A stretch of DNA of 37,645 bases from a virus: IMG/VR virus record IMGVR_UViG_3300013103_001392, positions 1 through 37,645 of that record; one strand, given 5' to 3'. Positions 1-37,645 of the stretch are shown in pieces. The notes beneath the pieces are model-generated. The model was not told the origin of the DNA. It saw nothing but the letters and a program-made list of their open reading frames with translations, and did not search any database. Numbering within the stretch: position 1 is the first letter of the stretch; the number at the start of each line of letters is the position of its first letter. The position numbers were made by a program, and so were the translations under genes.

Positions 1-81
1 GAACAAAAAGAAATTAGAGTTGGCTCTCCATCAATTTTTGGAGATGGCTGGAGTAATCCTCCAATTCCGAGAGGATTTTAA
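1..81 (+). CDS. 3' end of a rightward gene, product unknown
   Basis: Frame 1 is open from the first base to a TAA at 79-81 and encodes 26 residues ending in a Gly/Pro/Ser-rich tail (…FGDGWSNPPIPRGF). Such tails are common at the ends of phage structural proteins, but this is too short to assign. The orientation matches the late genes at the right of the window, so on a circular or permuted genome it could be the last late gene. That is inference. The gene is truncated by the window edge. Confidence 0.45.
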   Translation, partial: EQKEIRVGSPSIFGDGWSNPPIPRGF

Positions 82-399
82 CGTAACTTAACGAAGCCCA
101 ATGCAAATAAATGGAACTCAAAGGAACGGATTTTTTCTTAACGCAACGAAAAGATAAGTTCATAGCCCAATTTAAACTAGCTTAAACTAGCTAAACGAAA
201 TTGAGCCGATCCTAATTCATTGCATTGCAACAAAACACAATTTTCGAAATTCATCAAAACCCAACCAAATATATCCAAATTCAATCTAGAGCAACTTAGC
301 GGAAATTGCAAATCAAACAAGATCAATTAGGACTTAAACATAATCAAACATAACTCAATCTAACCCAATCCAATTCAAGCTAAACTTAATTAAAGAAGA
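82..399. other. Gene-free G-poor gap between convergent genes
   Basis: About 320 bp lie between the end of the rightward gene at 81 and the end of the leftward gene at 400, so the flanking genes converge. I see no ORF, rRNA or tRNA. The plus strand is strongly G-depleted relative to C between about 240 and 390. A 10-bp unit, TTAAACTAGC, is repeated about 2.5 times in tandem at 171-197. Short words such as TAACG and AACTTAAC recur at 80-140. No U-tract terminator hairpin is obvious. It may be a replication or transcription boundary, but nothing proves a function. Confidence 0.4.
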
Positions 400-693
400 T
401 TATTTGAAATATCCTTTCTTTCGTAATCTTTCAATCTCTTTAATTTTTGCATTTATATTCTTATCTAATTTAATCTGTTGCAGTTTTCTTCCAAACGCAT
501 TCAAGAGAGCATTCAAATATCCCAGAACTACTCTTGCTTTCCTTAATTCAAATTCATTCCACTTTTTCTTTTCCAGTATTTCTGTATTTTCAACAGCAGT
601 ATTCAGTAATAAGTTAGCAATACTTATCAAATCGTATTGAGCAATATCCTTTAATTCCAATTCATTATTCTTTGTAGATAATTGCTTTTTCAT
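400..693 (-). CDS. Hypothetical 97-aa helical protein
   Basis: I do not recognise a family. The 97 residues are charged and almost entirely predicted helix, with a leucine/asparagine-rich middle and a Lys/Arg-rich C-terminus (IKEIERLRKKGYF). This suggests a small coiled-coil or nucleic-acid-associated accessory protein. The ATG at 693 follows a purine-rich leader with a GGAGGGGG run at about 707-716, too far away to be a normal Shine-Dalgarno site. An AAAAGGTC motif lies at 733-740, inside the end of the upstream gene. It is the most promoter-distal gene of the leftward block. Confidence 0.65.
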   Translation of the reverse strand: MKKQLSTKNNELELKDIAQYDLISIANLLLNTAVENTEILEKKKWNEFELRKARVVLGYLNALLNAFGRKLQQIKLDKNINAKIKEIERLRKKGYFK

Positions 694-726
694 TGTTTGA
701 TTCCCACACCACCCCCTCCTTCTAAA

Positions 727-1299
727 TTAACCGACCTTTTCAAAAAATACAATTTTGAATTTTCCCATTCCTCTTTTATGAAGTTCTCCTATTCCGTATC
801 TTAATCCAGCTCCTGCTAAAATTTCTGGAATAACTTCGTTAGGAATTCTTTCATCTAAAACTATTAGTTTGAATTCAGCTGACCACTTATTCCACTTTGG
901 ACGAGCAGTTGGCTTTGGAATTTTCGCTCCGCCAGTTCTTACCCATTCTGGACGAATATCTATCACATATTTTCCTGCCTTTAAAGGAATTTCTTCTGGC
1001 TCAATAAATATACTTGATTGAACTAGATCTTTGTATGTTTTCTGTCCCTTCCAAGTATAATCGGTTGCTGATTTAATCATTGCTGACTTAATATGTCTTT
1101 CTGGAATGAAAACCCCATCTTTGTTTCTATAAATTGCCTTCTCGGCTTCCTTTTTGGGATCATAGTTTTTATTCTTTGACTTCTTTTTCGGATCATGCAC
1201 TTCTTCGATATGCAGTTTATTTTGCATATAAGGAGTAATTCCCTGAATTTTTACTTTGAAAACTCGGACTCCTTCAAATTTGTTAAAATCTAATTTCAT
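727..1299 (-). CDS. Phage RAMP-like protein, function unknown
   Basis: The 190-aa protein starts with a beta-strand-like VKIQGITPYMQNK, has a Lys-rich insertion at about residues 36-55, a central VFIPERHIKSAMIKSA helix and a glycine-rich end, AGLRYGIGELHKRGMGKF. This layout resembles a widespread phage family with a ferredoxin/RAMP-like (Cas7-like) fold, in which an 'IxGITPLxM' strand is followed by a conserved helix and a C-terminal glycine-rich loop. That assignment comes from pattern memory, not a search. The role in phages is not established to my knowledge; nucleic-acid binding is plausible. The ATG at 1299 lies 28 nt downstream of an AAAGGTC motif at 1328-1334, which overlaps the stop of the upstream methyltransferase gene. 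Confidence 0.6.
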   Translation of the reverse strand: MKLDFNKFEGVRVFKVKIQGITPYMQNKLHIEEVHDPKKKSKNKNYDPKKEAEKAIYRNKDGVFIPERHIKSAMIKSATDYTWKGQKTYKDLVQSSIFIEPEEIPLKAGKYVIDIRPEWVRTGGAKIPKPTARPKWNKWSAEFKLIVLDERIPNEVIPEILAGAGLRYGIGELHKRGMGKFKIVFFEKVG

Positions 1300-1332
1300 G
1301 TTAATTGATTTGATTAACTAATTCTTCGACCT

Positions 1333-2106
1333 TTAAAGAAGTGGCTCAATCTGAGCCCTTATTCGCATTTTGGCTATTTCAACATATTTGGGATCTTTCT
1401 CAATTCCAATGAAATTTCGTTTTAATCTCTTTGCTACTACAGCGGTTGTTCCGCTTCCGAGAAATGGATCTAAAACCAAATCTGTTTCTTTGCTTAGATA
1501 ACTAATCCACTGAATCAACGGTTTTTCGGCTTTTTGTGTGGGGTGATAGCGAGGATGTTGAGGGATGCTGTCTATTACATAATCTTTTGCCTGCCCTAAC
1601 TGCCAATTGAAATATTCTTGTTTTACTTTCTCTTTCGTGAACCATAATGCTACTTCAACTGCTTTCATAAAATCCACCTTGCGACCTCTTGGCACGGGAT
1701 TTGACTTTATCCAATAAAGTGGACTTCTTCCTTTCATTCCTATTTTTTCTAAAAAATTCCAAACAGGAGTAATTTTCTTTTTATCGAAAAAGAAGATAAA
1801 ATGTCTATAAGGTTTCAGAATTCTTACACATTCTCTCAGCCATTCTTTGCACCATTTCAGATATTCATCTTCATTTTGCCATTGTGTATCCCATTCTCCA
1901 AAGTTTAAATCAATATCTTTTGATGCTTTATACTTCGTATTTGCCGATCTTCCTATCTTTATTTCTTGACTAATCATAAAAGGAGGATCTGTGATGATTA
2001 AATCAATAGAATTATCTGGAATTCTTGGCAAAATCTCCAAAGCATCGCCTTCTATTATCTTGTTTTTTATTTCTTCAATTTGAAATTGTTTCATGTTTAG
2101 TTCCAT
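1333..2106 (-). CDS. DNA methyltransferase, beta class (N4-cytosine or N6-adenine)
   Basis: This S-adenosylmethionine-dependent DNA methyltransferase has the catalytic motif DPPF at residues 40-43 near the N-terminus and the SAM-binding motif DPFLGSGTT at 213-221 near the C-terminus, followed by GIEKDPKYVEIA. Motif IV before motif I defines the beta class. DPPF rather than DPPY or SPPY leaves the target base uncertain. At 257 aa it has the length of a solitary phage enzyme, and no restriction endonuclease is adjacent. It probably protects or marks phage DNA. The upstream gene stops at 2097-2099, so the start is ATG 2106 (10-nt overlap) or ATG 2094 (2-nt gap). Either implies translational coupling. 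Confidence 0.88.
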   Translation of the reverse strand: MELNMKQFQIEEIKNKIIEGDALEILPRIPDNSIDLIITDPPFMISQEIKIGRSANTKYKASKDIDLNFGEWDTQWQNEDEYLKWCKEWLRECVRILKPYRHFIFFFDKKKITPVWNFLEKIGMKGRSPLYWIKSNPVPRGRKVDFMKAVEVALWFTKEKVKQEYFNWQLGQAKDYVIDSIPQHPRYHPTQKAEKPLIQWISYLSKETDLVLDPFLGSGTTAVVAKRLKRNFIGIEKDPKYVEIAKMRIRAQIEPLL

Positions 2107-2498
2107 TCGGCTTCAATATCGTTAATTCCTAATTCTTTATCTATTAGTTGGGCTAATTCTTCTAACATTTCAAATGCCTTTTCGAAATCTCTTTCGGTAG
2201 TTTCTGACATTTTTGAGCCGTGTCCGAGTTCCAAACAAAAATCTTGAAATTGCTTGGCAAGTTTACCGATCTTCTTTTTTCTGAATTGTTTGGGAATTTC
2301 AAATTCAAAGAGATGATCAGAAGCACTATTAAAGAAAATTTGGATTCCTCTATTCCGAGCATCTTCTTTATTTATTCCTTTGTGTAGATTTTCGAGTTTC
2401 TCTGCATATTCTATTCCTTGATGCCAATGTTTTGCGAATAAAATCAAATTATAGACAAATCCTCTGCCAAATTTTGAATCAGGGCTCTTCTGGGCCAT
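2097..2498 (-). CDS. Conserved-looking phage hypothetical, 133 aa
   Basis: The function is unknown. The N-terminus (SPDSKFGRGFVYNLILFAKHW) resembles small phage proteins found beside methyltransferase genes. The rest is helical, with a Lys-rich segment FRKKKIGKLAKQF and a C-terminal acidic helix. No catalytic motif or membrane segment is visible. It overlaps the methyltransferase start, so the two are co-translated. The ATG at 2498 is 30 nt downstream of an AAAGGTC motif (2529-2535), and a perfect 12-bp palindrome lies just upstream of that motif. Confidence 0.65.
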   Translation of the reverse strand: MAQKSPDSKFGRGFVYNLILFAKHWHQGIEYAEKLENLHKGINKEDARNRGIQIFFNSASDHLFEFEIPKQFRKKKIGKLAKQFQDFCLELGHGSKMSETTERDFEKAFEMLEELAQLIDKELGINDIEAEWN

Positions 2499-2536
2499 AA
2501 TTAATCTTTAACTATAGTTTAAGAAAATGACCTTTC

Positions 2537-2548
2537 TGAACCATGGTT
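2537..2548. promoter_or_regulatory. Palindrome GAACCATGGTTC, operator-like
   Basis: This perfect 12-bp palindrome sits upstream of the methyltransferase gene pair, immediately beyond the AAAGGTC motif. Related sites occur at 8588-8601 (one mismatch, between two early genes) and at 12138-12150 (core ACCATGGT plus one TTC arm, abutting the -35 of the rightward promoter). A repressor-binding site is a reasonable inference. No repressor gene is identified in the window. Confidence 0.35.
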
Positions 2549-2584
2549 CAAACTCTTGACTAAAAGAGTTTGCCAGTGGTGAAT

Positions 2585-3367
2585 TTAATACATCTTGAAT
2601 TGAAAGCCACACTTGGGACAGATTATATTTCCTTGATGAAAACTTCGAGGATTTCGAATTATCAATTCAAGATTTTCGGGTCTATTATCATCCTTAACCC
2701 CATTCTTATGATGAACTATCTCATAAGATTCCAGAAATCTTCCTAATTCAAGTTCCATTACCAATCTATGTTCATAGATATAAGGATGCTTTTTCGTGGC
2801 TGAGGGATGTTCTGGAAAATATATTTGAACATATCCTCTATCATCCATTCTTATAGTTTTTCTTCCATATTTATCATAATGTTCCTTTCTAGCCCTGCTT
2901 ATCTTTTCTCGCCATTCTTTCGATAATTTTCGTCCTTTCTGTGCTCTACTGATATTCTGTCTCCACTCTTGAGGAAGAGTCTTTCCCTTTAAAGGAGAAT
3001 CATGAGTTTGATAATAAATCTTAAGGCTATTCTTCAATTTCTCTATTGTCTTAAGGGATTTGATTCTTCCTGAATTTGCTTGGCTGATAGCTTTACTCCG
3101 TCTTTCCTTTACTTCTTTGCTTAAATTTTGAAATGCATCACTTAACTTCTTTCTCCATTCAGGATCCGAAAAACAGCATTTTTTAGAACAATAAATTTGA
3201 TTCTTTCTCTGGGTCTTAAACATCTTTTGGCAGAATTTACATTTCTTTTCATACCAAGTCATCGTTCTCGCTTTATGATAACATTCTCGTGAACAATATT
3301 TGCCATTGCTATTTGATGGATAATACTTGAAAACTTTCTGACAATATTTACAAATAGCTTCTTTCAT
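2585..3367 (-). CDS. HNH homing endonuclease with NUMOD3-like repeats
   Basis: The N-terminus has two zinc-binding modules, each CxxC followed about 15-20 residues later by CxxxC. The middle carries helix-turn-helix-like NUMOD3-type repeats with [15 protein letters not shown]-like units. The last third is the HNH nuclease: [13 protein letters not shown], then [19 protein letters not shown], with the HH pair and the N of the motif visible. Such free-standing enzymes cut double-stranded DNA and spread as intron-like mobile genes in phages. An in-frame TTG at 3379 would add four residues, but ATG 3367 is the natural start. The start lies directly against the interleaved-helix element at 3370-3435. 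No intron could be shown around it. Confidence 0.85.
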
Positions 3368-3369
3368 AA

Positions 3370-3435
3370 CTGTAATCAAAAGCCCTCCTTAAGCGGTCGG
3401 CTCGTGGAGGGCACAGTATTTATGAGCCGACCGCT
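3370..3435. ncRNA. Interleaved-helix (pseudoknot-type) element before the HNH gene
   Basis: Two perfect complementary pairs interleave. Pair a is GCCCTCC at 3382-3388 with GGAGGGC at 3406-3412 (7 bp). Pair b is AGCGGTCGGCTC at 3392-3403 with its complement at 3424-3435 (12 bp). The order a-b-a'-b' defines an H-type pseudoknot or two exclusive hairpins. A flanking 10-bp pairing (3370-3379 with 3447-3456, one G-T) could close it. The GC content far exceeds its surroundings. On the leftward transcript it would be the 5' leader of the HNH gene and the 3' tail of the AAA+ gene. Confidence 0.55.
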
Positions 3436-3460
3436 ATAACATTTTCTTGATTATAGCAAA

Positions 3461-4165
3461 TCAGAGACGATTGTCAAGTAATTTCTTTAGCAGAATCTGA
3501 TATGAGTTTGGACTTAATTTGAAAAGCTGAAACGCCTTTTCAAGAATTCTCAAAGAAAGATTTTCTGAACTCAAGCCAATCTTTTCTATAAAATTAACAA
3601 TAGCCATTCTTTGCTTGAAACTTAAATCTTGATATGGCTTTTTTGCTCTTTCTCGCATTAGTTGAAGCAACTCTTGATTTGTAAAAGAGATATGATAAAA
3701 CAATCCCCTATCAATAAATGCTCTAACTATTGGATTATCTTTGAGAATAGAATTGATTAAAAAGATTATTTTTCCGTTGAAATAGAAACTTTTTGTTTCT
3801 ACTTTCCAAGAAGTTGAATACCAAGAAACTTTCCGAGTGCCATTTGGAAGTTGCCATAATGCTCCTTTCAATAATCCAACACTTCTCATATTTCGTAGCA
3901 TTTCTTCGCAATCATCAATAATTCCAATTCTGGGTTCATTTAATTCATTTATTCGTTTCAGTTCTTTGAATAATTGAAGCGGTGTAATGTGTCCATTCAG
4001 ATAGAGATACTCTTGTCCTTCTTTCAAGCCAAATTTTTCTAAAGTTTTAATAGTAGTTTCAGTTTTTCCAATTCCTGGCTTTCCAAGAACTACTAAAGAG
4101 TGAGCATATCCTTTAACAATTCCTTCTATATATCTTTCAAGAATTTTGAATTGATTTAGTTTCAT
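3461..4165 (-). CDS. AAA+ ATPase
   Basis: This 234-aa ATPase has Walker A GKPGIGKT at residues 28-35 (Lys34), Walker B RIGIIDDCEE around 79-88 (Asp84/Asp85) and a sensor-1-like FLINS (Asn138), followed by a helical C-terminal lid. The order and spacing fit the AAA+ fold of clamp-loader or helicase-loader type proteins. A DnaN-like clamp gene in the same transcription direction (6189-6800) makes a replication role attractive, but I cannot separate it from other phage AAA+ families. It ends in TGA at 3461-3463. A TnpB element lies 41 bp upstream of its ATG and separates the gene from an orphan AAAAGGTC motif at 5451-5458. Confidence 0.75.
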   Translation of the reverse strand: MKLNQFKILERYIEGIVKGYAHSLVVLGKPGIGKTETTIKTLEKFGLKEGQEYLYLNGHITPLQLFKELKRINELNEPRIGIIDDCEEMLRNMRSVGLLKGALWQLPNGTRKVSWYSTSWKVETKSFYFNGKIIFLINSILKDNPIVRAFIDRGLFYHISFTNQELLQLMRERAKKPYQDLSFKQRMAIVNFIEKIGLSSENLSLRILEKAFQLFKLSPNSYQILLKKLLDNRL

Positions 4166-4205
4166 ATTGTTTCAATAATTCGGGCAATTTTTCAAATGCC
4201 TGTTA

Positions 4206-4300
4206 GGATAATTTTAGAACCAAAACATTGGTTCTTTCCTAACTTGTGGGATTTATCCCACTTACAGCGGAAGCATAACCGCATTCAGGAGAAAGAATAT
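4206..4300 (-). ncRNA. Candidate TnpB guide RNA (reRNA/omegaRNA) 3' region
   Basis: In TnpB systems the guide RNA overlaps the 3' end of tnpB and runs through the right end of the element. Here the expected place has two stacked hairpins in the leftward sense: GTGGGAT/ATCCCAC at 4246-4261, inside the last codons, and AGAACCAA/TTGGTTCT with a 4-nt loop at 4216-4235. The spacer would be the roughly 16-20 nt just left of 4206 (leftward sense starting near 4205). The exact boundary is not provable here. Confidence 0.45.
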
Positions 4301-5363
4301 ATCTCTCTCCCAGTGTTGCTATGTTTCGAGCGGCTACCAAATCGGCATTTAGTTCATAACCGCACCGGGAACATTTAAAGATTGACTGACTTCGCCTATT
4401 CCTTCTATGGCGGAATCCACATTTGGGACAAGTAATCGAAGTCCCTCGTGGATTTACGGAGAACATCTCCAAGCCAGCCAATCGCAACTTATATTCTATA
4501 AAATTTAATAGTTCTCTAAAACTCCAATGTGCTATCATCTTTCTGGTTCGTTTTGTCAATTTCAATCTTGATCTAATTCCAATTAAATTCTCTACGGCTA
4601 TATTCGCTTTTTCCTTGATAGCAATGTTGACTATTTCTCTGCTAATTTTGTGGTTTATATCTCTCATCCACCTTCTCTCCTTGCCAGAAATCTTCTTTAG
4701 AGATTTTCTATTTTTCTGCAATTCTGCTCTTATCTTCTCAAAATATTGATGTTTCCATCTTATCCATTCTCCTCGCCAAAACTTATTTATTCGACCTTGA
4801 CTATCTGATAGAGTGGCAATTTTGGCAATTCCTAAATCCAATCCTAAAACTTTCTTTGCTTTTTTCTTTTCAGGATTTAGTTGCACCGTGATAAATGCAA
4901 ACCATTTCTTTCTTACCTTCTTAATCTCTACTCTACCACTCTTTTCTAATAATGGCTTATATTCATTTCTTATTTCAAATGGAAGCCAAATTCTCTTTCC
5001 TTTAATCAGATTTAAACCCAAATTTAATTTATCAATTCTTACACTATCTTGTCTGAAAGCACCGAAAATATTAGTAAATCTGGGAAATGTTTTCTTGCCC
5101 TTTTTGCGATAGAATGCTCTGGCTGTCTCTATAGATTTATCTAAAGCAGTTTGAAGATTTTGCGTTGCTATTTCTGGAAACTTTTTCTTTGCCTTTTGAT
5201 ATAACTCAGAATGTAATCGCTTCCTGCTGGTAGTTCTTAATCTTTGTATTTCTTTCAAGTAAAAATTGCAACATTCTGTGAATTCTCGACAGTAGTTTTC
5301 TAACAGAATTTCTTTTCTTTTATTAGGTTTTTTCAATTTTGCTTTGAGAGTGATTATCATCAC
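4239..5363 (-). CDS. tnpB: TnpB RNA-guided DNA endonuclease
   Basis: This 374-aa TnpB is the ancestor-type RuvC nuclease that uses a transposon-end RNA as guide. All three RuvC acidic residues are visible: Asp176 in VLGLDLG, Glu258 in IAVENLIG and Asp341 in ELNADLVAARN. The zinc ribbon uses Cys312/Cys315 and Cys331/Cys334. The N-terminal helical and central beta regions are full length, so the enzyme is probably active. Start ATGATG at 5358-5363, stop TAG at 4239-4241. It is the only gene in the element. In TnpB biology the protein cuts the vacated donor site to retain the element. Confidence 0.92.
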   Translation of the reverse strand: MMIITLKAKLKKPNKRKEILLENYCREFTECCNFYLKEIQRLRTTSRKRLHSELYQKAKKKFPEIATQNLQTALDKSIETARAFYRKKGKKTFPRFTNIFGAFRQDSVRIDKLNLGLNLIKGKRIWLPFEIRNEYKPLLEKSGRVEIKKVRKKWFAFITVQLNPEKKKAKKVLGLDLGIAKIATLSDSQGRINKFWRGEWIRWKHQYFEKIRAELQKNRKSLKKISGKERRWMRDINHKISREIVNIAIKEKANIAVENLIGIRSRLKLTKRTRKMIAHWSFRELLNFIEYKLRLAGLEMFSVNPRGTSITCPKCGFRHRRNRRSQSIFKCSRCGYELNADLVAARNIATLGERYILSPECGYASAVSGINPTS

Positions 5364-5487
5364 CCTCTATTTTATACATTTTGAATCGTTTGTGAACCTC
5401 TGTTTGGTTCTAAAATCGTCCTTTCTTCTATATTGATTGATTGAATTTTTGACCTTTTTAAGTTAAGATAATTGTAATTTCTTCCTC

Positions 5488-5640
5488 TTAATAAGCACCT
5501 TGACGATCTTCAATATAAACATCGTGAGGATTTTCTTTGTTCTCACATCTGGCTATTATTATTCTACAAAGTTTATCTCTTGAGATTTCTTTTTCGTCTG
5601 TTAATTTTTCCCCGCGTAAGGGACAATATAAGGGCATCAT
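5488..5640 (-). CDS. Small hypothetical protein, 50 aa
   Basis: The frame runs from tandem ATGs at 5635-5640 to TAA at 5488-5490. The protein begins MMPLYCPLRGEKLTDEKEIS and ends NPHDVYIEDRQGAY, with three cysteines (CP, C, RC) but no clear zinc finger. The support is context: an AAAGGTC motif at 5662-5668, 21 nt before the start, and tight packing with the next small gene. An orphan copy of the motif lies just beyond its end at 5451-5458. No family is recognised. Confidence 0.6.
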   Translation of the reverse strand: MMPLYCPLRGEKLTDEKEISRDKLCRIIIARCENKENPHDVYIEDRQGAY

Positions 5641-5654
5641 ATGATTGAATTAAG

Positions 5655-5819
5655 TTAGTTTGACCTTTCTTTTGTTAATTCGTTAATTTTTTCAAGGACT
5701 TCTTTACAATCTATCTTTTCTGGCTCGGAATAGCTATTTTCTCCTGATATTTCTGTTCCGTATTCAAAGACAAATTGATTTAATAGATTGGCTAAATGTA
5801 ATAAATCTTCTTTTTCCAT
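5655..5819 (-). CDS. Small acidic hypothetical protein, 54 aa
   Basis: The frame runs from ATG 5819 to TAA 5655-5657. The peptide starts MEKEDLLHLANLLNQFVFEY and ends VLEKINELTKERSN. It is amphipathic and mostly helical, typical of small phage accessory proteins. Unlike its neighbours it has no AAAGGTC leader; the structured RNA at 5835-6189 lies directly upstream, so it may be the first gene after that RNA. It ends 15 nt before the next gene's start. Function unknown. Confidence 0.6.
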   Translation of the reverse strand: MEKEDLLHLANLLNQFVFEYGTEISGENSYSEPEKIDCKEVLEKINELTKERSN

Positions 5820-5834
5820 AAGTTAAACTCTTTT

Positions 5835-6189
5835 AGGGATTAAGAGGTGAAGACCGCCCAAGAAGCCCTCTTAATCTCCTTTAGGAAAGAATTTCAATTT
5901 TTAAGGGGTGATTAAGGACTCACCAACCCCTTGTTTACTAACCGAACAAGGACGGTTTGCTACCTTTGGTAGCCGTCATGAGTTCCTCTGATAAACTCCT
6001 TGAACTTTGTTTGAGATCTTGTCAGGACAATCTGAGAGAATTCCTACCCATCAATTCGGTATTGATGGGCGGTCTTCTCTTTCTCTCCATACAGGAAGGA
6101 TTGTCCAGCAGATCTCTCAAAGTTCAATTCGCTTATCAAAGTCCCTCAATTCTGTCCTCAAAGTAATTTGAGGACAGAGAGAAGGACTT
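5835..6189 (-). ncRNA. Large structured non-coding RNA candidate, about 355 nt (RNA1)
   Basis: The gap between the clamp gene and a small gene is filled with long perfect inverted repeats. They are 5838-5847/5867-5876 (10 bp), 5903-5908/5927-5932 (6 bp), 5929-5935/5945-5951 (7 bp, exclusive with the previous), 5959-5964/5968-5973 inside 5951-5954/5974-5977, and a multi-part arm. The arm pairs 6003-6009/6118-6124, 6013-6019/6110-6116, 6025-6032/6099-6106, 6041-6045/6093-6097 and 6047-6055/6061-6069. Last is 6152-6162/6167-6177 (11 bp, 4-nt loop) within 6139-6144/6184-6189. Strand is inferred from the leftward neighbours. It does not match tRNA, tmRNA or RNase P as far as I can see. Confidence 0.6.
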
Positions 6190-6800
6190 TAATTGCTCTC
6201 TCTTATTGGCATTAAGATAATCTGGGCTTTTTTTCCATTCTTTTTTTCAGCAAGAAAGTGAATTGGCTTTCCTTCCTCAACTGGAATCTGGAGTTCAACA
6301 TTTCTCAAGGGATCATCTATAAATTCCTTCAAAAATTTTGAGATCTTAAAAAGGAAATCTATATTCAATAGAATTTTTATATGTCTCCCTTTCCTTTCTA
6401 AAACTTGCTTGTAATTAGGAAATTCTCCTTCAATTGTTCTACATTTCACGATATTTATGCTACCAAGATCAGTTGAGCCAAATTCTATCCAATCTGGAGT
6501 TTGTTTTAATAAGAAAATATGTTCTAAAACTGGAAATTCAGCCGTTTTAGGAAAAATCTTTAGCAATTTTTCTGTCTCTTCTCTTGGCAAAATAAACGGC
6601 TTAAAATCAAAATTAACCTTCTTTCCTTCAAACTTAGGAATTTCTTCCCTTTCAAGTTTAGAAGTTTGAACTCTTGCTAATGTAAAGCCGTCGGTAGCAC
6701 AAGTTTCTTTTGGAGAGATATAAAGTCCTCTAATTTCCCCTCTTGGTGTTTTCTCGTTTCCTGCGAAATCAATAATTTTTAGATTATCTTTTGAAAGCAT
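6189..6800 (-). CDS. DnaN-like mini sliding clamp
   Basis: The 203-aa protein carries landmarks of the bacterial DNA polymerase III beta clamp. These are the ISPKETCATDGFTLARV segment (residues 28-44, like the family's 'ATDGHRLA'), EGEFPNYKQVL (about 124-134, like 'EGxFPDYxxVIP') and a C-terminal ILMPIR (like 'YVIMPMRL'). Full-length DnaN is about 370 aa in three domains, so this is roughly half size and would need a different oligomer or a reduced ring. It would tether a polymerase or other replication factors to DNA. ATG 6800 follows AAAGGTC at 6821-6827 by 20 nt, and there is no Shine-Dalgarno site. The assignment rests on motifs only. Confidence 0.65.
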   Translation of the reverse strand: MLSKDNLKIIDFAGNEKTPRGEIRGLYISPKETCATDGFTLARVQTSKLEREEIPKFEGKKVNFDFKPFILPREETEKLLKIFPKTAEFPVLEHIFLLKQTPDWIEFGSTDLGSINIVKCRTIEGEFPNYKQVLERKGRHIKILLNIDFLFKISKFLKEFIDDPLRNVELQIPVEEGKPIHFLAEKKNGKKAQIILMPIRESN

Positions 6801-6825
6801 AATAGAATGATTTGAATAATGACCT

Positions 6826-7062
6826 TTAACTTAAAGAAGCATTGTCCCAATAAGTATTTATATCATTGGCAAAGCGTTCATTGAGCCACCAAAGGAATGC
6901 TTCTTCCAAATCTTTATTATTCTTTCTCTTAAATCTTTTGTCGGCTTTAATTTCAATTATTCTGGCTGGAGATTGAACTAATCGTTTTTTGTTATCTTTT
7001 TTGAAACTCCAGTCATTTTCTAATAATTCTGGTCTTAAAATTGTTAACTCTAATTTGCTCAT
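6826..7062 (-). CDS. Hypothetical 78-aa protein
   Basis: No family is recognised. The N-terminal half is basic (KKDNKKRLVQSPARIIEIKADKR…) and the C-terminal half is aromatic and acidic (EEAFLWWLNERFANDINTYW). It is preceded by 14 nt after the stop of the 7077-7283 gene and has no AAAGGTC motif of its own, so it is probably translated from the same message as that gene. It ends close to the motif that precedes the clamp gene. Confidence 0.6.
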   Translation of the reverse strand: MSKLELTILRPELLENDWSFKKDNKKRLVQSPARIIEIKADKRFKRKNNKDLEEAFLWWLNERFANDINTYWDNASLS

Positions 7063-7076
7063 ACTTGATTGAATAA

Positions 7077-7283
7077 TTAAGTTAAATAGTCGGTATTTAA
7101 ATCAATTTCATCTTTCAGCACTTTCCCACAATCTTCACAAAATATAGAAATCATCTTTTCGCTAACAAAATTTTCTCCCAAATCCAAATCATCTTTTTCC
7201 CAAGTTTTCTCAAATCCTTCTGGAAAGTAATATCTTGATTTATAAGTTATTATAATGTTCTTATGCTTACATTTTTCAGACAT
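7077..7283 (-). CDS. Small putative zinc-binding protein, 68 aa
   Basis: The peptide starts MSEKCKHKN and has FCEDCGKVL near residues 49-57, so a CxH…CxxC metal site is plausible. The middle is acidic and aromatic. It starts 2 nt after the stop of the 7286-7786 gene (coupled translation) and is followed by another small gene. Function unknown; adaptor or inhibitor roles are typical of such phage proteins but not demonstrated. Confidence 0.6.
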   Translation of the reverse strand: MSEKCKHKNIIITYKSRYYFPEGFEKTWEKDDLDLGENFVSEKMISIFCEDCGKVLKDEIDLNTDYLT

Positions 7284-7285
7284 AG

Positions 7286-7786
7286 TTAGAAATAAACATC
7301 AGCAGGGACTACATAAATTTTTAGACCTTTGTATTCCTTATCATTGTTCCATTTATTCAAAACATAATTTAGATGTTCTATACTCTTAATTCCTTCTCCA
7401 TCGTTATCATATAGAAAACAGGACGAGCCACGATGTTGCCCAATCAAATAGCAACGATAACGAAAGAGATTGTCATCAAAACTCTTTAGAAGTAGTTGAT
7501 AATTGCTTTTCTTTTTCAAAATCTCCCTGATTATTTTCAAATTCCTATAAAATTCCTGTTTGGTAGATCTCCATCCGTCTCCTATCAGTTTCTTTCCTAT
7601 TTTTGAGTTTGCTAAAGTAATAACTGGCAAATTTCCCCATCTTTTTCTTGGACTTTCTTTATCAAAAGTGCTATAGTAATCAAAAGGATATTGATTCTCA
7701 CATAAACTTTCAAATATCTCTTTCGCTTTCTCTAATCCTTCTTCCTTATTTTTGGCATAAACTATTGCTCTAATGAGTTGATGCAT
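7286..7786 (-). CDS. Conserved phage hypothetical, 166 aa
   Basis: The N-terminus (MHQLIRAIVYAKNKEEGLEKAKEIFESL) followed by FDYYSTFD and RWGNLPVITLANSKIGKKLI resembles a protein family seen repeatedly in phages and plasmids, which I recall only as hypothetical. It looks like an alpha/beta domain without a visible catalytic motif. The end contains YRCYLIGQHRGSSCFLYDND and KGLKIYVVPADVYF. ATG 7786 lies inside the end of the upstream 58-aa gene, 25 nt before its stop. The variant AAAGGTT at 7813-7819 takes the place of the usual AAAGGTC, about 28 nt upstream. Confidence 0.7.
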   Translation of the reverse strand: MHQLIRAIVYAKNKEEGLEKAKEIFESLCENQYPFDYYSTFDKESPRKRWGNLPVITLANSKIGKKLIGDGWRSTKQEFYRNLKIIREILKKKSNYQLLLKSFDDNLFRYRCYLIGQHRGSSCFLYDNDGEGIKSIEHLNYVLNKWNNDKEYKGLKIYVVPADVYF

Positions 7787-7938
7787 AATTCATTTTTAAG
7801 TTTATTTAAATAACCTTTAGAGGGAGAAGCGATTATGAGACCATAATTGTCTCTTACAAAATCTTTCTTCTTTTCATCCCAAATCGCCCATAATTTTAGA
7901 TTAAGAACTTCTGTTAAAAATTTCACTTTATATCTCAT
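7762..7938 (-). CDS. Small hypothetical protein, 58 aa
   Basis: The frame runs from ATG 7938 to TAG 7762-7764 and overlaps the following gene by 25 nt. The sequence begins MRYKVKFLTEVLNLKLWAIW and continues with a charged middle and a Lys-rich end. The beta-strand-like 'MRYKVKF' opening parallels the 57-aa protein at 8374-8547 (MKFRVKF). It is the first gene after structured RNA2 and the strong leftward promoter at 8262-8289, so it should be well transcribed. Function unknown. Confidence 0.55.
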   Translation of the reverse strand: MRYKVKFLTEVLNLKLWAIWDEKKKDFVRDNYGLIIASPSKGYLNKLKNELCINSLEQ

Positions 7939-7947
7939 AAGGAAGGA

Positions 7948-8199
7948 TTGCCAGTTTTACAATTTGCCCCGAAAACTGGCAAAAGAGGGCTGTTGCTCTT
8001 TCTTTTGAAGGGAGTTTCACTCCTCTTTAACTTCTTACATAACTGAACCCCGAATAAGGAAGTAGTGAGATAAAGCCGAATAATGGATTTAGCCCTAATA
8101 TCTCCTTGAAAAGGTTTTGGCTTCCATTATCTCGGCTATGGCTAAATAAGTAAATTATCTTTGAGAAAATTCACTACCTCCTTACCGTTGAGTTATGTA
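7948..8199 (-). ncRNA. Structured non-coding RNA candidate with pseudoknot (RNA2)
   Basis: Perfect or near-perfect pairings are 7948-7958/7972-7982 (11 bp), 7982-7987/7996-8001, 8011-8015/8019-8023, 8036-8044/8191-8199 (9 bp, closing), 8056-8068/8171-8183 (one mismatch), 8068-8073/8155-8160 and 8074-8087/8123-8137 (14 bp, one bulge). Segment 8087-8094 (ATTTAGCC) also pairs perfectly with 8140-8147, which interleaves with the previous helix and makes a pseudoknot. The consensus leftward promoter at 8262-8289 would start transcription near 8255, just before this element, which supports the minus strand. It could be a free RNA or a long leader of the 58-aa gene. No Rfam class is recognised. Confidence 0.6.
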
Positions 8200-8261
8200 T
8201 ATGTAATAGTTAAAAGAGCAACTAATTATTCAATCACTATTCATTCTTTCCTCTACTATTC

Positions 8262-8289
8262 ATTATACTCATTTTTGGAACTTTGTCAA
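8262..8289 (-). promoter_or_regulatory. Consensus sigma-70 promoter, leftward
   Basis: In the leftward sense, TTGACA (8284-8289) and TATAAT (8262-8267) are both perfect and separated by 16 bp. Transcription would start near 8255 and enter RNA2 and the genes leftward of it. A second TTGACA lies at 8338-8343 without a good partner. A DnaA box sits between them. Confidence 0.75.
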
Positions 8290-8298
8290 TATCTATCC

Positions 8299-8307
8299 TG
8301 TGGATAA
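8299..8307 (-). promoter_or_regulatory. DnaA box
   Basis: Read leftward the site is TTATCCACA, the exact bacterial DnaA consensus. It lies 10 bp upstream of the -35 of the strong leftward promoter. It is a single copy, so it could mean DnaA-dependent regulation rather than an origin. Confidence 0.45.
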
Positions 8308-8373
8308 CTTAATTTTTGCTATTTTGGTTCTTGGCTTTGTCAACATTGTAAAGAACTCTCTATTTGCTTAAAC

Positions 8374-8547
8374 TTAATTGCTCTTTCTTTCAATTTCTTT
8401 AATAGAAGTTTTGCTCATAATCTCATCTATTGTAATGTTCTCCCAATATAAATAATCGGTAATATCCTCAATTGCTCTCTCTAATGCTTCGTTCTTATCT
8501 TTTGCTTCTATTATTGTGTCTATTTCAAATTTTACTCTAAATTTCAT
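8374..8547 (-). CDS. Small hypothetical protein, 57 aa
   Basis: The frame runs from ATG 8547 to TAA 8374-8376. The peptide begins MKFRVKFEIDTIIEAKDKNE and ends with a helical EIMSKTSIKEIERKSN. Its beta-strand plus 'EAKDKNEALERAIED' pattern is typical of very small phage alpha/beta proteins. AAAAGGTC at 8568-8575 is 20 nt upstream, and a near-palindromic GAACCATG-TTTC site lies at 8588-8601. Function unknown. Confidence 0.6.
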   Translation of the reverse strand: MKFRVKFEIDTIIEAKDKNEALERAIEDITDYLYWENITIDEIMSKTSIKEIERKSN

Positions 8548-8601
8548 AGTTAATTTAGAGTTAAATCGACCTTTTTTGAGTTAAAATTGAACCATGTTTC
8601 A

Positions 8602-8835
8602 CTAAAATCCTACTATTCTATAACATTCTAAATTGTGAAAATACAATCTTAAAGGATATTTCCAAGCTCGGCTCATTATTATTATTTCATGCTCTTGTTT
8701 ATCTCCGCTTCCTTTTACTTTCTCTACTATTGCTAAATTTTTATCTATCTTTTTCCAAAATTCCTCATAATCGTTGTTTTTAACTTTGTTTCCTAAATTT
8801 TCCCACCAACTTAAAATTTCTCTTTTTGTTTTCAT
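8602..8835 (-). CDS. Hypothetical 77-aa protein
   Basis: No family is recognised. The first half is helical and Trp-rich (REILSWWENLG, EEFWKKIDKN). The second half is basic and strand-like (HEIIIMSRAWKYPLRLYF). AAAAGGTC at 8861-8868 lies 25 nt before the ATG, and the leader between them is AT-rich and G-poor. Confidence 0.6.
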   Translation of the reverse strand: MKTKREILSWWENLGNKVKNNDYEEFWKKIDKNLAIVEKVKGSGDKQEHEIIIMSRAWKYPLRLYFHNLECYRIVGF

Positions 8836-8872
8836 TTTAATTGCTATGTTTAACTTATATGACCTTTTGAAC

Positions 8873-8986
8873 TTAATAGGAGTTTAATAACCTCAAAAGA
8901 GATATGAGTTTTATTAACTGAATAGCTAAATATATGCTCAATATGAAAGCTATCCCCGACAAAACTAAAACAATCTTTTTCATCAT
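8873..8986 (-). CDS. Single-pass membrane micropeptide, 37 aa
   Basis: The frame runs from tandem ATGs at 8981-8986 to TAA 8873-8875. After MMKK comes an uninterrupted hydrophobic stretch (IVLVLSGIAFILSIYLAI…), long enough for one membrane helix. The gene has its own AAAAAAGGTC leader (9005-9014, 18 nt before the start) and lies after a G-run motif, like its neighbours. Such peptides in phages can be lysis inhibitors or superinfection-exclusion factors, but this one is unassigned. Confidence 0.55.
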   Translation of the reverse strand: MMKKIVLVLSGIAFILSIYLAIQLIKLISLLRLLNSY

Positions 8987-9040
8987 AATTGAGATCTAAA
9001 TTTAGACCTTTTTTAACCCACCCACCCACCGCTTTTCTTC

Positions 9041-9700
9041 TTAAGTATAAACAATCTCGGCTTTTTTCATCGGCTTGGCTGTAAATTCTTTGATAAATCT
9101 TAAAACTTCTACTTCTCCGACTATGCTAACCTCATCAACTACTTTTTCATTCTCCCTGACTATTATTCTATAAACCTCACCTCCTAAAAGTTTATTCCAA
9201 TAATCTACCAAACTCTCGGCTAATTTTTCCGCCTTTTTTCTTGTTTTTGCTATCTTTTTACTTACTAAAACTAATCCAACATGAGAAGTATCCCAACCAC
9301 CAGGATCAGAGATGAAACCGCTATATCCAAGTTTCAACCAAACCCCGCCATGTATTAAACAACTTAACTCAAAAATCCAATACCCTTTCTCTCTTTCTGT
9401 TTTTATCCAATCTCTTTCTCCTCTATATAATTCGGCTGTTTCCTCTTTTGTTATTATGTCATTTCTTTCTATCCAAAAATCTCTATGATAATTTACTAAA
9501 AATACTTCCTTATCCTCTTTCAAATCATCAAATAAATCATCATAAAATTTCTCGTTTCTTATCTCAAACTCTAAACCTCTAAATTTTATAACCCTGTATG
9601 TTTCCGTCTTATATCCTGTTGGTATAATCTCTTCCCGCTCTTCTTCTTTTGCTCCTCTCCTTACTAAATCTGCCCAAATTGTTGAAGTTTCTTTTAACAT
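9041..9700 (-). CDS. Conserved phage hypothetical, 219 aa
   Basis: The protein carries the string LIHGGVWLKLGYSGF followed by SDPGGWDTSHVGLVLVSKK (about residues 115-150). I recall this pattern from a common phage family annotated only as hypothetical. The N-terminus is acidic, and the C-terminal part (AEKLAESLVDYWNKLLGGEVY) matches the same family layout. No catalytic motif is evident. ATG 9700 follows AAAAAGGTC at 9731-9739 by 30 nt. Stop TAA is at 9041-9043, 8 nt from a G-run motif. Confidence 0.7.
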   Translation of the reverse strand: MLKETSTIWADLVRRGAKEEEREEIIPTGYKTETYRVIKFRGLEFEIRNEKFYDDLFDDLKEDKEVFLVNYHRDFWIERNDIITKEETAELYRGERDWIKTEREKGYWIFELSCLIHGGVWLKLGYSGFISDPGGWDTSHVGLVLVSKKIAKTRKKAEKLAESLVDYWNKLLGGEVYRIIVRENEKVVDEVSIVGEVEVLRFIKEFTAKPMKKAEIVYT

Positions 9701-9876
9701 AGGAATCTCTTTTTTTTACTTAAATTGACCGACCTTTTTATAAATTTTGAACCTTATTTTCATTGTGGCTTAATTTATGCTCTTAAAAGAATTTTATTTA
9801 TTTTGTTTTGTTTTTTTCTTGTTTTGTAGTTAATTTTTTATGCTTTTTTAATCCCACCCGCCCACCGCTTCTCTCT

Positions 9877-10278
9877 TTACTTTTCATCTTTTATCATCTG
9901 TTTTATTCTGTCTTCTATCTCAAAATAGAGATCATTCTCGGCTGTAAAAAATGCTTGTCCCATTATCGCTTCTTCTGGCTCTTTGCCCTCCCACAATCCT
10001 GAATCTGTTTCTACCTCGTTGCTCTCTTCTATCACTTTAACTGCTGAACTTAATTCTGTGTTTCTATCTTCGCACCAATCACTTCTTAAAAATCCATACC
10101 AAGCACTATCTAAAAACTCAAAAATCTTATTGTTTAAATCCCAATTTTGGTATATTTCATCCCAGATCTCCTCGTCCGTCTTCTCTTTATTTTCTTTTAT
10201 TATCTCTCTTAACTCATCCTTATATTCGCTTATAAAATCATCGGCTAAATCTTTGATTGCTTGGTAGTATGTTTTCAT
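9877..10278 (-). CDS. Conserved-looking phage hypothetical, 133 aa
   Basis: The protein is acidic and mostly helical: a long first half (YYQAIKDLADDFISEYKDEL, EIWDEIYQNWDLNNKIFEFL) and a tail with GQAFFTAENDLYFEIEDRI. It resembles proteins found beside the 219-aa family in other phages, but I can offer no function. ATG 10278 is 29 nt after AAAAGGTC at 10308-10315, and a hairpin-forming G-rich segment lies further up at 10332-10371. Confidence 0.6.
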   Translation of the reverse strand: MKTYYQAIKDLADDFISEYKDELREIIKENKEKTDEEIWDEIYQNWDLNNKIFEFLDSAWYGFLRSDWCEDRNTELSSAVKVIEESNEVETDSGLWEGKEPEEAIMGQAFFTAENDLYFEIEDRIKQMIKDEK

Positions 10279-10373
10279 GGTTTTTTTGATTGTTTTAATT
10301 ATTGACCGACCTTTTATGATGCCTTAAAGCACCAACCGAGACCCACCCCTAAAGGATGGGTTACGGCTGGGAC

Positions 10374-10565
10374 TTAAAGCACCTTAAAATCTTTACCATT
10401 TTTCAATCCGTCTTTCAGCATTGCCTCTCTTATACTCTCAATATATCGCCAATCAATAGAGATACCGAGACCACCGACTAACTGCCAGCTTTCATAATTT
10501 AGATATTTTTTTGCCCATTTTTTGGCTTTATCGCTTAATAAAGCAAGTAAATATATAGTTTTCAT
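10374..10565 (-). CDS. Small hypothetical protein, 63 aa
   Basis: The start is placed at ATG 10565 because AAAAAGGTC (10593-10601) then lies 27 nt upstream, as for its neighbours. A longer frame to 10631 would translate that motif and the G-rich repeat. The peptide is MKTIYLLALLSDKAKKWAKK followed by an aromatic and glycine-containing region and a basic end. No family is recognised. Confidence 0.6.
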   Translation of the reverse strand: MKTIYLLALLSDKAKKWAKKYLNYESWQLVGGLGISIDWRYIESIREAMLKDGLKNGKDFKVL

Positions 10566-10627
10566 GGGATCTCTTTTTTTTGTTATTTTAAAGACCTTTT
10601 TAATTCCCAACCCGCCCACCGCTTTAA

Positions 10628-10861
10628 TCAATCTAATTTTTTAAACTCCCTCCATTGCTTAACTGATAACTCCTCGACCAATTTTAAGATCTCAATCTCT
10701 TTTTTAATTGATTCTATCCAAACCTTAATGTTTAAAAATCTTTGCTCTTCATGGCTCTTTTCAATCTCATTTTCTATTCTTCTACAATAATTCTTTATCT
10801 CATTTATACACTTCATTGCTAAAATTCTATGTTCTTTTAATTGTTTAAGATCTTTTTTCAT
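10628..10861 (-). CDS. Small coiled-coil hypothetical protein, 77 aa
   Basis: The start is set at ATG 10861, 33 nt after AAAAAAGGTC at 10895-10904; the longer frame to 10924 would read through the intergenic repeats. The product is highly charged and helical (KKDLKQLKEHRILAMKCINE, EIEKSHEEQRFLN), probably a coiled coil. It ends in TGA at 10628-10630. Function unknown. Confidence 0.6.
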   Translation of the reverse strand: MKKDLKQLKEHRILAMKCINEIKNYCRRIENEIEKSHEEQRFLNIKVWIESIKKEIEILKLVEELSVKQWREFKKLD

Positions 10862-10933
10862 GTTTTCTCTTTCTTTTTCTTTTTCAATTTTCCCGACCTT
10901 TTTTAAATAACCCAACCCGCCCACCGCTTTTAT

Positions 10934-11128
10934 TTATTTTCTCCTTGCTTCTTTAATAGCTTGCTCAATATCTCTCCTTAACAAGCATGGTTCATAGCCA
11001 TCTTTTTTACTTCTTTCAATGGCTAATTGCTCCGCTCTTTTAAGAACTTTATTCGTTATCAACTTTGAATTTTCTAACATTGATGCCATCGCTCCTAAAC
11101 TTTGGGGGATTCTCTTTTCTTTTTTCAT
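10934..11128 (-). CDS. Small basic hypothetical protein, 64 aa
   Basis: The peptide begins MKKEKRIPQSLGAMASMLEN and ends RDIEQAIKEARRK. It is helical, with a possible helix-turn-helix size, but no convincing DNA-binding signature. ATG 11128 is 24 nt after AAAAGGTC at 11153-11160, and a G-run motif at 11164-11182 lies just beyond. Function unknown. Confidence 0.6.
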   Translation of the reverse strand: MKKEKRIPQSLGAMASMLENSKLITNKVLKRAEQLAIERSKKDGYEPCLLRRDIEQAIKEARRK

Positions 11129-11188
11129 ATTGTTTTATTTTTTTTGAATTTAGACCTTTTGAACCCAAAACCCGCCCACCACTTAAGA

Positions 11189-11383
11189 TTATTTTAAAAT
11201 TTTTAATGCTTTACATTGTTTAACTTGCCAATCCGCCCAGTAAAATCCTTTATATTCTCTTGACCATTTTAACCATTTTAAACACTCCGCCCGTTCCTGT
11301 TTTTTTATCCCTTCATTTAAAATCCATAAAAAGCCCGCCAATAGTAGAAAAAGCCCCAAAATTCCCAAAATTTTTTTGATCAT
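11189..11383 (-). CDS. Small membrane-anchored protein, 64 aa
   Basis: The N-terminal MIKKILGILGLFLLLAGFLW is a signal-anchor-like hydrophobic helix with a positive start. The remaining 40 residues are Trp/Lys-rich with two cysteines. It is probably an inner-membrane peptide with a short extracytoplasmic tail. AAAAGGTC at 11403-11410 is 19 nt before the ATG. Function unknown; early phage membrane peptides often target host envelope processes. Confidence 0.6.
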   Translation of the reverse strand: MIKKILGILGLFLLLAGFLWILNEGIKKQERAECLKWLKWSREYKGFYWADWQVKQCKALKILK

Positions 11384-11470
11384 AGTGTTTATTTCTTATT
11401 AAGACCTTTTACGGGTAAAGAACCCACCGAGACGGACTATTTAAAAGATAGCCCGCCTCCGTTGATTCTC

Positions 11471-11623
11471 TTATTTTTGACCCAGTGCTTCCTTTCTACA
11501 TTTTAAAGAGCAGTATTTAGCATACGGTTTATTTTTGGGGATTTTACCCCCGCACCATATACAAGCAAGATAAAGTGGTTTCTTCTTTTTTCTTTTTTTC
11601 ATATTCTCTCCTCTTATTTTCAT
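11471..11623 (-). CDS. Small zinc-ribbon protein, 50 aa
   Basis: The frame runs from ATG 11623 to TAA 11471-11473. The zinc ribbon is CIWCGGKIPKNKPYAKYCSLKC, preceded by a Lys-rich stretch. Two starts compete. ATG 11623 lies 23 nt after AAAGGTC at 11647-11653, like its neighbours, whereas ATG 11602 has an AGGAGAG Shine-Dalgarno site 4 nt upstream. It is the first gene of the leftward block after the promoter at 11662-11690. A small imperfect hairpin (about 11430-11455) follows the gene. It is possibly a transcription or nucleic-acid-binding adaptor. Confidence 0.6.
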   Translation of the reverse strand: MKIRGENMKKRKKKKPLYLACIWCGGKIPKNKPYAKYCSLKCRKEALGQK

Positions 11624-11661
11624 GTTTTGTTTTATTTTTCATTTTCGACCTTTACACCTTT

Positions 11662-11690
11662 AGTATAATTGAACCAAAAATTCAGATCAA
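11662..11690 (-). promoter_or_regulatory. Leftward sigma-70-like promoter of the early block
   Basis: Read leftward, TTGATC (11685-11690), a 17-bp spacer and TATACT (11662-11667) form a good promoter. Its start near 11655 would put the AAAGGTC motif (11647-11653) at the very 5' end of the message for the zinc-ribbon gene. A better -35, TTGACA, lies at 11693-11698 but is 25 bp from the -10. Confidence 0.5.
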
Positions 11691-11729
11691 CCTTGTCAAG
11701 ACCCCGAAAAAACCCCGTAAAATCAAGCA

Positions 11730-11793
11730 AAAACCGCCCCTGTGGAAAACTTTTTTCAGTTTTTAAATTTTAAAACCGCCCTGTGGAAAACTT
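11730..11793. repeat. Two direct repeats with DnaA-like boxes
   Basis: A unit of about 22 bp, AAAACCGCCC(C) followed by TGTGGAAAACTT, occurs at 11730-11752 and 11772-11793. Read leftward each contains TTTTCCACA, one change from the DnaA consensus TTATCCACA. A separate 13-bp direct repeat (AGCCAAAACAAGA) follows at 11799-11811 and 11875-11887. Their place in the divergent gap suggests an origin or a replication-linked control region. Confidence 0.45.
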
Positions 11794-11981
11794 CAGCAAG
11801 CCAAAACAAGAAAGAGAAAACAAAAAGAAAACAACCAGCCCTCCGGTGAAAAGAAAAGAAAACAAAACAAGACCAGCCAAAACAAGACAAGAAAAAGAAC
11901 CAGACCGCTGTGATCTAAAAAAAGAACAAGGAAAGAAGAAAAGAAAAGACCAGAAAAAAAAGAAAGAAGCCGGAAGGCAAG
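11794..11981. other. T-depleted tract in the divergent intergenic hub, possible origin
   Basis: Only six of 188 plus-strand bases are T; the rest is mainly A with G and C. This strand asymmetry is unlike any other part of the window. A Lys/Glu-rich frame (11783-12025) passes through, but its composition is explained by the tract. The adjacent DnaA-like repeats and outward promoters make a replication origin the leading guess. No stable hairpin is seen inside. Confidence 0.4.
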
Positions 11982-12137
11982 TCATTCTTCTCCTTCCACC
12001 CGAAATAAACTTCAAAACTCGCTAAGAACCATTGGTTATTAATTGTAAATTGCTATCCTCTAAATAGAAAATTCTATGAATACTATTCTTTGAACAGGAA
12101 ATGATCCTCAAATAATTCCAAAGAGTTAAGAATAATT

Positions 12138-12180
12138 GCACCATGGTTCACTTGACACTTCTTATAGAATTGATAATATT
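12138..12180 (+). promoter_or_regulatory. Rightward late-module promoter with operator-like overlap
   Basis: A perfect TTGACA at 12152-12157 is followed by TAATAT at 12174-12179 with a 16-bp spacer (or AATATT at 12175 with 17). The ACCATGGTTC site at 12140-12149 abuts the -35 and resembles the palindromes at 2537-2548 and 8588-8601. The transcript would start about at the ATG of the 12188 gene, so its leader would be very short or absent. Confidence 0.55.
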
Positions 12181-12187
12181 AGTTAGT

Positions 12188-12406
12188 ATGATTTGCCCGT
12201 TTTGTCATCATAGAGTAGGAAGAATGTTTATAGAAGATGATGAGAAAAGAGAAGTCCGCTGTCCTTATTGCGGAGAACTGTTATATACCGATCAAAAAGA
12301 AATGAGAGATCAACCTACTCTGAAATGTCCTCGATGCGGAAATCATTCTAGAAACGATTATTGTTCTCATTGCGGATATGAGTTTAAAGAAGGGGTTGAT
12401 TATTAA
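12188..12406 (+). CDS. Double zinc-ribbon protein, 72 aa
   Basis: Four cysteine pairs are visible: ICPFC, RCPYCG, KCPRCG and YCSHCG. They form two zinc ribbons in 72 residues. ATG 12188 is chosen because the longer frame from 12143 begins inside the promoter and operator. Zinc-ribbon proteins of this kind often bind nucleic acid or RNA polymerase. As the first gene of the rightward operon it could be a late regulator, but that is inference. It ends 44 nt before the portal gene. Confidence 0.65.
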   Translation: MICPFCHHRVGRMFIEDDEKREVRCPYCGELLYTDQKEMRDQPTLKCPRCGNHSRNDYCSHCGYEFKEGVDY

Positions 12407-12450
12407 TTGCTTGACCTTTAGCTTCAAAGGAGTTTAAATAAACTAAAAAT

Positions 12451-13884
12451 GTGGCTTTCTTTGATTTTCTAAAAAAACGAAAAAAGAAGGAAGAAAAAAG
12501 AAGAAATGTTTTAACCTTGGATCAGATGGTTAAGGAATTAGGAGTCGCCAGAGAAGGCGTGATTTCTTCTTATGAGGTTGAAGAGAATCCTGATGATTTA
12601 GGACCTGAGACTTATATTCAAATGCAGAAAAACGATGGAGAAGTTCAGGCAATTGTCAGACTTTTTACTTTGCCGATAATCTCGACCCCTTGTCATATTC
12701 TTCCTGCTAAAGGAGATAAAGGAGAAAGAGATTTTATAGAAACTGTATTCACCGCTCCTCCAAAATTAGGCGGAATGACAACTCCGCTTCCTTTTCTTAT
12801 TGCTGATATGACAAGGGCTATTTTTGAAGGTTTTCGTCTATATGAAAAAGTGGCTAGAATAATTGAAGAAGGAAAATACAAAGGATTTGTTGGCTGGAAA
12901 AAATTAGCTCCAAGAGATGCCAGAACCATTCAATTGAAAGCTGATGAACATGGAGGATTTAACGGAGCAAGACAAGAAGCGTTTTTTGGGGGAAAACAAA
13001 TTTCTGTTGATATTCCTCCTGAAAAGTGCATGCTTTTTACTTTTCAAAAAGAAAAACATTGGCTTTATGGAGAATCTATTCTAAAAACTGCTTTCTATCA
13101 TTATGAGAAAAAACATAAACTTTATTATATTGCTCACAAAAAAGCGGAAATTGAATCTTTAGGTTTAAAGATTTTGCGAATTAATAACACAATGACGCCT
13201 GCTCAAAGAGAAAAAGCAGAAGAAGTAGTTGATACAATAGGAATTAATTCGAGGGTAACCCTGCCTCCGGGCGTTGATTTGGAAATAGAAAGAGGGGGCG
13301 GAGGATATGATCCTTTGCCCTTGATAGAACATCACAATTTAATGATGGCTCGTTCTGCTATTTGTCAAGCTATTGATCAAGTAAAATATGCCTATCCTTA
13401 TGGAAAAGGAACTCCTTCATCTCAATTCTTAATAATGTCCATTGAATCAATCATGAGACAAATGGAAGCTACTCTTAACACTTATGCCGTTGCTCCTTTA
13501 ATAGATTTTAATTTTGGAACTTCTGCCTATCCTCAGATAAAATTTGAGAAAATTTCTGATCCCTCCAAAGAATTTCTGATGAATGTCTTTAATCAAATAA
13601 TGAAAGCAAAAGTTGGACTTCCTAAAGGCTTTATTGATCAAGTTATAGATGAAACAGCAAAGAGTTTGAATCTTAAATGGGCTTTAGAAGAAAAGACAGA
13701 AAATAAAGAGGCTTTAGAAGCTTTTGAAAGAGGAAAACTTGAACAATCTAATAAATTAAGAATAAAAGCTCCTCCAACGCCAAAAAGTCTGAAAGAAAAG
13801 ATTTTAAAGGTTAAAAATACTCCTGAAAACCTAACTCGTTGTTATGAGTTAGGCAAAGAATTTGCTTATGTCGGAGGAAAGTAA
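12451..13884 (+). CDS. Phage portal protein, Mu gp29-like
   Basis: The portal forms the dodecameric ring at the capsid vertex through which DNA is packed and ejected. The 477-aa protein has the Mu gp29/DUF935-like sequence course: an N-terminal basic segment, EVQAIVRLFTLPII, PRDARTIQLK, the stretch P-PEKCMLFTFQKEKHWLYGESIL with AFYHYEKKHKL, and a C-terminal helical region after a GGGGYDPLPLIEHHN loop. The start is GTG 12451, because the same frame has a TAA just upstream and the ATG at 12449 is out of frame. AAAGGAG lies about 20 nt upstream, unusually far. The position before protease and capsid genes fits. No terminase is adjacent. Confidence 0.85.
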   Translation: MAFFDFLKKRKKKEEKRRNVLTLDQMVKELGVAREGVISSYEVEENPDDLGPETYIQMQKNDGEVQAIVRLFTLPIISTPCHILPAKGDKGERDFIETVFTAPPKLGGMTTPLPFLIADMTRAIFEGFRLYEKVARIIEEGKYKGFVGWKKLAPRDARTIQLKADEHGGFNGARQEAFFGGKQISVDIPPEKCMLFTFQKEKHWLYGESILKTAFYHYEKKHKLYYIAHKKAEIESLGLKILRINNTMTPAQREKAEEVVDTIGINSRVTLPPGVDLEIERGGGGYDPLPLIEHHNLMMARSAICQAIDQVKYAYPYGKGTPSSQFLIMSIESIMRQMEATLNTYAVAPLIDFNFGTSAYPQIKFEKISDPSKEFLMNVFNQIMKAKVGLPKGFIDQVIDETAKSLNLKWALEEKTENKEALEAFERGKLEQSNKLRIKAPPTPKSLKEKILKVKNTPENLTRCYELGKEFAYVGGK

Positions 13885-13990
13885 AAATCCTTGGATTTGT
13901 CCCAGGTGCGGTAGAGAAAATAAAGCGGAAAATTCTCATTGTAAGTATTGCGGATGGCCAAAAGACGCAAGAGTTCTTCCAGACGATTAA
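13868..13990 (+). CDS. 40-aa zinc-ribbon protein between portal and polyprotein
   Basis: The frame runs from ATG 13868 to TAA 13988-13990. The start overlaps the portal end by 17 nt, and the next gene starts after one base (TAATATG), so all three are translationally coupled. Residues WICPRCGRENKAENSHCKYCGW form one CxxC…CxxC ribbon. The role is unknown. The position in the head operon suggests a small virion or assembly factor. Confidence 0.65.
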   Translation: MSEESKNPWICPRCGRENKAENSHCKYCGWPKDARVLPDD

Positions 13991-13991
13991 T

Positions 13992-16900
13992 ATGTTAGTT
14001 CCTTCGGATATTCCAGAATTATTAAAGCCAGGAAGAACGACTCCTTTGCCAGGAAGAATTTTAGTGCCTCCTCATGGAAGGCTAATTTGGCAAGGGAAAA
14101 AGAAAGCAATTCTTAGTTCTCGTTTAGACGAAAAATATATTGGCATTCCTGTTTACTTCATTGAAGGAAATAAAGCTTTGGGAATCATGGAGCTGAAAGC
14201 TCCTGAAAAGATTGATTTGAAGGATTTTAAGCGATTAAGGAAAATTCATAGAGTTACAGATGAAGAATATGAAAAATGGTGGAAAGGCAAGAAGTTTCTC
14301 TATTTCTATCCTTTAGAAGTTATTTCCAAATTTGATCCTCCAAAAGAAATTGAACGGCCGAAAGGAGCTCAGGTTTGGCTAAAGGCTGTTACTTTTAAAA
14401 GTCTGGAATTTCTTGATCCAAAAAAATTAACAGATGAAGAACTTCTTCAGGCTCATGAACGATTAAATAAATTTTGGAAAGAAAGATTAGCTTCAGAAGA
14501 AGAACTTATCAATTATAATCTTTTAATCCTTAATGAAATCAAAGAAAGAAAATTGGAAATTCCAGAGACTGAATTAGATAAAGAATCCAAGAGATTTCAA
14601 GAACAATTTAGCAAATCCGGCTTCAAAGTTTATTTTTTTGGAACAAAGGGTCTTGTTGAAGAAGAAGGCCCCGGACATAGATTCCATACAGCAATTCTTT
14701 ATGAATACAAAGGAAAACGTCTATTAGTTGATTATGGAAAAATTAATCAAGGAAATTTAGATAAGATAAAGCCTGATTATATCCTTACTTCACATAGTCA
14801 TCCCGACCATTTATTAGGCTTAAGAGATATGTCTGTTATTGTCTCAGAAGATACGGAGAAAGAAATCCCTAATCTTTATAAAGATTTTAACATCGATACT
14901 CGAGCACGATATAAATCTTATGAAACTTTCCAACTTGGTCCTTTTAAAATAACTCCGATTCCTGTTTTACATTCCATTCGAGCCAAAATGCACGTCTTTC
15001 TTATTGAAATGGGAGATAAACGAGTTCTTCAGGCAACAGATATTCTTGGCTGGCATAGTGGAGATAGAGAAAAGTATATCAAGAACTTAGATTTAGCTAT
15101 TATTGATGGTTCTTCCTTTTCAAAAACTCTAGCTAGAAGAAAAGGAAAAGAAGGAGAGCCTTATGGCCATGCAAGTATCGTCACTCAATTGAAAAATTGG
15201 TATAAACCTGAAAATGTTAAAAGAATAATTATCACTCATTTGGGCAAAGAGCCTTTGGAGATGGGAGATGAAGAATTGTTAAGAAAAGCCAAAGAAATAA
15301 CAAATGTTCCAATCGCTGTTGCAACTGATGAAACTATAATTAATCTAAGCGAAGATTTTGCTCCAATCTATACTTCTGGGAAAGTCTTGGGAAGAAGAGT
15401 ATCTCTTGAGGAAATTCTTCCTTATTTCAAAGATTTTCTAATTCAGAGACCGATCTGTTATTTAACCGGTGGAATAGTGAACCAAGGTTCAACTACGGGA
15501 GATATAGATCTCTTACTTCCTGATTGGCTAAGTTTTGATATGAGAAGGATAATAGAATTCAGAATAGCCAGAAGTGTTCCTTGGTGGATTAGAAGAAGAC
15601 TTCATTTTGTCTATGATCGCTTTGCTACTCCTTTCACAAACGCTTTGCCACTTTATAATTTAGCAATGTTAAGAAGCGAAGATGAAATTTTGAGACTTTC
15701 TGAAGTTTCTAAACAGTTACGGGAAAAGCCAAGAATTGAAAGCGCTATCAAAGACGCTGAGGCTTCAGCAAGAGAAGATAAGATAAAATTATTTAGATAT
15801 TTTCTTCCTCTAAAGCCAACCAGAGGATATTATCCAGAAAGAAGGCAAACCATTGATTTGTTTATTGAAGTAATGGAGGAAATGGGAGATTATCCGTTTT
15901 ATTCAACCAAAAAATACGATGGTTTTCATGTGGAAGTTCATAAAAAGGGAGATCGAGTTAAGATATTTTCCGAAGATGGAGAAGTTGTAACTTCTCGCTT
16001 GCCGAATGTTATAAAGGAAATTCAAGCCCTAAGCAAGGAAGATCTAGTCTTAATGGCAGAACTTGAAATTTGGCGAGACGGAAAACATTATCCAAGAGAA
16101 GTAGCGGCTGGCTATATGCATCAGAAGGGAACTCCCGATGATTCTGATGTTGTCTTGAATGTTTACGATTTACCTTACTTCAAAGAAGATATTCATAATA
16201 AGCCGTTTGAGAAACGATTAAAATTACTTGAATCTTTGCCTTTCAAACAAAGAACATGGAAGATTCCGAATACGAAAATAAAATTGAATTTTGCCCCTTA
16301 TCTTCTTTCAAAAAATAGAGAAGAATTAAGAAGACACACAGAGTTTTTAAGACGACTTCCCGGTTCGGAGGGTAATGTTTGTAAAACAAGAGATTTTATT
16401 TACAACTTAAAGGGAATTCGTTCTGGAATGGTCAAATTTCATAACTCAACTGTCGTTTATGGAAAAGTTCTTAGAGTGAAGGAAACAAAAGTCAAAGGAG
16501 TATTTAATTATTATTTTGGGCTCGAAAAAGGCGACATTAATGCGAAAGTAGAAGAATTAGAGAATCGATTTTATCATCGGGTTGGGAGAACATTCTCTAC
16601 TTCTTTGAAAGCGAAGGTTGGTGATGTTTTAGAAATTGAAGGAGAAACATTGAATGTTGAACATAATCTAAAAGATAACTCTTATAAGCTAAGTCTTTGG
16701 GCTCCGAGGGTGATGAAGAAAGTTGATAGAAAGCCAGATACGATAAAAGAAGCTATTGAAAGAGCGAAGAAAAATTTCTGCTTACAAGAAAAAGAAATTA
16801 CTGAAGAAGGAAAGATTATTTACTTATCAGAAATAGAAAAACTTCATTTAGAACAATTTCGAGCAGAAGGAATTGATGAAGATCTTGCTCATCCCAAAGA

Positions 16901-19900
16901 ACGTTATAAAGAACTGATTGCGGATCTTCGTTATCTGGGAAATTCTGCCTTCCCCAGATTGAAAAGTGGAAAAAGATGGGGAGAATGGATGCTTGAAGAT
17001 GTCTTGAAATATTTTGCAAAGATTGTTGATACTCTAAGAGGAATTTATTTCCCAATTCTTCCTCCTAAGAAGGGAAGTAAAGAATATTCTTCTTCCTACT
17101 GGCGGTGTTATCGCGAATCAGAGAAATATATGAGAAGCAAGCCTCCGAAAGAAAGCGAAATTAAGGATTGGGAAAAGAAACGCAAGGAATGGATGAAAAA
17201 AATTGAAAAAGGTTTCTTCCCTTATTTTGGAGGATTGAAACGTTTTAAAAACATCATTTTGCAATACTTCCCAGAGCATAAACGCTATATTGAAATTTTT
17301 GGAGGAAAGGGAGAAATGATTTGGGAAAAAGAGCCAAGTGAGGAAGAAATTTATAATGATAAAGATGAAGTTCTAGTAAAACTTTTTAGAATTTTAAAAA
17401 GACTAAGCTCTTCTGACTTAGTTAGACTTTCAAAGTTTAATTGGATTGGAGGGAGAGAATATTTTGAAAGTTTAAAACGGAAAAAACCAAAAAATGATTT
17501 AGAATTTTTTCATAAATGGATTTATATCCATAAATTCGGCAAACATCATGCTCAGCCAGATAAAGATGATTTTAACGAATTGATGACCGGGAAAAATATT
17601 TGGGCTAATTTGAAAAGAGAAATTGAGAAAAGTCAAGAACGTATAAAGAATGTGAAAATTTTTAATAAGGATTGGAGTGATGTTCTAGAAGAATTTGATT
17701 CTAAAGATACATTTATCTTTGCAGATCCTCCTTATCCCGGAAGAGAAATTTACTATAGGATTGCTGATATAGATTGGGAAAAATTATGGAAAAAGTTCTC
17801 AGATGCAAAGTCTAAAATTCTTATGATCTACATGAAGAATATTGATGAAGGAATTGACGAGAGAATCAAACCATTTTTCAAAAACTGGCATGTTAAGAGA
17901 TTTCGAGTCAGAAAATTGATCTCTCATTGGCATCCTAATATTCCGAAATATTTCTATTTCTATCTTATTGCTAATTATCCTTTGCAAAAATCTAAGATAG
18001 AAAAACAATCCGATCCTTATTTAGAATATCCAAGGCCAGAAAAGCCAAGAGAATATGTTATACAAAGACATTTCAGAGGCAAAAGTGTCTCAGATAGAAC
18101 TCCTATTATTATAAGAGAGAATGGGAAGGTAAAAATAGTTCCTATTCAAAATCTTTTTACTTATCAAGAAAGAAATATGACTCTGTGTGAAAAGAAGCTA
18201 AATGGAATTGAAATTTGGACTAAGAATGGTTGGTCAAAATTAAAAGGAGTAACAAGGCATCGTCAAGATTCACCAATTGTTAGATTGGTAACAATGGAAG
18301 GATTTTTAGAAACAACAAAAGATCATTCGGTTTTCACCCCAGATGGAAAAGCAATTGCGGTTTCTGAATTAAAAGAAGGAGATAGAATCGAACTAATTGA
18401 TCTTCCAAAATTGCAAGGAAATCAAGATGTTGATAAAGAAATTGCTTGGCTTTATGGTTTTTATCTAGCAGAAGGTTCAAAACGAAAGAATAGAGGAATA
18501 GTCATTTCGAATTCTAAAAGGGAACTATTAGAAAAGTGTCGAAAAATAGCTAATAAACTGGGATTGAAGTCGCATATTTATCCAGATAAGAATAATTGGA
18601 AGATAGAAATAAATTGGAATATTGGACCTATTTTTGAGGTTAGCGGATGTCATGAGGTAAAAGAACGTTTAGCTCGTTGGAAAGTGGTTCCTTCATGTGT
18701 TTTCTCTTGGAATAAGGAAAGTCAGAAAGCTTTTTTAGAAGGCTATTTCGCAGGAGATGGGATTAATATTTCAGAAAAGCACATTGAGTGGGCTAGTTCT
18801 TCTCAGAGTGTTGCTCAAGGAATTCTTGTCTTAGCTAAAAATCTTTATAATTTTCCTTATTTCAGAATTCTTCTTCAAAACGATGACAAGAGTGATGTTT
18901 ATCGAATCGTCTTAGCTAAAGAGCATAATCTATTACAGAAAGAAAGAAATGTTTTGAAGAAAATAATAAAGGCAAAGTCTTTGGATGGAGTGGGAGAGAA
19001 AAATAATAACTTCAGAACTGGAAAATATGTAAGTAAAAATCAAGAAGAATTTTTCATCTATTCTAAAAGAAGATGGGTCTATGATGTAGAGACAGAAAAT
19101 CATGATTTCCTAGCTGGAATAGGAAGAATTCGAGCACATAATAGCCATCATTTAGATCTAAGAATAAAACACAATGATTATCTAATTGGCTGGACTATCG
19201 CTGATGCTGTAAAAGGGAAGCCTGGAAAACCAATAACAACATTAGAGCAGGCTAAGGCATTAGATCAAAATGAGATTTCAAAAATAGATTGGAAAAAGGG
19301 GGTTCCTAAACTAAGACCTGGAATAAAGCCTGGATTTAAAGAAAAGTATGCAGAACTTGCTGCAATGAGGAAAAGTCCTGAGCCAGTTCCTTGGCTGAAT
19401 GTTGAAGGAGTTGTTCCTAAGGGTTCTGTAGGAGCAACGAAACAATTTCCAGGCGTATTTCATATAATCGATAAAGGATATTGTGAGTTCGGAGCTTTAA
19501 AGCCCTACTTTTGTGAATATTTTTTTTCTAAAGGCAAACTTAAAGGCAGATGGTTTTTTAGACAGTTAAGGCCTTCTGAATTTCGAGGAACAACAAAGAA
19601 AGCAAACGAAATAATTCCTCCATCCAGAGAAACAGAATTTAGACAAGAAGCTGCTTGGTTTTTCATTAAGCCTATTGATGAAACTCCATATGTAATTTCT
19701 GATGCTGCTGTTGAGAAGAAATGGATTCCCCCTTATGGGATTTCTGCTTTGCCAGAAAAGATTAGAAAGAAGATTCCTAAAGAATTTCAGTATTGGAAAG
19801 AAAAAGATGAGAAGAAACGAATAGAAATTCGAGATAAACTTGTAAAAGAATTAGCAGAGAAATTAATTGAAAAGCGTTTAACTCCTGGAATGCGTTGGGC

Positions 19901-20717
19901 TAAAGCTGCTTATCGTTATGTTTTGTCAAAACAAGTTATGACATTTTGGCGTCGAACTCCCCTTCCGGGCAAGATTAAGAGAGTGCAAGAGGCTCTTAAC
20001 GACTTTTTGAAACTACATCCTTTAAAGAAAGAATGGATAGGAGATGCAATCAAATGGTTGGAATCAAGACCAAATGAAATGAAAGAACTTATTGCTCAAG
20101 AACTTCGTTTGAAAAAGAGCAGAGAAATCAGGTGGGTTTTACAACATCACTGGTGGCGTGGACAAAAAGTAATCAGAGCTGGGGCATCAAGAGAACATTG
20201 GGATTTGCGTCTAGATTTCCCTTCTAGAGAAGGATTAATGCATTTTGTTCTAATGCAGAATCCTTTGAAAAATAAAGAAGTTACAGCAATTTTAAAACCT
20301 TGTAAATATAAAGAATGGATGAATTTTTCTGGCTATATCCCTCCCGAGAATGAAAGAAAGAAGATGTCGAAAGAAGAACTAGCAAAATTCCCACCCGGAA
20401 TTGAAGAAGCCAATCCGACTAAAGAAACAAGCTGCTTTATGGAGATTTTAGATAAGGGAAAAGCAATTGTTTATGAGGATGGAGATTTATTCAAAAAATT
20501 TGAATTTAAAGGCAATAAATTAAAAGGACTTTGGGTATTTATAAGAGAGAATACAAGCAGTTTTTGGATTATGAAGAAGAGTTCTCTTCCGAAAACAGAA
20601 AAAATCTTAAGAATTCATGAAAATTGTAAGTATTTTGAGAATGGATATTGTAAATTGAAAGAAAAACAAGTTGATCCTAAAGCTCCAGCTTGTCCTAAAT
20701 TCGAGTCCAAAGAGTAA
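13992..20717 (+). CDS. 2241-aa multi-enzyme DNA-processing protein (ASCH-like, MBL, NTase-like, ligase, D12 methylase, two LigD-PE domains, intein)
   Basis: Domains in order: ASCH/PUA-like (about 15-115); metallo-beta-lactamase with HSHPDH at 268-273; nucleotidyltransferase-like GSTTGDID at 499-506; ATP-dependent DNA ligase with KYDG at 641-644 (Lys641 the adenylated candidate), AELEIW (689-694) and a GMVK motif V, then an OB-like region ending WAPRV; D12-class adenine methylase with FFPYFGG (1075-1081) and DPPY (1245-1248); LigD-type 3'-phosphoesterase (EYVIQRH…HHLDLR) split by an intein at 1365-1717; a helical linker; a second phosphoesterase copy with WVLQHH and EHWDLRLD (about 2047-2075); and a four-cysteine tail. 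All key residues I can place are present. It occupies the MuF slot between portal and protease. Cleavage into parts by the phage protease is possible. Confidence 0.8.
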   Translation: MLVPSDIPELLKPGRTTPLPGRILVPPHGRLIWQGKKKAILSSRLDEKYIGIPVYFIEGNKALGIMELKAPEKIDLKDFKRLRKIHRVTDEEYEKWWKGKKFLYFYPLEVISKFDPPKEIERPKGAQVWLKAVTFKSLEFLDPKKLTDEELLQAHERLNKFWKERLASEEELINYNLLILNEIKERKLEIPETELDKESKRFQEQFSKSGFKVYFFGTKGLVEEEGPGHRFHTAILYEYKGKRLLVDYGKINQGNLDKIKPDYILTSHSHPDHLLGLRDMSVIVSEDTEKEIPNLYKDFNIDTRARYKSYETFQLGPFKITPIPVLHSIRAKMHVFLIEMGDKRVLQATDILGWHSGDREKYIKNLDLAIIDGSSFSKTLARRKGKEGEPYGHASIVTQLKNWYKPENVKRIIITHLGKEPLEMGDEELLRKAKEITNVPIAVATDETIINLSEDFAPIYTSGKVLGRRVSLEEILPYFKDFLIQRPICYLTGGIVNQGSTTGDIDLLLPDWLSFDMRRIIEFRIARSVPWWIRRRLHFVYDRFATPFTNALPLYNLAMLRSEDEILRLSEVSKQLREKPRIESAIKDAEASAREDKIKLFRYFLPLKPTRGYYPERRQTIDLFIEVMEEMGDYPFYSTKKYDGFHVEVHKKGDRVKIFSEDGEVVTSRLPNVIKEIQALSKEDLVLMAELEIWRDGKHYPREVAAGYMHQKGTPDDSDVVLNVYDLPYFKEDIHNKPFEKRLKLLESLPFKQRTWKIPNTKIKLNFAPYLLSKNREELRRHTEFLRRLPGSEGNVCKTRDFIYNLKGIRSGMVKFHNSTVVYGKVLRVKETKVKGVFNYYFGLEKGDINAKVEELENRFYHRVGRTFSTSLKAKVGDVLEIEGETLNVEHNLKDNSYKLSLWAPRVMKKVDRKPDTIKEAIERAKKNFCLQEKEITEEGKIIYLSEIEKLHLEQFRAEGIDEDLAHPKERYKELIADLRYLGNSAFPRLKSGKRWGEWMLEDVLKYFAKIVDTLRGIYFPILPPKKGSKEYSSSYWRCYRESEKYMRSKPPKESEIKDWEKKRKEWMKKIEKGFFPYFGGLKRFKNIILQYFPEHKRYIEIFGGKGEMIWEKEPSEEEIYNDKDEVLVKLFRILKRLSSSDLVRLSKFNWIGGREYFESLKRKKPKNDLEFFHKWIYIHKFGKHHAQPDKDDFNELMTGKNIWANLKREIEKSQERIKNVKIFNKDWSDVLEEFDSKDTFIFADPPYPGREIYYRIADIDWEKLWKKFSDAKSKILMIYMKNIDEGIDERIKPFFKNWHVKRFRVRKLISHWHPNIPKYFYFYLIANYPLQKSKIEKQSDPYLEYPRPEKPREYVIQRHFRGKSVSDRTPIIIRENGKVKIVPIQNLFTYQERNMTLCEKKLNGIEIWTKNGWSKLKGVTRHRQDSPIVRLVTMEGFLETTKDHSVFTPDGKAIAVSELKEGDRIELIDLPKLQGNQDVDKEIAWLYGFYLAEGSKRKNRGIVISNSKRELLEKCRKIANKLGLKSHIYPDKNNWKIEINWNIGPIFEVSGCHEVKERLARWKVVPSCVFSWNKESQKAFLEGYFAGDGINISEKHIEWASSSQSVAQGILVLAKNLYNFPYFRILLQNDDKSDVYRIVLAKEHNLLQKERNVLKKIIKAKSLDGVGEKNNNFRTGKYVSKNQEEFFIYSKRRWVYDVETENHDFLAGIGRIRAHNSHHLDLRIKHNDYLIGWTIADAVKGKPGKPITTLEQAKALDQNEISKIDWKKGVPKLRPGIKPGFKEKYAELAAMRKSPEPVPWLNVEGVVPKGSVGATKQFPGVFHIIDKGYCEFGALKPYFCEYFFSKGKLKGRWFFRQLRPSEFRGTTKKANEIIPPSRETEFRQEAAWFFIKPIDETPYVISDAAVEKKWIPPYGISALPEKIRKKIPKEFQYWKEKDEKKRIEIRDKLVKELAEKLIEKRLTPGMRWAKAAYRYVLSKQVMTFWRRTPLPGKIKRVQEALNDFLKLHPLKKEWIGDAIKWLESRPNEMKELIAQELRLKKSREIRWVLQHHWWRGQKVIRAGASREHWDLRLDFPSREGLMHFVLMQNPLKNKEVTAILKPCKYKEWMNFSGYIPPENERKKMSKEELAKFPPGIEEANPTKETSCFMEILDKGKAIVYEDGDLFKKFEFKGNKLKGLWVFIRENTSSFWIMKKSSLPKTEKILRIHENCKYFENGYCKLKEKQVDPKAPACPKFESKE
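18084..19142 (+). mobile_element. LAGLIDADG intein inside the first phosphoesterase domain
   Basis: The 353-residue insertion runs from Ser1365 to Asn1717 of the host protein. Block A is SVSDRTPIIIR and block B is TKDH (1442-1445). Block C/E-type LAGLIDADG motifs are LYGFYLAEG (1487-1495) and FLEGYFAGDG (1581-1590). Block F/G is VYDVETENHDFLAG…IRAHN, followed by Ser1718 as +1 residue. Splicing would rejoin HFRGK to SHHLDLR, restoring the conserved phosphoesterase motif. Nucleophile Ser1, penultimate His and terminal Asn are all present, so splicing should work. The homing endonuclease retains both motifs with the catalytic acidic residues. Confidence 0.88.
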
Positions 20718-20729
20718 TTACTTGACCCT

Positions 20730-23150
20730 ATGGAGAGTCTATATAAAATAAAATTTAGATTCCCGTTATGTTTGAGTGAGAAAGATAGGGGAGATTTCAT
20801 ACTAGAAGGATTTGCTGCAGCAAATGATTTTGATTTCCAGAATGATATAATTTCTGATCGTGCTTTGAAGCGAGCAGCGAAGAAATTTGCGAAACGAGGG
20901 AAATTTTGTCTAAATCATACGGAAAAAGAGATTGGAAAGATTTTAGATTGTAAATTCAAGAACGGAAAAATTTGGATTAAAGCGAAGGTCACAGATCCTG
21001 AAATAATTGAGAAAATCAAATCGGGAGAGCTCAACTCACTCTCGGTAAAAGGAGTAGTGGATTTTCGAAAAGTTGAGCGAGTATTTTCTCCCGAGTTAAA
21101 TTTAACTTTAAAGGTCGTTACGGATTTGGATCTTGAGGAAGTTTCTTTAGTTCCTCAGGGTGCAAATCCAGAAGCTAAAGCGATTCGATGGTATATTTCA
21201 AAAGCCATCGATTCGACAGAAAAAATCATGAAAGAAGAATTAGAAAAGGACTTTGAGAATTTATCTGAAGAAAAAGGAGAAGAAATTCTGGAAGAAGCCG
21301 AGGAAGAAGTTAAAACAGAGGATGAAGAAAAAGAAACAGAGGAAGAAACAGAAGAAACAGAAGCAGAAGATACAGAAAAGACAGAAAACGAAGAAACAAA
21401 AGAAACAGAAGATGTTGAGAAAGAAGAAGAATCCAAAGATGAAGAAACTCAAGAAGAAAAGAATACAGAACTTTCTGAGATATTTGTTGAGAAATCTGCT
21501 TATACACGATGTATGGCTAAAGAATTGAAAAAAGGCACTCCATTTAAAGAAGCTGCTAAGATTTGTAGCGAGAAAGCGAAGAAAACAGAGAAAATGTTAA
21601 GAATTGAAAAATCAGCTTATACAGAATGTATGAAACGGGAGATGAAGGCTGGGAAAACAATGGCAGAAGCAGCCAAGATTTGTAGAGAAGAAACCAAGGA
21701 AACGAAAGAGAAGGGGAAATATCCTTCAGCATATCCTTATCCTGAAGGATATTCCAGAGCTTATGGATATCCTTATGGCTATCCATACGGATATCCTTAT
21801 GGCTATCCTTATCGCTATCCTCGTTTAAGAAAGAATGGAGGAGGCGGAGCAATAGATATAATCAAAGAAGCTTTGGATAAACTGATCAAAGAGGTAAAAG
21901 ACGAAAAGATTCTTGAGCGTTTAAAAGAAATTCGAGAAATGGTTGGCAAATTAAGAAGACTTGGACAACTCTATCCTTCAGTCTATCCTTATCCTGAAAC
22001 GAAAAAAGAACTTTCTGAAAAAGAAGAAAAGATTATATATCAAGTAATCAATTCTGGAAGAGTTGATTTGAGTGAAGGGGCTCGATTTAAAAAAGAATTA
22101 CTGAGAGTTGGAAGATGGTTTCATGGAGCTAGTAAAAACGGAGTTCTTGAAGTAACAAAAGATTTCTTGAAAAAGATTGTGAAGAACTTTAAGGATAGAG
22201 TTATTGATAATGTCTTCGTGCCATTAGGACATCCTGTAGGAGATGATCCATCTAAGAATGTTGGAGAAGTAATAGATTTACAGGCTACAGATGATGGAAA
22301 GCTGATTGCTGAAATTGAAGTGAAAGACGAAAAAGTAGCAGAAAAGATTAAAAAAGGTTTAATCAAGGGAATTTCTGCAAGTATTGCAGAAAATTACATT
22401 CGAAAAGATACTGGAGAAGAAGTTGGTCCCGTCTTATTCCATGCTGCTTTGGTTAGCGAGCCATACATTAAAGGAATGGCTGGATTTGTTCCTTTGTCAG
22501 AACTAACTGAAGGCAGTTTGATAATTCCAATTCTTAATATGGAACCTCCCTTGACCCTAGATGAGTTAACAGATAGAATAAAGAAGTTAGAAAGAAAGAT
22601 TGAACTTGCTGAAGTTACTGAAGAAACAGAGAAAGTTTCGAAAGAAGAAACTTCTTCAGTCGAAGAATCCAAAGAGGAGGAATCCAAGTCTTCCGAAGGC
22701 AGCGAAGAGGCTGCGGAGGAAGAGAAGGAATCCAAATCAGAGGAATCTGAGACTGAAGAAGAATCAGCCGAAGCCGAAAAAGAAATAAGCTTGGCTGAGG
22801 CTGAAAGAATGTATGAAGAATTGCTTAGAGAAGGAAAAGTGACTCCCGCCGAGAAGGAATTTCTTATTCCTTTACTTACCTCGAATGAGGAAATTCAACT
22901 TTCAGAAAATAAAAAGGTCGCTTCTGGAAGAGCTCTCTTTGAGTATTTAAAGAGACAATCTCCTAAATTCTCATTAAGTGAAGATGGAACGTCAGCAGTC
23001 CCGGATAAAGAACAAAAAGAAGAGAAAGAAATCCCGAAAGAGATCGATGAAATTTTGGAGAAGATGGATTTCAGCGATCCTGAAGATAAAAAAGCTATTT
23101 ACGAAGAATTCAAAAAGAATTTAGGAGAAAGTCGATCAACTCCTTTTTAG
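20730..23150 (+). CDS. Fusion of two prohead proteases and scaffold
   Basis: The N-terminal domain (about 1-150) looks like an XkdF/HK97-type prohead protease: AAANDFDFQNDIIS, LNH at 61-63 (His63), LNSLSVKG (Ser103 or Ser105), LEEVSLVPQGANPEA. A Glu-rich region follows, then two copies of a SAYTxCM…EAAKIC motif (about 256 and 300), then YPYG repeats (about 333-365). A second protease domain (about 450-610) resembles Mu protease I, with PLGHP (His about 501) and KGISASIAENY (Ser about 548). The C-terminus is acidic and helical, like a scaffold. The protein is 806 aa, about twice the usual protease-scaffold length. It would mature the prohead and remove the scaffold. It starts 12 nt after the 2241-aa gene. 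Confidence 0.78.
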   Translation: MESLYKIKFRFPLCLSEKDRGDFILEGFAAANDFDFQNDIISDRALKRAAKKFAKRGKFCLNHTEKEIGKILDCKFKNGKIWIKAKVTDPEIIEKIKSGELNSLSVKGVVDFRKVERVFSPELNLTLKVVTDLDLEEVSLVPQGANPEAKAIRWYISKAIDSTEKIMKEELEKDFENLSEEKGEEILEEAEEEVKTEDEEKETEEETEETEAEDTEKTENEETKETEDVEKEEESKDEETQEEKNTELSEIFVEKSAYTRCMAKELKKGTPFKEAAKICSEKAKKTEKMLRIEKSAYTECMKREMKAGKTMAEAAKICREETKETKEKGKYPSAYPYPEGYSRAYGYPYGYPYGYPYGYPYRYPRLRKNGGGGAIDIIKEALDKLIKEVKDEKILERLKEIREMVGKLRRLGQLYPSVYPYPETKKELSEKEEKIIYQVINSGRVDLSEGARFKKELLRVGRWFHGASKNGVLEVTKDFLKKIVKNFKDRVIDNVFVPLGHPVGDDPSKNVGEVIDLQATDDGKLIAEIEVKDEKVAEKIKKGLIKGISASIAENYIRKDTGEEVGPVLFHAALVSEPYIKGMAGFVPLSELTEGSLIIPILNMEPPLTLDELTDRIKKLERKIELAEVTEETEKVSKEETSSVEESKEEESKSSEGSEEAAEEEKESKSEESETEEESAEAEKEISLAEAERMYEELLREGKVTPAEKEFLIPLLTSNEEIQLSENKKVASGRALFEYLKRQSPKFSLSEDGTSAVPDKEQKEEKEIPKEIDEILEKMDFSDPEDKKAIYEEFKKNLGESRSTPF
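21762..21820 (+). repeat. In-frame YPYG tandem repeat
   Basis: An imperfect 12-bp unit (TATCCTTATGGC-like) repeats about five times and encodes GYPYGYPYGYPYGYPYRYP. Codon choice varies between units (CCTTAT, CCATAC), so the peptide repeat is being maintained rather than freshly slipped. The role is unknown; Tyr/Pro/Gly repeats give flexible, sticky linkers, here between the two protease domains. Confidence 0.75.
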
Positions 23151-23159
23151 AGTCAAACA

Positions 23160-23591
23160 ATGTCAGCTCTAACAGATAACTACGAAGCTAAACGCCAAGA
23201 CGGAGAGATAATTGAATTCCCAGTTAAGGCCTCAACCACGATTTATAAAGGTGCTCTTGTGGCGATTGATACATCAACAGGATATGCTGTTCCAGCTTCT
23301 GATGCCGCTAATCGTATCTTTGTTGGAGTCGCTGTTGAAAAGGCTGATAATTCAAGTGGAAGCAATGGAGATAAGAAAGTAAGAGTCTTTAGAACTGGAA
23401 CCTTCCAATTTAATTGCTCTAGTGCTGCTCAAACTTGGGTTGGAAAGAAAGTTTATGCTGTAGATGATAATACCGTTGCTTTGGCAGCTACTACATCAAA
23501 TGATGTCTTTGTGGGTGTAGTTGTTTCTTACGAGAGCTCAACTAAAGTGAAAGTTGCTATTGATGGAGCAGCTTTCACTGGAACTGACTAA
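23160..23591 (+). CDS. Capsid decoration (cement) protein, DUF2190-like
   Basis: The 143-aa protein has the small beta-barrel pattern of DUF2190/gpD-like head decoration proteins: STTIYKGALVAIDTSTGYAVPA, RIFVGVAVEKADN, KVRVFRTGTFQF, VGKKVYAVDDNTVALA, FVGVVVSY. It would bind the expanded capsid as a trimeric cement. ATG 23160 is 9 nt after the protease stop, and the capsid gene starts one base after its own stop (TAATATG). Length and gene order fit. Confidence 0.82.
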   Translation: MSALTDNYEAKRQDGEIIEFPVKASTTIYKGALVAIDTSTGYAVPASDAANRIFVGVAVEKADNSSGSNGDKKVRVFRTGTFQFNCSSAAQTWVGKKVYAVDDNTVALAATTSNDVFVGVVVSYESSTKVKVAIDGAAFTGTD

Positions 23592-23592
23592 T

Positions 23593-24531
23593 ATGCTAGT
23601 AAAAACAGATATTCCAAAATTATTAGAAGCTGGAATCAGGAGAGAGTTCATGAAAGAATTTGAACGGAAAGAAGCAGAATGGGAAAGGATTGCTATTCGA
23701 ATTAATTCAACAAAGGATTCAGAAACTTATGCTTGGCTTGGTTCTGTAGGAGATTTGCATGAATGGAAAGATGAAAGAATTCCCGAAGCTCTTTATGAGC
23801 ACTCTTATTCAATCAAAAATCTCGACTGGGAAGCCTCAATTGCTATAAGCAGAAATGCTATTGAAGATGAACAGTATGGACAGATCAAATTGAAAGTTCG
23901 TCAATTGGCTAATAGGGCTCGAAGATTCTGGGGAAAACAAGTATTCAAGATTCTCTCGCAAGGAAATCTTTCTACAGGAGATTCAGGAATTTATAATGGG
24001 AAGGATTTGAAATGTTATGATGGACAGCCCTTCTTCTCGGATTCTCACTCTGAGGGAGATTCAGGAACGCAATCTAATAAAGGAACTGTTGCTCTGACTT
24101 ATTCGAACTTACAGACTGCCATTCAGACAATGATGGGAATCAAAGATGATAAAGGAGAAGAATTGGATATTCGTCCCGATTTGTTGGTTGTTAATCAGAA
24201 GAACATGTTTGTAGCGAGAGAAATCTTGAATAGCACTTACTATCCAGAAGAAGGAACAACTACTGCCAAATTGGCAACGAATGTCTTAAAGGGATTATTG
24301 GATTTATATGTTACTCCTTATGTTGATGCGAATGATTGGTTTGTCTTTGATACTTCTGGTATTATTAAACCCGTAATCTTGCAAGTCAGAAAGGATATTG
24401 AGTTCTCAAGCTTATTGACTGGTCCAGAAGCATTCTTAAGAAAGAAACTTTACTTTGGTGTAGATTGGCGAGGAATGATTGGTTGGGGTCTCTGGCAATA
24501 CGCTTACGGTTCCTCTCCTGATTGGGCATAA
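23593..24531 (+). CDS. Major capsid protein, Mu gpT-like
   Basis: The 312-aa capsid protein resembles Mu gpT: AWLGSVGDLHEWKDERIP, an IKNLDWEASIAISRNAIEDEQYG arm, CYDGQPFFSDSH (the family's typical 'DGQxFF..DH'), then LLVVNQKNMFVAREIL and FLRKKLYFGVDWRGMIGWGLW at the end. ATG 23593 immediately follows the decoration stop; upstream in-frame codons to 23554 overlap that gene and are less likely. It is the last gene before the structured leader and the glycan module. Maturation by the upstream protease is expected, but a cleavage site is not evident. Confidence 0.85.
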   Translation: MLVKTDIPKLLEAGIRREFMKEFERKEAEWERIAIRINSTKDSETYAWLGSVGDLHEWKDERIPEALYEHSYSIKNLDWEASIAISRNAIEDEQYGQIKLKVRQLANRARRFWGKQVFKILSQGNLSTGDSGIYNGKDLKCYDGQPFFSDSHSEGDSGTQSNKGTVALTYSNLQTAIQTMMGIKDDKGEELDIRPDLLVVNQKNMFVAREILNSTYYPEEGTTTAKLATNVLKGLLDLYVTPYVDANDWFVFDTSGIIKPVILQVRKDIEFSSLLTGPEAFLRKKLYFGVDWRGMIGWGLWQYAYGSSPDWA

Positions 24532-24561
24532 GGCTTCAATAAATTAAGAATCCTTTAAGTC

Positions 24562-24672
24562 TTCTATCACGGGGAGAGCTTGATCCCTTGCCAAGCTCGA
24601 TGATCCGTGATAGAATGGAGAGGCAGGGATTCTAGAGTTGGAGATTTGAGCCTCTCCAGAATCTCCAACTCT
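24562..24672 (+). ncRNA. Structured leader: nested hairpin plus interleaved helices
   Basis: The element lies between the capsid gene and the first sugar gene. Hairpin 1: 24562-24572/24605-24615 (11 bp) enclosing 24576-24582/24592-24598 (7 bp). Then two perfect interleaved helices: a, 24617-24624/24650-24657 (8 bp), and b, 24634-24646/24660-24672 (13 bp), in order a-b-a'-b'. The connecting loops are 9, 3 and 2 nt. The ATG at 24679 starts 6 nt after the last paired base, so the structure would cover the initiation region. No U-tract follows. Pseudoknot or switch controlling read-through or translation is inferred. Confidence 0.65.
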
Positions 24673-24678
24673 TCTATT

Positions 24679-25647
24679 ATGAAAAAAGAGATTCCATTCC
24701 AATATAATAAGGAATATTTCAAATCAATTTCAGATGCCTATAAAAAGACGGCGAAGAAAATAAGTAAAATTCGTTGGGATTTTGTTAAATTTATAAAACC
24801 AAAAGTAGTTCTTGATTATGGAGCGGGAGCAAATTTTCTAACTAAATTTGCCCCAACAGGAATCATTGTTGATTCTTTCGATATTGGAAAATATCCCGTT
24901 AAATATACAGGAATCAGGCATAAATTTTATGACCTGATTTTTTTATGTGATGTTTTGGAACATATTCCCGATTTTAGGATTTTAGATAAATTATTTAAAA
25001 AGACGAAATATATTTATGTTTCTGTTCCTCTTTTGCCGAAAAATAAATCTTTAAAGAAATGGAAACATTTTAAATTCGAAACAGGTGAACATCTTCATTT
25101 TTTCACAGAAAGAAGTTTGGATTTATTTTTCGAAGCTCGAGGCTTTAAACGAATCAAAAGTGGATATCCAGAATGTGAAATAAGAGAAGATATATACTCA
25201 GCTGTTTATAAGAAAGAAACTGTGGTTTTTACTAACGGAATTTTTGATCTTCTTCATATTGGTCATATCAAATTGCTAAAAGAAGCTAAACGTTTAGGAG
25301 ATTTTTTAATAGTTGGATTAAATTCCGATACTTCTGCCACAAAAATCAAAAGAAAGCCTATAAAAGACGAAAATCAAAGAAAAGCAATTCTAGAGGCTAT
25401 TGAATATGTTGATAAGGTAATAATATTTAGAGAAACTACTCCACTTCGTTTGATAAAGAGAATAAAACCTGATATTTTGGTGAAAGGAGGAGATTATAGC
25501 AGAGAAACTATTGTGGGACATGAATTTGTTGAAAGTTATGGAGGAAAAGTTGTTGTTATTCCCTTACTGAAAGGGTATTCAACAACAAAATTAATTGAAA
25601 ATATAAAAGGTCGCTCCTTTAAAACCGAAACAAGGAGGAAAAGATGA
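24679..25647 (+). CDS. Methyltransferase fused to a heptose-phosphate nucleotidyltransferase (HldE C-domain-like)
   Basis: Residues about 1-175 form a class I SAM methyltransferase-like domain (VVLDYGAGANFLTKF, then FYDLIFLCDVLEHIPDF). Residues about 180-315 are a cytidylyltransferase-fold domain of the RfaE2/HldE type: FTNGIFDLLHIGHIKLLKEA with HIGH at 193-196, GLNSDTSATKIKRK, PDILVKGGDY and GGKVVVIPLLKGYSTTKLI. In the known pathway this domain joins heptose-1-phosphate to ATP to give ADP-heptose. ATG 24679 is preferred because the longer frame would translate the structured leader. The next gene, its usual kinase partner, overlaps by 4 nt and has a strong AGGAGG site. The fused methyltransferase is unusual. 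Confidence 0.8.
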   Translation: MKKEIPFQYNKEYFKSISDAYKKTAKKISKIRWDFVKFIKPKVVLDYGAGANFLTKFAPTGIIVDSFDIGKYPVKYTGIRHKFYDLIFLCDVLEHIPDFRILDKLFKKTKYIYVSVPLLPKNKSLKKWKHFKFETGEHLHFFTERSLDLFFEARGFKRIKSGYPECEIREDIYSAVYKKETVVFTNGIFDLLHIGHIKLLKEAKRLGDFLIVGLNSDTSATKIKRKPIKDENQRKAILEAIEYVDKVIIFRETTPLRLIKRIKPDILVKGGDYSRETIVGHEFVESYGGKVVVIPLLKGYSTTKLIENIKGRSFKTETRRKR

Positions 25648-26423
25648 GAAAGAAAGTGGCAATAGTAGGAGATAGCTTCATAGATGTTTATATCTTTGGC
25701 AGAGTTGAAAGATTATCACCAGAAGCTCCGGTTCCTGTTTTGGATGTTACCCACAAGGAAGAAAGAGGAGGAGGAGCGATGAATGTTGCTAATAATTTAT
25801 ATGCTTTGGGGATTGAGCCAGTCTTGTTCACGATTTCTGATATGGAATGTCCTTATAAGGTGATTAGTCCTAAGAATTGCACTTCCTTGAAAAAGACTAG
25901 ATTCATTGGTAATGGATTTCAGTTATTAAGAGTTGATGAACCCCCTCGTTATTTGAAAGAAGATCTTGAAAGAGCAATTTATCCAGATCCTGATGAATTT
26001 GATTTGATCGCAATTGTTGATTATGATAAAGGATTAATAAAGGGCGGGAAAGCAACTATTGTAGATTCGAAAAAATCCGATTTAGATGTCTTTGAGGGGA
26101 GTGAATATCTCAAGGTTAATGAAAGAGAATTTCAGAAGGCTGTTGGAAAGGAAGTCTTTAAGAAAATATTCGTAACTAAAGGAAGTGAGGGAATAAGTTA
26201 TTATGAAGACGGAGAATGGAAATTTGATGAGCCCACAGACGCAAAGGAAGTTATAGATGTCACGGGGGCTGGAGATACCGTTATGGCTGTAATGATATAT
26301 TGTTTAATTAATGGAATAACCGATCCAAGAGAGATGATGCGATTGGCTAACAAAGCAGCAGGCATTGTTGTAAGCAAATTCGGGACTTCGGTTGTGAGTA
26401 AAGAAGAGCTTTTCGCACAATGA
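25644..26423 (+). CDS. PfkB-family heptose-7-phosphate kinase (HldE N-domain-like)
   Basis: This is a ribokinase-fold sugar kinase with the RfaE1-type signature VERLSPEAPVPVLDV, the GGGAMNVANNL nucleoside-sugar loop and the catalytic DVTGAGDTVMAVM (about residues 205-217), where the second Asp is the base. In the heptose pathway it phosphorylates heptose-7-phosphate at C1. At 259 aa it is shorter than the usual about 310-330, mainly in the middle. ATG 25644 overlaps the upstream gene by 4 nt (ATGA), with AGGAGG 8 nt upstream, one of the few clear Shine-Dalgarno sites here. An AAAAGGTC motif also lies at 25606-25613, on the same strand. Confidence 0.82.
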   Translation: MRKKVAIVGDSFIDVYIFGRVERLSPEAPVPVLDVTHKEERGGGAMNVANNLYALGIEPVLFTISDMECPYKVISPKNCTSLKKTRFIGNGFQLLRVDEPPRYLKEDLERAIYPDPDEFDLIAIVDYDKGLIKGGKATIVDSKKSDLDVFEGSEYLKVNEREFQKAVGKEVFKKIFVTKGSEGISYYEDGEWKFDEPTDAKEVIDVTGAGDTVMAVMIYCLINGITDPREMMRLANKAAGIVVSKFGTSVVSKEELFAQ

Positions 26424-27040
26424 AAAAGGTTAAGAAAATTTGGGGTCAAGAATTATGGATAGTAAATAGAGACTATTGTGGAAAAATCTTATTCCTGAAA
26501 GAGGGCTTTTCTTCTAGCTTGCATAAGCACAAAATAAAAGATGAGACTTTTTATATCATTAGAGGAAATGTTTTGATGGAGATAGAAGGAAAACAAAAAA
26601 TAATGAAGCCCGGAGATTTTGTAAGAATTCCTCCGAATACCTGGCACAGATTTAGCGGATTAACTAGTGCGGAGATTGCTGAGTTCTCCACACATCATAG
26701 GGATTCAGATACGACAAGAAGAATAAAATCAGGAAGGAGTAAATTGAAAGTTGCTTATGATTTTGATGGGGTTGCAGATAAAATCAAGTTAAAGCCTAAT
26801 GCTCCGATAATTACTGGAAGAAGTTATGAAGAAATCGAAAAGATTCCTTCCAGTATTCGGTTAAAACATCCTATTTATTTTAATCCTGTGCCCATTATAG
26901 AAAAGACAAGAAAGAGTGAAATAAAATGGAAAGCTAAGATGATAAATTTGTTAGGAATAGAACTTTATTACGAGGATACTCCTGAAATTATTGTTGAACT
27001 AAGAAAGCGTTGCCGAAATTGTTATATAGTTAAAGTTTAA
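26420..27040 (+). CDS. Cupin fused to a HAD-like domain
   Basis: Residues 1-105 are a cupin: FLKEGFSSSLHKHKIKDETFYIIRGNVLMEI followed by GDFVRIPPNTWHRF, with the metal-binding histidines and glutamate visible. This resembles sugar-nucleotide-associated cupins of the phosphomannose-isomerase type. Residues about 110-206 begin VAYDFDGVADKI, with Asp114 and Asp116 in the HAD motif I position, then ITGRSYEE and a final YYEDTPEIIVELRKRC. The place between kinase and epimerase suggests it supplies the phosphatase step (GmhB analogue) or a sugar isomerase, but neither is proved. It overlaps the kinase stop by 4 nt. Confidence 0.65.
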   Translation: MKKVKKIWGQELWIVNRDYCGKILFLKEGFSSSLHKHKIKDETFYIIRGNVLMEIEGKQKIMKPGDFVRIPPNTWHRFSGLTSAEIAEFSTHHRDSDTTRRIKSGRSKLKVAYDFDGVADKIKLKPNAPIITGRSYEEIEKIPSSIRLKHPIYFNPVPIIEKTRKSEIKWKAKMINLLGIELYYEDTPEIIVELRKRCRNCYIVKV

Positions 27041-27067
27041 AGGAGGAGAAGAATTTCTTCTCCTCCT
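27041..27067 (+). terminator. Perfect intergenic hairpin after the cupin-HAD gene
   Basis: AGGAGGAGAAG at 27041-27051 pairs with 27057-27067 (11 bp) around an AATTT loop. It begins on the base after the TAA stop and ends 8 nt before the next ATG. No U-tract follows, so intrinsic termination is doubtful; it could be an RNA-stability or processing hairpin. The AGGAGGAG arm would itself be masked as a Shine-Dalgarno site. Confidence 0.45.
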
Positions 27068-27075
27068 ATCAAATT

Positions 27076-27870
27076 ATGAAGAAACGAATTTTCATAACTG
27101 GAGGATACGGATTTATAGGTTCAAATCTGGTCGATTTTCTCAAAGATAAATATGATCTAACATTATGGGATAAAGATATTTGTGAAGGGATTCCCATAAA
27201 AAATAATTTCGATTTTATTTTTCATTTAGCGGCTAATACCGATTCGAGATTCCCTGATGATATTGAAATGTATCGCAATAACATATTAGGCTTTTTAGAG
27301 ATTCTCAAATTTGCTCTCAAGGGAAAGAGTAAACTGATTTATGCTTCGAGTGCAGCTGTTTATGGATGTAAATCTAAGGAAATAATTAACGCTTATGCTC
27401 ATTCTAAGATGATAATAGATGAAATCGCAGAAGAATTTTTCGGAAAATTGAAAATAGTTGGATTACGTCCTTTTAACTGCTTCGGAAAAGGAGAATTAAT
27501 GAAAGGCAAAAATGCTAGTATTATCACTCAGTGGCGAGAACAAATACTTTCAGGAAAACGGCCGGTGATTTTTAAAGGAAATTACAAACGAGATTTTATC
27601 TATATCAAAGATGTTGTTCGAGGATTTGAACAAGCAATGAAACTTCCCAATGGAATTTATGATTTAGGAAGCGGAGTCGCGACAGATTTTCGGGAAGTTC
27701 TCAAAATAGTTATAGAAACACTAGGAATATCCGTAAAGCCTAAATTTGTTAAAAATCCCTACGAAGGAAGTTATCAGGAATATACAAAGGCCGATATTTC
27801 TTGGGGCTTCAAGCCTCGATTTACATTAAAAGAAGCAATCAAAGACTATTTCTTAAATGAAGCTGTTTGA
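27076..27870 (+). CDS. NAD-dependent sugar epimerase/dehydratase (extended SDR)
   Basis: The nucleotide-binding GGYGFIGSN is at residues 9-17, FHLAANTDSR follows, then SSAAVYG and the catalytic YAHSK (Tyr107, Lys111). The substrate-binding RPFNCFGKGE and DFIYIKDVVRG segments are typical of NDP-sugar epimerases. At 264 aa it is slightly short for the family (about 310-340). In this cluster HldD-type epimerisation of ADP-heptose is the attractive role, but GDP- or UDP-sugar substrates cannot be excluded. It overlaps the next gene by 14 nt. Confidence 0.82.
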   Translation: MKKRIFITGGYGFIGSNLVDFLKDKYDLTLWDKDICEGIPIKNNFDFIFHLAANTDSRFPDDIEMYRNNILGFLEILKFALKGKSKLIYASSAAVYGCKSKEIINAYAHSKMIIDEIAEEFFGKLKIVGLRPFNCFGKGELMKGKNASIITQWREQILSGKRPVIFKGNYKRDFIYIKDVVRGFEQAMKLPNGIYDLGSGVATDFREVLKIVIETLGISVKPKFVKNPYEGSYQEYTKADISWGFKPRFTLKEAIKDYFLNEAV

Positions 27871-28177
27871 ATTATTTTCTCTATTCTTCTTTCACTTTTT
27901 AGCTGATTTCTGTTTTCAGCCGGAGTGGATGGGAAAGATGAAAATAAGAGACCCTTTTACATTAATAGCTCATTGCTTTGTTTGGGCAGGTTTTTTGAGT
28001 TTTGTCTTGATTTATTTCTTTGATTTTGCTATTTGGAAATTTTTCTTCTTATTCTTGGGTCATCTTTTTTGTGATTATTCAAAACATAAATTTTATCATA
28101 AGTTACCGTTTCATCTTAAGAATTTAATCGATCAAACTTTTCATTTCTTTCAATTAATAATCGTATGTTTCCTTTAA
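27857..28177 (+). CDS. DUF3307-like integral membrane protein
   Basis: The 106-aa protein is very hydrophobic and aromatic, with about three membrane helices: LFELFSLFFFHFLADFCFQP, LIAHCFVWAGFLSFVLIYFF and FFFLFLGHLFCDYSK. The FLADFCFQPEWM string matches the DUF3307 signature 'FLADFxLQTxWM'. Members occur in phages and bacteria without a known function. It overlaps the epimerase by 14 nt and the following glycosyltransferase by 13 nt, so it is co-expressed with the glycan genes. Confidence 0.7.
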   Translation: MKLFELFSLFFFHFLADFCFQPEWMGKMKIRDPFTLIAHCFVWAGFLSFVLIYFFDFAIWKFFFLFLGHLFCDYSKHKFYHKLPFHLKNLIDQTFHFFQLIIVCFL

Positions 28178-29232
28178 ATCACATAGACTGTTCAACAAGT
28201 TGGGATGAGTGGGCAAGAAAGCATCCAGAAATAGTAATGAAAAAGCGAAAAATTATTCTTAGAAACGGACAATCTCCGGGAGATATTTTGACTTGGACAA
28301 GAGCGATTGGAGATTTAAAAGAATCTTATCCGAACTACGAAATAGATGTTCGATGTCCCGCAATGGAAATTTTCGAGAATAATCCAAGAATTACACATTT
28401 AGATGAAAATGATCCAGAAGTTGAGATTTTCGATATTGGCTACGATGAGATAAATCAATCTGGATGGTCAGGAATTCACTTCACTGATGCTTGGAGACAT
28501 GATATGGAGAAAAAGCTTGGCATTCCTATAAAGAAAACAGGAATTCGTCCGGAACTATGGATTTCTGATTTGGAAAAGTCTTGGTATAATCAGGTTCATT
28601 GTGAATTTGGCTGGGACGGTCCGTTTTGGGTCTTGAATGCGGGAAGAAAACAAGATAATGAATTGAAACAGTATCATAGATGGCAAGATTTTGTAGATTT
28701 GTTTAATAAACGATTTAGGGGAAAAGTGAAATTAGTCCAGATAGGACATCCAGATCATATTCATCCCAAATTAGAAGGAGTTCTTGATTTAGTTGGGAAA
28801 ACAGATTTAAGGCAGTTAATCAGATTAATTTACTGGGCTCACGGAACAGTTGGACCAATTTCTCTCCAATTTGTGATTTCAGCAGCATTTGAACAGCCAG
28901 CTGTTGTTATAGCAGGCGGGAAAGAAGGAGTTAAATGGCATCTTTATCCACATATAAGATATCTCTACACTAATGGAGCTCTTGAATGTTGCAAGTGGGA
29001 TGGATGTTGGCTTGGGGGAGCAAAAGGAAAATGTAAAAATCTTGTTGAATGGAAAGGGCAAAAAGTTCCTCGTTGTTTTGCTTTGATTCAGCCTTATCAA
29101 ATTGTAAATGCTATTGAAATGTATTATAAAGGAGGAAGATTAAAGCTTCCTTCTAAAGAAGAGTTTAAAGTCTTAGAAAGAAGATATCAAGAATTTGTAA
29201 GAAAAAAGGGATTAGAACCTATCAAATATTAA
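28165..29232 (+). CDS. GT9-like (heptosyltransferase-type) glycosyltransferase
   Basis: The 355-aa protein begins with a strand-loop ILRNGQSPGDILTWTRAIGDLKESYP, the GT9 pattern in which a glycine-rich first loop is followed by a helix. In the second half WVLNAGRKQDNELKQY, KVKLVQIGHPDHIHP, WAHGTVGPISLQFVISAAF and QPAVVIAGGKEG match the GT9/GT-B donor-binding domain. GT9 enzymes transfer ADP-heptose to lipopolysaccharide, and several genes just upstream look like ADP-heptose synthesis. The acceptor here is unknown, either a virion protein or host surface. A Cys-rich insert (CCKWDGCWLGGAKGKC) is unusual. Confidence 0.72.
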   Translation: MFPLNHIDCSTSWDEWARKHPEIVMKKRKIILRNGQSPGDILTWTRAIGDLKESYPNYEIDVRCPAMEIFENNPRITHLDENDPEVEIFDIGYDEINQSGWSGIHFTDAWRHDMEKKLGIPIKKTGIRPELWISDLEKSWYNQVHCEFGWDGPFWVLNAGRKQDNELKQYHRWQDFVDLFNKRFRGKVKLVQIGHPDHIHPKLEGVLDLVGKTDLRQLIRLIYWAHGTVGPISLQFVISAAFEQPAVVIAGGKEGVKWHLYPHIRYLYTNGALECCKWDGCWLGGAKGKCKNLVEWKGQKVPRCFALIQPYQIVNAIEMYYKGGRLKLPSKEEFKVLERRYQEFVRKKGLEPIKY

Positions 29233-29233
29233 A

Positions 29234-30358
29234 ATGTTGAATTTTTTCAAAGACAAATTTCTTTCTGGTTTTAATAATCACTTCTTAGATGAAGTTAATG
29301 CTACCTTGCCTTATTATGGCCCCCTACTTTATCTTTGGGCTAGACTTCATAACTCAAAAAATATTTTAGAAGTAGGAATAGAAAGAGGATATACTTCTTA
29401 CTATTTAGCACAAGCAGCTAAATTAAACAACGGAATGTATTATGGAATAGAAAAGAATATCGAATGGTGTAAAAAATTTGAAAAAATCTTGAAAGAGGAA
29501 CAATTTCCTTATAAGATTATTAATGAAGATACAAAGAAAATTCAAGACTTGAAAGAATTTGGAATTGAGAGGATAGACATTGCTTTTTTAGACGGAGAAC
29601 ATTCCACAGAAGCTGTTTCTCATGAAATTGATTTGATTTATCCTTTGCTTGCTGATAATGGATGGGGCTTTATTTTCATTCATGATATAATAGATATGGG
29701 AAATGCAGGAATTTGGTTTAAATTAAAGAATGATAAGCGTTTTGAAACCTTAGGATTAAATCCAAATTATGGATTAGGGATTGCAAGAAAGATAGAAGGT
29801 TTTGACTATAAGGAAATTGCGAAAAAATATGAAATTAAGTCATTCTATATGCCAAGATACGAGTTTTTGGCTGATATAATTAATCGAAATGGATTTAAAC
29901 GAATTGTTGAAGTTGGAGTCGATAAAGGAGAGACAACGAAATATCTATTAGAACATTGTGATCTAAAATATTATGTTTTAGTTGATAATAATTTTAATTC
30001 CGAATTAGAAGCTGAACTTAGAGCGAGAAAATTAGTTAAGAAATGTTCTGCCTGTCCGAGACCGGTCGAGATACTAAAAATGGATTCCGTAGAGGCAGCT
30101 AAGAGATTTAGAGATAAAGAATTTGATTTAGTCTTTATTGATGCTAGCCACGATTATCAATCAGTCTTAAACGATATTCTTGCTTGGAAGCCGAAAGTTA
30201 GAGAAGGAGGAATTATTTGTGGGCATGATTTTTTCAGATCTGGAGATAAACCATATTCTCAAGTCCATTCTGCTGTTAAAAAGGTCTTTAACTGGGTAAA
30301 TTTAGTTTCAGATGAATCGCCAGATTCAGACAGGTGTGTCTGGTGGCGATATGTTTAA
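29234..30358 (+). CDS. Tandem double class I methyltransferase
   Basis: Two Rossmann methyltransferase domains lie in one 374-aa chain. Domain 1 (about 30-185) has NILEVGIERGYTSYYL, YYGIEKN and RIDIAFLDGEHSTEAV. Domain 2 (about 205-365) has KRIVEVGVDKGETTKYL, EFDLVFIDASHDYQSVLND and REGGIICGHDF. Both keep the SAM-binding glycine motif and the acidic loop of the Methyltransf_24 type linked to sugar and cephalosporin-hydroxylase-like modification. They probably methylate glycan hydroxyls. It starts one base after the preceding stop and overlaps the sulfotransferase gene by 8 nt. Confidence 0.78.
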   Translation: MLNFFKDKFLSGFNNHFLDEVNATLPYYGPLLYLWARLHNSKNILEVGIERGYTSYYLAQAAKLNNGMYYGIEKNIEWCKKFEKILKEEQFPYKIINEDTKKIQDLKEFGIERIDIAFLDGEHSTEAVSHEIDLIYPLLADNGWGFIFIHDIIDMGNAGIWFKLKNDKRFETLGLNPNYGLGIARKIEGFDYKEIAKKYEIKSFYMPRYEFLADIINRNGFKRIVEVGVDKGETTKYLLEHCDLKYYVLVDNNFNSELEAELRARKLVKKCSACPRPVEILKMDSVEAAKRFRDKEFDLVFIDASHDYQSVLNDILAWKPKVREGGIICGHDFFRSGDKPYSQVHSAVKKVFNWVNLVSDESPDSDRCVWWRYV

Positions 30359-31106
30359 CAATATTAAATTAGAAAAACCAATCTTTATTACTGGTTGTTC
30401 AAATAGTGGGACTTCTGTTTTGTTCTATTCATTGCTTTGGAATGAAGAACTAGGTGGATTCCTGCAAGAAGTGAATGCCTACTGTAAATGGATTCCTAAA
30501 AATGTTGGTTTGCCTGATAGGTTATTCTCTCTTGCTCCCGCTTTTTACGAATATTATTTTAAGCTAAATTCATTAAAGGAAATTGAGGTTAAATCTGAAC
30601 TTCTTAATTGTCTTTCAAATCCTAATTTTGTTAAAAAGGGAAAACGTTTGGTATTTAAGGATCCTCGTTTTTCTTTGAGACTGAAATGGTTAAAGAAAAT
30701 CTTTCCCGATAGTTACATAATCGCAATTATTAGAAATCCATACGCAGTTATAGAGGGAATAATGAGAAGAGATAAACGGATAAATATCAATCAAGCAATT
30801 CTTCAATATATTATTACGAATAAGGTTATAGAAAAAGAGGGGAAAGAAATTGATAAATTTAAATTGATAAAATATGAAGATATGATTAAAGCTGATAAAT
30901 TTCCACCAAGTAAATTCTGGGATTCTCTCTTGGATTTTTTAGAACTTGACAAGAACCGTTTTAGAATTCCAACTAAGACTAATTGGTCTAAATTTGATAA
31001 AACCCGTAATCAAACAAGTATCAAAAGACTTAGTAGGTGGGAAAAAGAATTGATAACTTTTGCAACTAGTGATATTATGGAAAAATATGGATATGAAAAA
31101 GAATAA
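30351..31106 (+). CDS. Sulfotransferase
   Basis: The N-terminus has PIFITGCSNSGTSVLFYSLL, the 5'-phosphosulfate-binding loop with SGTS, and residues about 100-140 have FKDPRFSLRLKWLKKIFPDS followed by IAIIRNPYAVIEGIMRR, the 3'-phosphate-binding region. It would transfer sulfate from PAPS to a sugar or other acceptor. The start is ATG 30351, which overlaps the previous stop; the longer frame from 30312 lies inside that gene. PAPS must come from the host, since no synthase is seen here. Confidence 0.8.
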   Translation: MFNNIKLEKPIFITGCSNSGTSVLFYSLLWNEELGGFLQEVNAYCKWIPKNVGLPDRLFSLAPAFYEYYFKLNSLKEIEVKSELLNCLSNPNFVKKGKRLVFKDPRFSLRLKWLKKIFPDSYIIAIIRNPYAVIEGIMRRDKRININQAILQYIITNKVIEKEGKEIDKFKLIKYEDMIKADKFPPSKFWDSLLDFLELDKNRFRIPTKTNWSKFDKTRNQTSIKRLSRWEKELITFATSDIMEKYGYEKE

Positions 31107-31899
31107 ACCAGGAAAAATAAAGATTGGAATAGTCGGATTAGGAACAGTCGGAAGAGCTGTCCAATTTTGGTTTAGAAAATGTCAATTTCCCCTGTTTTTC
31201 TATGATAAATACAAAGAGATTGGATCTTTCAAAGTAGTTAATAACGCTGATATCATCTTTTTATGTGTTCCTACTCCTTATAAAGAAAAGACTGGATATG
31301 ATGACTCCGCTATTTTTGAAACCCTTGAACAATTAGAAAGAGAGAAGATAGTTGTTATCAAATCTACTATTCTTCCAGGAAGAACAGAATTTTTCCAAAA
31401 ACAATTTCCAGAACTCAAAATTCTCTTTAATCCCGAATTTTTAAGAGAGAAAACAGCTATTGAAGATTTTCTTAATCCAGAAAGACAAATTGTGGGATAT
31501 ACTGAGAAGAGTCGAGATGTTGCTCCGACAATCCTTGATTTGCTTCCTAATGCTCCCTATAAGAAAATTTTGCCTGCAAAAGAAGCTGAGATGATTAAAT
31601 ATGCGGGAAATGTGTTTTTAGCAACTAAAGTGATTTTCGCCAATCAGATTTATGATTTATGTCAGGTCCTTAAGATAAATTATGAACTTGTTAAAGAAGG
31701 GCTTGGATACGACAAAAGAATAGGACATTCTCATCTTGATATTCTTAAAGATGGCTATAGGGGATATTTGGGAGCTTGTCTCCCGAAAGATCTAAAATCA
31801 TTATTACAATTGGCAAAAGAAAAGAAAATACATTTGAAACTTTTCGAAACTGTTGATAATATAAATGAAGTCTTAACTCGAAATGTGGGAAAACAGTAG
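31093..31899 (+). CDS. Short UDP-sugar 6-dehydrogenase-like protein
   Basis: The NAD-binding IGIVGLGTVGRAVQFWF, IIFLCVPTP, KSTILPGRTEF, FNPEFLREKTAIEDFLNPERQIVG, AEMIKYAGNVFLATKVIFANQIYDLC and the catalytic GACLPKD (Cys229) follow the UDP-glucose/UDP-GlcNAc dehydrogenase family order. At 269 aa it ends soon after the catalytic Cys, so the usual C-terminal UDP-binding Rossmann domain (family length about 400-450) is missing. It may use another partner or be altered in activity. The start is ATG 31093, overlapping the sulfotransferase by 14 nt. Confidence 0.8.
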   Translation: MKKNKPGKIKIGIVGLGTVGRAVQFWFRKCQFPLFFYDKYKEIGSFKVVNNADIIFLCVPTPYKEKTGYDDSAIFETLEQLEREKIVVIKSTILPGRTEFFQKQFPELKILFNPEFLREKTAIEDFLNPERQIVGYTEKSRDVAPTILDLLPNAPYKKILPAKEAEMIKYAGNVFLATKVIFANQIYDLCQVLKINYELVKEGLGYDKRIGHSHLDILKDGYRGYLGACLPKDLKSLLQLAKEKKIHLKLFETVDNINEVLTRNVGKQ

Positions 31900-32800
31900 A
31901 CCAAAAAGTAAATATGCTATAGTCTTGGTAGGCTCAACTTCCTATCTTCCAGGCGTGAATGGAATTGTAAACGCTTTGGATTATTATGGAAATAATATAG
32001 ATTTACACTTAATTTATGATGATGATTTGCCAAAAGAATATGAAAGAAGATTAAAGACTGCAGATCTTAATTATCGTCTTGTGCTTCAACCATTTTCTGA
32101 ACTTGTGAAGAAGATGGTTTCAGAATGGCCGGAATTCTCTCCGAGAGAAAAATATCATGAACATACTTACATTCGTTATTGGTATTTAACAAAAATCAAG
32201 GATGATTATAAAGTTACTTCATGTCCAGATGCTGATTCGATTATTGTAAATAACATAACTCCTTGGTTTGAACTTGTAGAAGGAACGAAATATTTGTTAA
32301 CTGCACAACATTTGTTTAGCTGGCTGGAAATTGAACAGTATAATGAGTCAAATTTATTGACAGGACTTCCAGTTTTTAATCATCCTCTTATTTGTGATCC
32401 TCAAGTTTGGTCTGATATATTCATAAAGATGTTCGAGAGAGAGAGTCAATTCCATGAGTCTGATATGAGATGTCTAAACAGAGTGATGCTTTTGAATAAT
32501 CGTTTCAAAGATGTAATTCCACTTTTGGATTGCCAATGGGCTGGAAGATATATCTGGTATGGACGATTAATCGAAAGAGAATTGGGCGGAAAATGGTATT
32601 TGTTGGGTTTCCCGAATATTTTCAGAGTGAATATTATTCATGGAAAATGGTGGGGTCGAGGCTTCAGACTGGCTCAATTAAAAGGAGCGGCTCCTGAAAA
32701 TAAAGAAATAATGAGACAGAATTTGGAACTTATTGTAAAAATGTATAAACGACTGAACGAAGAATGGAAAGTCAAGTGGCCACTTCCGTCAGAATTCTGA
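31883..32800 (+). CDS. GT8-like glycosyltransferase
   Basis: The 305-aa protein opens KYAIVLVGSTSYLPGVNGIVNALDYY and has LHLIYDDDLP. The SCPDADSIIV segment carries a DxD metal/nucleotide-sugar motif (Asp116-Ala-Asp118). The C-terminal IIHGKWWGRGF recalls the conserved HxxG of GT8-type GT-A enzymes. It shares its general plan with the protein at 34889-35800. It overlaps the dehydrogenase by 17 nt. Donor and acceptor are unknown. Confidence 0.7.
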   Translation: MWENSRPKSKYAIVLVGSTSYLPGVNGIVNALDYYGNNIDLHLIYDDDLPKEYERRLKTADLNYRLVLQPFSELVKKMVSEWPEFSPREKYHEHTYIRYWYLTKIKDDYKVTSCPDADSIIVNNITPWFELVEGTKYLLTAQHLFSWLEIEQYNESNLLTGLPVFNHPLICDPQVWSDIFIKMFERESQFHESDMRCLNRVMLLNNRFKDVIPLLDCQWAGRYIWYGRLIERELGGKWYLLGFPNIFRVNIIHGKWWGRGFRLAQLKGAAPENKEIMRQNLELIVKMYKRLNEEWKVKWPLPSEF

Positions 32801-32808
32801 ATCTAAAT

Positions 32809-33330
32809 ATGAAAAACGCAAATCAATATTTACCAGAAAATATTTTAATTCCATTTTTTGGCAAAGAAGCCAAAATTGTTGGTGTTGAAATAGGAGTTTT
32901 AGGAGGCAGCGGCAGTGTTGCTATGTTAGAAAGAATGCCGAATTTGAAATTATATTGCATTGATCCTTGGAAACATTTTCCGGGACGAGGATATGAGGCA
33001 GAAAGAGATCAAGAATTCCATAATAAGAATTATGAGGAAGCCAAAAAGCGACTTGAGGTCTTTGGAGATAGGGCAATAGTTTTAAGAATGAAAAGTGATG
33101 ATGCTGTTGATGTCATTAAAGAGCCTTTAGATTTTGTTTATATAGACGGAGATCATTCTGAGGATCAAGTAAGACGAGATATTATCAATTGGAAAAAGAA
33201 GTTAAAGAAGCGTTCAATTTTAGCTGGACATGATTGGCAATTGGATCATATTAAAAAAGTTGTCAGAGAGTTGTTGGGAAAGCCTAAACTTGGTGATGAT
33301 TTCATTTGGTATTTTGAATATGATTCCTAA
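32809..33330 (+). CDS. Class I SAM methyltransferase
   Basis: This 173-aa single-domain enzyme has VGVEIGVLGGSGSVAMLER as SAM loop, KLYCIDPWK, and PLDFVYIDGDHSEDQVRRDI followed by SILAGHDW, the Methyltransf_24 pattern with Asp/His loops. ATG 32809 is chosen because frames upstream to 32764 lie inside the preceding gene. It resembles each half of the double enzyme at 29234-30358. It overlaps the next gene by 11 nt. Confidence 0.75.
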   Translation: MKNANQYLPENILIPFFGKEAKIVGVEIGVLGGSGSVAMLERMPNLKLYCIDPWKHFPGRGYEAERDQEFHNKNYEEAKKRLEVFGDRAIVLRMKSDDAVDVIKEPLDFVYIDGDHSEDQVRRDIINWKKKLKKRSILAGHDWQLDHIKKVVRELLGKPKLGDDFIWYFEYDS

Positions 33331-34072
33331 TTTTTCAAAACAAGAGAAAAAGATATTGACGGGAATCATTTTTCATAATTTAAGAATTCTTCATAATGTA
33401 ACCCCAAAGGATACTTATATTGAGAATTACAAATGGCATTGGAATAGATGGGGAGAGGAATATTTTGATCTTTATCACTTCTGTTTTTGGTATGGATTGA
33501 CTTTTCGTCCAAAGAAAATAATTGAAATCGGAGCAAGAACAGGACTTTCTTTGTGTCAATTACTTTCTTCCTATTTGGATTTCAAGGATTTAAGAGTTGT
33601 AATTTTCGATAGATTCGATGATGGACTTTCTTGTCCTCGGTTGATAAAAAAACATTTGAATCATTTAGGAATTCCAACAAATTTTTTAGAGTTTCACAAA
33701 GGAGATTCAAATGAAGAAATTCCCAAATTTAAAAAGAAAAACAAAGATTTATTTGATTGGATTTTAGTAGATGGATCTCATCAGATGCCTTGGGTCTGGA
33801 ATGATTTTGAAAATGTGAAAGATTTAGTAAGAATTGGCGGAGTTATTGTTGCCGATGATATCAATGCTCGAAAAGAAGATGGGATTGATGTTCCTAAAGC
33901 GTGGAACCAATTCAAGGATACTTATAAGGATTACTTCACATTTTGGGAAGAAAAACATGGAAAAGGAGTGGGAGTTGCAATCAAGAACGAAAAATTGTTT
34001 GATGAAACTAGAAGAAATTTAGTTTATAGGCCATCAGAACATCTAATTTCGTCATATTTTCACTTTTATTAA
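33320..34072 (+). CDS. Class I SAM methyltransferase, cephalosporin-hydroxylase-like region
   Basis: The 250-aa protein has KKIIEIGARTGLSLCQLLSSY, VVIFDRFDD, FDWILVDGSHQMPWVWNDFEN and IGGVIVADDINAR. This is a fourth Methyltransf_24-type SAM domain in the cluster, if both halves of the double enzyme are counted. A 60-residue N-terminal extension is aromatic (YKWHWNRWGEEYFDLYHFCFWYG). ATG 33320 is favoured over in-frame codons that overlap the upstream gene. It ends 1 nt before the next gene. The substrate is probably a sugar hydroxyl. Confidence 0.72.
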   Translation: MIPNFSKQEKKILTGIIFHNLRILHNVTPKDTYIENYKWHWNRWGEEYFDLYHFCFWYGLTFRPKKIIEIGARTGLSLCQLLSSYLDFKDLRVVIFDRFDDGLSCPRLIKKHLNHLGIPTNFLEFHKGDSNEEIPKFKKKNKDLFDWILVDGSHQMPWVWNDFENVKDLVRIGGVIVADDINARKEDGIDVPKAWNQFKDTYKDYFTFWEEKHGKGVGVAIKNEKLFDETRRNLVYRPSEHLISSYFHFY

Positions 34073-34073
34073 C

Positions 34074-34892
34074 ATGGAATTTATTGAGCCGCTTAAACAG
34101 GAGAAAAAATTAAAGGATTATCTTGATACCGGAAAGTATAAGAAAGTGGCAATTTTTTGGGGACACGGACTCGGAGATTCCGTTCAGTTTCGAATAGTTT
34201 TGGAAAAACTCAAAGAACTTTATCCCGATATAGAATTTAAGATGGCAATTTTTCGAGGATTAGATTTAGAAGTTGTTTTTCCTGAACATGTCTTTGTTAG
34301 TAGCCGAGAAGAAGCTATGAATTTAAGAGATTTTGATTTAGTTTGTCAGATTAATTTCCCTCTAGAAAGGGAAGGATTAACAAAGACTGAGCTTTGCTGT
34401 AAAACTGAAATCGGAATAGAACCTATAAACGGACATCTTCCATTGCCCGAATTTCCATCTCCATTGGTTGCTGTTCATTTTAATCTTACCTCTTTGCCCG
34501 AATTAGTTCGTCCATCAAGAGAAACTGCTGAATCTATCTGGAATGAGATAAGAGAGGCAGGATTAATCCCTATTGAAGTTCATTTTTCACATGTCTTCGA
34601 CAATCCTGTTAATAAAAAGTTCGACTTCGTAGATTGCACAGTCAGAAATTGTAAAGCAAGAGTTCAATCTCTTTTTGGTTTGTTGAAAGTTTGTCGTTTT
34701 TTCATTGGAGTGGTTTCTGGCCCGTTTCACTCAGCTATGGCAATCTTGCCCCATGAAAGAATTTGTTATCTTCAAAAAGATATCCCTTTAGAAAGATTCA
34801 CTCACGAGAATATAAAAGTCATTGATATCAAAAATTATAAAAAGAATTCTGTTCTTAATTGGTTAAGAGAACAGATTTCTAAAGGCTTATGA
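34074..34892 (+). CDS. Second GT9-like glycosyltransferase
   Basis: The 272-aa protein has the GT9-type start KVAIFWGHGLGDSVQFRIVLEKL (glycine loop and acidic residue) and the C-terminal CRFFIGVVSGPFHSAMAI, the donor-site motif in which GT9 enzymes show 'SGPxHxAxA'. It is shorter than typical heptosyltransferases (about 320-350). With the 28165-29232 gene it gives the cluster two ADP-heptose-type transferases. It overlaps the next gene by 4 nt. Confidence 0.72.
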   Translation: MEFIEPLKQEKKLKDYLDTGKYKKVAIFWGHGLGDSVQFRIVLEKLKELYPDIEFKMAIFRGLDLEVVFPEHVFVSSREEAMNLRDFDLVCQINFPLEREGLTKTELCCKTEIGIEPINGHLPLPEFPSPLVAVHFNLTSLPELVRPSRETAESIWNEIREAGLIPIEVHFSHVFDNPVNKKFDFVDCTVRNCKARVQSLFGLLKVCRFFIGVVSGPFHSAMAILPHERICYLQKDIPLERFTHENIKVIDIKNYKKNSVLNWLREQISKGL

Positions 34893-35800
34893 GCAAATAT
34901 TCCTATGTTGTTGCTGCCAATGAAAGATATCTTCCTTTGTTAAATGCGTTCTTGAATTCTCTTGAATACGTTGGTAACAAACAAGATGTTCATCTAATCT
35001 CTTGGAATTTGCCAACTTCTTATCTTAAACAATTTTCCCAATTGGGGTATTCAGTAATTGTTCACGAAGTTTCTAATGAACCAGGGTTCAAAGAATTGGG
35101 AGAAGGAGATGTTCTTATGAGATATCGATACGAACTCGCTTCCAATTTAACAGAATATGAAAGTGTAGTTGTTTTCGATGCTGATTCAATAGTTGTTAGA
35201 AATCTAGATTTATTCTTTGAAATTGCTGCCAAGGCTAATGTAATAATAGGCGTTGCCTTGGAACAGAAACGTTGGTATGGAAGAGAGGAAAATCATAAGG
35301 TAGACGGAAAACATATAGTCTCAGAAACTTGGAACGAAAAGGATATTGCTTGTTCTCCATTATTCTTTAATCCCAAAGAATTTGGAAAGGTATTCTCTTA
35401 TTCTTGGCATATTTTCGCAGATTATCCTCCTGAAAGACGGTTCAGGGCTCCCGACATGGATGCCTTGAATATTGCTATCTTGAAATTTGGAGTTCAGAAT
35501 AGAATTTTAGAACTTCCAGAAACTCCTTGGTCTGGTTTACACGAAACGCTGTTAAAGCCTTTTTCTTATGTATGTGAAATGCACGGAAATCTTTGGACAA
35601 TTAATGGAGAACCCATTTATGTCATTCATGGACAATTTAACTCTCCGCTTTGGAGACAATGGCAAATAGAAGGACAGTTACGGTGTATAGATAGAGAATT
35701 AGATGGTTCTCCTCGTTGTAAGAAAATTGCTCAAGATTGTTTAGAATTTTTAACTTCTTATTGGCAAAAAATGTTTGAATTCAAGTTAAAATTGACCTAA
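34889..35800 (+). CDS. GT8-like glycosyltransferase
   Basis: The 303-aa GT-A enzyme has YVVAANERYLPLLNAFLNSL at the start, ESVVVFDADSIVVRNLDLFF with DxD at Asp97-Ala-Asp99, PDMDALNIAILKF and a C-terminal PIYVIHGQFNSPLWRQW with the family histidine. It is paralogous in layout to 31883-32800. It is the last gene of the glycan module and is followed by a structured region ending in an intrinsic terminator. Confidence 0.75.
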   Translation: MSKYSYVVAANERYLPLLNAFLNSLEYVGNKQDVHLISWNLPTSYLKQFSQLGYSVIVHEVSNEPGFKELGEGDVLMRYRYELASNLTEYESVVVFDADSIVVRNLDLFFEIAAKANVIIGVALEQKRWYGREENHKVDGKHIVSETWNEKDIACSPLFFNPKEFGKVFSYSWHIFADYPPERRFRAPDMDALNIAILKFGVQNRILELPETPWSGLHETLLKPFSYVCEMHGNLWTINGEPIYVIHGQFNSPLWRQWQIEGQLRCIDRELDGSPRCKKIAQDCLEFLTSYWQKMFEFKLKLT

Positions 35801-35826
35801 AAAGAAAAATTGGATAGAATTGAGAA

Positions 35827-35953
35827 AAAGAGATTCCCGCCCCAGAGTCTTATTTCTGGGGCGAGGAACTCGCTCCTAGGGAGTGAGGTTCTGAGGAGGA
35901 ATCTCTTTCCTCGCTCCCGAAATGAGACTCTGGATAAGAGTCTCATTTTTATT
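35827..35953 (+). ncRNA. Structured element: pseudoknot plus terminator/antiterminator choice
   Basis: Helix a, 35827-35837/35898-35908 (11 bp), interleaves with helix b, 35879-35888/35909-35918 (10 bp with one U-G). The U-G works only on the plus strand, so the RNA is rightward. A hairpin 35838-35845/35856-35863 (8 bp) sits inside. Segment 35842-35854 can also pair with 35921-35933 (13 bp, one U-G), which would break the terminator stem 35921-35931/35937-35947. The design is that of an attenuator between the glycan module and the tail gene. Confidence 0.6.
35921..35953 (+). terminator. Intrinsic terminator
   Basis: AATGAGACTCT at 35921-35931 pairs with 35937-35947 (11 bp, 5-nt loop) and runs into TTTTTATT. 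This is the clearest rho-independent terminator in the window. It lies 11 nt before the tail gene's ATG, so read-through or antitermination must allow downstream expression unless a promoter is hidden here. Confidence 0.75.
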
Positions 35954-35963
35954 AAGAAGGATT

Positions 35964-37645
35964 ATGGCATGGCTTTCGAACTGGCAATATCGTAAAAAAC
36001 TAACAATTCCTGCGTCTAAGATTGATTCGGATTTAACGCACTTTCCTGTGCCAATAATTTTGGATTCTTCGGTTGGACTTAACAAACAAGATGTTACCGA
36101 TATTTTTGATGAAATTGGAAGTAATTCAAAGAAAATTGCTGTAACAAAGAGTGATGGAACAACTCAGCTTTATGTAGAGATAGAACAATGGGATAGCGTC
36201 AACAAAAAAGCAGTTTTGTGGGTAAGTAGCTCAGATCTGACATTAAGTTCTACAAGTGACAATGTCCTTTATTTATACTTTGATAATTCACAAGCTGATA
36301 ACACGACTTATGTTGGAGATACGGGAAGCACTCCAGCTCAGAATGTTTGGGATAGTAATTATGTAGGAGTTTGGCATTTGAATAAACAGATAGGAAAAGA
36401 GGAAGATTATGCTACCACTCTTTTTGAAGATGATTGTTCGGGAACACTCGATAACTGGACCAATGGAAATGGGGCTACTCATAGTTTCTCAAATGGGATA
36501 ATGACAGTTGAAGATGATAGCACCAGTAATTCCGAATATGTTTATCATGATGTTTCTAACTCAAACGATGATTGGTATTTCAAGATAAGAATGAAAGTTA
36601 CTGCTCAAACTGGAAATCCGATTCTTTTTCAACTAAGAGATGGAACAGATGCCACAGGATATGAAGTAGCAGGAGTTTATAGAGACACTGATGGAAGTTT
36701 GTATGCTTATAATGCTGGCTGGACAGATACCGGAGCAGATTTAAGTTTAGATACTTGGGTTACTTTTGAGGCTTATGGAAATACCAATGATGGAAAGTAT
36801 TGGTTAAAAATAAATGGCACAGAATATGGTCCATATTCCAGACATAGTAGTGGTTCTGGTCCAATAGATTCTATTTTAATAGGAGGAGGAAGTTCAAGTG
36901 CAACGTGGACATACGAAGTTGATTCTGTATTACTCAAAGATACTTTAGTTAAAGATTCAACATCTAATGGGAATAACGGAGAAAGTAGAGGTTCAATGAC
37001 TTCTTCTGATTTGGTAGATGGAAAAATAGGAAAAGCTTGGAATTTTGATGGAACAAATGATGGGGTTGATTTCTCAGGAGATTTAGTGGGGAATAGTTTG
37101 ACGGTAGAAGCTTGGGTTAAAGCAGATGTAATCGCAGATGACACAACGATTGTGATAGAAAATAGCACTGATGTAGGAACGGATTGGCAACTAGGAATAA
37201 GAAGTGCTATTTCAGGAGATTCAGATAGTTTTATAATGGCTTCTTATGAAGCAGGTGTTGGTTGGCATTATGCATTGGATACCTTAACTGCTCAAAGTGC
37301 TACTTGGTATTATCTTGCTGGAACAGCTGATGGAACTACTCTCCGTCTTTATAGAGATGGAATTGAGGTAGCTTCAGCAAGTATGGGAGCAATTGCTGGA
37401 AGTGGAACATTTACCACAAGAATAGGAAAAAGAGAAAGCGATACTGCTGGTTTTTGGGATGGAATCATAGATGAGGTTAGAATTTCTAATACTGCTCGCT
37501 CCTTCGCTTGGATAAAAGCCTCTTATTATGCTCAAAGTGATCAATTTATCTATTGGGGTGGAACTGAAAGCAGTTCTAATCCTGATTGGATTAATGGTTG
37601 GCAATACCGTAAAAAAATAACAATAGATTCGACCAAGATAGATTC
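35964..37645 (+). CDS. DUF2341/LamG tail or adhesin protein, 3' truncated by window
   Basis: The frame stays open from ATG 35964 (AAGAAGG 3 nt upstream) to the window end, 560 codons. Residues about 6-110 form a DUF2341 domain (NWQYRKKLTIPASKID, then VLYLYFDN). Two LamG/concanavalin-like beta-sandwiches follow (about 150-335 and 350-520), the second with SLTVEAWVKAD, TTLRLYRDGIEVASA and WDGIIDEVRISNTARS. At about residue 544 a new DUF2341 unit starts, GWQYRKKITIDSTKID, nearly repeating the N-terminus, so the gene is a multi-domain repeat protein. Such proteins are carbohydrate-binding fibres or appendages. The Thr/Ser/Asp-rich composition differs from its Lys-rich neighbours. Confidence 0.78.
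   Translation, partial: MAWLSNWQYRKKLTIPASKIDSDLTHFPVPIILDSSVGLNKQDVTDIFDEIGSNSKKIAVTKSDGTTQLYVEIEQWDSVNKKAVLWVSSSDLTLSSTSDNVLYLYFDNSQADNTTYVGDTGSTPAQNVWDSNYVGVWHLNKQIGKEEDYATTLFEDDCSGTLDNWTNGNGATHSFSNGIMTVEDDSTSNSEYVYHDVSNSNDDWYFKIRMKVTAQTGNPILFQLRDGTDATGYEVAGVYRDTDGSLYAYNAGWTDTGADLSLDTWVTFEAYGNTNDGKYWLKINGTEYGPYSRHSSGSGPIDSILIGGGSSSATWTYEVDSVLLKDTLVKDSTSNGNNGESRGSMTSSDLVDGKIGKAWNFDGTNDGVDFSGDLVGNSLTVEAWVKADVIADDTTIVIENSTDVGTDWQLGIRSAISGDSDSFIMASYEAGVGWHYALDTLTAQSATWYYLAGTADGTTLRLYRDGIEVASASMGAIAGSGTFTTRIGKRESDTAGFWDGIIDEVRISNTARSFAWIKASYYAQSDQFIYWGGTESSSNPDWINGWQYRKKITIDSTKID

Follow-up and report, generated by a model that had tools for sequence, protein, structure and literature searches.

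RNA2, a putative structured non-coding RNA behind an early promoter in an uncultivated phage and two of its relatives

To our knowledge, few structured non-coding RNAs of phages have been described, and several of them have no assigned function. Outside this group, 6S RNA is a rod-shaped molecule closed by an outer stem, while phi29 has a small packaging RNA whose loops might pair. Among the large and ornate RNAs, GOLLD has its genes in prophages and phages and its level goes up during lysis, many GOLLD RNAs being longer than 800 nt, according to one account (PMC12286853). The locus described here, referred to as RNA2, lies in an IMG/VR record of 37,645 bases from an uncultivated phage, the whole of which is called the window. 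On the basis of its sequence and of those of two related phages, L002 and L064, we read RNA2 as a real, new and narrowly distributed class of phage RNA with three members. No RNA resembling it was found in the literature covered, outside which subscription journals and bioRxiv mostly fall.

Genomic setting and predicted fold

The window harbors a portal gene (12451-13884, PHROG 113), rightward genes including a head protease and glycan genes, and a leftward block of small genes extending from about 12000 to position 1. The portal shares less than 60% identity with the nearest annotated phages (about 25% for the ten listed); its alignment against genome contigs yielded no relative. No tRNA was found in the window. 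The leftward block contains a sliding-clamp-like gene (6189-6800) that matches TIGR00663 with an E value of 4.8e-07, under the curated cut-off, and PHROG 947, "DNA polymerase processivity factor", with 4.9e-07, its top PHROG being 3007, named RusA-like resolvase. The same block includes a TnpB gene (4239-5363), and an HNH protein is also encoded in the window. The TnpB element is spanned by an inverted repeat (4205-4224/5403-5422), and the 3' end of tnpB (4161-4360, minus strand) folds strongly (z -8.9) and is probably the TnpB omega RNA. Between the portal and the head protease, a single ORF of 2241 aa (13992-20717, plus strand) shows matches to a hydrolase, an ATP-dependent ligase, a D12 methyltransferase, LAGLIDADG and a LigD-type phosphoesterase, and may be read as a fusion or intein-bearing protein. 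A carbohydrate block (25644-31106, plus strand) comprises heptose-kinase-like, cupin, NAD epimerase, methyltransferase and sulfotransferase genes.

The fold scan of the window (1,876 overlapping stretches of 160 nt; mean z -0.35, sd 1.5) placed RNA2 among the strongest signals, several places scoring higher, including 22641, 4201 and 6041; the top scores of all (z about -11 and -9) fall at 22601-22840, within the head-protease ORF. The RNA2 core (8030-8205, minus strand) folds at -55.8 kcal/mol versus a shuffle mean of -31.4 (z -6.96, with 0/200 shuffles as good), and for the longer stretch 7940-8255 on the same strand (z -6.79) no shuffle was as good either. No minus-strand ORF of at least 40 aa exists between 7938 and 8374. 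The features of the locus are the following:

8297-8310, minus: box AAGTTATCCACAGG, containing TTATCCACA, 29 nt upstream of the -10 element
8262-8289, minus: sigma-70-type promoter TTGACA-16-TATAAT, 12/12, predicted start at about 8255
7948-8222, minus: RNA2 body from outer stem to terminal hairpin, ends putative, fold z about -7, homologues in L002 and L064
8213-8222, minus: outer stem, 5' strand GTTGCTCTTT, 10 bp with 7992-8001
7992-8001, minus: outer stem, 3' strand AAAGAGCAAC, partner 8213-8222
8191-8199, minus: P1, 5' strand, 9 bp with 8036-8044
8036-8044, minus: P1, 3' strand, partner 8191-8199
8184-8189, minus: AACGGT, 5' side of an internal loop, same in L002
8046-8055, minus: ATTCGGGGTT, 3' side of the AACGGT loop, same in L002, not found in L064
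8171-8184, minus: P2, 5' strand, 14 bp with 8055-8068
8055-8068, minus: P2, 3' strand, partner 8171-8184
8124-8137, minus: P3, 5' strand (8132-8137 plus 8124-8130), 13 bp, 6+7 with one bulge
8074-8086, minus: P3, 3' strand, partner 8124-8137
8116-8125, minus: P3 apex GGAAGCCAAA, same in L064, GAAGCCCAAA in L002
8140-8147, minus: candidate pseudoknot, 5' strand, unproven, partner 8087-8094
8087-8094, minus: candidate pseudoknot, 3' strand, unproven, partner 8140-8147
8010-8023, minus: small hairpin with GTGAAACTCCC, same in L002
7948-7982, minus: terminal hairpin, 11 bp (7972-7982/7948-7958), loop beginning with CGG, pattern found in the window, L002 and L064 only, of 37 records

The initial annotation had described a 9-bp stem (8191-8199/8036-8044) enclosing a 14-bp helix and a 13-bp helix, followed by an 11-bp hairpin. 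All four were recovered on the minus strand, the 14-bp helix at 8171-8184/8055-8068, the 13-bp helix as 6+7 bp around one bulge (with 8074-8086) and the hairpin at 7972-7982/7948-7958, while the outer 10-bp stem (8213-8222/7992-8001) had been overlooked. The same annotation treated an 8-bp pseudoknot (8087-8094/8140-8147) as a defining feature; the complement is present in the sequence and stays a candidate pairing, but it is not significant and that role is not supported. In mononucleotide shuffles of both segments, at least 8 Watson-Crick pairs arise with P 0.033, and the unpaired strands cost 9.2 kcal/mol, of which the duplex gives back -8.4 before any pseudoknot penalty. L002 has no equivalent of the pseudoknot sequence, its 7-bp all-AU alternative being set differently (P 0.03), and in the predicted folds of both phages a nested AGCC/GGCU stem competes for the pseudoknot bases. 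A kissing interaction is possible between GGGG of the terminal loop and CUCCC of the small hairpin, whose letters are invariant in the window and L002.

Relatives of RNA2 and conservation of its fold

The search for portal relatives of the window retrieved 19 loci at first and 35 later; among these, L002 has a portal 86% identical to that of the window. The promoter regions of the two phages align in blastn over 71 nt at 80%, while their RNA bodies were not connected by blastn. At the syntenic place (5684-5416, minus strand), L002 harbors an RNA with the same plan (z -8.19, 0 shuffles as good), separated from its promoter by a 118-aa ORF. A MAFFT alignment built without any structural information revealed 131 identical bases out of 230 aligned (57%), and the blocks identical in the two RNAs, i.e., AACGGT, ATTCGGGGTT and GTGAAACTCCC, are all loops or helix ends. 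On this alignment, the named pairs, which were picked for agreeing registers (P1, P3 and the outer stem have mismatched registers and are uncounted), are standard in both phages in 24/24 cases, with six changed on both sides and three retained as G-U on the RNA strand; when the pair partners were shifted by 1-3 columns, pairing went down to 42-52% of cells. In the covariation shuffle control the observed values were reached 11 times out of 500, as expected from two sequences. The outer 8 pairs of P2 are kept in L002, three of them being changed on both sides; the outer stem is there 15 bp long (GTTAATTCTCTTTTT/AAAAAGAGAATTAAC), P1 has 10 bp and letters unlike those of the window, and the position of P3 is occupied by a 13-bp helix in another register. 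Compensatory changes in homologues, which the initial annotation had chosen as its test of the RNA, are thus found between the window and L002, and L064 follows the same plan.

L064 was reached via the alignment of clamp proteins, and its RNA was spotted by reading past its box and promoter, not by a model. The RNA (7938-8181, plus strand; z -6.14, 0 shuffles as good) lies within about 25 nt after a TTGACA-16-TATAAT promoter, whose TATAAT is 29 nt from the box AAGTTATCCACAGC. It possesses an outer stem, a 12-bp P1 of its own letters and GGAAGCCAAA as in the window, and in its terminal hairpin CCGGTTTCGGAAGTAAATAGCAAACCGG a G-C pair replaces the A-U pair of the other two; the internal loops AACGGT/ATTCGGGGTT are not recognisable. 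L064 is, in other words, related through its position, plan and hairpin rather than through its sequence as a whole. The pattern CCRGTTTN{10,18}AAACYGG with a loop beginning with CGG matches 3/37 records, namely the three loci, and its reversed form matched none of the 37; since R and Y were set after all three members were known, the weight of this result lies in the empty background. In each of the three RNAs an outer stem closes a rod, the fold is far beyond that of shuffles, and the RNA strand folds better than the opposite one. The conserved loops are CGG-RR-..AAUWG in all three phages and AACGGU/AUUCGGGGUU together with GUGAAACUCCC in the window and L002. The same design written in largely different letters in two relatives suggests that it is the fold itself that seems to be preserved, even though with only three members the covariation statistics are thin.

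Further members were sought in several ways. Rfam 15 covariance models at the gathering cut-off matched nothing in the window or in L021, L088, L089, L097 and L113, which hold the three RNAs, the top sub-threshold match in 7800-8400 being unrelated (E 0.58). A covariance model of RNA2 (R1) run on 37 records gave strong matches in the window and L002 only and did not report L064; its weak matches (E 0.017-6.4) were not accepted, and the two such places that were read contained no other motif. The neighbouring proteins of 219 and 166 aa, each searched alone, retrieved no relatives, while an alignment of the 166-aa protein led to three more phages (L060-L062), upstream of which neither motif searches nor reading of the sequence disclosed RNA2 motifs. 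Scanning viral contigs for TTCGGGGTT..TGAAACTCC gave 30 stretches, of which L002 (as L031) is real and 29 were judged chance, several being mutual copies; in a like scan of genome contigs, the three matches were all apparently coding or unrelated. A tight hairpin pattern matched L002 only among viral contigs, but it is narrower than the later one and would miss L064.

Promoter, upstream box and companion RNA

A TTGACA-16-TATAAT promoter had been proposed upstream of the RNA, and it is indeed present (8289-8262, minus strand; 12/12, start predicted near 8255). It is not the single best of the window, as had been claimed, since the site at 3477-3450 (minus strand) is equally 12/12 and also has TG before the -10. 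Nor does it appear unique and dedicated to the RNA, given this second site, the 118-aa ORF interposed in L002, and L003, where a near-identical promoter without a recognisable box leads to a small ORF but to no RNA of this type. The promoter is directly followed by the RNA in the window and in L064. Scans listed no terminator-like site on the minus strand between 5400 and 8200, so that the transcript need not stop at the 58-aa gene. The 12/12 promoter has a 16-nt spacer in the window, L002 and L064 and a 17-nt spacer in L003, while L009 has TACAAT; weak promoter-like sites in 1-19000 are at chance level (61 versus 60.2 expected). A survey of 37 records detected 43 sites of 12/12, against two for the reversed pattern; 36 of the 43 were examined after repeats and sites with less than 250 nt downstream had been dropped. 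A fold with z of -4 or lower occurs in the next 300 nt for 7/36 promoters versus 3/60 random stretches, which indicates that strong promoters here are not generally RNA promoters. In L133 (G035:40200-40900), a more distant relative, a strongly folded RNA (z -6.6) with a sequence unlike RNA2 lies after a 12/12 promoter.

The box AAGTTATCCACAGG contains TTATCCACA, which we take to be the E. coli DnaA-box consensus. It is also located upstream of TATAAT in L002 (at 30 nt) and, with one base different, in L064 (at 29 nt). The loci examined, related through the portal or the clamp, contain eight exact copies of AAGTTATCCACAGG, six of which have TATAAT 20 or 29-30 nt downstream, two distances one helical turn apart, suggesting that the box is a promoter element. 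Boxes of the form AAGTTWTCCACAGG stand before early promoters of the window (8297-8310, 11739-11752 and 11780-11793, minus strand) and in L017 and L018.

A second structured RNA is located directly downstream of the clamp-like gene in six phages:

window, 5825-6188, minus: companion RNA
L002, 3160-3560, minus: companion RNA
L007, 5500-5950, minus: companion RNA
L009, 1500-2135, minus: companion RNA
L012, 1000-1510, minus: companion RNA
L064, 9546-10050, plus: companion RNA

Its fold reaches z -8.3 in the window and -6.3 in L002, and its plan combines hairpins at the 5' and 3' ends with a long rod between them, a loop near CTTTGGTRGTYTC recurring in the 3' hairpin of several phages; the loop pattern with one mismatch matches 10/37 records and is not specific, its reversed control matching too. 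This companion RNA shows no sequence homology to RNA2, has no Rfam match in the window and seems to be more widespread. In L012, a very long hairpin stem around a loop of 40-50 nt lies between early ORFs (2520-2640, minus strand).

Possible role of RNA2 and comparison with known systems

The explanation that we favour, and hold to be about as likely to be right as wrong, is that 7948-8222 (minus strand) specifies a non-coding RNA some 270 nt long, which is produced early, comes first after the box and promoter, and acts in trans. RNA2 would be transcribed early from the box-plus-sigma-70 promoter of the leftward operon and fold into a rod closed by the outer stem, followed by the 3' hairpin with its conserved loop of 13-14 nt. 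It would then be freed from the operon transcript, probably by processing, since no U-run follows the terminal hairpin, which might shield the 3' end; through the conserved loops, it may bind a protein or RNA of the host or of the phage. RNA2 would probably act in trans early in infection.

A different possibility, less probable than the previous one, is that RNA2 works in cis, as the leader of the early operon, and controls the translation or stability of the small genes downstream. It sits between promoter and small ORF in the window and in L064, ending in the window some 10 nt short of the start codon, a leader-like spacing; the companion RNA (5825-6188) likewise lies just before an ORF, and in both the window and L002 the 3' strand of the outer stem has a potential second partner in the bases that follow this stem, a possible switch. 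However, the ORFs following the RNA in the three genomes (58, 47 and 70 aa) are unrelated, which argues against a gene-specific control in cis. For a leader, RNA2 is long; its outer stem is self-contained, and no terminator comes after it. That the locus is instead a DNA element, such as a replication origin or a cruciform, with an incidental RNA fold, appears improbable. A DnaA-box-like site adjoins it, a sliding-clamp-like gene is nearby and the fold of the opposite strand is good as well; nevertheless, the box recurs before the promoters of relatives, with TATAAT 20 or 29-30 nt on in 6/8 cases, which looks like promoter control, and the sign of the GC skew switches near 12000 rather than 8000. 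The retained G-U pairs would become A-C in the opposite DNA strand and, together with the better fold of the transcribed strand, favour an RNA.

The TnpB and HNH proteins of the window might also point to a mobile-element RNA with a guide or accessory role, or to the relic of a group I/II intron or a retron, an origin that we regard as very improbable. The TnpB of the window has no tblastn match in L002, which does possess the RNA; RNA2 is about 2.6 kb upstream of tnpB, whose structured 3'-end stretch (4161-4360), the place expected for an omega RNA, is elsewhere; and neither an Rfam intron match nor, among the proteins scanned, a reverse transcriptase was found. Returning to an early RNA acting in trans, a broader and rather doubtful extension is that this lineage makes early structured RNAs on one plan (RNA2, and the companion RNA after the clamp gene) as a trans-acting takeover kit, with RNA2 first and the DnaA-like box timing it to the replication state of the host. 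RNAs of this kind diverge so quickly that they escape sequence search even when the portals of two phages are 86% identical, while the preserved fold, the conserved terminal loop and the defined early promoter make RNA2 a compact target for finding binding partners.

When compared with described systems, RNA2 shares with 6S RNA the rod and the outer stem, but differs in having a distinct 3' hairpin, which carries a conserved loop of its own, and no Rfam match. With the phi29 packaging RNA it shares a small size, a phage origin and potentially pairing loops, whereas RNA2 is located in an early rather than a packaging region, again without an Rfam match. GOLLD and ROOL, two large and ornate RNAs known from phages and bacteria, are found near tRNA islands, whereas RNA2, unmatched in Rfam and in a window devoid of tRNAs, belongs to an early operon after its promoter. 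In size, RNA2, at about 270 nt, contrasts with the more than 800 nt given for many GOLLD RNAs (PMC12286853). Like GOLLD and ROOL, to which no function has been assigned either, it is a phage-encoded, highly structured non-coding RNA.

Follow-up and report, generated by a model that had tools for sequence, protein, structure and literature searches.

G-run elements and hairpins share the position behind early-gene stop codons in a group of uncultivated tailed phages

G-run elements of near-identical sequence, placed behind the stop codons of small early genes in an uncultivated tailed phage, sit where related phages carry strong hairpins, which suggests that both serve one function between neighbouring genes. 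The sequence analysed, called here the window, is the whole phage record (G000; 37,645 bases; G+C about 34% by base counts). Its small early genes are oriented leftward, up to about 11.6 kb, and beyond them lie rightward structural genes, including those for portal, head maturation protease and major head protein. Gene starts are those of automatic calls, with the first ATG taken. A candidate sigma-70-type promoter, TTGATC-N17-TATACT, is located at 11662..11690 (minus strand), at the head of the leftward operon. It is a consensus match only, and promoter-like matches occur in the region at chance level (19 vs 19.9 expected).

All five G elements of the window lie on the mRNA (minus) strand and follow the consensus stop-N(5-8)-G(C/T)GGTGGG(C/T)GGG-T(1-4)-GGG. 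The first (GTGGTGGGCGGGTTTTGGG, 11164..11182) is found 6 nt past the stop of gene 11189-11383, and the second (GCGGTGGGCGGGTTGGG, 10911..10927) 6 nt past that of gene 10934-11128. The third has the same sequence (GCGGTGGGCGGGTTGGG, 10606..10622) and lies 5 nt past the stop of gene 10628-10861, while the fourth (GCGGTGGGCGGGTGGG, 9853..9868) and the fifth (GCGGTGGGTGGGTGGG, 9017..9032) are each placed 8 nt behind the stop, of genes 9877-10278 and 9041-9700, respectively. The spacing from the stop is therefore 5-8 nt for all window copies. The sequence AGCGG, which could invite a Chi-like reading, is present in four of the five; the sites of the G elements are confined to gaps, which speaks against that reading.

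Between 8836 and 11470 there are eight gaps, and the exact core occurs in five of them, whereas the mean over 2000 dinucleotide shuffles was 0.007, and no shuffle had more than 1. When one mismatch was allowed, GGTGGGYGGG produced 8 overlapping matches in the window, vs 0.33 expected from dinucleotide shuffling; 7 of these are located at the five G elements, and the remaining one, a 1-mismatch match at 9292, is unrelated. A sequence-only reading of the window had described five near-identical elements, oriented with the mRNA in the gaps between genes, and these figures bear it out. The elements are not, as it had also stated, in consecutive gaps, since gap 10279-10373, between two gaps with G elements (G gaps), holds a hairpin. 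Four G runs separated by loops of 1-4 nt are indeed present, in the window copies as in the L030 copy described below, but the first consists of GG, or of G-bulge-GG, which makes the run lengths 2-3-3-3 rather than four times GGG.

Two window gaps carry hairpins in the post-stop slot, both on the minus strand: one at 11418..11470 (gap 11384-11470; -29.7 kcal/mol, z -4.9), behind gene 11471-11623, and one at 10329..10373 (gap 10279-10373; -30.5 kcal/mol, z -4.8), behind gene 10374-10565. G gaps are devoid of hairpins (z between -0.5 and 1.0), hairpin gaps contain no G element, and no gap has both. In order to extend the comparison, 53 early gaps from seven phages were classified, a hairpin being called strong at MFE <= -10 and z <= -2, thresholds set by us: 22 gaps have strong hairpins, 6 have G elements (5 in the window and 1 in L030), and 25 have neither. 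Since many gaps of the phage group lack both, a post-stop structure is not required. An intrinsic (Rho-independent) terminator requires a T run behind a GC-rich hairpin. Downstream of the G elements, and of both window hairpins, an A-rich stretch is found instead of a T run, and the reading of either as intrinsic terminators was ruled out for this reason. Nor was there a signal when the G element was tested for pairing at long range with the transcript of the operon (best duplex -21.6, shuffled elements -19.9 +/- 2.4).

Relatives of the window are few in the collections searched. A search with the head protein identified a colinear relative, L013/L014, corresponding to contig IMGVR_UViG_3300033149_005718, with 94% identity in the head and 86% in the portal protein. 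Portal searches yielded further relatives at 64-74%, and a search with a clamp-like protein added L035, L036 and L037, of which L037 is the contig of L030. Scans of genome contigs did not reveal a related prophage. In L013/L014 the G element was not found, and significant hairpins are present in 5 of the 7 gaps tested. Pattern scans of the viral collection returned, beyond the window, only one copy that looked genuine, a single G element in L030, located on the coding strand, as are the five window copies, 7 nt past the stop of an unrelated gene. The other matches look like chance coding matches, nearly all from GC-richer contigs. In L045, a contig that equals the window in AT-richness, the match looks by eye like coding sequence, and the G-rich stretches of L035 are antisense to genes, those examined encoding proline-rich C-termini. 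As an observation in its own right, L035 has at 14436-16196 (plus strand) C-rich coding ends, which give several neighbouring genes such proline-rich C-termini. Conservation of the G element is shallow, because only two phages carry it in the collection searched.

Three genes followed by a G element in the window could be compared with homologues. Gene 9877-10278 has a homologue, 69% identical, at 2574-2972 of L020, where the stop TAG lies within a long hairpin. For gene 9041-9700, a search with its 219-aa protein alone found no relatives; tblastn recognised a homologue, 42% identical, in L026, and a hairpin follows it. The homologue of gene 11189-11383 in L013 (51% identical) is directly followed by AAAAAGGTC, with no structure. 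The G element is thus replaced by a hairpin in two of three cases (L020 and L026) and by nothing in one (L013). The sequence-only reading had named relatives which keep the genes without the G runs as evidence against it, and this is, in part, what was seen: G runs are lost where relatives keep the gene, so that the quadruplex as such is not conserved, while post-stop structure often is. Its suggestion that the elements isolate genes agrees well with the comparison, in that the slot is shared with hairpins and the surrounding small genes are for the most part non-homologous between phages that are otherwise colinear; it is weakened by the G runs not being kept.

Related hairpins are found in four gaps of L020 (at 1902, 2576, 3516 and 3845, minus strand); they are paralogous copies which share the outer stem. 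Their inner stems differ in sequence and still pair (TTGCTG/CGGCAA, TAGCCA/TGGCTA, TAGCCC/GGGCTA), from which it follows that pairing has been kept. This variation is what selection for pairing would leave, although the copies are few. In two copies of the family, the stop codon TAG is located inside the stem.

A G-quadruplex-forming sequence is defined by four G runs on one strand, separated by loops of 1-7 nt. This rule is obeyed by all five G elements and by the L030 copy, either as 2-3-3-3 or as bulged 3-3-3-3, and they could fold as two-tetrad or bulged three-tetrad quadruplexes. The G4 model of ViennaRNA prefers the quadruplex in three of the five window gaps and in L030, with a margin of about 0.4 to 5 kcal/mol, far below the strength of the hairpins. 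G4Hunter scores are 1.2-1.4 over 25 nt and 1.63-1.94 for the G element alone. By these predictions quadruplex formation is plausible, not strong. A protein-binding site would also fit, since base identity extends beyond the G runs. Literature searches on phage intergenic quadruplexes turned up nothing close.

A short leader motif is associated with the early genes. AAAGGTC is the commonest 7-mer 5' of early genes in the window and L013, and its mutated or reversed versions occur there 0 or 1 times. In the window and L013/L014, it precedes 30 of 50 early starts, vs 1 of 34 late starts. Across nine related phages 68 copies were counted, at a median of 27 nt 5' of the ATG, followed by a leader which is A-rich, where position -3 is A and position -1 is T. 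The early starts of the window and L013, 50 in all, are without a Shine-Dalgarno match. At several genes with a good sigma-70-like promoter (for example L017 at about 3878 and L013 at about 8382), AAAGGTC is found just 3' of the -10 box, which places it in the transcript leader.

All window copies are on the minus strand. AAAGGTC lies at 11647..11653, before gene 11471-11623. The form AAAAGGTC is found at 11403..11410 before gene 11189-11383, at 11153..11160 before gene 10934-11128, at 10895..10902 before gene 10628-10861, at 10593..10600 before gene 10374-10565, at 10308..10315 before gene 9877-10278 (in a hairpin gap), and at 9731..9738 before gene 9041-9700. It is also found at 9005..9012, before the minus-strand ORF 8873-8986 (37 aa, membrane-like), and at 8861..8868 and 8568..8575, before genes 8602-8835 and 8374-8547, where it is accompanied by neither a G element nor a hairpin. 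A repeated unit of stop, G4, motif and start had been proposed for the window. AAAAGGTC does follow four of the G elements at a distance of 4-9 nt, and the fifth at 115 nt, but AAAGGTC also occurs with hairpins, or with neither type of element, and is present before most early genes regardless of the G element. It is therefore not part of a G4-specific cassette, and this unit was ruled out.

Other features were observed in the window and its colinear relative. A transposase-like gene at 4239-5363 (minus strand) matches PHROG 506 (integration and excision, E 9.9e-51) and has zinc-finger-like cysteines at the C-terminal; L013 has no match at the corresponding place. An ORF of 2241 aa at 13992-20717 (plus strand) is matched in parts by its L013/L014 homologue, from which the middle is mostly absent, only a short piece of residues ~1057-1717 being matched. 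The leftward and rightward gene sets are divided by a long purine-rich (A/G) tract, at 11770-12015 in the window and 10640-11034 in L013, with no convincing gene inside. Long non-coding stretches, at corresponding places in the two phages (window 7936-8265 and L013 7456-7765, both minus strand), are predicted to fold strongly, at about -99 and -109 kcal/mol, respectively. Their stems have diverged and still pair, and patches AACGGT, ATTCGGGGTT and TGAAACTCCC are conserved. Rfam returned no match at gathering score, including for stretch 7936-8265, which is possibly an uncharacterised structured phage RNA.

The reading that we favour, tentatively and at a little short of an even chance, is that early cistrons are separated by a modular boundary, of which the G elements represent one version. 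Such a module would be ordered as stop codon, 5-8 nt, compact RNA structure, AAAGGTC, A-rich leader without Shine-Dalgarno sequence, and next start; the structure would be a long hairpin in most structured gaps of the phage group and the G-run element in five window gaps. As modelled, it most likely protects or insulates the 3' end of the upstream mRNA. Behind the stop, it would block 3'-to-5' exonucleases and likewise keep neighbouring genes from interfering structurally. Within a shared transcript, which probably begins at the promoter-like site 11690-11662, each small early gene would retain a stable 3' end and an open leader of its own, and genes could be swapped as self-contained units. 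We infer that the elements would act as RNA rather than DNA, that the G runs may fold as quadruplexes and that they would protect ends. A more specific proposal is rather doubtful: that in this phage the usual 3' boundary of an early gene has changed from a hairpin to an RNA G-quadruplex, the two being interchangeable end-protection/insulation modules, linked to AAAGGTC as a new start-associated motif in the leader.

It is unlikely, though worth weighing, that G elements and the relatives' hairpins work at the DNA level, as short repeats whose main use is as joints at which small early genes recombine and are shuffled, in the manner of the T4-type cassettes. Between the colinear phages the flanks are alike, but the small genes of 8374-11623 are mostly non-homologous. 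Homologous small genes occur in different phages with other neighbours and other post-stop elements, and the hairpins form repeat families within L020. However, 16-19 bp is short for homologous exchange, recombination does not need a strict 5-8 nt spacing from the stop nor a constant strand, and L013 has no G element in common with the window. The sequence-only reading had called for a comparison of gene swapping in relatives: small-gene content does differ strongly, and because of this a contribution of the elements to gene shuffling is possible, but a crossover inside an element was not seen. Distinctly unlikely, in our judgement, is a protein-binding DNA site, at which a phage regulator would stop or pause elongation between genes, as at stoperators or as proposed for the ESAS repeats of cluster K mycobacteriophages. 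The G element is near-identical between copies, asymmetric, oriented with transcription and located in gaps, as stoperators are, and for the cluster K repeats a role as protein sites was judged the more likely one (PMC3203893). A sequence-specific site, however, leaves unexplained the sequence-unrelated hairpins in the same slot, and no regulator was identified in this analysis.

Control of the ribosome, with the post-stop structure governing whether ribosomes terminate, read through or re-initiate at the next start, would fit a distance of 5-8 nt, which corresponds to the leading edge of a terminating ribosome, as well as the two L020 copies with the stop TAG itself in the stem. The next start is 50-176 nt off, far for re-initiation, and we consider this explanation very unlikely. 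Just as little probability is given to a neutral repeat, spread within this genome without function. The restriction of the G element to two phages of the collection searched, and its absence behind homologous genes of relatives, are what such a repeat would leave; fixed spacing and strand, alternation with hairpins, and an element sequence kept while its flanks diverged speak against it.

If the modular boundary is real, these phages offer a natural swap experiment, in which G-quadruplex and hairpin occupy the same post-stop slot behind homologous genes, and matched constructs would allow a direct test of what RNA quadruplexes do at the mRNA ends of bacteria. The results also point to AAAGGTC as a group-wide leader motif, among uncultivated phages in which the early genes are devoid of Shine-Dalgarno sequences.

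Several known systems resemble parts of this arrangement. With bacterial RNA G-quadruplex motifs, the G elements share four G runs, short loops and location on the mRNA strand; unlike them, they have a first run that is GG, or bulged G-N-GG, a modest prediction and a fixed post-stop position. In T4-type phages, Arbiol et al. 2010 (Genome Biol Evol 2:140) reportedly described mobile promoter/stem-loop cassettes in gaps of the hypervariable early region, which are said to carry an early promoter and to aid gene shuffling. That work is cited in PMC4177764. Hairpins in early-region gaps and variable gene content are common to both systems, whereas T4-type cassettes have hairpins, not G-run elements, and the consensus search of the region gave no promoter-like match on the minus strand of the G gaps. 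Stoperators are located in gaps and oriented with transcription. In cluster A mycobacteriophages they are many asymmetric sites across the genome (PMC9283540). They are DNA sites bound by a repressor, while no such protein is known for the G elements, whose slot is also taken by unrelated hairpins. The T4 RegB processing site GG*AGRAYARAA is, like AAAGGTC, a short motif in early-gene gaps followed by an A-rich stretch (PMC3014915). RegB cleavage falls mainly in translation initiation regions, in many cases at the Shine-Dalgarno sequence, whereas AAAGGTC lies some 27 nt before the start, in leaders without one.

In cluster K mycobacteriophages, a short asymmetric motif, SAS, precedes many non-structural gene starts; it is 13 bp long (GGGATAGGAGCCC) and found within a few nt of the start. 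About half of the SAS sites have a 17-bp inverted repeat (ESAS) just upstream, in larger-than-usual gaps, and the ESAS repeats do not support RNA pairing; the sections seen of PMC3203893, from which this description is taken, describe no G-run version. AAAGGTC has 7 bp and a median distance of 27 nt from the start; unlike ESAS, the hairpins reported here keep their pairing, occur in 22 of 53 early gaps with varied sequence and length, and give way elsewhere to G elements. Because motif, distance and RNA-pairing evidence differ, the AAAGGTC system is not a member of SAS/ESAS. The latter is nevertheless the nearest described arrangement, with a similar layout: an asymmetric motif, oriented with transcription, before many starts of non-structural genes, with an additional element, here a hairpin or a G element, upstream.

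Follow-up and report, generated by a model that had tools for sequence, protein, structure and literature searches.

Gene order and reality of the giant ORF

The stretch of DNA analyzed here, hereafter the window, is the whole of IMG/VR virus record IMGVR_UViG_3300013103_001392 (37,645 nt). It carries one giant open reading frame (ORF) on the plus strand, stop-free over 2241 codons, with head genes on both sides (Table 1). An earlier note, made from the sequence alone, described a single ORF that joins several DNA-acting enzymes and lies between the portal and prohead protease genes. On translation the frame is open throughout, Pfam places the ligase, D12, metallo-beta-lactamase (MBL), and second phosphoesterase (PE2) domains in this one chain, and PHROG matches identify both neighbors. 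The motif residues that the note gave are exact for HSHPDH (268–273), KYDG (641–644), and DPPY (1245–1248), and the two PE motifs are found as it read them, i.e. HHLDLR at 1719–1724 and EHWDLRLD at 2068–2075. It overlooked a 353-aa intein (residues 1365–1717) in the first PE (PE1) and, close to the N-terminus, an ASCH-like domain.

A chimeric assembly of the core was considered and rejected, because four other contigs from three samples (L002, L005, L006, and L007) carry the same portal–giant–protease–decoration–capsid order. The giant itself shows no sign of MuF; a MuF-like C-terminus is seen only in ANMV-1, where the gene after the ligase gene (L003:5862–9368) encodes a cysteine-rich protein of 1168 aa whose C-terminal segment is MuF-like (head morphogenesis).

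Table 1. Features of the giant ORF and of its neighbors in the window
Feature	Position	Strand	Evidence or remark
Portal gene, directly upstream of giant ORF	12451–13884	+	PHROG 113 portal, 9.6e-33
Giant enzyme ORF	13992–20717	+	2241 aa; ~1888 aa after intein removal
Capsid-like leader MLVPSDIPELLKPG	13992–14033	+	Resembles capsid protein N-terminus
Leader, ASCH-like domain, and helical repeat (aa 1–200)	13992–14591	+	In many family records
MBL fold (aa 201–455)	14592–15356	+	Lactamase_B_2 PF12706, 7e-9, residues 260–416
Pol-beta-type nucleotidyltransferase (NTase) motif GG-x9-DID (aa 456–600)	15357–15791	+	Putative, from motif
ATP-dependent DNA ligase adenylation domain, Lys641 (aa 601–820)	15792–16451	+	Pfam 625–816, 1.8e-16
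Ligase OB-fold domain (aa 821–945)	16452–16826	+	Ligase matches reach across OB
D12-class adenine methylase insertion (aa 1061–1335)	17172–17996	+	Pfam 1078–1251, 3e-9; PHROG 13242, 7.7e-32
PE1 N-extein, ending ...QRHFRGK (aa 1336–1364)	17997–18083	+	Aligned to intein-free relatives
Intein with LAGLIDADG endonuclease, S1365 to N1717, +1 Ser	18084–19142	+	LAGLIDADG_3, 4.8e-15
PE1 C-extein, SHHLDLR... (aa 1718–1880)	19143–19631	+	PE1 model of L005 resembles LigD PE
Conserved linker module TPYVISDAAVEKKWIPP (aa 1881–2040)	19632–20111	+	48/48 records
PE2 with EHWDLRLD, ending in a Cys-rich tail (aa 2041–2241)	20112–20714	+	LigD_N 2065–2185
Prohead protease gene, directly downstream of giant ORF	20730–23150	+	PHROG 976, 1.5e-14, plus others
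Head decoration-like gene	23160–23591	+	PHROG 1731, 2.2e-33
Major capsid protein gene	23593–24531	+	PHROG 371, 9e-64; N-terminus MLVKTDIPKLLEAG

Several other features of the window were recorded. The protease product (806 aa) matches head maturation proteases in two regions (14–322 and 472–774), which suggests 2 fused protease-like domains. Directly after the capsid gene, positions 24607–31899 hold heptose adenylyltransferase-like, epimerase, UDP-glucose dehydrogenase-like, and cupin genes, which suggests that the structural operon contains a glycan module. Between 9001 and 11191, about five short repeats ending in ACCCGCCCACCGCTT, or in something close to it, are found near where small minus-strand genes begin and are possibly regulatory, and minus-strand TnpB-like (Cas12f1-like TNB, OrfB) and HNH endonuclease genes occupy 4239–5363 and 2585–3379, respectively.

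Distribution and composition of the family

The earlier note had suggested looking for the same architecture beside portals in metagenomic phages. With PE alignments as queries, IMG/VR and GTDB genomes yielded 48 representative records with the PE core, drawn from IMG/VR contigs, archaeal metagenome-assembled genome (MAG) contigs, and the ANMV-1 virus. Local profiles label PE1, the linker, and PE2 in all 48, the evidence for PE2 being weak in two short MAG contigs (L012 and L013). The ligase is present in 42 of the 48 records, the NTase in 34, the MBL in 13, and the D12 in 7, while an ASCH-type N-terminal domain occurs in at most 26, some of these matches being spurious helical segments. A unique status of the protein is not supported, given that ANMV-1 (KP703175, 2015) has a ligase–PE–PE protein adjoining its portal and that there are dozens of relatives. 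In the literature searched for this architecture, ANMV-1 is the only relevant record found, and its ligase goes unmentioned in the main text of the 2015 paper.

Among 50,697 phage records the core is found only in ANMV-1, other matches being lone ligases, D12 domains, or short stretches, and a PE1 search of plasmids found none. IMG/VR gave no match to an NTase–ligase alignment or to L017 as query; PE-based alignments worked. Across 393 genomes of the phylum of the Archaeoglobales MAG, only a handful have PE1–linker–PE2, and stand-alone PE2-like proteins of ~130–200 aa are common. A third PE-like copy follows PE2 in thermophile relatives (e.g. L015, L017, and L084).

All host-binned records belong to archaea (MAG contigs of Methanosarcinales, Archaeoglobales, Geothermarchaeota, and Thermoprotei) and ANMV-1 comes from ANME archaea; these hosts are those of the window's relatives. 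Judged by sequence, the PE1–linker–PE2 core, the ligase, and the location in the head module place the window in an archaeal viral family of the ANMV-1 type.

Within the window's clade the D12 domain is found in this contig only, L002, L005, and L006 being without it, and it is inserted between a helical module and PE1, with a GC content of 0.30 vs 0.33–0.37 elsewhere. Six further records have an N-terminal D12 in the ligase gene, and this is an independent gain, D12 having been acquired at least twice. Methylation falls outside the core, as an accessory that a minority of records gained. Its repeated acquisition would fit a counter-defence role, in which an enzyme that is either delivered or expressed early mends the breaks and 3'-phosphate ends left by host restriction or nicking systems, D12 methylation protects sites, and the MBL or PE might also degrade nucleotide alarms. 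The T4 internal proteins of defence type, with their common capsid targeting sequence, are a parallel (PMC3012670). However, what is conserved in the family is the ligase plus PE and not the methylase or the MBL (13/48), and we regard this role as improbable.

Conservation of the catalytic sites

Catalytic residues of PE1, the ligase, and the NTase are nearly invariant despite 20–40% overall identity. For the ligase, motifs I, III, IV, and V are present, their K, E, EG-K, and K residues are invariant in 19 aligned sequences, and KxDG is found in 41 of 42 ligases (the one exception is a fragment). An AlphaFold model of ligase plus OB matches DNA ligases with Z ~25. Residues G37, D48, and D50 of the NTase are invariant in 19/19 aligned sequences, and its DxD is found in 34/34. 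The third NTase carboxylate, as read from the alignment, is not conserved, so polymerase activity is doubtful, and the NTase part of the model is of moderate confidence. Besides HSHPDH, the MBL domain carries further His/Asp/His motifs. The ASCH assignment includes a PF04266 match in the homologue L005 (E 0.0044, below the cut-off).

The PE1 model of L005 matches 3p43 with Z 14.3 over 123 residues, and AlphaFold PE1 matches archaeal and Pseudomonas LigD PE domains with Z 10–14 over ~120 residues. H27, H34, D36, and R38 of PE1 are invariant in 35 aligned sequences, and the His-His-Asp-Arg set occurs in 45/48 records, the exceptions being ANMV-1 and L012, where it is changed, and L089, where it is cut off. 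Residues of the LigD His84/Tyr88 type are not recognizable in PE1 on our reading of the alignment, so PE activity may differ.

The Pfam LigD_N match of PE2 (2.5e-5) is below the Pfam cut-off, and the PE2 family profile matches 3p4h and 3p43 at ~5e-8. A structure search with the PE1–PE2 model gave a high Z for PE1 alone, with PE2 matching unrelated folds only (Z ~4). The HxDxR site of PE2 is kept in 35/48 records, including the window, and lost in 13/48. Fold prediction, proposed in the earlier note as a check, bears out PE1 and the ligase, which match LigD PE and DNA ligases; PE2 is assigned to LigD PE by sequence profiles.

Inteins in active sites

The window intein has readable blocks (S1365...TTKDH...LYGFYLAEG...HN/S1718) and shows the splice junctions, TxxH block, and LAGLIDADG motifs by which inteins are recognized. 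It splits the PE1 active site, because it is placed between RHFRGK and SHHLDLR. L002, L005, and L006 are intein-free at this site, and the intein that L002 does have is a different one, placed ~120 residues downstream within this PE domain. The distant relative L070 has an intein at the window's PE1 site with a similar start (SVSDRTPIVI). Family-wide there are about ten inteins in catalytic motifs of the ligase, NTase, and PE1, an unusual intein density for active sites. Their junctions lie in PE1 (window, L070, and L002), in the ligase beside the lysine motif (L039 and L074) or in motif V (L070 and L092), in the TWMFP motif of the OB domain (L083), and in the NTase (L069 and L073).

Inteins favor conserved active sites of important enzymes, and given this preference the active-site inteins support a functional enzyme; those in the ligase, NTase, and PE1 motifs point to active, conserved enzymes. 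Large size, a place in the head operon, and the loss of the PE2 HxDxR site in 13/48 records are what one would expect if the giant were a structural head protein built of decayed enzyme domains. Against this stand the near-invariance of the PE1, ligase, and NTase residues and the targeting of active sites by inteins, which leave the decayed-protein reading very improbable.

In L005, the capsid gene (12632–14530) is itself broken after about codon 51 by an insert with a LAGLIDADG ORF (12853–13695), probably a self-splicing intron.

Association with the head module

Portal HMMs identify the gene directly upstream as a portal in 14 records; in 5 others, one or two small genes separate the portal from the enzyme gene downstream of it. 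These portals belong to three PHROG groups (113, 12, and 146). A prohead protease is downstream of the enzyme or fused to it in at least 35/48 records. Enzyme–protease fusions are found in three records (L010, L016, and L063), the fused protease of L063 being XkdF (PF14550, 1.3e-24), and an ASCH-type domain is fused to the portal in L061 and L064. For the thermophile clade, neither profile comparison nor PHROGs gives the upstream gene any portal similarity, so this clade shows only the protease–capsid side of the neighborhood.

A further link to the head is the leader. The window giant starts with MLVPSDIPELLKPG and the capsid protein with MLVKTDIPKLLEAG, and this pair ranks first among 496 N-terminal pairs of the window and first among 10,261 15-mers, with none of 200,000 shuffles reaching its score. 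The same mimicry is seen in L002, L005, and L006. The capsid N-terminus of the thermophile clade differs from that of the window (e.g. TTTDITAILPKII), and with a matrix trained on ten such capsid N-termini alone, giant-family proteins take the first eight places, and nine of the first ten, among the non-training ORFs in a set of 1076. The matches either begin the ORF or fall between its MBL and ASCH domains, the leader being internal (after the MBL) in several members; a lower match elsewhere in the L091 ORF is probably chance. Capsids retrieved later from held-out contigs carry an N-terminal motif of this kind as well. Leader–capsid pairs from the same lineage score higher than permuted pairs (P = 0.006, by a permutation that ignores shared ancestry), and cross-clade leader scores are low. 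Leader mimicry was not seen in the ANME-clade members and L010 that were tested. Two contigs, L088 and L092 (107 and 128 kb), each carry a pair of distinct HK97-type capsid genes whose N-terminal leaders are alike.

The arrangement found, i.e. a short leader common to a head protein and near the maturation protease, is like that of the T4 capsid targeting sequence. We read the leader as a putative targeting or protease-recognition signal. The leader mimicry and the protease fusions are independent sequence support for a predicted head association.

Two other accounts of this neighborhood have to be weighed. In the first, the enzyme is an ordinary late cytoplasmic repair or recombination enzyme of archaeal viruses, and head location and leader are accidents of gene shuffling. 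In a repeat search, the giant and capsid genes resemble each other in the DNA at their starts, and because the similarity reaches the DNA level the leader could be left over from recombination between the two starts, i.e. a scar; the ANME-clade members without mimicry fit the same account. It sits badly with an enzyme whose location stays the same although portals and capsids of several families surround it, with three protease fusions, and with a second, sequence-different leader–capsid pairing in the distant thermophile clade, and we hold it to be rather unlikely. In the second, the procapsid or portal recruits the enzyme at packaging, and there it seals nicks and cleans ends against motor stalling, and is not delivered onward. 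Portal and protease adjacency and the capsid leader agree with such a role, as does the block that nicks and gaps impose on T4 packaging of short DNA (PMC3012670). Packaging-time repair alone, however, leaves the end-processing by PE plus MBL unexplained, and a helper needed only transiently would not usually be so large a chain; we consider this account unlikely.

Comparison with known systems

Like LigD, the enzyme of bacterial Ku-dependent nonhomologous end joining (NHEJ), the giant has an ATP-dependent ligase and a 3'-phosphoesterase in one chain. LigD has a primase–polymerase (POL, AEP), whereas the giant carries a Pol-beta-type NTase motif instead, and no AEP/POL domain is found in it among Pfam or NCBIfam matches up to E 1. 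It also differs from LigD in having two PE copies and in being virus-encoded in a head module. Ku (PF02735) is absent from 12 records including the window, which are possibly incomplete (a B. subtilis control was positive). Going by sequence, the giant is LigD-like in its predicted chemistry, and by domain content it is not LigD.

A close known protein is the ANMV-1 ligase (AJP62006.1, KP703175), which is ~33% identical, shares the NTase–ligase–OB–PE1–PE2 core, and is encoded directly after a portal gene that is annotated as a MutT-like hydrolase. Unlike the giant, it is without ASCH, MBL, D12, and intein, has lost the PE1 Arg and the PE2 HxD, and is annotated merely as an ATP-dependent DNA ligase. 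Archaeal stand-alone 3'-phosphoesterases (3p43, 3p4h, and 5dmp) have the same PE fold as PE1 but are single-domain cellular proteins of 120–170 aa.

Mycobacteriophage Ku, together with host LigD, has been proposed to circularize the linear phage genome. There the phage brings Ku and borrows LigD from its host, whereas here the virus encodes ligase and PE, and Ku was not found.

For the leader, the T4 capsid targeting sequence is the closest precedent by analogy. It is a 10-residue propeptide that steers internal proteins into the head (PMC9026906), and these are diverse defence proteins with the sequence in common (PMC3012670). In both cases a short leader is proposed to bring a nonstructural protein into the procapsid beside the maturation protease. 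The T4 leader is an internal-protein propeptide, whereas that of the giant copies the capsid N-terminus and, as far as genes tell, is carried by a giant DNA-repair enzyme.

A proposed role in healing and sealing viral DNA

Given these data, we propose with even confidence that the giant is a head-associated, virus-encoded DNA end-healing and end-sealing enzyme that would act on the viral genome, either during packaging or once injected. Its catalysis and head location are read from sequence, structure models, and synteny, and build on domains, conservation, gene order, and leader similarity that are observed directly. The earlier note had proposed a DNA end-cleaning, sealing, and methylating machine; LigD-like end processing and sealing tied to the head module are retained, and methylation is kept as an accessory outside the core.

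In this model, the intein would excise itself from PE1 to leave a mature chain of ~1888 aa that joins an MBL-type phosphodiesterase/nuclease, a Pol-beta-type NTase, the ligase with its OB domain, and two LigD-type PEs. The leader shared with the capsid, or a protease fusion in other viruses, would bring the enzyme into the procapsid, much as the T4 capsid targeting sequence does. Its substrate would be the linear viral genome, most likely ends or nicks after delivery into the archaeal cell. There, PE would remove blocked 3' ends, the MBL and NTase would trim or fill them, and the ligase would seal, with genome circularization or repair without Ku as the outcome. In the virus of the window, the inserted D12 may additionally mark DNA.

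End joining of the NHEJ type is rare in archaea (PMC7719229). It is a tentative proposal, held with somewhat less than even confidence, that widespread archaeal tailed viruses pack a Ku-free end-joining enzyme by means of the capsid's own leader and deliver it with the genome for healing and circularization. We know of no virus whose particle was shown to bring a ligase together with enzymes for end healing into an archaeal cell. If true, the proposal would add both a packaging principle and a viral end-joining system that are new, and capsid-leader mimicry could give a peptide tag for loading enzymes into the HK97-fold shells of thermophiles.
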